Below, one piece after another: positions 1 to 27,710 of a stretch of DNA of 27,710 nucleotides. This DNA comes from a virus. The position numbers were made by a program, and so were the translations under genes. How positions within the stretch are numbered: position 1 is the first letter of the stretch; each line of letters opens with the position of its first letter. The stretch is taken from positions 1 to 27,710 of IMG/VR virus record IMGVR_UViG_3300046010_008436. One strand, 5' to 3'. The notes below the pieces were generated by a model, which was not told the origin of the DNA, did no database searches, and saw only the letters and a program-made list of their open reading frames with translations.

Positions 1-411
1 TAAGTCCAATCCAACTTTAAATCTTGCACTTAAAATTCTTAACAACTCTGGTCTTTTTTCAATATATTGTTCAATTTGCTTACGAGCATCTCCTACGATA
101 GGATATTTAACTACAAAATGGCTATGGTCTAATATTAAGTCAGAATGAGACTTTTGAAAAAACCAATTATACATTACTGAATTAGTTCCAGACTCTTGAG
201 CCCCATCTTTATACCAAGTATTATCGTGATTTAAGATTATTTGATTCTGTGTATAATATGCTTGCTCTATTTCATTTAAGTCAAACCCTTCATGGTCTAC
301 GTGACAAGCTCCTGTTAATAATAAATGCTCTGCAACATCATTAGGCAAAGCTTTATTTACAACCTCTTTTGAAATTTGAGGTGCTTCATGTAAACCATAC
401 TCAAACTGCAT
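1..411 (-). CDS. Hypothetical phage protein, 3' end cut by window edge
   Basis: An open frame of 137 codons starts at the ATG at 411 and runs off the left edge, so the C-terminus is missing. An in-frame stop lies just upstream (424-426), which makes 411 the only good ATG start. Its ATG overlaps the stop of the preceding gene by one base (TAATG), a normal arrangement for translational coupling. The visible protein begins MQFEYGLHEAPQISKEVV and is soluble-looking, rich in His, Asp and aromatic residues around positions 34-105, with no signal peptide, membrane segment or motif I recognise. It belongs to the run of small unknown genes downstream of the sugar island. The reading frame is convincing; the function is unknown. 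Confidence 0.75.
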   Translation of the reverse strand, partial: MQFEYGLHEAPQISKEVVNKALPNDVAEHLLLTGACHVDHEGFDLNEIEQAYYTQNQIILNHDNTWYKDGAQESGTNSVMYNWFFQKSHSDLILDHSHFVVKYPIVGDARKQIEQYIEKRPELLRILSARFKVGLDL

Positions 412-812
412 TATACCATTATTTTAATTAACTTAATAAAATCAGTCTTAGCATCAGAAAAGTCTGAATCAGAATCGTCAAATAATTTAGTTTCCAATCC
501 TGACTTTGTATTCTTTATCAGACATACGGTAGCATCAAATTGCTCTAATCCATTTAACGTGTATATAATTCCAAAATACGCTCGATCTTTATTTATGCGA
601 GCCATTATAACAGCTTCGGAGAATATCATACGTAAGTCGCCTAAACTTTTTAAAGTAGAGGTAAATATATGCTCTCCGTTTTTTAATCCTAAATATTTAA
701 AGCTGGTATTGTAATTTAATTTTTTCGAAAACTCTTTAAAGAATGGATCAGCCATACTTACTATAGAGTCTTCTATGGAATTTTCGTTAATAATAGATTT
801 TAACTTTATCAT
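411..812 (-). CDS. Hypothetical protein, 133 aa
   Basis: Complete frame from ATG at 812 to TAA at 411. The protein begins MIKLKSIINE, a charged amphipathic start seen in several proteins of large marine T4-like phages. That is a memory-based resemblance, not a search result. A mixed alpha/beta pattern follows, then a short acidic serine/aspartate stretch (DDSDSDFSD, about residues 112-120) and a basic/hydrophobic C-terminal helix. No transmembrane segment or catalytic motif is visible. A 45-base A/T-rich gap separates it from the gene upstream, and its stop overlaps the start of the next gene. Function unknown. Confidence 0.75.
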   Translation of the reverse strand: MIKLKSIINENSIEDSIVSMADPFFKEFSKKLNYNTSFKYLGLKNGEHIFTSTLKSLGDLRMIFSEAVIMARINKDRAYFGIIYTLNGLEQFDATVCLIKNTKSGLETKLFDDSDSDFSDAKTDFIKLIKIMV

Positions 813-857
813 ATCGCACTTTACAATAAATATCTAAAGTTATACATTACAAGATGT

Positions 858-1313
858 CTAATCCTTAAGCATATCTATATATCTATCAATCTCTTCGTCT
901 GTTACATCGATATCAGACAAATCATTATTGTAATCAATCTTATACTTATCTTTTAAAAGTCTAATTGTATATTCAATAGCTCTTGTTTTATTTACATTTT
1001 CTAACAATCCAATAGAAAACAATAAAGCTTCTAACTCAATATCTTTAGACTCGCTATTACGTTTAATAATATCCAAAGCAATCTCATACGCCTCAATTGA
1101 GAGTAATTGATCTTCATCTACTAAATCGTCTCCTACACGTTCTCCATCTACAAATATGATTTTAGCTTCATCTGCCTTTGCAGCTATAGCCCCGTTAAGT
1201 GCTTCCTTTACTACTGGATAGCCTTCAGCTCCTTCATACATAACCCATACCTCATAGGTAGGATCGATAATTGATTTGTGCATGTGCACATTTGCATTTT
1301 CTACTTGTTCCAT
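858..1313 (-). CDS. Hypothetical acidic protein, 151 aa
   Basis: Complete frame from ATG at 1313 to TAG at 858, overlapping the end of the preceding gene by 13 bases. The sequence is strongly acidic throughout and ends in an Asp/Glu-rich helix (DVTDEEIDRYIDMLKD). The middle contains alanine- and leucine-rich stretches that look helical (about 40-50 and 90-110). There are no cysteines, signal peptide or membrane segment. I recognise no family. The tight overlap suggests co-expression with the 82-residue gene upstream. A small acidic helical phage protein could be an adaptor or a host-takeover factor, but nothing in the sequence decides this. Confidence 0.75.
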   Translation of the reverse strand: MEQVENANVHMHKSIIDPTYEVWVMYEGAEGYPVVKEALNGAIAAKADEAKIIFVDGERVGDDLVDEDQLLSIEAYEIALDIIKRNSESKDIELEALLFSIGLLENVNKTRAIEYTIRLLKDKYKIDYNNDLSDIDVTDEEIDRYIDMLKD

Positions 1314-1549
1314 GTTATTACTTTTAAGTTTTGTAACGTTGATAAAAATTCTTCTATTGTTAAACTCTTGCCTGTATCTGTTTTTATTGTTACATCTTCT
1401 AGAACCTCTGGATACTGCTCTATCATTTTCATTAAGGCAGTTAATCCTTTAGCTCCGTAAAATATATTGAAGCTAGATTCTCCTAATATATTAGTTTCTT
1501 TTACACAATCTGCTTCAGTATCGCCTGGCAGTAAAATAAAGTATTGCAT
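1301..1549 (-). CDS. Hypothetical small phage protein, 82 aa
   Basis: Complete frame from ATG at 1549 to TAG at 1301. It starts MQYFILLPGDTEAD and has a compact alternating strand/helix pattern, with a conserved-looking LGESSF block near residues 22-27 and a C-terminal IEEFLSTLQNLK helix. I have a general sense that similar small proteins occur in T4-like phages of marine bacteria, but I cannot name a family. It is the first gene after the sugar island, preceded by a 45-base A/T-rich gap that holds a possible promoter-like element. No membrane segment or catalytic motif is visible. Confidence 0.75.
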   Translation of the reverse strand: MQYFILLPGDTEADCVKETNILGESSFNIFYGAKGLTALMKMIEQYPEVLEDVTIKTDTGKSLTIEEFLSTLQNLKVITWNK

Positions 1550-1568
1550 TGTTTTAACAGTCTTGTTT

Positions 1569-1579
1569 TAATTTATAAT
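1569..1579 (-). promoter_or_regulatory. Candidate promoter-like element, ATTATAAATTA
   Basis: The minus strand reads ATTATAAATTA, 19 bases before the ATG at 1549 in one of the few real intergenic gaps. It resembles a T4 late-promoter core (TATAAATA) at 7 of 8 positions. The same 11-mer occurs at 19247-19257 ahead of the sugar island. In DNA this AT-rich a chance match is quite possible, and a near-identical string also lies inside the 62-like gene. Confidence 0.25.
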
Positions 1580-1594
1580 TCAATATACATTCAA

Positions 1595-2473
1595 TTACTG
1601 ATCGATTGTATACGTTAATGTTTGAATATAATCTGATAATCTCTTAACAGCTTTCCATCCTAATTTATTATACGTTTCTTCCACATTACATAATGTATGC
1701 ATACCCTCTCCTTTACGTAAAGGAGTGAATGTAATGTTACTAGCAACTCCTTTAGTTATCATCATTGCCAAATCAATAATCTTAACTGGCTCTCCTCGTC
1801 CTAAATCAAAATTATCTCCTTTCCAATTACCTTCAGATATTTTAATAAGTCCTTCTACTATATCAGATACATGAGTAAAGTCTCGAGACTGTTGTCCGTC
1901 TCCTACAATTGTAATAGCATCGCCATCTTCATATTGACGAGAAAACTTGGCTACTACAGTTGCAAATTCTCCTTCTCTAGGTTCTCTAAGACCATATACA
2001 TTATAAAACGTTGCCATTGCAGTATTCATATTATATAATTCTGCATACATTTTTACTGCATCTTCGCCAACCACCTTTGAAAATGTATATGGAGTAATTA
2101 AATGCGATCCATGATTTTTAGATGATGTAGTAGCATATACAAATGATTTACAATTATTTCGTCTCGCAAAGTCTAACACATTAACCGTGCCCATTGCATT
2201 ATTAAAAAACCATTCTGCTGGGTAGTCAAAGGATGGCTGTATTCGCCCATGGGCAGCCAAATGAAATATTACATCAAACTCAATCCCATTATATACAGCA
2301 TCAATATTATCAATGCTTGTATATGAATATATAGCTTTAGAATTTGCATATTCCGTTGATGACGATATTGATGACAAATCATCAATAACATGTACATCAT
2401 GATTTAACTCTACTAATCGATCTACTAAATTAGATCCTACAAACCCAGCTCCGCCTGTTACTAATACTTTCAT
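1595..2473 (-). CDS. NAD-dependent epimerase/dehydratase (extended SDR)
   Basis: A 292-residue extended short-chain dehydrogenase that probably acts on a nucleotide sugar by 4-epimerisation, dehydration or reduction. Visible hallmarks are the Rossmann glycine motif GGAGFVGS (7-14), the NAD-binding DD (31-32), HLAA (71-74), the catalytic Ser region ATTSS (114-118) and the Tyr-Lys pair YTFSK (129-133). A C-terminal substrate-binding part carries FYNVYGLREP and a DFTHVSDIV block typical of GalE/WbpP-like epimerases. The length is slightly short for the family (about 310-340). It is the last gene of the sugar island and begins two bases upstream of nothing but a GT2 stop, so it is probably translated from the same message. 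The exact substrate cannot be read from the sequence. It could supply an epimerised precursor for either sugar route. Confidence 0.9.
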   Translation of the reverse strand: MKVLVTGGAGFVGSNLVDRLVELNHDVHVIDDLSSISSSTEYANSKAIYSYTSIDNIDAVYNGIEFDVIFHLAAHGRIQPSFDYPAEWFFNNAMGTVNVLDFARRNNCKSFVYATTSSKNHGSHLITPYTFSKVVGEDAVKMYAELYNMNTAMATFYNVYGLREPREGEFATVVAKFSRQYEDGDAITIVGDGQQSRDFTHVSDIVEGLIKISEGNWKGDNFDLGRGEPVKIIDLAMMITKGVASNITFTPLRKGEGMHTLCNVEETYNKLGWKAVKRLSDYIQTLTYTIDQ

Positions 2474-2474
2474 G

Positions 2475-3656
2475 TTATAATTTAATTAAGGTATGATCAT
2501 ATGTTTCTAAACTATTAACTATGATAGTTAAATAATCGACATTAAACTCTCCTATATCATTTGTATCCGTTATTAGATCAGATATATTTTGTAATAAATA
2601 AAATGTCTGATCAGTAATTCTATTAGCATCAAACACTACTACAACGTCATTCTCACCTTCAGGATAATTGTTACCAATATATAAAACTCTTTTTTGTAAA
2701 TCATATGAAGTATTCGATTGCTCTATTTCTATATAATCATGCGCTCTACCATTATTAAGCATTTCATCTACATATATTCTATCACACCATGGTTCTAAAG
2801 CTGCTAATAAAGATAGATTACAATTTTTTACTACAAATGCAATATTTCGCTTATGAGGCACAATTGGCATCATTAAATTTGAATGCTTAACATTTGATCC
2901 CCATTTTCTAATAAAATCCTTTGTGGAATTGCTCATTTCTTTTTTCCAAGCTTCGTGTCTAGCTTCATCACCATCAAATGACCCTGCTCCCCGACCCGTT
3001 AAATGATATACTAAAGAATTCCATGGCTGAATGAATTCATATCCAGCTAAAAACATCCTATTAAATACATCTGAGTCTTCTCTACAAGATTTTAAAATTG
3101 GATCATGTCCTCCAATATGCATAAAATCTTTTTTATACATCATCCACGGAGCAAATACTCCATTAGTTATTTTTGTATCAGTTAACTGATTTTTTACATA
3201 CTCGTTAAATTCATCTTTCTTCCACTCCTCGGGCCAGATACCAAAATCAATTAGAATTTTTTCTCCGGCATTCGGATGTAATGGAGGTTCGATCCTAGTA
3301 GCGCACACTACGGTTTTTTCTTTTAAATGATTATATGCTTTGAGATCAGCATCAATACCTAACATCATATCAGCGTGAAATATCATAAAGATATCCGTAG
3401 TCGATTGTTCGACACAATAATCATATGCCTTTCCAATGCCGTATAATCGTTTTCCTAAGTCAGGATTAACAAAGTATTTTACATTATATTCATCTTTAAC
3501 TGAATCTAGCCAATCGACAGTGCCGTCTTCATCACTATCAACAAACACAATTATATCATGATCTTTTCTATAAGCATTTTCTCTTATAGAAGGTATACAT
3601 GTTTTAAGATATCGTAAGTTCGACTTACTAGGTATACAAAAAGTTATTTTATTCAT
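2475..3656 (-). CDS. Glycosyltransferase family 2 with extra C-terminal domain
   Basis: A GT-A fold sugar transferase of 393 residues. The N-terminal half shows the GT2 pattern: KITFCIPSK at the start, VFVDSDEDGT (about 38-47), and a DxD-like segment HADMML near 100-105 that would bind the NDP-sugar and metal. A GGHDPILKSCREDSDVF block follows, typical of GT2 proteins that see an Asp/Glu acid-base pair. The last ~110 residues look like a separate alpha/beta domain of unknown role. I chose ATG at 3656 because it gives only an 8-base overlap with the upstream gene and starts right at the conserved KITFC strand. The longer frame would need a TTG at 3677. It is clearly paralogous to the GT2 at 14957-15853. 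Confidence 0.88.
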   Translation of the reverse strand: MNKITFCIPSKSNLRYLKTCIPSIRENAYRKDHDIIVFVDSDEDGTVDWLDSVKDEYNVKYFVNPDLGKRLYGIGKAYDYCVEQSTTDIFMIFHADMMLGIDADLKAYNHLKEKTVVCATRIEPPLHPNAGEKILIDFGIWPEEWKKDEFNEYVKNQLTDTKITNGVFAPWMMYKKDFMHIGGHDPILKSCREDSDVFNRMFLAGYEFIQPWNSLVYHLTGRGAGSFDGDEARHEAWKKEMSNSTKDFIRKWGSNVKHSNLMMPIVPHKRNIAFVVKNCNLSLLAALEPWCDRIYVDEMLNNGRAHDYIEIEQSNTSYDLQKRVLYIGNNYPEGENDVVVVFDANRITDQTFYLLQNISDLITDTNDIGEFNVDYLTIIVNSLETYDHTLIKL

Positions 3657-4377
3657 TGTTATTAATATTAGATGCAATTAAGGTTTTAAATTTTGTAGTC
3701 GACCAATCATGGCTTCTATCGATATAATGTACGTTAATATCTAAGTCATCGCCCGTAAAAGATTTATTGATATAGTCACTTCCTTGAAATCGTATATCGT
3801 AATGATTGTTCGATAATAGCGTATATAAATCATTTTCAGTTTCATATACAATCACATCATCGACAAAACGTAATGATTTTAATGTATTAACACGATCATT
3901 TATAGATAGAATAGGTTTTATTTTTGAACTTCTTTCTATAGAAGGGTCTGAATGAAGAAGTACTGTTAAGTGAGTGCAATATTTACTTGTTTCTTGAAAC
4001 ATATGCACATAGCCTGGATGTATTACATCAAACGCGCCTGCAATTACTCCGAGAATTGAATTCTTTTTAAACGTGTCGACAGTTATATTTTTATCATCTA
4101 CAAAAATATCATATGAAGGTTTTCCTAAAATCAATTCATGATATTTTACATTCCACGAATCCAATTGATTCTTTGCATGGATATAATGAACGTTATAAAC
4201 TTTATGTATATCTCCATTATACTGTCCCATTCCTCGTGCAGTAAATATTTTAATGGTATGTCCCTCATTATATAATTGATTAATGGATTCGATTACATAA
4301 TAATCGGGAATAGAAGAATTATAATCTTTATTATTTGTAATACATATTGTATTATCTAAATCAAAACAGTATATCAT
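3649..4377 (-). CDS. Fused HAD phosphatase / sugar nucleotidyltransferase
   Basis: A 242-residue two-domain enzyme. Residues 1-100 are a HAD phosphatase like capsule proteins BcbF/EcbF: FDLDNT (5-10, with nucleophile D6 and D8), FTARGM (45-50), and K86 with VDD (93-95). Residues 108-235 are a cytidylyltransferase-fold domain, as in TagD or the C-terminal half of HldE: GAFDVIHPGY (114-123), SINDR (158-162) and the late STTKF (226-230). The usual HxGH reads HPGY, so its last histidine is tyrosine. Placed directly after a GmhA-like isomerase and HddA-like kinase, it could do the GmhB-like dephosphorylation and the nucleotidyl transfer of NDP-heptose synthesis. ATG at 4377 overlaps the upstream stop as ATGA, favouring it over ATG at 4410. 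Whether ATP, CTP or GTP is used is unknown. Confidence 0.87.
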   Translation of the reverse strand: MIYCFDLDNTICITNNKDYNSSIPDYYVIESINQLYNEGHTIKIFTARGMGQYNGDIHKVYNVHYIHAKNQLDSWNVKYHELILGKPSYDIFVDDKNITVDTFKKNSILGVIAGAFDVIHPGYVHMFQETSKYCTHLTVLLHSDPSIERSSKIKPILSINDRVNTLKSLRFVDDVIVYETENDLYTLLSNNHYDIRFQGSDYINKSFTGDDLDINVHYIDRSHDWSTTKFKTLIASNINNNE

Positions 4378-4874
4378 ATTATTGAGTGTAATATTAACTC
4401 GTGTATACATTCTACAATCCCATAGTCACTGCTATCAACATAAAAACTTAACAATGACTTCTCCGTAAAATTAATATTTAGTTTATTGGTATTTGAAAAC
4501 CCTGATAATATTATGATAGGAATATTATTTTCTATACAATATTGCGCCGCATTTAATATGTTAGCAGAGTTTCCTGAAGATGATATTAGTATAACTAATG
4601 TTTGCTCAGTCGTAAAATGCTCAATATATTTAGCGTACGCACTATCCCATCCATAATCATTTGCATAACAACTCATTCGTGCAGAATCTCCAAAACATAA
4701 CGCTCGCTTACCTAACGCTTTTGTATAATCTTCGGCAATATGACAACTGATTGCATTGCTGCCGCCATTGCCTAAGATTATAATATCATGATAGCTATCT
4801 ATGATAGACTTTAATTTATCTAAATCATCTTGCGATATTCTATCTAAACAATGTTTATACGTATTTAGTATCAT
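4374..4874 (-). CDS. gmhA: SIS-domain isomerase, GmhA-like (sedoheptulose 7-phosphate isomerase)
   Basis: A 166-residue single SIS domain. GmhA converts D-sedoheptulose 7-phosphate into D-glycero-D-manno-heptose 7-phosphate, the first step of nucleotide-heptose synthesis. Visible signatures are the phosphate-binding GNGGS (35-39), then HIAED with E48 in the place of the GmhA catalytic glutamate, the second phosphate loop ISSSGNS (97-103), and a C-terminal ECIHEL (155-160) with H158 in the place of the catalytic histidine. It is a little shorter than E. coli GmhA (192). It overlaps the kinase upstream by 20 bases and the phosphatase/nucleotidyltransferase downstream by 4, so the three are presumably made together. 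A different ketose-phosphate substrate cannot be excluded. Confidence 0.88.
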   Translation of the reverse strand: MILNTYKHCLDRISQDDLDKLKSIIDSYHDIIILGNGGSNAISCHIAEDYTKALGKRALCFGDSARMSCYANDYGWDSAYAKYIEHFTTEQTLVILISSSGNSANILNAAQYCIENNIPIIILSGFSNTNKLNINFTEKSLLSFYVDSSDYGIVECIHELILHSII

Positions 4875-5823
4875 ATAAGTTAGTTGTAGTTAATCCATTA
4901 TTGGATATATGAATTTTATTTACATTAATATATGAATTTCTTATGATAGATTCTTTATCTTTTTCAGTAAATATTAAAAAGTATCCGCCATTACCAGCTC
5001 CTAATAACTTATGCGATAGTACATTAGGATCGTTAATTAATTTATTATCTAAGTCGATTAATAATTCATTTTTGCAAATATATTTTGAAGTTTCTTTTTT
5101 ATTCGACCATGTTCTATTAATAACTGTATGGAATAGATTTAAATCTGACGTGTTAATTGCCGATTCTAAATCTTCTACATCTTTAAGTAATGGGACTGAC
5201 TTATCAATATCTAGGCTTTCTAATACCGTCGTTGAACTGCGTAGAACCCCTGTATATATAAGATACATATCTAGCTGATTAAATATATTAGCGCTCAGAT
5301 ACCTAATTTCTGGGTCTTGATTATTATAAAATCTAATCTTTTTCAATCCACCCATCGAGCCATAAAAGTCTTGTTGACCGACTAATGGATTAAACGTTTT
5401 TTCAATCTTTTCAGCTAATTTACATACTTCAAATTCTGTAATATGTTCATTTCTTAATGCGTATATCGATTTAATTAAAGCTAATAAATATGCCGATGAA
5501 GAAGCTAATCCAGACCCTGCAGAAAATACATCTGAGGTCATAAAACAATTAAGATGTTCTACATTAAGATAGTCAAAACAGTTACGTACTAACTCATTTT
5601 CAATATCATATATATTATATACCGATTCTCTTTTAGAATAGTTAATAATATATTTCTTATCTAATGAAGTTGCTCCAAATATGTCTTGATGTAAAGTAAT
5701 ATACGTATGTAAGTTAGAAGCAAAACTAATTACGGCCCCAGCTCCATATTTTGATAAAAATTTAGGATGATCTGTAGAGCCTCCTACAAGAGATATTCTT
5801 AAAGGGCAAGCAGTTATTATCAT
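4855..5823 (-). CDS. hddA: GHMP kinase, HddA-like (heptose 7-phosphate kinase)
   Basis: A 322-residue GHMP-family sugar kinase. HddA phosphorylates D-glycero-alpha-D-manno-heptose 7-phosphate at C1 using ATP, feeding GDP-heptose synthesis. The N-terminal PLRISLVGGSTDHP (7-20) is the characteristic opening of HddA-type kinases (PLRISFxGGGTD). The ATP-binding GHMP loop SAGSGLASSSA (101-111) and the third GHMP motif LLGAGNGGYF near 275-285 are both intact. Length is normal for the family. It starts with an ATGA overlap on the preceding glycosyltransferase-like gene and is followed by the GmhA-like gene. Fucokinase-type proteins share the fold, but the GmhA neighbour makes the heptose role the best reading. 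Confidence 0.88.
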   Translation of the reverse strand: MIITACPLRISLVGGSTDHPKFLSKYGAGAVISFASNLHTYITLHQDIFGATSLDKKYIINYSKRESVYNIYDIENELVRNCFDYLNVEHLNCFMTSDVFSAGSGLASSSAYLLALIKSIYALRNEHITEFEVCKLAEKIEKTFNPLVGQQDFYGSMGGLKKIRFYNNQDPEIRYLSANIFNQLDMYLIYTGVLRSSTTVLESLDIDKSVPLLKDVEDLESAINTSDLNLFHTVINRTWSNKKETSKYICKNELLIDLDNKLINDPNVLSHKLLGAGNGGYFLIFTEKDKESIIRNSYINVNKIHISNNGLTTTNLYDTKYV

Positions 5824-6698
5824 TTAGAATTAAAAATACGTGTAAGACTTTCGTTGGCAATTGATCTCATTAGATTGTCTAATTTTTGAGATGCAATTTG
5901 TTGTTCTGTAGTTTTAGTATGATTAACTCTTTTCAGCGTATGTGATGTATTATGTCCCTTGAGATAATATGCTATACTATATAACGGAACTTTCTTAATA
6001 TTACAGTAATTATAAAAATACGTGTCTTCTCCGCACATATGTATTTTAGGATCAATAAAAGGCGTAGGCATACCTGGACTTAAACAAATCAACGCCCCGT
6101 CTCCTTTATAGTAATCTGATAGCACTATTTGTTGCATATCAGAAAAACTATCATTAAACTTATTAAGCTCGTCTATTGTTAAAATGCCTTCGCCAGTTAC
6201 GAATTTATTATTAATAGATCGTACTTGTTCTATAGTAAATATTTGCAACGCTTCATGCTCTACTGGAGTCCATGAACTATCCCACATTTTTTTCTGTCTA
6301 ATGTTAACAATAAATGGATATTGTAATTGTGGTATATTAAAAATATTTTCGATATACTTGAAGTACGTTTCAGAAACTAGGCAATCTGACTCACCCCATA
6401 TTGTTATATTTTCTGGATCGTAACAATCTCGTCTCCAGTCACCGACTCCATAAAAATCATCTGTATCTTTTTTCCATATAATTTCCGCGCGTTGAACTAA
6501 ACTATCTTTCAATAAAATATCAAACATTTCTTCCGTAGTACCGTTAATAGGAGTATCGTAGTATGTTTGAGCATTAAAACATAACTTAATTTGCACGGGA
6601 TATGTTGTATGTTTCATTGCCGCTTCCACTGACTTTAGCGTTTCTAATGCCATTTCAGTTTCAAACCAAGCAACGTGCATTTGATATACAATATACAT
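5820..6698 (-). CDS. Putative glycosyltransferase, GT-A-like
   Basis: A 292-residue soluble protein that I read as a divergent GT-A glycosyltransferase. It opens with a strand (MYIVYQMHVAWF), then alternating helices and strands. The string WGESDCLV (101-108) sits where GT2-type enzymes carry DxD, and a CGEDTYFYNYC block near 233-243 resembles the C-terminal acidic motif of such enzymes. Conserved Trp/Tyr-rich segments (DWRRDCYDP near 87-95) suggest a defined substrate pocket. There is no signal peptide or membrane segment. It lies between two sugar genes with a 7-base gap upstream and an ATGA overlap downstream, so a role in the same glycan is likely. The family assignment is tentative. Confidence 0.7.
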   Translation of the reverse strand: MYIVYQMHVAWFETEMALETLKSVEAAMKHTTYPVQIKLCFNAQTYYDTPINGTTEEMFDILLKDSLVQRAEIIWKKDTDDFYGVGDWRRDCYDPENITIWGESDCLVSETYFKYIENIFNIPQLQYPFIVNIRQKKMWDSSWTPVEHEALQIFTIEQVRSINNKFVTGEGILTIDELNKFNDSFSDMQQIVLSDYYKGDGALICLSPGMPTPFIDPKIHMCGEDTYFYNYCNIKKVPLYSIAYYLKGHNTSHTLKRVNHTKTTEQQIASQKLDNLMRSIANESLTRIFNSK

Positions 6699-6705
6699 TA
6701 TACGA

Positions 6706-7617
6706 TTATTTTAAAATTTGTTCATACCAACCACCAAAATTTTGAGGAACTAATGACTTACTTAATTGCCATGTACGGCCTTCCGTCTCTAAACGTTCTT
6801 CATTCTCTTCTCCAGCATAAAAAGATGAATTAACAAGCACACCTAAATATACACGTTTGATTTCATCTATGGATATGTTTTTCAAAAACCAATCGTATTG
6901 TTTTTTATTATGCATTACCAAAAATTGTGCCTCTGTCGGTATAATGTCTATACACTTTGAATACATTAAATATTCTCCATACCATCCATAGTCAGCGGGT
7001 ACATAATTTAATAAATCATGCGTTTTCATTCCATTGACCTCGACATAGTTAGTATAAAAATGCTCCCATACTTTACTACTATAGACTTGTGGGCATGGAC
7101 CGAAATGTAATGCTTTTTTATAGTTATTAGGAATTACTTTTCGTATTTCACGTTGCCAATCTTTATGACATAAATCAATAAATTCTCGACCATGATGATC
7201 TTTCCATCCTTCATAATTTTGAATTGTTAACTGATATACATTATCCTCGAATACCGTTGTATATGGTACATCGTCATATGCAATAAAATCATCTTCATAA
7301 AATGGTTTAATGAATATAGAATCAGAGTTTAAACAAAAGTAATTTTTTGTAATTCCTAAACGCCAAAATTCCATATTATTAACTTGCTGTAACCTCCATC
7401 CATCAAAATATCCTTTGTATGGATTATACTGCTCTTCTTCTATATAGGTAATACCATCCGATCCCATAACATTTTTAAAGATAGGAATATCATCTTTTGA
7501 CAGTAAAATATAAAATGGAATATTATCCATATTAAATTTCTGTATACTCTCGTATAATTTTTTACAACGAGTAACATCTCCTCTCCATGATGGAACGGTT
7601 AATGAAAATTTGTCCAT
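6706..7617 (-). CDS. DUF6492-like putative glycosyltransferase
   Basis: A 303-residue protein starting MDKFSLTVPSWRGD. The opening strand, the FYILLSKDD block (35-43) and especially YFCLNSDSIFIKPF (93-106) match the DUF6492 family, where a LDSD..F.kPf segment acts as the DxD nucleotide-sugar site. Here the site reads NSDS, so the first Asp is replaced by Asn. The C-terminal half is rich in Trp/Tyr (DYGWYGEYLMY near 207-217), a common feature of these proteins. It is preceded by a 26-base gap after the ColD-like gene and followed by another putative transferase. Its acceptor and donor are unknown. The family call is from motif memory. Confidence 0.75.
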   Translation of the reverse strand: MDKFSLTVPSWRGDVTRCKKLYESIQKFNMDNIPFYILLSKDDIPIFKNVMGSDGITYIEEEQYNPYKGYFDGWRLQQVNNMEFWRLGITKNYFCLNSDSIFIKPFYEDDFIAYDDVPYTTVFEDNVYQLTIQNYEGWKDHHGREFIDLCHKDWQREIRKVIPNNYKKALHFGPCPQVYSSKVWEHFYTNYVEVNGMKTHDLLNYVPADYGWYGEYLMYSKCIDIIPTEAQFLVMHNKKQYDWFLKNISIDEIKRVYLGVLVNSSFYAGEENEERLETEGRTWQLSKSLVPQNFGGWYEQILK

Positions 7618-7643
7618 GACTATTTAGTTTAAATTATTTTTGT

Positions 7644-8798
7644 TTAGTTAGTTATAATATCATTAATGACCGTAATCATCAAATCCAATTCTTCTTTAGT
7701 TAGATCAGGATTATTTGGAATATACAATCCAAACTTATCAACGATATCACAATTTTTTAATATTTTTTGTCCATACTTACTTGTATAGAATGGCTGGCTA
7801 CCCATACTGCCACATACTAATGGCCTTACTTCAACTAAGTTATTTTTTAACGCTTCAACAATTTTATCGCGCTTTGGATGAATAATAGGATAACAGAAGT
7901 TAGATGTAAATGTACCATCAATTGGCACGGGCTTCCAAAAATCATTTTTAATATTTTCTTGTAAGTATATGAAATTTTTGTTTCGCTTTTTACAAATATC
8001 ATCTAGTTTATCTAATTGGCCTAATCCGATATAAGCTTGCAGATCTGTCGCTCTCACATTAAATCCATCATAGTAAAAAGTATATAACGAATTAAAGTCA
8101 GTTACGTTATGCTTTTTACGTAGCTCTTGCTGTACCGACGGGGATAGATCTCTATCCCATCCATGACTTCTAATACTCAATAAAATATTATATAACTCGT
8201 CATCATTTGTAGCTATAATTCCTCCTTCAATCGTTGAAATATGATGCCCGAAGTATGTTGAATATGAAGACATAGTACCAAAGTTTCCTAATTTAATGCC
8301 GTTGTATTCACTCCCTAAAGATTCGCAATTATCTTCTAATAAAATAACATCATATTGGTCACATAATGATTTTATTTTTTCCATATCTGGCACAAATCCT
8401 AATATCGATACCAACATTAATACGCTCGGAGCTTCAGTTTTAAAAATATGTTCTAGCTCATTATAATCTATAGATAGCGTATCTAAATTAACATCGCACA
8501 AGATTGGCTGTAACCCGAATTGCATTACAGGAGATAAATCAGTTGCCCAGCAAAGCCCCGGAACTACAATTTTATCATTTTTTAATTTTTTGCTTGATAT
8601 TAATGCATATAACATAAGCAAATTTGCTGAGGATCCTGAATTTACAAATACTGTATATTTAGTGCCTAGCCACTTTGCCCATTTAGATTCAAATTCTAGA
8701 GTTACTGGGCCTTTTGTTAGGCGAGGATATGTTGATAGCCATTCAATCAATTTATCTATATCTGCCTTGTTAATTGTATCATTTACTAATGAAATCAT
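7644..8798 (-). CDS. colD: DegT-fold PLP enzyme with Lys-to-His swap, ColD-like 3-dehydratase
   Basis: A 384-residue DegT/DnrJ/EryC1/StrS-family protein. In ordinary sugar aminotransferases of this fold a lysine binds PLP. Here the equivalent position in YFGHHISTIEGG is H185, exactly as in ColD, which removes the C3 hydroxyl of GDP-4-keto-6-deoxy-D-mannose instead of transaminating C4. Other ColD-like landmarks are NSGSSANL (53-60), LLEDNCESLGS (153-163, with the PLP-pyridine Asp156), GFNVRATDLQAYIGLGQL and the late VEVRPLVCGSM. The length matches ColD (about 388). GDP-mannose 4,6-dehydratase, which makes the ColD substrate, is encoded 5.2 kb upstream in the same gene run. It could also act on a related 4-keto sugar. 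That it is a dehydratase rather than an aminotransferase follows from the histidine. Confidence 0.88.
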   Translation of the reverse strand: MISLVNDTINKADIDKLIEWLSTYPRLTKGPVTLEFESKWAKWLGTKYTVFVNSGSSANLLMLYALISSKKLKNDKIVVPGLCWATDLSPVMQFGLQPILCDVNLDTLSIDYNELEHIFKTEAPSVLMLVSILGFVPDMEKIKSLCDQYDVILLEDNCESLGSEYNGIKLGNFGTMSSYSTYFGHHISTIEGGIIATNDDELYNILLSIRSHGWDRDLSPSVQQELRKKHNVTDFNSLYTFYYDGFNVRATDLQAYIGLGQLDKLDDICKKRNKNFIYLQENIKNDFWKPVPIDGTFTSNFCYPIIHPKRDKIVEALKNNLVEVRPLVCGSMGSQPFYTSKYGQKILKNCDIVDKFGLYIPNNPDLTKEELDLMITVINDIITN

Positions 8799-8809
8799 AA
8801 TATGTATTT

Positions 8810-9553
8810 TTAAAATTTGATGTAATTATATTGTTCAGCCTTCATACGTTGCTCTAAAAATTTATCCCAAAGTCCTTTACTTTGAAAGTACTGAACCATT
8901 TCTTGTTCAGCTAATTGATTATATTTAGAAATAATGGGATCATGCGAATTTTCTTTAACCGTGCCATTTCCAAAATGAATTACTGGAATCCAATCGCACA
9001 CTCCTACTTTCCAATTATTATCTTGGCATATAATACCTGTCATATGATCTTGTACCCAACCGAATTTAGATCCAAATGCTTGCACATGCTCGACAAATAC
9101 ACGTTTTAATAAAACACATTGATAATCGACCCATGGAACATATCGAATTACTTTACTGCCCCAGTTATGATTCATTTTCCAATGGCATTGATCTTTTTCA
9201 GGCTGAAATACACATCCTGATACAGCAACTAGCTCATCATCTGCAAATAGCTCATCTCGCAATGATTTAATAAAATTATATCCGTGAACTATCAAATCTG
9301 AATTTAATAGTATCATAGAATCATATTCAGTATTTTCAATAAAATAATTCATCGTAACATCTAATCCACCTCCATAATATACATTTTCATCTAATCTAAA
9401 TGTAGTATACTTTGATTGTTTATTTGGATCCGATCCGTTATCAATAACTATTAAATCATAGTCATTTCGTTCATATGGTTTAAGAAACTCATATAATGTA
9501 TCAGTATACTTAACAGTATTATAATGTAGTATAGCAACTAAACTCTTACTCAT
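8810..9553 (-). CDS. Glycosyltransferase family 2-like protein
   Basis: A 247-residue GT2-type protein. It starts MSKSLVAILHYN, followed by IVIDNGSD (35-42), the nucleotide-binding acidic loop, and YYGGGLDVTMNYF (59-71). The segment MILLNSDLIV (80-89), an NSD in place of DxD, matches rhamnosyltransferase-like GT2 enzymes that use the same layout. The C-terminal half carries FGWVQDHMTG and VIHFGNGTVKENS, as expected for the acceptor side. It lacks a membrane segment. It sits 11 bases upstream of the ColD-like gene and 6 bases after the next transferase, so it is probably in one operon. Donor sugar unknown. Confidence 0.83.
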   Translation of the reverse strand: MSKSLVAILHYNTVKYTDTLYEFLKPYERNDYDLIVIDNGSDPNKQSKYTTFRLDENVYYGGGLDVTMNYFIENTEYDSMILLNSDLIVHGYNFIKSLRDELFADDELVAVSGCVFQPEKDQCHWKMNHNWGSKVIRYVPWVDYQCVLLKRVFVEHVQAFGSKFGWVQDHMTGIICQDNNWKVGVCDWIPVIHFGNGTVKENSHDPIISKYNQLAEQEMVQYFQSKGLWDKFLEQRMKAEQYNYIKF

Positions 9554-9559
9554 AGTATT

Positions 9560-10213
9560 TTATTCATTTATGTATTCTTTTATAGTATACTCTTTAATAA
9601 ACGGCTCTCCACTAAAAGTATGTAAACACTTCATTTTAGCGTCAGGGTTAGAACCTATCCAAAATTCCGCTCCAAATCTTCCGTGTACATAATTTTCATT
9701 TAGATATAGATTATCTAAAGTTATTAGATGATCGTATTTAGCCCACCAAAAATTTCCACTAAAATGAGGAAAGTATCCTATAAATGTATCCTCTCTATAT
9801 AATGGCCCTACACAGTCATATTCATGTAGCATTTCTATACATTTTTTCCATTCATGAATAACTTTATACTTTAATAATCTTCTCCATAAATTAATAGTTA
9901 TATGATTATAGTGAGTTATACCTTTAGTGTGAAAATAAAGTATATAATCATTCGGTTCTGATGTTGAAAGTATTAATTTTAAAGTATCTTTTTCATCGCC
10001 ATTATCAAAAAAATGTAATTTTATTTTTGAGTATTTTTCAACTAAGTTAGTTATCCATTTTTTTTCTTCTTCACTTCCTACAACGCCTATATAAAATTCA
10101 TGGCAATTTTCATATAATCCTGAATAAAAGATACTAGTTAATTGATCCGTAACGACATCTTTATAATCATTAATTAGATATGTATGGTAATATATTTTTA
10201 TATTTTTTTCCAT
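9560..10213 (-). CDS. Putative glycosyltransferase with HTKG motif
   Basis: A 217-residue protein that begins MEKNIKIYYHTYLIND and has the alternating pattern of a GT-A domain. The block ILYFHTKGITH (91-101) followed by a Trp-Arg pair (110-111) is shared with a group of uncharacterised sugar-transferase-like proteins found in phages and polysaccharide clusters, and with the HTK segment of rhamnan-synthesis-type proteins. GPLYRED and FSGNFWWAKYDHL in the C-terminal part look like an acceptor-binding region. I chose ATG at 10213 because it cuts the overlap with the methyltransferase gene to 16 bases. ATG at 10228 would add MWNRS. Function within the island is inferred from context. Confidence 0.7.
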   Translation of the reverse strand: MEKNIKIYYHTYLINDYKDVVTDQLTSIFYSGLYENCHEFYIGVVGSEEEKKWITNLVEKYSKIKLHFFDNGDEKDTLKLILSTSEPNDYILYFHTKGITHYNHITINLWRRLLKYKVIHEWKKCIEMLHEYDCVGPLYREDTFIGYFPHFSGNFWWAKYDHLITLDNLYLNENYVHGRFGAEFWIGSNPDAKMKCLHTFSGEPFIKEYTIKEYINE

Positions 10214-10827
10214 ACTCCTATTCCACATGTATCTTTATTAGTAAACTCTAAACAATTATCATGTTTAATTTCCTGCCATAAATTAACTACGCCGGGGCAT
10301 CCCACGCTTACTATATCATGAAATATTAAATACCCATTTTCTTCAAGTAATGGTAAAGAATTAATATAATCACTTTTAACTCCTTCATATGAATGATCGC
10401 CATCAATAAAAATAATATCAAACTTTTTATCACAGTTAATTAACCATTCTCTACTATTAGCATCATAAAATTCTATAGAGATATTTGTATTATTTTTTAG
10501 CCATTCTGTTCTCTCAATAATAATTTCTTTTTGGCTTTGGTACCAATAAGAAGAATTATCTATAGCAGTTGAAGATTCTAAATTTTCTTGAATAAAAGTT
10601 TCAACTAAAAACGAACCTCCTTTTCCTATTCCTATATTTAAGTAATTTTTAAATTTATTATTTTTTAAAAACCATAAATACTCAACGTATTCTTCGGGTA
10701 TCTGTTGTATTTCGAGTCCACCGACATAAAGGTTGGGACCGAACCAATTAGGATCATTAACTCCTGCTTCATTACGTAACCAGTAAAGAAGCTCTTCTTT
10801 AGTAAATTTTTTAATGTTTGGTATCAT
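10198..10827 (-). CDS. SAM-dependent methyltransferase (Methyltransf_24 type)
   Basis: A 209-residue class I methyltransferase. The SAM-binding glycine loop reads NIGIGKGGS (64-72), an acidic strand end follows at AID (88-90), and the hallmark of the CmcI/Methyltransf_24 group, FIDGDHSYEGVKSDY, spans about 140-154. Members commonly O-methylate sugars or small molecules and often sit in polysaccharide clusters. The first ~55 residues form a separate helical cap. It starts 9 bases after the C-methyltransferase-like gene and overlaps the next gene. The most likely job is O-methylation of a sugar in the island's glycan, but the target is not visible in sequence. Confidence 0.85.
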   Translation of the reverse strand: MIPNIKKFTKEELLYWLRNEAGVNDPNWFGPNLYVGGLEIQQIPEEYVEYLWFLKNNKFKNYLNIGIGKGGSFLVETFIQENLESSTAIDNSSYWYQSQKEIIIERTEWLKNNTNISIEFYDANSREWLINCDKKFDIIFIDGDHSYEGVKSDYINSLPLLEENGYLIFHDIVSVGCPGVVNLWQEIKHDNCLEFTNKDTCGIGVWKKI

Positions 10828-10836
10828 ATTTTTTTT

Positions 10837-12066
10837 TTAAATAGTTTTTATTTCTGGTACTAATATAATAAACTTTCCTGAATATTCCAAATTTAAAGTC
10901 TGAATAATATAATCTGCAAAGTTATGTGCTAATATTAATATATAATCAGGAGGTGATTGTTTAAGTATATTACGATCGACTACTTGTATACCCGTACCTG
11001 GTATATACTTTCCTTGTTTTATATCAGTATCATCAATTATATAGTCGATAGTATTATAATCAATTCCCATAGCATTTAAGTATATACAGCCTTTTGCTGC
11101 GGCTCCAAACCCATAAATTACATTTCCTTGCTTCTTAAGATCTTGTAATAAATTTTTTGATTGAATAATATGATCTTGTACATTATTACCCCATGCTATA
11201 TGATAATTGAGATTATATTGTTTTTCCATATTAATATACTCTTCGACAGTGCTATCAACTTCATGATTAGAATTTTTCTTTGATATTATTAGTCGTAATG
11301 TACCTCCATGTATGTTTTGTTTTGTCACGTTAATAATATGAAGTCCGTGCAATTCCATTAACCGTTTTAATGGAGTTACTGAATGATAATACATATGTTC
11401 ATGATATATCTGGTCAAATTGATTCGTTTGCATATCATGTATCCAATATGGAAATTCTAATACCCAAATGCCATTTTCGGTTAATAGATGTTCAACCCCA
11501 TCGGCAAATGAATTAATATCTTTAAGATGCTGAAATACATTTGTTGAAGTAATTACATCAGCTTTAATATTTGTTTTATTACGGGCAACATCTAAACTAA
11601 AAAATTCAACTAAAACGGGCACTCCTTTTTTAATACTTATTTCTGTTAAATTCTTCGAAGGATCTATGTTTAACACTTGTATATCCTTTTCCGTTTGTGT
11701 TTTAAATGTATGAAGTAATGTTCCATCATTACCTCCTATATCTATAATGTTAGTACCATCTTGAATATCAATATACTTTTGTATATACTGAAACATCTCT
11801 TTACAATGTTGTATATACGGTTTATTAATTTCAGTTTTAAATAGATAGTGACTAAATAATAATTCACTATCGACTGCAAAATCTAATGAAGATAGTCCCG
11901 AAGCTGGATAGTAATTTATATTAAGTGGAAAGCGTTCTGCCTTTAAAGATTCCTCACGTGTAGCACATAAATTATTAACTAATGGTATATTACCTAAATT
12001 AAAATATTTGATTTGCTCGTTATGATTTGTTATCGGACATTCTTTAATCGATGAGTGATTGTTCAT
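10837..12066 (-). CDS. Sugar C-methyltransferase-like protein (TylCIII/TcaB9 type)
   Basis: A 409-residue class I methyltransferase of the family that C-methylates 4-keto NDP-sugars. Domains in order are a shortened Methyltransf_13-like N-terminus (10-60, with the typical LGNIPLVNN), a SAM fold with DIGGNDG (109-115) and a C-terminal Methyltransf_14-like domain with GFGAAAKGC. The catalytic signature YHEH (221-224) and HGGTLR (253-258) are intact. The N-terminal zinc site is not: the family normally has four Cys, whereas I see only C10 and C34 here. It overlaps the RmlD-like gene by 23 bases. Next to GMD and a ColD-like enzyme it could add a branch methyl to a deoxy sugar. Many cluster homologues are unproven, so the reaction is an inference. 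Confidence 0.82.
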   Translation of the reverse strand: MNNHSSIKECPITNHNEQIKYFNLGNIPLVNNLCATREESLKAERFPLNINYYPASGLSSLDFAVDSELLFSHYLFKTEINKPYIQHCKEMFQYIQKYIDIQDGTNIIDIGGNDGTLLHTFKTQTEKDIQVLNIDPSKNLTEISIKKGVPVLVEFFSLDVARNKTNIKADVITSTNVFQHLKDINSFADGVEHLLTENGIWVLEFPYWIHDMQTNQFDQIYHEHMYYHSVTPLKRLMELHGLHIINVTKQNIHGGTLRLIISKKNSNHEVDSTVEEYINMEKQYNLNYHIAWGNNVQDHIIQSKNLLQDLKKQGNVIYGFGAAAKGCIYLNAMGIDYNTIDYIIDDTDIKQGKYIPGTGIQVVDRNILKQSPPDYILILAHNFADYIIQTLNLEYSGKFIILVPEIKTI

Positions 12067-12718
12067 ACTTGTTTAAATTTAAACTATAATTTTTATTATA
12101 ACGTAACTTATCTTTTTTAACTTTATTACGCTTTAAAGCATATTCATACATACTTTTCGGCTCAGTACCTATATTTAACGTGCCAGTTATATTTGATATT
12201 GATGCTTTATATATCATAGGAGCTATAACATCAACATAATCTTTACTTGTTATTAAATTATCCCATGCAAACTCATATGGAAATTGTTCACTGCCAAAGC
12301 TAGTACGTATAATTAAATGATTAGGAACTAAATTAACTGAGCATTCTCCTCCTAATTTTGTCCATGCATATTCATTGCTAGGAAATACAGAATCTATTTC
12401 AGTATAATTTCCAGTTAATCCTGGATATACATAATCTGTTGATATATACACTAAACGTTTATTGTTTTTAATACAGTATTGCGAGATATATGAAGTTCCA
12501 ATGATATTAGTTTGTATAATATCCGTTGCTATTTCACTATTATATTTTGTAATAGCTGCTGCGTGTATCAATGTATCAAAATCAATAGTATCTAATTTTG
12601 ATAATATACTATTACTATTAATATTATAATCTGCACTAGATAATACTTTAATTGAATCATCTATACATTGTAATTGAGTACTTAATAATCCGTTTTGGCC
12701 AGTAATTGCAATATTCAT
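12044..12718 (-). CDS. RmlD-like NAD(P)-dependent sugar reductase
   Basis: A 224-residue short-chain dehydrogenase related to dTDP-4-dehydrorhamnose reductase (RmlD). The cofactor loop reads TGQNGLLS (6-13), followed by HAAA (52-55), the diagnostic STDYVYPG (93-100) and YAWTK (117-121) with the catalytic Tyr and Lys. The C-terminal substrate domain is short: RmlD proteins are usually about 280-300 residues. It may therefore be a minimal reductase or have lost part of its pocket. With GMD and the ColD-like enzyme in the same operon, it is the best candidate for the final 4-keto reduction, the step ColC performs in colitose synthesis. Starts with an ATGA overlap on the upstream gene. Confidence 0.84.
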   Translation of the reverse strand: MNIAITGQNGLLSTQLQCIDDSIKVLSSADYNINSNSILSKLDTIDFDTLIHAAAITKYNSEIATDIIQTNIIGTSYISQYCIKNNKRLVYISTDYVYPGLTGNYTEIDSVFPSNEYAWTKLGGECSVNLVPNHLIIRTSFGSEQFPYEFAWDNLITSKDYVDVIAPMIYKASISNITGTLNIGTEPKSMYEYALKRNKVKKDKLRYNKNYSLNLNKYEQSLID

Positions 12719-13410
12719 ATTTCATTCCAATTAATAAGTGGCGCTACTGTAGGCAAATCTCCATGTGTCGAGTATGCTGGTATTGATGATAGTAATGTAG
12801 CTCCTGCGTTCCTCATATCAATCCACATTTCAAAATCGTGCGGATGAGTTGTTTTAGTATAATGCTTAATAGTATCTAAATGAACCTTTAAAAATTTAAC
12901 TTTTGCTGCGAATGTCATTGTAGTTGAATTAGTCAATTTCCAATGACATGATTTAGATAAATATACTCTTGTATATTCAGCACCACCTTCACAATATGGA
13001 TTACCTCCATTAAATGGGTCTAAATATTTATCTGGATGATCATATAATGTTGCAAAATCTGCTCCTAGATCAAATGCTTCCTTTAATACAATATCTGAAC
13101 CTATACGATGTAAATAATCATTTTCAACAAAATATATAATTTCATCGTCATTATATTTTAATGCCGCATCTAATGCTATATTAAATGTACCCGCTCCATG
13201 TCCAATTGATACTCGTTGTATTAAATCTTTACTAACATATTTACAGATCATTTCATAAGTTTCTTCACTAACATTGTCAGCTATAATATGAATATCATTA
13301 ATATGATTTTGGAATACTTTACAAAAATTACTCAAGCAATTTTCATTATTAATAATAGAAAGCTTTTGTTTCGGATATCCTGCATCTGAAATCCTATAAT
13401 ATATTTTCAT
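12715..13410 (-). CDS. Putative glycosyltransferase, GT-A-like
   Basis: A 231-residue protein beginning MKIYYRISDAGYPKQK. It has a GT-A-like arrangement: a first strand, a helix, IHIIADN (40-46), GHGAGTFNIALDAAL (70-84, a nucleotide-contact helix) and YFVENDYLH (93-101) in the DxD position. A late HPHDFEMW segment may be the metal-coordinating His/catalytic region. No membrane segment is visible. I placed the start at ATG 13410, seven bases after the methyltransferase stop. A longer frame would require TTG at 13416. Its stop overlaps the RmlD-like start as ATGA. I am fairly confident it is a sugar transferase, but not of the family number. Confidence 0.75.
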   Translation of the reverse strand: MKIYYRISDAGYPKQKLSIINNENCLSNFCKVFQNHINDIHIIADNVSEETYEMICKYVSKDLIQRVSIGHGAGTFNIALDAALKYNDDEIIYFVENDYLHRIGSDIVLKEAFDLGADFATLYDHPDKYLDPFNGGNPYCEGGAEYTRVYLSKSCHWKLTNSTTMTFAAKVKFLKVHLDTIKHYTKTTHPHDFEMWIDMRNAGATLLSSIPAYSTHGDLPTVAPLINWNEI

Positions 13411-13417
13411 AAGCAAT

Positions 13418-13990
13418 TTACTTTTGTTTTACCCATACAACATTATCACTAGTTATATAATCTTTTTCAAAAAACTCATCAACTGCTAGCTTAACGCCTT
13501 CCCATGGAAGATCGTCTCCAGCGATAATACCTCCGTCTTTTAACTTAGGATACCAATGCTGTAAATCTATTAAAACGTTATCATAATCATGTGCAGCATC
13601 TATCAAAATAAAATCTAATGAATTATCACTATATAGTTTTGAAGCTTCAATAGAAGTGTTTCTGACTATATTAATGATATCTTTAACAGGCTGTGTATTC
13701 ATACAAAATGTATTGTATAAATAGTCATCATCTAATATTAATCCAGGCTCATATACAGCATTAGAAGGATCGTAGTGCTCTTCAGAGCCTTTCCACGTAT
13801 CAATACAATCAAATTTTATATTTTTATTTGAATTTAATATTTCTACTGCCATAAAAGAAGAACTTCTGCCTTTCCAACTTCCAACTTCTACAAAATGATA
13901 ATTAGCGTTATATTCACAGCAGTTTACAATATGTCTATATAGATAGTCGTATGAAAACCATCCTTGTATTGTATGATAAAAATGTTCCAA
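13418..13990 (-). CDS. SAM-dependent methyltransferase (Methyltransf_24 type), TTG start
   Basis: A 190-residue class I methyltransferase. The SAM loop is VEVGSWKGRSS (34-44), followed by CIDTWKG (62-68), which belongs to a Methyltransf_24 subgroup common in surface-polysaccharide clusters, and LIDAAHDYDNV near 118-128. GDDLPW near 154-159 is also typical. The only start near the upstream gene is TTG at 13990, preceded by a very A-rich leader with no Shine-Dalgarno. The next in-frame ATG would remove the SAM-binding loop, so TTG is the likely start. It lies between GMD (7-base gap) and a transferase gene (7 bases). It probably O-methylates a sugar hydroxyl. A relative is encoded at 10198-10827. 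Confidence 0.84.
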   Translation of the reverse strand: MEHFYHTIQGWFSYDYLYRHIVNCCEYNANYHFVEVGSWKGRSSSFMAVEILNSNKNIKFDCIDTWKGSEEHYDPSNAVYEPGLILDDDYLYNTFCMNTQPVKDIINIVRNTSIEASKLYSDNSLDFILIDAAHDYDNVLIDLQHWYPKLKDGGIIAGDDLPWEGVKLAVDEFFEKDYITSDNVVWVKQK

Positions 13991-13997
13991 TTTGTTT

Positions 13998-14960
13998 TTA
14001 TTTTAATTTATTAATATCATTTAAAACCATAATTTCTACTAATTCTGAAAAACTGGTTTTTGGGTTCCATCCTAAATTAGTACTAGCTTTAGTATAATCT
14101 CCCTTTAAAACGTCAACTTCAGCGGGCCTCATGAATTTCGGATCTTGTTTAATATAAGGCTCCCAATTGGATATTCCTATAACTTTAAATGCCTCATCTA
14201 AAAATTCTCTAATAGATCTAGTTTCGTTAGTAGCGATTACATAATCATCAGGAGTGTCTTGTTGTAGCATTAGCCACATAGCTTCTACATAATCCGGAGC
14301 GTATCCCCAATCTCTTTTTGCATCTAAATTACCTAATGTAATATGGTCTGCTAATCCTAAATGAATTCTAGCTACGCCGTCTGATATTTTTCTAGTAACA
14401 AATTCTATACCTCTTCTTTCACTTTCGTGATTAAACAAAATGCCGCTACAAGCAAACATATCATATGACTCACGATAGTTTTTAGTTATCCAATGACCAT
14501 ATAATTTTGCTACTCCATAAGGACTTCTAGGATAAAATGGCGTAGACTCGCTAGCCGGATTTTCGACCATTCTACCAAACATTTCAGAACTAGATGCTTG
14601 ATAAAATTTAATTTTAGGATTATACTCTCTTATAGCTTCTAATATACGTAATACTCCTAAACCAGTAACTTCAGAAGTATGTTCAGGCGTTTGCCAACTT
14701 TGGCCTACAAATGACTGAGCGGCTAAGTTATAAACTTCATCTGGATTAGTTTCTTTAAGTAATCTAAGTAAACTATTTTGATCTGTTAAATCGCCATCTA
14801 CAAATGTAATTTTATCTTCTAAATGCGCTGTATTAGTACGTTGCTTAGATGAACTCCTACGTTCCATGCCATATACAGTATATCCTTTTGTTAATAAAAA
14901 ATCAGCTAAATGGCTACCATCCATACCATTTATGCCTGTAATTAATGCTGTCTTACTCAT
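13998..14960 (-). CDS. gmd: GDP-mannose 4,6-dehydratase
   Basis: A 320-residue extended SDR that converts GDP-D-mannose to GDP-4-keto-6-deoxy-D-mannose in the cytoplasm. The sequence shows ALITGINGMDGSHL (5-18) for NADP(H), GDLTD (56-60), the GMD-type NLAAQSFVG (78-86), ASSSEMFG (122-129), SPYGVAK (146-152, with Tyr148 and Lys152), and the family-specific LFNHESERRG (175-184) and LGNLDAKRDWGYAPDYVEAM region. All key residues are present and the length is near the lower end of normal (about 320-370). It overlaps the preceding GT2 gene as ATGA. The product is the ColD substrate and the ColD-like enzyme is in the same run, so the two likely form a pathway. GDP-mannose would come from the host. 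Confidence 0.96.
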   Translation of the reverse strand: MSKTALITGINGMDGSHLADFLLTKGYTVYGMERRSSSKQRTNTAHLEDKITFVDGDLTDQNSLLRLLKETNPDEVYNLAAQSFVGQSWQTPEHTSEVTGLGVLRILEAIREYNPKIKFYQASSSEMFGRMVENPASESTPFYPRSPYGVAKLYGHWITKNYRESYDMFACSGILFNHESERRGIEFVTRKISDGVARIHLGLADHITLGNLDAKRDWGYAPDYVEAMWLMLQQDTPDDYVIATNETRSIREFLDEAFKVIGISNWEPYIKQDPKFMRPAEVDVLKGDYTKASTNLGWNPKTSFSELVEIMVLNDINKLK

Positions 14961-15853
14961 AACTTTAATTTTATTGTATTAGATGACCCGTCAATTGGTA
15001 ACATTGGAATATAACAACCATTGTAATCTCTATCAGGAAATCTTCCATATTTTAATTTAAAGCGTTCTGCCGAACGCGTTTCATACGCTGCTAAATGTGC
15101 TGGCCTTGAATTGAAGTTATCATCAGGAAACCTACTAGTACGAGATGCAAAATGATATAATATTGATTTACTGGTAAGTACAAAATCATATCCTTCATTT
15201 AACATTCGAATAAAAATATCAGCATCTTCCCAATACATAGGCGCAAATTGATCATCATTGCCGCCTATATAGTCCCAATTTTCTTTAGATATAACTCCAC
15301 TAACTCCTTCAGGTTTTTTAATCTCAAAATTATTTAATTCTGAAAATTCTGCGGCCCATTCTAAAAATTCTTTACTATTAAAATTATTATATAATTCTCC
15401 AAAATAATTAGTTGGCACTTTTAATGTTCCTGGCCTGCTCTCTGGATCATTAAATATATTTGGCTCAATACGTTGACTAAATGCCCAAATTTTATCATTA
15501 GGTCTATTTTCGCATATATCTACTAATGCTTTATCCCAATTAGTAGCCATATAAAAATCAGAAGATAAAAATCCAATATATTTAGTTTTAACTTTATCGG
15601 CACAAAAATTCATTCCGCCGCCAATACCACGTGGAATTTCATTTTGCTCTATATAAATTTCTAAATTATATTTATCTTGATTACTTAATAACCATTCATT
15701 AGTACCATCTGTACAATTCTCAGCGTGTATAACAAATGGCGCATCTTTATAATAGCTATTATCTCTAACAGACTGTATGGCTAATTTTAAATAATTTAAT
15801 GTATTATATGTCGATAAACAAAATGTTATCTTAGATTGTTCCATAAAATTCAT
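14957..15853 (-). CDS. Glycosyltransferase family 2
   Basis: A 298-residue GT2 enzyme. The order of blocks is KITFCLSTYN (8-17), NCTDGTNEWL (46-55), IGFLSSDFYM (93-102) as the DxD-like site, RIEPN, GVSGVISKENWDYIGGND, and the acidic YWEDADIFIRMLNEGYDF block that includes the probable acid/base residues. It shares this block order with the larger GT2 at 2475-3656, so the two are paralogues. ATG at 15853 overlaps the upstream gene by 23 bases; ATG at 15844 (three residues in) is a possible alternative. It couples to the GMD gene by an ATGA overlap. It is soluble-looking, and its donor and acceptor are unknown. Confidence 0.87.
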   Translation of the reverse strand: MNFMEQSKITFCLSTYNTLNYLKLAIQSVRDNSYYKDAPFVIHAENCTDGTNEWLLSNQDKYNLEIYIEQNEIPRGIGGGMNFCADKVKTKYIGFLSSDFYMATNWDKALVDICENRPNDKIWAFSQRIEPNIFNDPESRPGTLKVPTNYFGELYNNFNSKEFLEWAAEFSELNNFEIKKPEGVSGVISKENWDYIGGNDDQFAPMYWEDADIFIRMLNEGYDFVLTSKSILYHFASRTSRFPDDNFNSRPAHLAAYETRSAERFKLKYGRFPDRDYNGCYIPMLPIDGSSNTIKLKL

Positions 15854-16457
15854 TTTGCAATTCTTGTTTCGAAATATCTTTTACATGATGCAAGCATAAA
15901 TCTTCTTCGTCTGCCGGTATACTAGATATGATATCCCAACCCGAAGGTCTTTCATGAACTGCTCCGATCCATTTAATTTTAGGACTTCGTTTATAAATTC
16001 GAAGTTGATAATCAGGCCAATTAATTCTATTTTTATCATCTTTAGACCATCCCCATTTTTGAATATGATCATCAGTAATGCCGTTAACAATATTTGCTCT
16101 AGGAACTGCAATACAATCGACATTTCTATTAATAGCAATAATCTCAGGTAGTATATCAATTAATGCTGCATCAGGCATTTCATCTGCATCAATATTGAAT
16201 ATCCATTCATTACTACATTGCTCTGTTAAGAAGTTTTTCTGAGAAGCAAAGTCTTTATTTAACTCTCGTTTAAAAAGTTTAATATGACGCATAGATTCAT
16301 GCTCTTCTAAAATAGCTTTAGTAATTGGATCTGTAGAATAATCATCTACCACAACAATCTCATCATGATCTTGTTTATTCTCTATAATGAAGGAGATTAA
16401 TTTTTCAATACATTCTCCTTCATTATGAGTCATTATAGCATAGCTAATATTAGGCAT
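15831..16457 (-). CDS. Glycosyltransferase family 2, WaaE/KdtX-like
   Basis: A 208-residue compact GT2 domain. It starts MPNISYAIMTHNEGECI, followed by EIVVVDDYSTD (33-43), the KDFASQKNFL block (68-77) and FNIDADEMPD (87-96), where DAD is the metal/nucleotide site. This arrangement with N-E-ASQKN and DADE is characteristic of the lipopolysaccharide-core glucosyltransferase WaaE/KdtX group. A late WIGAVHERP is also typical, and in that group it usually faces the acceptor. It is a little short for the family (about 250). It overlaps the upstream GT4 by 8 bases. In the island it may add the first or a branching hexose, but this is inference. Confidence 0.88.
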   Translation of the reverse strand: MPNISYAIMTHNEGECIEKLISFIIENKQDHDEIVVVDDYSTDPITKAILEEHESMRHIKLFKRELNKDFASQKNFLTEQCSNEWIFNIDADEMPDAALIDILPEIIAINRNVDCIAVPRANIVNGITDDHIQKWGWSKDDKNRINWPDYQLRIYKRSPKIKWIGAVHERPSGWDIISSIPADEEDLCLHHVKDISKQELQNEFYGTI

Positions 16458-17805
16458 CTTCTACTTTTTTAAGTTGAGTCAAATCAATTTTCTTTAACTT
16501 AGGTAAATCAATTTTTTTAACGTTTTCATTTTCTGCCTTTTTCAATTTAGGCAATTGAAGTTCAACTTTCTTTGGTATTTTATCAACCCATGGTGTAATT
16601 AAACTATCTAACGTTTCTTGCATTTTAGATAAAGAAAAATTATCTTTAATATGCTTTGTTGTTTTTCGAGACTTTTCTAAATAATTTTTATAATTCTTAA
16701 ATATATCTCGCATAATACCAATCACGTATCCTTGCTCTACCGACCACCAACTTGCTTCAGTTAATATAACTTTATCCCAAGCTGCTGAAGGATGTACATT
16801 AGTTAACTGCCCAGGTACTAAGAAACTTGTATCTTTATCTAAAAAATCTAAATGACCAGACCAATTAGAAGCGATAACAGGCTTACCTGTAATAGCAGCT
16901 TCTATTAATGGACGACCGAATCCTTCTCCTTTAGTTAAAGACACGTGAACTTTTACTTTAGGATGATTATACAAATCATTCATCTCAGCATCAGTTAAGT
17001 CTCCATGAATTACATATATATTAGGTAATACTTTTGTATCAACAGTTTTTTTAATAATGTCAATTTTATTCTGCAATTGATCTCTGTCGACAATGCTAGG
17101 TTTACCGCCTGAAGTCTTAAGTATTAATGCCGGAGCGTTTGTTTTATTTTTAAATGACTCTAAAAATAACTTAATCGTTAACGCTACATTTTTTCTGTCT
17201 TCTCCGAACTGGCCAGGCAACCAATGTCCTACGAATAAAAATGCAAAGTCTTCTTTAACTTGAGACATTATGTCTTTAACTGTATCTGAACTAGTTTCAG
17301 AATCTTTGTTAAAAACATCTAAATTTAAGCCTTCAAAAAGAACTTCAATTGGTCTTTCACATTTCAAATGCCCTATTGGCTGATTTGTTCTAGAGTCACG
17401 TTTTTCATATGAAGCTGCTTCAAAAACATCTTTAGCATGTTTCGAAGACACTAATACTAAATCCATTTTATTTATACCTTCGATCCATTCTGGACTACAT
17501 AATGTAGTTTCAATGCCAGCAGTAACTCCTATATTAAGTTTACCTACCCGCTGAAACTCATTCGGAACTGTTACTTGCATATATATATCAGGTTGTTGAT
17601 TCAACGACCCCATTAGCATTCTACTAATGATATCCTGATCCTCATTACTTAATGCATTCATAGGAGTATCACCCCAACGAGTTGATACAATTTTAATATC
17701 ATATTTTTCAGTAGCAATTAACGCTCTTACTAAATCTCTACTACGCTCACCATATCCACTACGTGTAGCAATGGGAGCTTGAAATACCAATAATGGTTTA
17801 CTCAT
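16450..17805 (-). CDS. Glycosyltransferase family 4 with C-terminal LPKLKK repeats
   Basis: A 451-residue GT-B enzyme. The N-terminal domain holds RSGYGERSRD (15-24), an acceptor-side glycine loop, and the C-terminal domain has FVGHWLPGQFGEDRKN (191-206) and the donor-binding SLTKGEGFGRPLIEAAITG (289-307), with E294 and E302 forming the E-x7-E motif of GT4 retaining enzymes. The tail from about 413 is unusual: it contains three short copies of a lysine-rich unit, QLPKLKKAE (417-425), DLPKLKKID (433-441) and DLTQLKKVE (441-449). The same unit begins the adjacent GT4 at 17809-19233. No membrane segment is visible. The gene lies 3 bases after that GT4, consistent with stoichiometric expression. 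Substrate unknown. Confidence 0.9.
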   Translation of the reverse strand: MSKPLLVFQAPIATRSGYGERSRDLVRALIATEKYDIKIVSTRWGDTPMNALSNEDQDIISRMLMGSLNQQPDIYMQVTVPNEFQRVGKLNIGVTAGIETTLCSPEWIEGINKMDLVLVSSKHAKDVFEAASYEKRDSRTNQPIGHLKCERPIEVLFEGLNLDVFNKDSETSSDTVKDIMSQVKEDFAFLFVGHWLPGQFGEDRKNVALTIKLFLESFKNKTNAPALILKTSGGKPSIVDRDQLQNKIDIIKKTVDTKVLPNIYVIHGDLTDAEMNDLYNHPKVKVHVSLTKGEGFGRPLIEAAITGKPVIASNWSGHLDFLDKDTSFLVPGQLTNVHPSAAWDKVILTEASWWSVEQGYVIGIMRDIFKNYKNYLEKSRKTTKHIKDNFSLSKMQETLDSLITPWVDKIPKKVELQLPKLKKAENENVKKIDLPKLKKIDLTQLKKVEDA

Positions 17806-17808
17806 AAC

Positions 17809-19233
17809 TTAAATTTTAATCAATTCAACTTTAACTCTTGGACTCCAATTTGCAAATGCAGTATTCATATCTTTAACAAATCGCTCACCCATTGACTCTG
17901 CACTCAATCCTGTTTCTTTAGACAACATCCATTCTCTGCCAGCTTTACCTCTTCGCTTTCTTTCTACACGATCTCTATCATACCAAGTTTTAAGTGCTAC
18001 TGCACAATCTCTGAAGTCGGCAATATCATCAAATATATATGGAGTAGGAGGAGACCCTTGTAATGTTCTTACTGCCGGGAATACTGGCTCAACCCATTCG
18101 CCATGTGTTGTGTATCGTTTAACTGAATTAGTTTGAAATTCATCATTATAATCATATTCAGTTAAGTATTTTCCAGAATCGTCTTTAAATCCACATTGAT
18201 CTTGCATACCGCCAGTCACATTAACTACTATAGGAGTACCTGTCATTACAGATTCTGCAGTACCTAATCCAAATCCTTCATTAGAAGCAATGTTAGCAGT
18301 AATATCTGAAATATTATATAAGTAATTTAACTCTTTAGTTGTTATAATTCGATTACTTGTAAATTTAACTTTATACGGGCACAACTCATTAATTACTGCT
18401 GGTAGATCCGTGCCATTATCATCTACTTGCTCTGTATGCATTAACAACAAACATTTGTCAGCCTTTTCTTTAGATAAAGTGTCGCAAAACTCTTTAAATC
18501 CTAAAATTAAATCCGACGTATGCTTTCTTCTAATATTACGAGCATTATAAAATGTAATAAAATCAATATCATCCCCGACTAACTCTTTACGGAAATTCTG
18601 CAATTCATTCCATTCAGGATGAGTCTCGTCAATTGGATAGAAGCTATTTTGATTAATACCGTGCGGTACATAAGTAACTTGCCAATCTTCATGTTTAGTA
18701 TTTTTAAGTACCTGCTTAACAATATTATATGTCTGTTTAGATATACACATCAACAAATCACAAGACTCGTAAAATGGCTTATTCCATCTAGGATAAGGGA
18801 CGTCATCCCAAATAGTGTAATAAAATAATGGCATTAATTGTCTTAATTCATGTTCCATTCCATAAAGCCAGCCCCAAAATCTAGGATCTGTAAAGTGCAG
18901 TACTGCGTCTGGCTTTTCAATATTAATAATCTCTCTTAATACTTCTGGATTACCGTATCCGCTAAATGGATATAATTTTAAGTATGCATCTTCTACTCCC
19001 GTCTGCTGCGCAGTGTCGTGGCATAAATCTAATACCTTACCTTGATCTGGATGCTGAACGGCAGCTGCTAATTGTACCCAGTCAAACTCTTTACAAGTTT
19101 GCATTACAATTTCGCGTGACATCGTTGCAATACCAGAATGCATACGTAAATCATCAGAAAGTAATAAGATTTTCTTTTTCTTTGGCTTGTTAGGATCAAC
19201 CTTACGAAGCTTTGGCAATTGTATTTGCGTCAT
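17809..19233 (-). CDS. Glycosyltransferase family 4
   Basis: A 474-residue GT-B fold glycosyltransferase and the first gene of the sugar island. The N-terminus carries a basic tag, QLPKLRKVD (5-13) followed by a run of lysines, and then the first Rossmann strand KILLLSDDLRMHSGIAT (21-37). Later blocks are VTYVPHGIN (187-194), the inter-domain start of the second Rossmann domain, FITFYNARNIRRKH, and ANIASNEGFGLGTAESVMTG (313-332) with E319 and E327 as the E-x7-E donor motif. TGTPIVVNVTGGMQDQCG follows, as in GT4. A 55-base A/T-rich gap with a possible promoter element precedes it. The shared LPKL tag with the next enzyme hints at a complex. Donor sugar unknown. Confidence 0.9.
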   Translation of the reverse strand: MTQIQLPKLRKVDPNKPKKKKILLLSDDLRMHSGIATMSREIVMQTCKEFDWVQLAAAVQHPDQGKVLDLCHDTAQQTGVEDAYLKLYPFSGYGNPEVLREIINIEKPDAVLHFTDPRFWGWLYGMEHELRQLMPLFYYTIWDDVPYPRWNKPFYESCDLLMCISKQTYNIVKQVLKNTKHEDWQVTYVPHGINQNSFYPIDETHPEWNELQNFRKELVGDDIDFITFYNARNIRRKHTSDLILGFKEFCDTLSKEKADKCLLLMHTEQVDDNGTDLPAVINELCPYKVKFTSNRIITTKELNYLYNISDITANIASNEGFGLGTAESVMTGTPIVVNVTGGMQDQCGFKDDSGKYLTEYDYNDEFQTNSVKRYTTHGEWVEPVFPAVRTLQGSPPTPYIFDDIADFRDCAVALKTWYDRDRVERKRRGKAGREWMLSKETGLSAESMGERFVKDMNTAFANWSPRVKVELIKI

Positions 19234-19246
19234 AACCTTTATTGAA

Positions 19247-19257
19247 TAATTTATAAT
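19247..19257 (-). promoter_or_regulatory. Candidate promoter-like element before the sugar island, ATTATAAATTA
   Basis: The minus strand reads ATTATAAATTA, 13 bases before the ATG at 19233 and inside the 50-base non-coding gap that separates the replication genes from the sugar island. The core TATAAATT is one base from the T4 late consensus TATAAATA. The identical 11-mer precedes the gene at 1549, the other clear gap after the island. The location suits a transcription start for the island. The evidence is weak because the DNA is so AT-rich. Confidence 0.28.
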
Positions 19258-19288
19258 AAATATGAAATTCTATTGAAAAACGGCGATT

Positions 19289-19438
19289 TTAATAGCAGTA
19301 TTTACAATATTTTGGATTACTTACATTTTGTTTAGTTGATGCATTTTTAATTGTGTACTTAGTACCACAATCAACACATACAAACGTTGTTTTTTGCTCT
19401 AAGACTGTACGCTCTAATACTGCTGTTTCGTTTTTCAT
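19289..19438 (-). CDS. Tiny zinc-finger-like protein, 49 aa
   Basis: A short frame from ATG at 19438 to TAA at 19289 encoding MKNETAVLERTVLEQ and then a zinc-ribbon pattern: CVDC at 21-24 and CKYC at 45-48, giving CxxC-x20-CxxC. Its ATG overlaps the stop of the gene upstream as ATGA, which strongly supports translation. Small CxxC/CxxC proteins are common in T4-like phages and usually bind zinc. Some modulate transcription or replication, but no specific function can be assigned here. A ~15-residue helical N-terminus precedes the ribbon. Confidence 0.75.
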   Translation of the reverse strand: MKNETAVLERTVLEQKTTFVCVDCGTKYTIKNASTKQNVSNPKYCKYCY

Positions 19439-19623
19439 TTACTTTTAAAGATTAATTTATCTATATTCCAAAATATTAATGCACCTACAAACTGAAATCC
19501 TATAATGGTCCAAAAGTTGGACCATCCTAATACATCATGCATCAACCACATACATGGCCATGATACAACTATACCTAATTGCCATTTAGCGTGATATAAC
19601 AAGTATTGTTTAAGATTTTTCAT
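19435..19623 (-). CDS. Small membrane protein, two predicted TM segments, 62 aa
   Basis: A 62-residue protein from ATG at 19623 to TGA at 19435. Residues about 14-31 (WQLGIVVSWPCMWLMHDV) and 35-55 (NFWTIIGFQFVGALIFWNIDK) are hydrophobic and separated by a short loop. This predicts a two-pass inner-membrane protein with a basic N-terminus and a C-terminal KLIFKSK. The pattern WP.M plus N.IG.QF.GALIFWNID is one I associate with unnamed small membrane proteins of large T4-like phages. It overlaps the upstream SLOG-like gene by 14 bases and the downstream zinc protein by 4. A holin is possible from size alone, but nothing else supports it. Confidence 0.8.
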   Translation of the reverse strand: MKNLKQYLLYHAKWQLGIVVSWPCMWLMHDVLGWSNFWTIIGFQFVGALIFWNIDKLIFKSK

Positions 19624-20068
19624 TTACTATTACTACTGGTTTATTATGTTTTTGCGCCATACTAACTGCGTGTTGCGATCCTTTAGATGTTGATGTGCTG
19701 TCAATAAAGGCAATCATATTATCGCAATACCTAGCTATCAACTCATTTCTATGAAAGAATTGAGATGTGTGATAAGGCTTACTGTAATAGTGTTCATTCA
19801 TTGCTGAATATAAATTTTTAACCGTGTGAGCAGGATTAAACTCTTTGTATTTAACTCCTAACTCTAGAGCGTACTTCTTTGCATATTTATCTGCTCCTGC
19901 CGGAGCTCCCCCTGATACAATTTCCAATTTATCTCCAAACGTTTGTTTGAGTTTAAAAATCATATCACGTATCTTTCTTTTGTTTTCGTAGATTCTGCTT
20001 CCTACTATAGCAACTTTCATTAACTCAGGATCAGATTTTAATCTACTCATTATTTGGAATTTATTCAT
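19610..20068 (-). CDS. SLOG/YspA-like nucleotide-binding protein
   Basis: A 152-residue Rossmann-like protein of the SLOG superfamily (YspA, DUF2493-like). The first strand and loop read MKVAIVGSRIY (17-27). The diagnostic GGAPAGADKYA (53-63), which in SLOG proteins holds a nucleotide-derived ligand, is intact. RNELIARYCDNMIAF (107-121) and STSKGSQHA (126-134) complete the family layout. Such proteins are thought to bind or process nucleotide ligands, and some occur in phage defence and counter-defence contexts. The phage protein has no fused effector. Start is ATG at 20068, overlapping the nuclease stop as ATGA; a later in-frame ATG at 20020 matches the bare family start. Biological role unknown. 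Confidence 0.82.
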   Translation of the reverse strand: MNKFQIMSRLKSDPELMKVAIVGSRIYENKRKIRDMIFKLKQTFGDKLEIVSGGAPAGADKYAKKYALELGVKYKEFNPAHTVKNLYSAMNEHYYSKPYHTSQFFHRNELIARYCDNMIAFIDSTSTSKGSQHAVSMAQKHNKPVVIVNEKS

Positions 20069-21015
20069 TTAATTCTATTTGCTTTTGGGCACAATTCTTC
20101 TTTATCTGCAAATTCACAATACTTACAATTCTTCAATCCTTTATCTCCTATTGCAGGATACTCAGCAGTTGTGTTATAACTCCCATCAGGGTTGAAACAG
20201 GTAGACACAAAATTATCAATTTCAGCGCTTAACTTTTTTCTAGTTATGCGACCTGAAGCTGGGGCAAATTCTTGCACACGCTTTTGTGGATACATGAATC
20301 CTTCAATCAACTTTCGCTTAACAATGAAATATTGTACGTCAATCTTATCTTCGTCAAACCCATATTGTTTTGCAAAATATGATTTATATAAAACTAACTG
20401 AGAAGTCTTAATCTTATCTGCCTTAGCATATTGATTCCAACCTTTCGTGCTAGTTTTAATATCTATAATAATTATCCTATCTTCTACCGTATCACGCAGT
20501 ACTAAATCAATAAAACCATTCATATATACATGCTCATTAGCTTCAGATGCCTGAACATATAAAGGCATTTCAATGCCTACTAACTCATAACCTTTATTAG
20601 TAAAATAGTCAGCTCTACGTTTCTTAACCCAATCTAAAATTGCAACCCCATCTTCATAAAATTCTTGAAGCTGAGTTGCATTAGAAAAATGTTCATGATT
20701 GTTATCAATAACTGACATCATATAATTCTGAGTCATTTGCTCTTGCAAACACTCAGCCAAATTCAATTTGTCAGCTGCCTTAATTGATTCGCGATACATT
20801 GTATTCAAATACCATTGTAGCACTTCATGGAATGAAGTACCGAATACAGTATGAATGGATGGACCGCCGAACCGAGTACGGTCAATATAATTGAGTTTCC
20901 ATTTATGTGGACATGAACTCCACATAGCGAACTGACTATATGAAATAGTCTTATGATCCGGATTCTTTTCAGGAGCAACTGCTCTAAATAACTGACCTAA
21001 CGCACTTAATGCCAT
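20065..21015 (-). CDS. PD-(D/E)XK nuclease, Cas4/RecB-like with Fe-S cysteines
   Basis: A 316-residue exonuclease-type protein of the PDDEXK_1 group. The core reads GFIDLVLRD (167-175, D170) then IIIIDIKTSTKGW (181-193), with D185 and K187 as the D-x-K, then QLVLYKSYF (206-214) matching the QxxxY of RecB-family nucleases, with H63 in FGTSFHEVLQ. One cysteine (C35, in SSCPHKW) and three near the C-terminus (C297, C300, C309, in CKYCEF...CP) have the spacing of the 4Fe-4S site of Cas4 and AddB. In phages such proteins are thought to process DNA ends for recombination or replication. A Cas4-like name does not imply CRISPR, and no array is present here. It starts 47 bases after DUF3310, the widest gap in this module. 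Confidence 0.88.
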   Translation of the reverse strand: MALSALGQLFRAVAPEKNPDHKTISYSQFAMWSSCPHKWKLNYIDRTRFGGPSIHTVFGTSFHEVLQWYLNTMYRESIKAADKLNLAECLQEQMTQNYMMSVIDNNHEHFSNATQLQEFYEDGVAILDWVKKRRADYFTNKGYELVGIEMPLYVQASEANEHVYMNGFIDLVLRDTVEDRIIIIDIKTSTKGWNQYAKADKIKTSQLVLYKSYFAKQYGFDEDKIDVQYFIVKRKLIEGFMYPQKRVQEFAPASGRITRKKLSAEIDNFVSTCFNPDGSYNTTAEYPAIGDKGLKNCKYCEFADKEELCPKANRIK

Positions 21016-21032
21016 ACTATAATTAATTTTCT

Positions 21033-21062
21033 ATAATATAAGAAAACCAATTGTATGTTCAA
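21033..21062 (-). promoter_or_regulatory. Candidate sigma70-like promoter before the nuclease gene
   Basis: On the minus strand TTGAAC (21057-21062) and TATTAT (21033-21038) are 18 bases apart in the gap between the DUF3310 and nuclease genes. The -10 box is 5 of 6 to the consensus and the -35 box 4 of 6. The gap is otherwise AT-rich, so this could be a chance match. It would drive the nuclease, SLOG and downstream genes. Confidence 0.28.
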
Positions 21063-21335
21063 TTATTTCTTTTGGATTTGTTCAGCTCTTCTTTTGAGAT
21101 ACCAAATGGCTTTGTTAAGATCTTCTAATTCTTTTGAAGCGTCTTTTTTGCCGGCACGAGAGATATACTTAACAGCATTGCCTAAACAAAAATCTAGATC
21201 CCAGGCTTCGATTACTTTGATAGCTTCATACACATTATTTTCTCCGCCATAATGAGCCGGATGGTTAACGGTCTCATTATGAGGTGCAGTTTTACCTCTG
21301 CCTGGTTGTACGTGATATATTAATTCTTGTTCCAT
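21063..21335 (-). CDS. DUF3310 family phage protein
   Basis: A 90-residue protein that carries the full DUF3310 signature: VNHPAHYGG (23-31), YEAIKVIEAW (36-45), FCLGNAVKYISRAGKK (49-64), and LEDLNKAIWYLKRR (71-84). The family is widespread in phages of many hosts and is often annotated as a nucleotide-kinase-like or SaV-like protein, though its biochemical role is not established. The position between the clamp-loader small subunit and the nuclease fits a link to DNA or nucleotide metabolism. It begins with ATG at 21335, five bases upstream of nothing but the 62-like stop at 21341. No membrane segment. Confidence 0.93.
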   Translation of the reverse strand: MEQELIYHVQPGRGKTAPHNETVNHPAHYGGENNVYEAIKVIEAWDLDFCLGNAVKYISRAGKKDASKELEDLNKAIWYLKRRAEQIQKK

Positions 21336-21340
21336 ATGGA

Positions 21341-21787
21341 TTATTTATTTTTTAAAAGTTTATCTACCTCTTTATCTGTTTTACCGTATTTTTTCACTAT
21401 TTCCTTTAACGATAACAGTCTATCTCCAGTATACAATTCTAAGTATTCCACAGCTTCCTTCTCTGAAATTAAGAAGTGCTTTGACAGTAATTCCACCAAC
21501 TCAGGACTGTATTTAGATTCTTTGCTACCTTTAACATACTTATTATAAGTCTTTTGCTTCGGAAGAATGTCTAAGTATAATTTATAAACTTCTTCTGGAG
21601 ATAACAAACCTATAGTATATTTTTGCAATTCATTTACTAAATCAACCCAATCCATATTCATAGATAACCATCTGTTAATCATATACGGAGTGAATGACTT
21701 TTTATCTTCATCACTCAGTTTACTCCAAGCAGTTTTCTTATCTGTAATATTAGATAAATGATCGAATATGGTAGCTGCTTTACTCAT
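21341..21787 (-). CDS. 62: Clamp loader small subunit, gp62-like
   Basis: A 148-residue helical protein corresponding to T4 gene 62, the subunit that pairs with gp44 to open the sliding clamp. The block WSKLSDEDKKSF (21-32) followed by PYMINRWLSM (34-43) is the best landmark: a similar PF-x-VNR-x-LS core marks gp62-like subunits of marine T4-like phages. LPKQKTYNKYVK near 75-86 is a second family-like segment. The T4 subunit is longer (187). I chose the ATG at 21787 because it overlaps the zinc-ribbon gene by 8 bases and starts just before the first family helix. The longer frame to 21853 adds 22 residues that match nothing I recognise. Gene order 45-44-62 supports the call. Confidence 0.82.
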   Translation of the reverse strand: MSKAATIFDHLSNITDKKTAWSKLSDEDKKSFTPYMINRWLSMNMDWVDLVNELQKYTIGLLSPEEVYKLYLDILPKQKTYNKYVKGSKESKYSPELVELLSKHFLISEKEAVEYLELYTGDRLLSLKEIVKKYGKTDKEVDKLLKNK

Positions 21788-22016
21788 TTGGAATGTCAAA
21801 TTCTGCATTAATGTTTCCGCACGCAGTACACATAAACACTTGAATTGGAACAATTTGATCGTCTTTAGCTCCTGTCAATAGTTTGCTAATCTTCTTAAAT
21901 TTCATAGCCGGCATAAACATATCATTCTCGCATCCTTCAGCATCGCATACAATAGATTTAGCTTTTGACAAATTAATCTTTTGTCCTTGTTGTCCTTGTT
22001 GTCCTTGTTTAATCAT
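21780..22016 (-). CDS. Zinc-ribbon protein with GQQ repeats, 78 aa
   Basis: A 78-residue protein. After the opening MIKQGQQGQQGQKINL comes a two-knuckle zinc pattern, C24 and C29 (CDAEGC), then C63 and C66 (CTAC). The middle (MKFKKISKLLTG, 38-49) looks basic and amphipathic. The Gly-Gln-Gln unit is encoded by a 9-base tandem repeat. The gene sits between 44 and 62 with overlaps and a one-base gap, so it is tightly linked to the clamp loader. Similar small ribbons are seen in large phages, but I cannot give a function. It might bridge the loader or DNA. Confidence 0.78.
   Translation of the reverse strand: MIKQGQQGQQGQKINLSKAKSIVCDAEGCENDMFMPAMKFKKISKLLTGAKDDQIVPIQVFMCTACGNINAEFDIPNE
21981..22007 (-). 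repeat. Three perfect copies of a 9-base tandem repeat
   Basis: The plus strand reads TTGTCCTTG three times in a row. Because the unit is a multiple of three, it lies in frame in the zinc-ribbon gene and encodes a Gln-Gly-Gln tail just after its start. Such short in-frame repeats can change length by slippage without a frameshift. Confidence 0.85.
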
Positions 22017-22017
22017 C

Positions 22018-22947
22018 TTAATATAATTCGTTAATAATTTTTACAAACATTGCGCACACGTTAATTTCTTTATCAACAACCATGGAGTCTTGATATTGAT
22101 GCTCTGCAATGATTAATATAATAGAAGCAATATGCCCTACTGCAAATAAATCTAAGTTGTCGTATAAGTGTCTATATAATGCAGTGTAATCTTTTACATG
22201 ACTATCTGCTAACAACTGACGTATTGAGGTAAATAACTGCTTCTTATCTTTAATAGTCTGAAGCATCTCAATAATCTTGTCCATATAATTAGACTCGATT
22301 AATGATTGCTTATCAATAGTCAATTCCCCATTAACTACTTGACGTTGGCAGGAATTTAAAATTCTTCTAATGTCTGGATATCCAGCATTTACAATACTTA
22401 CCAAATCTTCAGGCTTTACTGATACTCCTTCAATCTTTAAGATTTCATTTACTCGTATTGCTACATCCTTTTTACTAGGAGGAGTAATTGCAAATACCTG
22501 ACATCTAGATTGAATAGGATCAATAATCTTTTCAACGTAATTACATGTTAATATAAAACGAGTAGTCTTACTAAACGTCTCCATTAAATTACGAAGTGCA
22601 GCTTGAGCATTTGGAGTTAGATAATCTGCCTCATCTAAGATGATCAACTTCCATTGACGGAATCCAATAGTCGACGCAAAACTCTTAATCTTCTCTCTTA
22701 CAGTCTCTACATTGTTTTCATCTGATGCATTAATGTACATCAGATCACAATCAATGTTTTTTGCAATCAACTTTGCCATTGTAGTTTTACCTGTACCTGC
22801 AGATCCATAAAACAATAAATGAGGTACGTCGCCATTTTCGAGATATATCTTTACCTTATCTACAATAGACTGATTACCTACATACCCTTCTAGAGTATCA
22901 GGTCTATACTTCTCTACCCAAAGAGTGTGTTCTGAATTTCCAAACAT
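22018..22947 (-). CDS. 44: Clamp loader large subunit, gp44-like AAA+ ATPase
   Basis: A 309-residue AAA+ protein equivalent to T4 gp44 and to small RFC subunits. It uses ATP to load the sliding clamp onto primed DNA for the phage polymerase. Visible are VEKYRPDTLEGYVG (11-24), Walker A FYGSAGTGKTT (46-56), Walker B LIILDEAD (101-108), sensor 1 TCN (134-136) and the SRC arginine-finger motif (147-149). The C-terminal ~100 residues are the helical collar. Length is close to T4 gp44 (319). Neighbours are the 111-residue unknown upstream (adjacent, no gap) and the zinc ribbon downstream. Assignment is secure. Confidence 0.96.
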   Translation of the reverse strand: MFGNSEHTLWVEKYRPDTLEGYVGNQSIVDKVKIYLENGDVPHLLFYGSAGTGKTTMAKLIAKNIDCDLMYINASDENNVETVREKIKSFASTIGFRQWKLIILDEADYLTPNAQAALRNLMETFSKTTRFILTCNYVEKIIDPIQSRCQVFAITPPSKKDVAIRVNEILKIEGVSVKPEDLVSIVNAGYPDIRRILNSCQRQVVNGELTIDKQSLIESNYMDKIIEMLQTIKDKKQLFTSIRQLLADSHVKDYTALYRHLYDNLDLFAVGHIASIILIIAEHQYQDSMVVDKEINVCAMFVKIINELY

Positions 22948-23283
22948 TTAAACTTTCTTCTTTAAAGATTTAATAACTGAAGACATCAATATTAACATTG
23001 AAGATACTTCATTTTGTGCAACTAATTGATATTGCTCATCGATATTAGCATACAAACGTTCCGCATCTTCTAATAAAGCTACCCATGGATTTACAATAGG
23101 GGTAGTGTCAATTTCAACAACTTCTTCTACAACACTAGACTCGACAATAGAGTCTGATGCTTCATCGGTAATTTCTATTACATTAGAAGCATCAGATACT
23201 GTAGTCGTTTTTATTCTAGGCCTTTTAACTTTAACAACTGGAGTGTCTTCTTTAACAATCTCCAAAGGTTTCTTTCTAGCCAT
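22948..23283 (-). CDS. Hypothetical protein between clamp and clamp loader, 111 aa
   Basis: A 111-residue protein of two halves. Residues 1-60 are low-complexity: a basic start (MARKKPLEIVKED, KRPRIKTTT), then an acidic, Val/Glu/Ser-rich stretch (about 34-58), which is probably disordered. Residues 65-111 (PWVALLEDAERLYANID..., SSVIKSLKKKV) look like one or two amphipathic helices with a basic end. I recognise no family. It lies between the clamp gene (2-base gap) and the loader gene (directly adjacent) in a place where T4 has none, so a partner of the clamp or loader is a reasonable guess. A canonical QLxxLF-type clamp-binding peptide is not obvious. Confidence 0.78.
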   Translation of the reverse strand: MARKKPLEIVKEDTPVVKVKRPRIKTTTVSDASNVIEITDEASDSIVESSVVEEVVEIDTTPIVNPWVALLEDAERLYANIDEQYQLVAQNEVSSMLILMSSVIKSLKKKV

Positions 23284-23285
23284 TA

Positions 23286-23999
23286 TTAAGCAATAGTTAA
23301 TTTAACTAAGAAGTAAGTGGATGAATAATCTGCATTGCTGAAAGTAACACGAGCCAATCCTTTAGAACTCACTTCTAACAATCCAGTTGCGTCTGCATTA
23401 GCTACTAAAATCTCTTTAAACAACTTAGCAGAGAAACATACAGTATCCATATCTGCCGATTGCTTTGTAGCTGTATTAAATACAATACGATTTGTATTCA
23501 CACTTGAGTGATTGATAATAATTTTAGTTTCACCATCTTTACTCTCTACACCAAAGTTATCAGACTCGGGCAAAGCATTTTTAGCTTTGATAAAAGTATT
23601 TGAAAAGTCTTTGTTAAGTTCAATTTGAACCTCAAACTCAGGCAATGACTTCAAATTAGGCACTTGACGAATAACTGACAAATCAGCTAACATATAAGTT
23701 ACATTCGCAGAAGAGTCTTTGAAGTTCACTGAATAAATCTTCTTATCTACCTCTCCATAAGAGATATCAATTTTCTCGTCAACTGCAGTAAGCATTTTCA
23801 ATAATTGAGAAGTTGCATATACTCCTAACTCAGCATCCGAAGAATCAAATTGATTTAGAGTAACCTCTCCAATTACATTTTGGTCTGCGCTAATAAACTT
23901 AGTATTAAGAGTCTTATCCTCTACAACCAATTTAGCACTATCAGTATTCCCTGCCAAATAATAACGATTGACAAACCCGATAAATTTACTTTTTTCCAT
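23286..23999 (-). CDS. 45: Sliding clamp (DNA polymerase processivity factor), gp45-like
   Basis: A 237-residue clamp homologous to T4 gp45 (228), a trimeric ring that tethers DNA polymerase and, in T4, also activates late transcription. The sequence has the expected two-domain clamp layout: N-terminal half with EVTLNQFDSSDAELGVYATSQLLKML (about 45-70) and the CFSAKLFKEILVANADATGLLEVSSKGLARV block in the C-terminal half (about 188-218), which resemble the repeated clamp fold. The gene order with 44 and 62-like genes makes the call firm. It starts with ATG at 23999, two bases after the stop of the small membrane gene. If late transcription depends on it as in T4, other genes may have TATAAATA-like promoters. 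Confidence 0.93.
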   Translation of the reverse strand: MEKSKFIGFVNRYYLAGNTDSAKLVVEDKTLNTKFISADQNVIGEVTLNQFDSSDAELGVYATSQLLKMLTAVDEKIDISYGEVDKKIYSVNFKDSSANVTYMLADLSVIRQVPNLKSLPEFEVQIELNKDFSNTFIKAKNALPESDNFGVESKDGETKIIINHSSVNTNRIVFNTATKQSADMDTVCFSAKLFKEILVANADATGLLEVSSKGLARVTFSNADYSSTYFLVKLTIA

Positions 24000-24001
24000 T
24001 C

Positions 24002-24136
24002 TTATTTTGTTTTATATTGTTTTTGAATAGCCTTGTATGCAACGAACATAGTCAATGCAATCAAGCTCATGTTTAATAAATTTGGGTGCCAATGCTCACC
24101 ACATACGCCTAATGCGTGATAAATAAAATCTTTCAT
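24002..24136 (-). CDS. Small membrane protein, 44 aa
   Basis: A short frame from ATG at 24136 to TAA at 24002 encodes MKDFIYHALGVCGEHWHPN, then a hydrophobic stretch LLNMSLIALTMFVAYKAI (about 20-37) and a basic tail QKQYKTK. This predicts one transmembrane helix with the tail in the cytoplasm. The CGEHWHPN segment with one Cys and two His is notable and could bind a metal. It lies 2 bases upstream of the clamp gene and behind a 46-base non-coding gap, so it may be the first gene of the replication message. I know similar short proteins (CGE.H.N plus one TM) in large phages but no function. Confidence 0.72.
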   Translation of the reverse strand: MKDFIYHALGVCGEHWHPNLLNMSLIALTMFVAYKAIQKQYKTK

Positions 24137-24152
24137 AACTTATTTTTTCTTT

Positions 24153-24180
24153 AATATATGTAAACCATTTAACAATTCAA
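24153..24180 (-). promoter_or_regulatory. Candidate sigma70-like promoter before the clamp operon
   Basis: On the minus strand TTGAAT (24175-24180) and TATATT (24153-24158) are 16 bases apart, 16 bases before the ATG of the small membrane gene. The -10 box matches 5 of 6 consensus positions and the -35 box 4 of 6. It is in the right place to start transcription of the clamp operon. AT richness makes chance matches common. Confidence 0.3.
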
Positions 24181-24182
24181 AA

Positions 24183-25799
24183 TTAATATTGAGCTTGTTG
24201 TGCATTTTGATTATCCTTTTCATTTGGAATATCTACAATAGCACATTCAGCTGTCATAATCATTGAAGCTACCGAAGCTGCATTTTGCAAAGCAATACGA
24301 GTCACCTTTGTAGGATCAATAATACCTGCCTCAATCAAATTCTCAAACTGCTCTGTCTTTGCATTATAACCATAGTCAGCTTCTCCTGCCAATACATCTC
24401 TGATAATAACAGATCCTTCTACACCTGCATTTGCGCATATCTGACGAATAGGAGCTTCAATTGCCTTACGAATAATTTGAATACCTACTTCTTGATCTTG
24501 ATTAGCAGCTGTCAAAGTTTCTAGATTTTTAGAAGCTCTAATTAAAGCTACCCCGCCGCCAGGGACAATTCCTTCTGCAATTGCAGCACGAGTTGCGTGA
24601 AGTGCATCGTCTACACGATCTTTAATTTCTTTCATTTCAACTTCTGAGCTAGCTCCAATATAAATAATTGCAACGCCTCCTGCTAATTTAGCCAAACGCT
24701 CTTGTAATTTTTCAATCTCATAGTCTGACTTTGAAGTTTCAATTTGATTACGAATTTGTTCAACTCGTTCTACAATAGCATCTTTATCTCCGCTGCCATT
24801 AATAATTGTACAATTATCTTTAGATACAATTACTTTCTCTGCTTGACCTAAATGAGACAATTCAGCATCTTCCAATTTAATGCCTAGCTCATCTAATAAT
24901 ACAGTACCTCCAGTTAAAACTGCAATGTCTTGAAGCATATCTTTTCTACGCTCACCAAATCCAGGAGCCTTAACAGCACATACTTTCAAACCAGCTCTCA
25001 CTCTATTAACTACCAAAGTAGCTAAAGCTTCTGCTTCTACATCTTCTGCAACAATCAAAAGTGGACGTCCAGTGCCTACTGCTGCTTCTAAAATAGATAG
25101 GAAATCTTTCATAGCACTAATCTTCTTATCATAGATCAAGATTAATGGATTTTCCATTTCTACTTCCATCTTCTCTGAATTGGTTACAAAGTAAGGAGAT
25201 AGATAACCTCTATCAAACTGCATACCTTCTACCGTTTTAATTTCAGTGTCAGTACCTTTAGCTTCTTCTACTGTAATAACACCATCAGTGCCAACTACAT
25301 TAATTGCTTCTGCAATCAATTTACCAACAACAGTATCGTTATTAGCTGATACAGTGGCTACTTGCTCAATCTTGTTAATGTCATCACTAACAACTTTAGA
25401 TTGATCCTTCAATCCTGTTACCACATTTGCAACTGCAATATCCATACCACGCTTCATTTCAATAGGATTGATTCCAGTCTCTACTGATTTAATTGCATCT
25501 GTCAAGATAGCCTGAGCTAATACAGTAGCGGTAGTAGTACCGTCGCCTGCTTCATTTGCTGTCTTACTAGCAACTTCCTTAACTAATTGAGCTCCCATAT
25601 TCATCAATGGATCTTCTAACTCAATTTCTTTCGCAACTGAAACACCATCTTTGGTAATTACAGGTGCTCCAAATTTCTTCGCAATTACTACATTACGACC
25701 TTTAGGTCCTAAAGTTACTTTCACTGCGTTTGCCAAAGCGTCGACTCCTTTCTTTAAACCGTCTCGGCTTTCTGAATTAAAATACACTTGTTTTGCCAT
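24183..25799 (-). CDS. groEL: GroEL-type 60-kDa chaperonin
   Basis: A complete 538-residue group I chaperonin. It folds proteins in an ATP-driven double ring, normally with a GroES cap. The nucleotide-binding sequences are intact: [10 protein letters not shown] (28-37), [11 protein letters not shown] (48-58, D51) and [12 protein letters not shown] (85-96, D86), with [18 protein letters not shown] later in the equatorial domain. The apical and hinge blocks ([27 protein letters not shown]) are conserved. The protein resembles Bacteroidota GroEL. The C-terminus ends [22 protein letters not shown] and lacks the usual GGM-rich tail. It begins 2 bases after the TGT-like gene. No GroES gene is visible in the window, so it either uses host GroES or a phage co-chaperonin elsewhere. 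Probably helps fold virion proteins. Confidence 0.97.
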
Positions 25800-25801
25800 A
25801 A

Positions 25802-27058
25802 TTATGATTCTTTTGATTCTTTATTTTTTGATTTTTTAGATTTTTTCTCGTCTACTGGTTGAATAGCGTCAAAGTCAAAATATTCATTTCGTACTTCACG
25901 AGCTACATTCATTACATTTTCACCGCCAAACTTTACATAGAATGGACGATATCTTTCATATACCTGGATTGGATCAGGAGAGTTAAACATCTCTTCCATA
26001 GATCTTAAAATTTGAATTAGATCATTAGGAATCAATTCTGCTAACACTTCTAAAGGACAGCTATTAACTAAATTCTCAACATTCTCTGCAGTGTATACAT
26101 ACATATACAAATTATGATAAGTCAATCGAGTTACAGCTTCTGTCGAATAATTTTCAACAATATCCCAAGTTAAATGAGGCACACCTGGATGATCAATCAA
26201 AGAAGGAACGTGACCTGTCTTAGGATATCCTAATTGACTACCATCCTTAGGGAAGTACAACATATTAAATACTTGATCCTTCCAATTAGGACTCCATACC
26301 ATCTGACCAAATATAGGATATTGACCTGGAGATGAACTATCAGTCGATACAGTAATTCTATTATTGGTTAATTGATTCATCAGCTTTTGCATTTGAGCCA
26401 AAATGAAGAAGTCAGATACTTTAGAAATACCCAATAAGTGAACCCAAGTATTATTAGTCTTCTCGAACTCTTTCTCTTTCAACATCAATGCCAAAATGTA
26501 CATGAAGTCGACTAATCGTCTAGATGAACCAATACACCACCCTCCAAATTGCATATCTTTAACTGTATTGTACCAAGTAGTAAACTCAACAGGGTTTGAA
26601 CCTTGAACTACATTTAAGAAATTAGTCTTACCAGTTTGTTTCTTTTCAAAGTATTTGAAGTTATCCAAACTAATGTCTAATGACTCTTGAAAGCGACCTT
26701 CATAAGTCACTCGAGGAGGAATATCGATATTAGCTGCGATATCTGAATTGTGTTCTAACCATTCAAAAATTCTATCACGTAAAGCCATATCCCATTTCAA
26801 AGCACCAGTTGCAATTTGGAAACCACCAGAGTCTCCAAATACTAAAGTGTCTTGCAATCCCCATGTTTGTCTGATATTATCCTTTTTATACAAGTGACCT
26901 GCGGTCATCAAAAAGTATTTATATCTCCATTTCTCAGGCACACGGTCATCCCAAAATCTATACGGGACACCTGGTGCTACCTCCATATCTTTTGTCAATG
27001 GCGATGCATAAGCGCCTGACGATAATGAAGGGAAGTAAACTAATTTCTTTGCTGTCAT
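25802..27058 (-). CDS. TGT-superfamily protein, possible DpdA-like DNA guanine transglycosylase
   Basis: A 418-residue protein with the core of tRNA-guanine transglycosylases: VFGDSGGFQ (73-81, D76 as the base-contact Asp), ANIDIPPR (109-116) in the second Asp region, LNVVQGS (148-154), [12 protein letters not shown] (169-180), [11 protein letters not shown] (207-217) and VSTDSSSP (237-244), with D240 at the position of the nucleophile. I see no CxCxxC zinc site, which bacterial TGT has. Phage TGT relatives called DpdA insert 7-deazaguanines into DNA to resist restriction, and a viral context favours that reading over tRNA modification. No preQ0 synthesis genes are in the window. The C-terminus ends in a Lys/Ser-rich tail (about 403-418). 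It lies between a glycosyltransferase-like gene and groEL. Confidence 0.8.
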
Positions 27059-27085
27059 ATTATCTGTAATATATAAAATTTATTT

Positions 27086-27710
27086 CTATTTTCCAAATAT
27101 TTCTGTAAGAATATCTTCGGAATCAAAATATTCTTTTGTTAGGTATTGTGTTTGTTTTTCTAATGTATATCTATGATGGTCTTCGTAATTTAGCATTAAA
27201 CTCGTTATCATTTCCGTTAACTTTGGAGCATACATACAATAGTTTAATATATTAGAAGTCCATTCAGCCGGATACCTAAATTCATCTGGAACCAAATGAC
27301 GTAAGCCTTCCACATCAGGTACTAAAGGTATTGTACCTAAAATACAACACTCATAAATCTCTTGACCAATAGTCGGATGAAGGTATGGGAGAAATGCAAT
27401 CTTTGATTGTGCTATTTGAGTTAATATCTGCTCTCGAGGCATTTTAGCTTTTTCCTGAGCGAATATAACTTTATAATTTTTAAACGCTCTGATAAAGTCG
27501 TATATGATTTTTTCATCGAGTGCTAACTGATTTTCCCATGGATAAACAATAATGTCTTGTTTAAAATATTCTAATGCTTTGTCCGCCAAAGTCATTGTTA
27601 AATAATCCATTGGAAATTTACATGTATTCAATCTTGTAGGAAATACATTTTTAGACACATATATTCTAAACTGCTCCTTATGATAGTCATCTATAAAGAA
27701 TGATTTATCT
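27086..27710 (-). CDS. Glycosyltransferase family 4-like, 5' end beyond window
   Basis: The reading frame stays open to the right window edge (at least 208 codons), so the N-terminus lies outside. An in-frame GTG at 27658 is not the start. The visible part looks like the donor-binding half of a GT-B enzyme: VSKNVFPTRLN, then VIFAQEKAKMPREQI, SKIAFLPYLHPTIGQEIYECCILGTIPLVPDVEGLRHLV, which fits the GT4 pattern of E-x7-E and G-T-P-hydrophobic near the nucleotide. It is separated from the main sugar island by about 8 kb of replication genes. A role in glycan making is therefore likely but its partners are unknown. Confidence 0.72.
   Translation of the reverse strand, partial: DKSFFIDDYHKEQFRIYVSKNVFPTRLNTCKFPMDYLTMTLADKALEYFKQDIIVYPWENQLALDEKIIYDFIRAFKNYKVIFAQEKAKMPREQILTQIAQSKIAFLPYLHPTIGQEIYECCILGTIPLVPDVEGLRHLVPDEFRYPAEWTSNILNYCMYAPKLTEMITSLMLNYEDHHRYTLEKQTQYLTKEYFDSEDILTEIFGK

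Follow-up and report, generated by a model that had tools for sequence, protein, structure and literature searches.

Organization of the cassette and its neighbourhood

The window, the whole 27,710-nt stretch of DNA that was analysed, carries on its minus strand a cassette of three overlapping ORFs at positions 3649–5823, and the carrier is a T4-like phage. The first gene (4855..5823) encodes a HddA-like GHMP sugar-1-kinase of 322 residues and the second (4374..4874) a GmhA-like, SIS-fold aldose/ketose phosphate isomerase of 166 residues. The third, the 253-residue ORF 3649–4410, encodes a HAD phosphatase fused to a nucleotidyltransferase (NT). The true start of the fusion is probably the ATG at position 4377, because this codon forms an ATGA overlap with the isomerase stop and agrees with the start of relatives; the resulting protein (3649..4377) has 242 residues. 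It comprises an EcbF/BcbF-type HAD domain (4063..4377) and a CTP_transf_like NT domain (3652..4050) displaying an HPGY motif and a TagD-type Arg. All three are genuine ORFs, intact and conserved, and the three overlapping genes of the sequence-only reading, kinase, isomerase and HAD-NT fusion, are borne out by family similarities far beyond chance. None of the three proteins reaches the curated cut-off of its NCBIfam equivalog models. T4-type late promoter motifs (ATAAATA) were uninformative: the 16 occurrences fall below the 32 that chance alone would give.

The genes surrounding the cassette lie on the same strand. A GT2-family glycosyltransferase gene (2475..3677; Pfam PF00535, E 1e-11) separates the fusion from an extended SDR (1595..2473), and it also adjoins the cassette in the close relatives L010 and L011. 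The SDR is a probable NDP-sugar epimerase (Pfam Epimerase, 4e-43; PDB UDP-glucose 4-epimerase, 1.3e-32); the Asp-Glu pair found in 4,6-dehydratases is missing from its sequence. Directly upstream of the kinase, and overlapping its gene by 4 bp, the ORF 5820..6698 likely encodes another glycosyltransferase. This protein found no match in Pfam or PHROG; it is 64–66% identical to the kinase neighbour in L010 and L011, and an annotated glycosyltransferase occupies the equivalent position in cyanophage SynMITS9220M01. The window as a whole is a glycan island, with GT2/GT4 enzymes, a GDP-mannose 4,6-dehydratase (above its cut-off), an aminotransferase and a C-methyltransferase.

The kinase and the isomerase

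The kinase matches NCBIfam HddA best of all families (E 7.3e-21), scoring 75 bits against the NF049969 cut-off of 600, and in the PDB it matches HddA (4n3o, E 3.5e-19) and WcbL (4usm, E 3.5e-16). Kinase residues Arg-9, Asp-18, Ser-108–110, Gln-151 and Asp-152 align with WcbL Arg-13, Asp-22, Ser-118–120, Gln-162 and Asp-163, the mutation of which abolishes WcbL activity. All WcbL-essential residues are retained and, with the exception of Ser-108, these positions are invariant or nearly so among 103 phage-type kinases.

The isomerase recognizes two NCBIfam GmhA models (E 3e-17 and 1.4e-16) and a PDB GmhA (E 5e-13), its 60.9 bits lying below the 209-bit cut-off of the GmhA equivalog TIGR00441. 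The AlphaFold monomer model (pLDDT 96.5) displays the GmhA-type SIS fold, and its top 37 Foldseek matches are all GmhA/DiaA, with TM scores of up to 0.87 that are equally high for the non-enzymatic DiaA. A model of the monomer does not display the active site, which is located between subunits. Residues Glu-48 and His-158 had been taken for the active site from the sequence; HMMER alignments instead place the equivalents of E. coli GmhA His-61, Glu-65, Gln-172 and His-180 at His-45, Asp-49, Glu-155 and His-163. Both histidines are thus retained, Glu-155 replaces the GmhA Gln, and the Asp that replaces the catalytic Glu is present in 107/107 isomerase relatives. The site would still be metal-capable, though not identical to that of GmhA. 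Sugar recognition may differ, because GmhA Asp-58, Glu-65, Arg-69 and Gln-172 correspond to Ser-42, Asp-49, Ala-53 and Glu-155. KpsF/KdsD models gave no match to the isomerase at E 0.01, and comparison by BLASTP with a KdsD-type protein from a phage showed no similarity, so that a KdsD-type enzyme was rejected.

The phosphatase domain and the pentose alternative

The HAD domain matches the EcbF/BcbF model TIGR01689 (E 2.2e-15; 56.7 bits against a cut-off of 162) and contains the HAD catalytic Asp/Thr/Lys/Asp. GmhB and histidinol-phosphatase HAD models do not match it; judged by these profiles, the domain is EcbF/BcbF-like rather than GmhB. In the numbering of the 253-residue ORF, Asp-17, Asp-19, Lys-97, Asp-105 and Asp-106 are invariant in 98 fusions and Thr-57 is found in 97 of them, so that the HAD motif, like the near-invariant kinase motifs, is intact as the sequence-only reading had it. 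A literature search returned no relevant paper on EcbF function. The annotation 'phosphoheptose isomerase' is wrongly attached to many HAD genes of phages.

The closest solved relative of the domain is AfhF (PDB 9iqw; E 1.8e-16, 39% identity), a phage D-arabinose-1,5-diphosphate phosphatase according to the PDB title, from which its function is taken. Since this enzyme acts on an aldose-1,n-bisphosphate, the HAD domain fits the phosphatase step of a sugar-activation route; that its substrate is a pentose bisphosphate counts against a heptose. The cassette may instead activate another sugar, a pentose being the likeliest candidate. D-Ribulose 5-phosphate would then be converted to D-arabinose 5-phosphate, the 1,5-bisphosphate, arabinose 1-phosphate and finally NDP-arabinose, as T4-like phages do for the arabinosylation of their DNA. 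The order of chemistry is identical, the HAD domain is 45% identical to that of the arabinosyl-hmC-type phages, and the sugar-side Asp-58 and Arg-69 of GmhA are lost from the isomerase. In contrast, those phages use a KdsD/KpsF-type isomerase that bears no similarity to the cassette enzyme, the latter matching only GmhA/DiaA; their nucleotidyltransferase is GlmU/RmlA-like, another family; the kinase matches HddA best; and no dCMP hydroxymethylase or DNA-modifying glycosyltransferase was recognised in the window. We consider activation of a sugar other than heptose unlikely.

The nucleotidyltransferase domain

The NT domain matches Pfam PF01467 (E 6.8e-8) and TIGR01518 (E 2.8e-10) and scores best against HldE domain II (TIGR02199, E 5.1e-17). 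It is placed outside HldE-C/HldC by a score of 62 bits against a cut-off of 181.5 and by HPGY in place of HxGH. Compared with TagD/CCT, it has the Arg and STT, carries Tyr for the second His of HxGH, and reaches 40 bits against 165. HddC and NTP_transferase models of Pfam and NCBIfam do not match it, and on these comparisons the domain is neither HddC nor a standard HldE. CTP is a plausible substrate because a cytidylyltransferase-type Arg is present, and it is this one residue that would favour CTP.

These features bear on whether the product is standard ADP- or GDP-heptose destined for a pathway of the host, HAD and NT then being simple stand-ins for GmhB and HldE/HddC. The GDP-heptose pathway uses this GmhA/HddA pair (PMC10680097), and HldE domain II gives the NT its best score. 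Nevertheless, neither GmhB nor HddC is matched, and HPGY is accompanied by a TagD-type Arg that none of the HldE sequences in the comparison has. HldE-type nucleotidyltransferases, moreover, take the β-anomer, whereas HddA makes the α-anomer. Such a role is improbable.

Distribution and gene order

The series kinase, isomerase, HAD/NT, SDR follows 69 of the 90 distinct phage-type kinases with enough room downstream for gene order to be counted, and the isomerase gene neighbours the kinase in 87 of the 90 loci. The SDR is the fourth gene of the series; in the window one glycosyltransferase gene intervenes before it. The series also occurs in the cultured cyanophage SynMITS9220M01 and, among 300 picocyanobacterial genomes sampled, on the chromosomes of 5. 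The cassette is present in many IMG/VR contigs as well, so it is not the rarity among phages that the sequence-only reading had supposed. Its parts are linked by HAD-NT, kinase-NT (L006) and SIS-NT (L046, L047) fusions. The 98 distinct HAD-NT fusions and the cultured isolate reject an assembly artefact. A wide occurrence of this fusion in bacteria was not borne out by the genomes searched, 398 of Pseudomonadota and 296 of Bacteroidota, which gave no full-length match at E 1e-20. The fused HAD is the natural phosphatase candidate, because 4 of the 5 cassette-bearing host genomes have no GmhB/histidinol-phosphatase-type HAD over the cut-off. In LR756511 a kinase-NT fusion has no EcbF HAD beside it; use of GmhB by such phages was rejected, the TIGR01656 match 7 kb away being an ORF that combines a P-loop kinase with a PNK3P polynucleotide kinase/phosphatase.

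HAD and/or NT are absent beside the kinase-isomerase pair in the close relatives L010, L011 and L041, which counts against the heptose route proposed below. Their absence from L010 and L011 might also be expected of a decaying cassette or of cargo with no catalytic role. Decay or a cargo role is very unlikely given that the cassette retains intact catalytic residues, which even highly diverged relatives share, and that the stop/start coupling is preserved.

A proposed route to activated heptose

We propose, with a probability of about two thirds, that this translationally coupled, phage-mobilised cassette supplies activated heptose to the surface-glycan island of the phage itself. What has been demonstrated is homology, the order of the genes, the conservation of active-site residues and the fusions that link the parts, whereas we infer the seven-carbon substrate, the nucleotide and the acceptor. 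The isomerase would start from sedoheptulose 7-phosphate in an aldose-7-phosphate isomerase step, the kinase would phosphorylate the anomeric position to give the 1,7-bisphosphate, the HAD domain would remove the 7-phosphate and the fused NT would join the 1-phosphate to a nucleotide, perhaps from CTP. The nearby SDR would probably epimerise the NDP-heptose, and the flanking glycosyltransferases would transfer the heptose to a host-surface or virion glycan. Of the GmhA/HddA/GmhB/NT route suggested earlier, the pathway logic is the best-supported reading and agrees with the gene order, and HMM searches give HddA and GmhA as the best families for kinase and isomerase; GmhB and HddC find no counterpart. 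The suggested immune role receives no support from the present analysis.

A more tentative, rather doubtful extension is a third, mainly phage-borne heptose-activation route besides those through ADP- and GDP-heptose, in which a GmhA/HddA front end and one HAD-cytidylyltransferase yield CDP-heptose. Phages would exchange this route with picocyanobacteria, whose LPS core is reported to be without heptose.

Relationship to known systems and significance

The closest known system is the heptose/LPS cluster of SynMITS9220M01 (MT408532), which has the same kinase, isomerase, HAD-NT and SDR order within a glycan island and proteins 43%, 39% and 43% identical to the three of the window; the window differs by the glycosyltransferase gene between HAD-NT and SDR and by an otherwise different island. 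The kinase, isomerase and SDR (epimerase) of that phage were named heptose genes in 2020 (PMC7378029), and its HAD-NT fusion is 'hypothetical' in the sequence record. The heptose pathway of C. jejuni, Aneurinibacillus and Burkholderia shares the isomerase and anomeric GHMP kinase families and the reaction order, but the cassette phosphatase is EcbF/AfhF-type instead of GmhB and the NT is CTP_transf_like instead of HddC-type, both being fused. Similarly, the ADP-heptose pathway (GmhA, HldE, GmhB, HldD) resembles the cassette in its isomerase, its HldE-C superfamily NT and its HldD/GalE superfamily SDR; the cassette differs in a GHMP rather than PfkB-type kinase, an NT with HPGY and Arg, and the lack of GmhB. 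The T4-like arabinose module (AfhF of phage HY126; RB69-type ara-hmC) shares the isomerase, bisphosphate, phosphatase and NT logic and a HAD 39–45% identical, yet uses a KdsD-type isomerase and a GlmU-like NT and serves DNA modification. The CDP-6-D-glucitol pathway of C. jejuni HS:5 would parallel the cassette in its sugar-phosphate cytidylyltransferase, which feeds a capsule, but starts from fructose 6-phosphate without isomerase, kinase or HAD (PMC10918830).

The cassette was thus already known in SynMITS9220M01; what differs is the pair of phosphatase and nucleotide-adding domains, in comparison with the textbook bacterial enzymes. Phage sugar-nucleotide genes are usually listed singly as 'LPS genes', whereas in this case three coupled genes would contain a complete activation route, leading from a sugar of the pentose phosphate pathway to a nucleotide sugar, and their order is kept in phages that have diverged widely and in a few hosts among the cyanobacteria. 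A HAD phosphatase group of phage DNA arabinosylation would be reused in glycan synthesis, and the cassette offers a compact, testable unit for what phages place on their hosts or virions.

Proposed pathway and genomic setting

The cassette most likely encodes a route from sedoheptulose 7-phosphate to an NDP-heptose, in which sedoheptulose 7-phosphate would be converted successively to heptose 7-phosphate, heptose 1,7-bisphosphate, heptose 1-phosphate and NDP-heptose. The latter would then be epimerised by the SDR (1595–2473, minus strand), a GalE/epimerase-like protein whose sequence is devoid of the Asp-Glu pair of dehydratases, and the sugar transferred by the adjoining glycosyltransferases. 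While homology, gene order, fusions and motif conservation are observed, we infer the substrate, nucleotide and acceptor of this pathway. The kinase (4855–5823), isomerase (4374–4874) and HAD/nucleotidyltransferase (HAD/NT) fusion (3649–4410, probable start 4377) lie within a glycan island spanning about 1.6–19.2 kb, where every main gene is on the minus strand and which includes GT2 and GT4 glycosyltransferases, a DegT aminotransferase, an RmlD-like reductase and a sugar C-methyltransferase-type protein. Kinase and isomerase genes overlap by 20 bases, while the isomerase stop and the probable fusion start share the tetranucleotide ATGA. A GDP-mannose 4,6-dehydratase of the same island (13998–14960, minus strand) scores 428 bits against a curated equivalog cut-off of 415, thus a GDP-6-deoxyhexose is likely also made by the phage.

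The 27.7 kb IMG/VR virus record carries T4-like replication genes at its right end, comprising the gp44 and gp62 clamp loader (PHROGs) and, where gp45 is expected, an ORF (23286–23999) with no PHROG match. The closest gp44 genes, 39–45% identical, belong to an uncultured huge phage, a Microcystis phage, Synechococcus/Prochlorococcus phages and Pelagibacter phage HTVC008M. The same end encodes a full-length phage GroEL (24183–25799, minus strand; PHROG 5725, E 4.6e-171). A 418-residue protein (25802–27058, minus strand) with distant jumbo-phage relatives only is possibly a DpdA/TGT-type 7-deazaguanine transglycosylase, since it contains GDSGGFQ and matches Pfam TGT below threshold (E 0.075).

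Kinase and isomerase

HddA is the top family of the kinase (7.3e-21), in line with the HddA-like assignment of the sequence-only reading; among solved structures the kinase comes closest to C. jejuni HddA (4n3o, 3.5e-19) and B. pseudomallei WcbL. WcbL activity is abolished by mutating R13, D22, S118–120, Q162 or D163 (PMC4691232), and these residues correspond in a HMMER alignment to R9, D18, S108–110, Q151 and D152 of the window kinase, all invariant or nearly so across 103 phage-type kinases with the exception of S108. The isomerase, likewise proposed earlier to be GmhA-like, has close models and structures of the GmhA type only, and its AlphaFold model is confident (pLDDT 96.5). The C-terminal alignment with C. 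jejuni GmhA contains no gaps. E. coli GmhA Q172, H175 and H180 align with E155, H158 and H163, and the catalytic E65 with D49, an Asp in 107/107 relatives. Thus E48 and H158, formerly named as active-site residues, only adjoin the site, whose equivalents are H45, D49, E155 and H163. The window protein keeps H45, H163 and the serines of the phosphate loop, and the aligned site still looks able to bind metal, with one Glu-to-Asp and one Gln-to-Glu change. GmhA D58 and R69, which the aligned sequences from E. coli, V. cholerae and C. jejuni have in common, are replaced by S42 and A53, so the sugar specificity may differ.

The HAD/NT fusion

The HAD half matches the EcbF/BcbF capsule phosphatases (TIGR01689) and gave no GmhB match in the family-model search; it is not the GmhB of the earlier reading. 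Across 98 fusions the HAD residues D17/D19, T57, K97 and D105/D106 are conserved. By domain type the NT half is CTP_transf_like; its score is nearest to HldE domain II, yet far under that family's cut-off. HPGY occupies the HxGH position of HldE/TagD in 92 of 100 distinct fusions. An Arg precedes the STT motif in the phage domains, as in TagD, and is absent from the compared HldE proteins; presumably, from what is generally known of cytidylyltransferases, this hints that the domain leans to CTP. A gammaproteobacterial MAG in which no SIS protein of the cassette type was matched encodes an HPGY-type NT on its own (L185:6998–7399; L322:6604–7005); this NT shares 58% identity with the phage domain and comes directly after a lapB-like gene.

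The best match of the HAD half among solved structures is 9iqw, AfhF of phage HY126, a D-arabinose 1,5-diphosphate phosphatase according to its PDB title, the source of the function used here. Activation of a pentose instead of a heptose is therefore the main rival, and the same logic is apparently used by T4-like ara-hmC phages (PMC6024577). However, those phages employ a KdsD-type isomerase, with no similarity to the window isomerase, and a GlmU-like NT, sharing only the HAD (45% identity) with the window cassette. In Agathobaculum phage AB434P2 (L005:1314–3836) an EcbF-like HAD and an NT stand beside a deoxyuridylate hydroxymethyltransferase, suggesting use in DNA hypermodification. The 'phosphoheptose isomerase' genes of many T4-like phages (L303:6007–6366, L304:5992–6372; PHROG 1238) are EcbF/AfhF-type HAD phosphatases rather than isomerases, a misannotation that makes GmhA look commoner in phages than it is.

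Conservation across phages

IMG/VR profile scans returned at least 80 loci per query, and the neighbourhood set comprised, among the matches listed, 90 distinct kinases with at least 40% identity and at least 2.8 kb downstream. The kinase is followed by SIS, HAD+NT and SDR in 69 of these loci, and by an SIS gene or SIS-NT fusion in 87/90, again among the matches listed. The exceptional loci identify kinase and isomerase as the most constant core, with HAD and NT exchangeable. SIS is fused to NT in L046 and L047, kinase and HAD-NT occur with SIS absent in L042 and L043, and in L030 and L035 the fusion NT is replaced by another NT, of HAGH type. Among the closest relatives of the window, L010 has the HAD only and L011 neither HAD nor NT on its 20 kb contig. 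Kinase-isomerase pairs with no HAD/NT alongside (L041:6001–7447, L011:5995–7444) must obtain the missing steps from the host or from elsewhere in the phage genome. The window being a genome fragment, further HAD, NT or GmhB copies may exist in the rest of its genome. In the 595 kb phage genome LR756511 the kinase is fused directly to NT (L006:5983–7359), a GHMP-type counterpart of the HldE kinase-NT layout; no SIS match of the cassette type was found in that genome and no EcbF HAD beside the fusion. Cultured cyanophage SynMITS9220M01 carries, upstream of its main cassette, a second HddA-like kinase with two nucleotidyltransferase ORFs after it (L002:2388–4391).

Cellular copies

Full-length HAD-NT fusions were found in 5/300 picocyanobacterial-family genomes and in none of 398 Pseudomonadota or 296 Bacteroidota genomes. 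All five lie in glycan regions of the chromosome and are accompanied by kinase, SIS and SDR, arranged as in the phages. Several of these cassettes adjoin ORFs that read as ilvC-like and cobD-like. A GmhB/histidinol-phosphatase-type HAD over cut-off is absent from four of the five cassette-bearing genomes, some of them incomplete. A quick tree built from the concatenated proteins groups four host sets in a single clade next to sequences of marine phages and joins the window to L103, which comes from a 281 kb phage; long branches make these placements tentative.

The cassette is an activation cassette of known kind, and gmhA already counts among the well-characterised marine AMGs (PMC9238414). 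What is new is that the fourth protein is assigned to the EcbF/AfhF-type HADs, with an HPGY nucleotidyltransferase fused to it; the variant site of the isomerase, the conserved gene series and caution over the substrate are new as well. Cyanobacterial LPS cores are described in a review as free of heptose (PMC4390846), and the presence of a probable heptose cassette in their phages and in picocyanobacteria therefore merits chemical testing.

Follow-up and report, generated by a model that had tools for sequence, protein, structure and literature searches.

A marine phage fusion of a HAD phosphatase with an HPGY-type nucleotidyltransferase: a candidate bifunctional enzyme of sugar activation

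The window analyzed here, a stretch of 27,710 nucleotides from a marine phage (IMG/VR record IMGVR_UViG_3300046010_008436), carries a gene in which a HAD phosphatase is fused to a cytidylyltransferase-fold nucleotidyltransferase (NT). The signature HxGH of the NT domain reads HPGY, with a tyrosine (Y134) in place of the second histidine. As far as the literature covered goes, a phosphatase-fused NT with HPGY is a new architecture. On balance, we favor the view that the protein is a bifunctional enzyme that would catalyze the third and fourth steps of a phage sugar activation pathway, with D-glycero-D-manno-heptose as the most likely sugar. The features are collected in Table 1.

Table 1. Position of the fusion gene, its domains and motifs, and its neighbors in the window.
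Feature	Position	Strand	Remarks
HAD phosphatase–nucleotidyltransferase fusion gene	3649..4377	−	242 aa; 253 aa with ATG at 4410
HAD phosphatase domain, EcbF/BcbF/AfhF-like	4063..4377	−	residues 12–116
Cytidylyltransferase-fold NT domain, TagD/HldC-type	3652..4062	−	residues 117–253
HPGY	4009..4020	−	residues 131–134 of the 253-aa form, 120–123 of the 242-aa form; Y134 for second His of HxGH
RSHDWSTTKFK (contains STTKF)	3685..3717	−	residues 232–242; counterpart of TagD/CCT RTEGxST signature
HddA-like GHMP heptose-7-phosphate kinase	4855..5823	−	first gene of conserved trio
GmhA-like phosphoheptose isomerase, SIS domain	4374..4874	−	ATGA overlap with fusion gene
GT2 glycosyltransferase	2475..3677	−	directly downstream of fusion gene
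SDR epimerase/dehydratase	1595..2473	−	downstream

Domain architecture

The gene lies on the minus strand; the plus strand of 3649–4377 contains many stop codons. The longest open reading frame over the gene in the window translation spans 3649–4410(−) and encodes 253 residues. Residue numbers are those of this form (P0001); the 242-residue form begins at its residue 12. The ATG at 4377 is the likelier start, as it overlaps the stop codon of the upstream GmhA-like gene (ATGA) and its methionine is at least 90% conserved among 38 fused homologues. A chain of 242 residues joining the two domains, as the sequence-only reading had described it, is thus real; the domain matches given below and its recurrence in about 97 viral contigs bear it out.

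The HAD domain matches the EcbF-BcbF profile TIGR01689 with an E value of 2.2e-15 and 56.7 bits, which is under the curated cut-off of 162. The motifs of the EcbF/BcbF family test (DxDxT, T, K, and DD) are all present. The top solved relative in a phmmer search of the PDB is the D-arabinose 1,5-diphosphate phosphatase AfhF of phage HY126 (PDB ID: 9iqw; E 1.8e-16), and 1xpj is also matched. The NT domain scores 33.2 bits against PF01467 (CTP_transf_like), above the cut-off of 21. It has the profile and the fold of this family, but the second histidine of (T/H)xGH is missing. Its best curated match is rfaE_dom_II (TIGR02199; E 5e-17, 62 bits against a curated cut-off of 181.5), followed by the TagD model TIGR01518 (E 3e-10, 40.4 bits against a cut-off of 165.4); both scores lie below their cut-offs.

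A model was predicted with AlphaFold2 from 38 homologues (mean pLDDT 85, pTM 0.56). It matches TagD (PDB ID: 1coz) with a Z score of 17.4 over 125 residues and HldC (PDB ID: 5xf2) with a Z score of 15.1, and Foldseek pairs the HAD part with AfhF at 38–39% identity. Given the low pTM, the model is not a reliable guide to how the two domains are placed relative to each other.

Distribution and phylogeny of the HPGY motif

A single-protein search for related loci returned one partial relative, and exact back-translated signature patterns were therefore scanned in IMG/VR and in 84,980 cellular genomes; the number given for viral HPGY is a minimum. Viral contigs yielded at least 119 stretches with GAFDxxHPGY and 90 with GAFDxxHPGH as an exact pattern. 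Two IMG/VR scans that covered nearly all alternative residues (Gln CAR codons were left out) found none other than His or Tyr after GAFDxxHPG; a positive control was run for the pattern form of these scans. In the cellular genomes, GxFDxxHPGY was found in 56 stretches. Around 41 of these are GNFDxxHPGY genes of marine Bacteroidota and Gammaproteobacteria, nearly all of them stand-alone and 132–155 residues long. Another six are GAFDxxHPGY fusions, whose contigs may be viral ones that were binned with the genomes, and the remainder are mostly chance matches. HPGY as a one-off is thereby rejected.

The fusion of HAD with HPGY is seen in 97 of 119 GAFDxxHPGY stretches (among the matches listed), compared to 0 of 90 with HPGH (Fisher p 3.5e-38). 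Such recurrence means that the fusion with HPGY is not chance. As evidence of functional coupling, however, this association was rejected, since in a maximum-likelihood tree built from 138 domains after masking of the Tyr/His column, a single Tyr/His change suffices, i.e., one lineage. HPGY therefore defines a clade, although the main HPGY branch has moderate support (87), the alignment offers few columns, and the placement of two HPGY rows at the base of this branch is not resolved. The window gene and the bacterial stand-alone genes occupy one region of the tree, from which the fusion appears to have arisen within an older HPGY lineage.

By eye, the stand-alone genes follow a lapB-like gene in Gammaproteobacteria or lie beside otsA in Flavobacteriaceae (L229, L242, L243, and L221). 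A full-length GmhA-like match was present in 2 of 17 genomes with a stand-alone HPGY gene, genomes that may be incomplete. With so few carriers of a clear GmhA, the HPGY motif by itself does not point to heptose. A metagenome-assembled genome of Acetobacteraceae (L253) has an HldE-like reading frame with HPGY, in which the C-terminal STT region also looks changed. This is possibly a second case, decayed or mis-assembled.

Conservation and the active site

In the HAD domain, residues D17, D19, T21, T57, K97, D105, and D106 are invariant among the 38 fused homologues. In the NT domain, G125, F127, D128, H131, P132, G133, K163, R173, Y189, E192, R232, H234, and S237 are conserved at 100% in 91 HPGY representatives, and so is Y134. 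Pairwise dN/dS has a median of 0.13 in the NT domain (maximum 0.33) and of 0.10 in the HAD domain, from pairs that are not independent and include some high dS values. Both domains are under purifying selection. With invariant active-site residues and a dN/dS of about 0.1, a decayed gene is rejected, in agreement with the sequence-only reading, which had also pointed to STTKF and other landmarks as intact. The conservation suggests that the HPGY nucleotidyltransferase is probably active.

The second histidine of HxGH acts on phosphates, and its replacement by Ala or Asp in FAD synthetase lowers kcat from 17 to less than 0.1 per min (PMC3509593). In NadD, 0.62% of activity is left on mutation of His-19 to Ala (PMC1249556). 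A natural working variant of HxGH is the G/AxHH of IleRS2, a more distant member of the superfamily (PMC10485003). A literature search for “HxGY” as the name of a nucleotidyltransferase motif found no such use.

The clade signature is RxHx(Y/W)STT. Its fifth position is Trp in the window protein (RSHDWSTT) and Tyr in most members. RTEGxST opens with an Arg that contacts the base in relatives and stacks on cytosine in TagD/CCT (PMC6060094). This arginine is kept in the window protein as R232; the signature of E. coli HldE reads FEDGCSTT. We considered R232 as the STTR5 arginine and rejected this, as the STTR5 hallmark of NTP-promiscuous heptose nucleotidyltransferases (HENases), which marks only a subset of them, is (F/L)XXGRSTT (PMC11573728). 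The window NT domain does not show this hallmark, and R232 is the TagD/CCT-type Arg. From R232, CTP is our weak guess for the nucleotide. The earlier suggestion that the tyrosine may alter nucleotide choice or metal use finds no support here, with the base-contacting Arg kept and the second histidine working on phosphates.

The conserved gene trio

Almost every PDB relative of the isomerase is a phosphoheptose isomerase (best E 5e-13), although the gene product scores 60.9 bits against TIGR00441, below the curated cut-off of 209.45. The top PDB match of the kinase is Campylobacter HddA (PDB ID: 4n3o; E 3.5e-19), with 75 bits against NF049969, below the curated cut-off of 600. Of the fused viral loci, 61 extend at least 2.5 kb upstream; all 61 have an HddA-type kinase on the same strand within 1.5 kb upstream, and 59 have a GmhA-type isomerase immediately upstream on the same strand.

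Other fusions tie the HPGY domain to the same pathway. In two loci (L072, 8537–9433(−), and L267, 435–1367(−)), a GmhA-like isomerase is fused directly to the HPGY NT domain without a HAD domain. In the huge phage LR756511 (L008, around 4.0–5.4 kb), an HddA-like GHMP kinase is fused directly to it, and the stretch holds no HAD domain. Synechococcus phage SynMITS9220M01 has this trio as well, with a gene annotated as a heptose epimerase after it. Its protein QJT70212.1 shares the fusion, HPGY, the operon order, and approximately 43% identity with the window protein, but is annotated as hypothetical only. Heptose genes of this phage group have already been reported for SynMITS9220M01 (PMC7378029).

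Elsewhere, the window encodes GroEL at 24183–25799(−) (PHROG 5725, E 4.6e-171; Cpn60, E 4e-77), adjoined by T4-type clamp loader genes at 21341–22947(−). At 25802–27058(−), it encodes a protein of 418 residues with no Pfam or strong PHROG match, in which a 13-residue stretch resembles, by eye, tRNA-guanine transglycosylase/DpdA (7-deazaguanine DNA modification). In Agathobaculum phage AB434P2 (L006, 1314–2853), a HAD domain is followed by a kinase-like region in one reading frame. It adjoins a HAGH nucleotidyltransferase and a deoxyuridylate hydroxymethyltransferase, and resembles another sugar-activation/DNA-modification set.

Proposed pathway and alternatives

In the pathway that we propose, the GmhA-like isomerase would convert sedoheptulose 7-phosphate to heptose 7-phosphate and the HddA-like GHMP kinase would add the 1-phosphate. 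The HAD domain would then take off the 7-phosphate, and the HPGY NT domain would join an NMP to the 1-phosphate. The resulting NDP-heptose would supply the cluster's many glycosyltransferases. Y134 has replaced the second histidine within one old lineage, and its hydroxyl presumably touches the α-phosphate, with less charge compensation. The sequence-only reading had the fusion couple removal of the 7-phosphate with nucleotidyl transfer. Coupling of a phosphatase with the nucleotidyl-transfer steps stands, on the HddA-GmhA-HAD/NT operon and the alternative fusions; the 7-phosphate itself we infer from the neighboring genes. All matches to curated heptose models are far under their cut-offs, which counts against this reading.

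The proposed route shares GmhA-like and HddA-like enzymes and a four-step logic with the GDP-D-glycero-α-D-manno-heptose pathway (GmhA, HddA, GmhB, HddC). The HAD domain here, however, belongs to another subfamily than GmhB, and the NT domain has the cytidylyltransferase fold, whereas HddC has the GT-A fold. GHMP HddA enzymes yield the α-1-phosphate and HldC-type enzymes use the β form, which makes an HddA-type kinase with an HldC-type NT an unusual combination. With TagD (CTP:glycerol-3-phosphate cytidylyltransferase), the NT domain shares the fold, the first-position Arg of the RTEGISTT-like signature, and the Lys at position 242; TagD differs in its HWGH motif, in being stand-alone, and in its acceptor, and the identity is 24%. 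The HENases HldC and the C-terminal domain of HldE share the fold, the best curated match, and the heptose context, but have HxGH and an F/L at the first signature position, where the HPGY clade carries R. Three architectures of HENases are described, namely single-domain, kinase-fused, and isomerase/kinase-fused (PMC11573728); a phosphatase fusion is not among them. A literature search for a phosphatase–NT heptose fusion gave nothing relevant. AfhF and EcbF/BcbF share the HAD family and the sugar-bisphosphate context with the HAD domain, but AfhF is stand-alone.

Closeness to AfhF raises the question of whether the trio instead makes an NDP-pentose, e.g., NDP-arabinose for DNA or glycan modification, with the HAD domain taking the 5-phosphate off arabinose 1,5-bisphosphate. 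Arabinose modification of DNA is known in RB69-like phages (PMC6024577, PMC13390438). Escherichia phage MX01 has a HAD gene of this kind next to a thymidylate-synthase homologue and an NTP-transferase-like gene, a setting much like that described for arabinose DNA modification (PMC13390438). The gene neighborhood of this MX01 relative is a different one, however: such neighbors were not recognized in the window, in which the isomerase is GmhA-like and the kinase HddA-like. The HAD domain appears to be a sugar-bisphosphate phosphatase module that can be reused, and we regard a pentose product as unlikely. The bacterial genes may point to another acceptor again, a polyol or other sugar phosphate common to HPGY enzymes, which the phage trio would then make instead of heptose or pentose. 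Stand-alone HPGY genes adjoin otsA and a glucoamylase-like gene or follow a lapB-like gene (by eye), and a full-length GmhA-like match was absent in 15 of the 17 genomes tested. The phage domain is linked to GmhA and HddA homologues by both operon and fusion, and of the three alternatives weighed here this one seems to us the most improbable.

The HPGY domain could also be a binding or scaffold domain without nucleotidyl transfer, the transferase coming from the host or from another phage gene. The second histidine is critical in the superfamily enzymes studied, SynMITS9220M01 has a separate annotated nucleotidyltransferase approximately 6 kb away, and the HldE-like protein of L253 combines HPGY with a changed STT region. 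Against this, the remaining active-site residues are strictly conserved, dN/dS is low, and the tyrosine itself shows no drift. In addition, small-genome marine bacteria retain stand-alone HPGY genes, and no other candidate transferase was recognized in the window. We therefore consider an inactive domain improbable, marginally more so than a pentose product, and retain the bifunctional enzyme of heptose activation as the preferred reading.

Conclusion

Beyond this reading, we tentatively suggest a bolder one, which we hold to be possible but less probable than not. An active HPGY subfamily, with its own phosphatase fused to it in phages, would produce an undescribed CDP- or UDP-linked D-glycero-α-D-manno-heptose independently of HddC and fill the missing viral phosphatase step. 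A cross-kingdom survey did not find the heptose-pathway phosphatase in viruses (PMC11461863), and the fusion is a candidate for the enzyme that was missed there. The second histidine of HxGH is near-essential where it has been mutated, yet a tyrosine is fixed in its place throughout a lineage of phages, marine Bacteroidota, and Gammaproteobacteria. This lineage thus offers a natural test of how the nucleotidyl-transfer reaction is catalyzed.

Follow-up and report, generated by a model that had tools for sequence, protein, structure and literature searches.

The gene at positions 7644–8798 (minus strand) of the window, the whole 27,710-base virus sequence analyzed here, belongs to a tailed phage and very probably encodes a ColD-type 3-dehydratase, with GDP-4-keto-6-deoxymannose as the predicted substrate. 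The open reading frame has exactly these bounds and yields a 384-residue protein, predicted to be a PLP-dependent NDP-4-keto-6-deoxysugar 3-dehydratase; its strand had been left unstated in the original prediction. The proposal made there, that the protein would catalyze dehydration and not transamination, is supported, as to the type of reaction, by the ranking of solved structures, the residue H185, the missing iron-sulfur cysteines, the tree and the gene context. Collectively, the residue exchange, the top rank of ColD, the position in the tree, the invariance of H185 and the linkage to GDP-mannose 4,6-dehydratase (GMD) and Fcl genes provide good support for the dehydratase reading. The enzyme itself belongs to a known family; the less expected part is the viral clade around it, which is common, coherent in its GMD and Fcl neighbors, and filed as aminotransferases.

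At the position of the Schiff-base lysine the protein carries a histidine, H185 (codon 8244–8246, minus strand), which is followed by H186 within the segment YFGHHISTIEGG. The exchange of lysine for histidine was borne out by alignment to ColD and PerA, in which H185 falls opposite the catalytic H188 of ColD and the lysine of E. coli O157 PerA. The changed letter (N or K) of the ColD variant chains 3b8x and 2r0t likewise aligns with the first of the two histidines, H185. The reference ColD, ColC, Gmd, Fcl, and PerA proteins were taken from two E. coli O-antigen regions. H185 is kept in each of the 157 full-length viral relatives, and the residue after it varies (H in 141, T in 11, and I in 5). 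Because the first profile scan included the HH motif and biased the histidine count, the scan was repeated with C-terminal patterns. Since 76 of the 157 relatives were retrieved with these patterns only, avoiding the HH motif, the count is not a product of the search, and the exchange at H185 is not due to chance. Two further segments had been described as the same in ColD; they are similar to it and not identical. The GFNVR segment (residues 245–249; 8052–8066, minus strand), with N247 and R249 invariant in the 157 viral relatives, reads GYNVR in ColD, and the VRPLVCGS segment (residues 324–331; 7806–7829, minus strand), with R325 invariant, reads CRPIVTGN.

The protein belongs to the DegT/DnrJ/EryC1/StrS fold family based on its Pfam match (PF01041, 3.2e-61). 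The best solved structure was ColD (E 5.3e-63), followed by further ColD entries, H188N and H188K among them, and after these, in turn, by E1/RfbH (1e-45) and the lysine-type perosamine synthase (7e-32). The nearest known system is thus ColD (WbdK), the GDP-4-keto-6-deoxy-D-mannose 3-dehydratase of E. coli O55 (PDB 2GMS/3GR9/3B8X), which shares with the window protein the catalytic histidine, the G-Y/F-NVR and RP..xG segments, the length, the lack of an Fe-S site and a GMD partner. Unlike E. coli ColD, to which it is 33.5% identical (30.1% to E1 and 27.0% to PerA), the window protein is encoded in a phage genome, in a fragment without a ColC homologue. Among the four Fe-S cysteines of E1, only the equivalent of C193 is kept, as it is in ColD, and C251, C253, and C261 (chain numbering) are replaced by R, L, and L, respectively. 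In the NCBIfam scan the best model was RfbH with 227 bits, below its cut-off of 423, and no ColD model was matched.

A single-protein scan of viral contigs returned only one relative, and two alignment-based scans returned several hundred (at least 584 in one and 520 in the other). Among the matches listed, the best viral relatives are 51–69% identical to the window protein, compared with 44–51% for the best bacterial ones. A quick tree with SH-aLRT supports and without bootstraps, which took in E. coli ColD, E1 and lysine-type enzymes, separates the histidine-type from the lysine-type enzymes (99%) and the ColD-type from the E1-type enzymes (98%). The window protein lies inside the ColD/RfbH histidine clade, whose membership the original prediction had made decisive, on the ColD side and within a 36-row group that contains 34 other viral sequences and one bacterial sequence (99%). 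E. coli ColD is a long, basal branch of the ColD clade. To our knowledge, no member of the viral ColD clade has been assayed. A bacterial ColD-like protein from a Blastocatellia MAG (L097, a 4.6 kb contig) was found inside the viral clade and may come from a mis-binned phage or prophage.

The window carries T4-like replication genes, including clamp loader subunits at 22018–22947 and 21341–21853, and is therefore a fragment of a tailed phage, an origin that had gone unmentioned. A phage GroEL gene (24183–25799, 538 aa) adjoins the replication genes. The 418-residue protein encoded at 25802–27058 has no match in Pfam or PHROG and recalls, as an unsupported impression by eye, tRNA-guanine transglycosylase/DpdA proteins. 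The genes from 19233 down to 1595 all lie on the minus strand with gaps of −37 to +26 bases, and this run looks like one or a few sugar-gene operons. It contains, together with the dehydratase gene, the expected supplier of its substrate, a GDP-mannose 4,6-dehydratase (13998–14960; TIGR01472, 428.2 bits against a cut-off of 415) that is 54% identical to the colanic-acid Gmd of E. coli. A short RmlD-like SDR (12044–12718; PF04321, 5e-22, and RmlD structures) is a candidate C4-ketoreductase. The NDP-sugar C-methyltransferase at 10837–12066 (PF08484, 5e-35; D-mycarose 3-C-methyltransferase 4rv9, 1.3e-55) may branch a 4-keto sugar and is putatively linked to the ColD-type enzyme. A glycosyltransferase-like protein (8810–9553, a weak GT2 match) adjoins the dehydratase gene, and four glycosyltransferase-type genes (14957–19233) continue the run. 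A separate heptose cassette includes an HddA-like heptose 7-phosphate kinase (4855–5823; NF049969, 7e-21, below the cut-off) and an extended SDR of the epimerase/dehydratase kind (1595–2473), whose homologue lies beside hddA in the viral locus L009. The run also encodes a GmhA-like sedoheptulose 7-phosphate isomerase (4374–4874; Pfam and NCBIfam) and a HAD phosphatase fused to an HldE/RfaE domain-II-like nucleotidyltransferase (3649–4410; TIGR02199, 5e-17; TIGR01689, 2e-15; phrog_7878). The HAD part of this fusion is capsule-phosphatase-like, and the same fusion occurs at L009:14484-15569, where by eye it extends into an apparent cupin of the mannose-6-phosphate isomerase kind.

Neighbor genes were counted within 5 kb on either side of the gene in dereplicated viral loci. 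GMD is present in 53 of the 70 ColD loci and an Fcl/ColC-type SDR in 47, with both in 40. The corresponding counts are 2, 0, and 0 of the 25 loci of lysine-type phage homologues, and 0, 1, and 0 of the 22 E1-like phage loci (Fisher p <1e-6 in every comparison, both for GMD and for the SDR, a value that overstates independence since the loci are related by descent). The Fcl/ColC-type SDRs near viral ColD genes keep the S/T-C-Y-K-H catalytic residues save for one C-to-V change; 65 score nearer Fcl and 9 nearer ColC, by differences that are small in many pairs and do not sort them. In L178, the closest relative among the matches listed, the ColD is 69% identical to that of the window, a GMD 79% identical to the window GMD lies 0.9 kb from it, and the Fcl/ColC-type gene lies 7.4 kb away. 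In L009 the ColD gene sits between Fcl and GMD. A methyltransferase of the same kind as the window's C-methyltransferase was found near ColD in six dereplicated viral ColD loci.

In the published mechanism, the histidine is the acid/base by which the C3 hydroxyl is expelled, and the PMP of ColD is regenerated by glutamate (PMC8987622). We infer the chemistry of the window enzyme from ColD. Host GDP-mannose would be converted to GDP-4-keto-6-deoxymannose by the phage 4,6-dehydratase (13998–14960), a source of substrate suggested by the gene linkage. In its pyridoxamine phosphate form, reached via transamination from glutamate, the ColD-type enzyme would form a ketimine at C4 of the sugar; H185 would then remove the cofactor proton and the C3 hydroxyl would leave. 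The enamine would be released and hydrolyzed to GDP-4-keto-3,6-dideoxymannose, with the PLP recharged by glutamate. A reductase, which like the final acceptor is a putative element of the route, may then yield a 3,6-dideoxyhexose for the many glycosyltransferases of the phage.

Speaking against the ColD reading are the 33.5% identity to ColD, the long branch of E. coli ColD and the lack of an Fcl/ColC-type gene in the fragment, which ends at 27.7 kb. DegT family membership would also fit an aminotransferase using PLP, which despite its histidine would produce GDP-perosamine or a different amino sugar, and the histidine-type SpnQ does transaminate without its reductase (PMC8987622). An aminotransferase is nevertheless highly improbable here: the protein has no Schiff-base lysine, transamination by E1 needed the H220K variant and was not catalytic (PMC8987622), and the lysine-type homologues form a separate clade, found in phages mostly without GMD neighbors. 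The NCBIfam result would favor a dehydratase of the E1/RfbH type, whose substrate would be CDP-4-keto-6-deoxyglucose and which would rely on an iron-sulfur cluster and a reductase. The CDP-4-keto-6-deoxyglucose 3-dehydrases E1, RfbH, and AscC indeed share with the window protein the histidine in place of lysine and the C3 dehydration, but differ in their [2Fe-2S] cysteine set, reductase partner and CDP-sugar. This identification was rejected based on the missing cysteines and the tree, and its probability is negligible: three of the four cysteines are missing whereas the true E1-like phage clade, separate in the tree, keeps them, and the neighbor genes belong to GDP-sugar rather than CDP-sugar pathways.

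The ColD-type 3-dehydratase reading leaves a choice between a hexose and a heptose substrate. In the heptose case, GmhA, HddA and the nucleotidyltransferase would supply GDP-heptose; the GMD homologue would dehydrate this at C4/C6 and the ColD-type enzyme would convert it to a 3,6-dideoxyheptose, the route known from C. jejuni HS:5. The gmhA- and hddA-like genes do share the gene run, and the C3-dehydratases of C. jejuni, 62–67% identical to E. coli ColD, use GDP-6-deoxy-4-keto-heptose (PMC10440746), so that the enzyme sequence alone does not discriminate between the two sugars. The HS:5/HS:11 enzyme resembles the window case in family, reaction and gmhA/hddA linkage, but its pathway differs in having HddC, a heptose substrate and a bacterial capsule locus (PMC10440746). 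Among the 70 dereplicated viral ColD loci, however, HddA occurs in 1 and GmhA in 4, against 53 with GMD, and the heptose genes of L009 form a separate block beside the homologue of the 1595–2473 SDR. The nucleotidyltransferase at 3649–4410 is HldE/RfaE-like, Pfam and NCBIfam scans of proteins from the gene run gave no HddC-type guanylyltransferase (the window is a fragment), and the window GMD homologue scores above the GDP-mannose dehydratase cut-off. The rare HddA/GmhA linkage, the separate L009 block, the HldE-like nucleotidyltransferase and the lack of an HddC-like gene make a hexose the more likely substrate and the heptose route improbable. Of the expected 3,6-dideoxyhexose, the 3,6-dideoxy part is supported, and the hexose part is likely, not proven.

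The ColD-type enzyme probably helps the virus to make a rare 3,6-dideoxy sugar. L-colitose needs a ColC-type enzyme. There is no ColC/Fcl-type gene in the 27.7 kb fragment, nor a ColC-type gene in the stretches read of L012 and L020, which belong to the tree group of the window protein, and the product may be a 3,6-dideoxy sugar that is branched or has the D configuration. Speculatively, the 4-keto-3,6-dideoxy intermediate could be C-methylated by the MtmC-like neighbor and reduced by the short RmlD-like protein, not to colitose but to a branched 3,6-dideoxy sugar undescribed for phage, and the widespread viral clade could supply the phages' own 3,6-dideoxy sugars for virion or host-surface glycans; we regard this scenario as rather unlikely. 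Literature searches that combined colitose with phages or viral genomes returned nothing on point, with incomplete coverage that is not proof of absence.

The aminotransferase label anticipated for automatic annotation is indeed given by PHROGs ("aminotransferase", PHROG 3139) and by the DegT aminotransferase family of Pfam, and even the gene in the E. coli O55 colitose locus is annotated as "DegT/DnrJ/EryC1/StrS family aminotransferase". The Synechococcus phages S-CAM7 and ACG-2014f carry a trio of GMD, GDP-L-fucose synthetase and a histidine-type ColD-like protein, seen for S-CAM7 in the deposited annotation. These ColD-like proteins are 34–35% identical to the window protein, fall on a different branch of the clade, and are labeled "aminotransferase" or "putative CDP-4-keto-6-deoxy-D-glucose-3-dehydrase". 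Hundreds of genes of the viral clade are of the kind automatically labeled as aminotransferases. If they are read as 3-dehydratases, the expected product is no longer an amino sugar but a 3,6-dideoxy sugar; colitose, one such sugar, is immunodominant in enterobacterial O-antigens. Whether phages use 3,6-dideoxy sugars to remodel the surface glycans of their hosts or to adorn their own particles then becomes a directly testable question.

Histidine-type 3-dehydratases of an E1/RfbH-like kind form another large family in phages, matched in at least 511 viral contigs (for example L006:8821-10125, L007:8833-10128, and L003:19559-20860; further loci L334–L413), and the Fe-S cysteines are kept in the three E1-like phage examples that were aligned. 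HddA- and GmhA-like genes occur together in 12 of 80 E1-like phage loci (L356, L359, L361, L365, L366, L369, L371, L373, L374, L381, L384, and L387), which indicates that phage heptose genes accompany E1-like more than ColD-like enzymes. The 642 kb phage genome L003 has both types: the stretch 11071–13170 holds a ColD-type gene next to that of an Fcl-type SDR, and 19559–22266 holds an E1-type gene that adjoins the gene of an RmlD-like protein, which apparently runs on into a glycosyltransferase-like domain.
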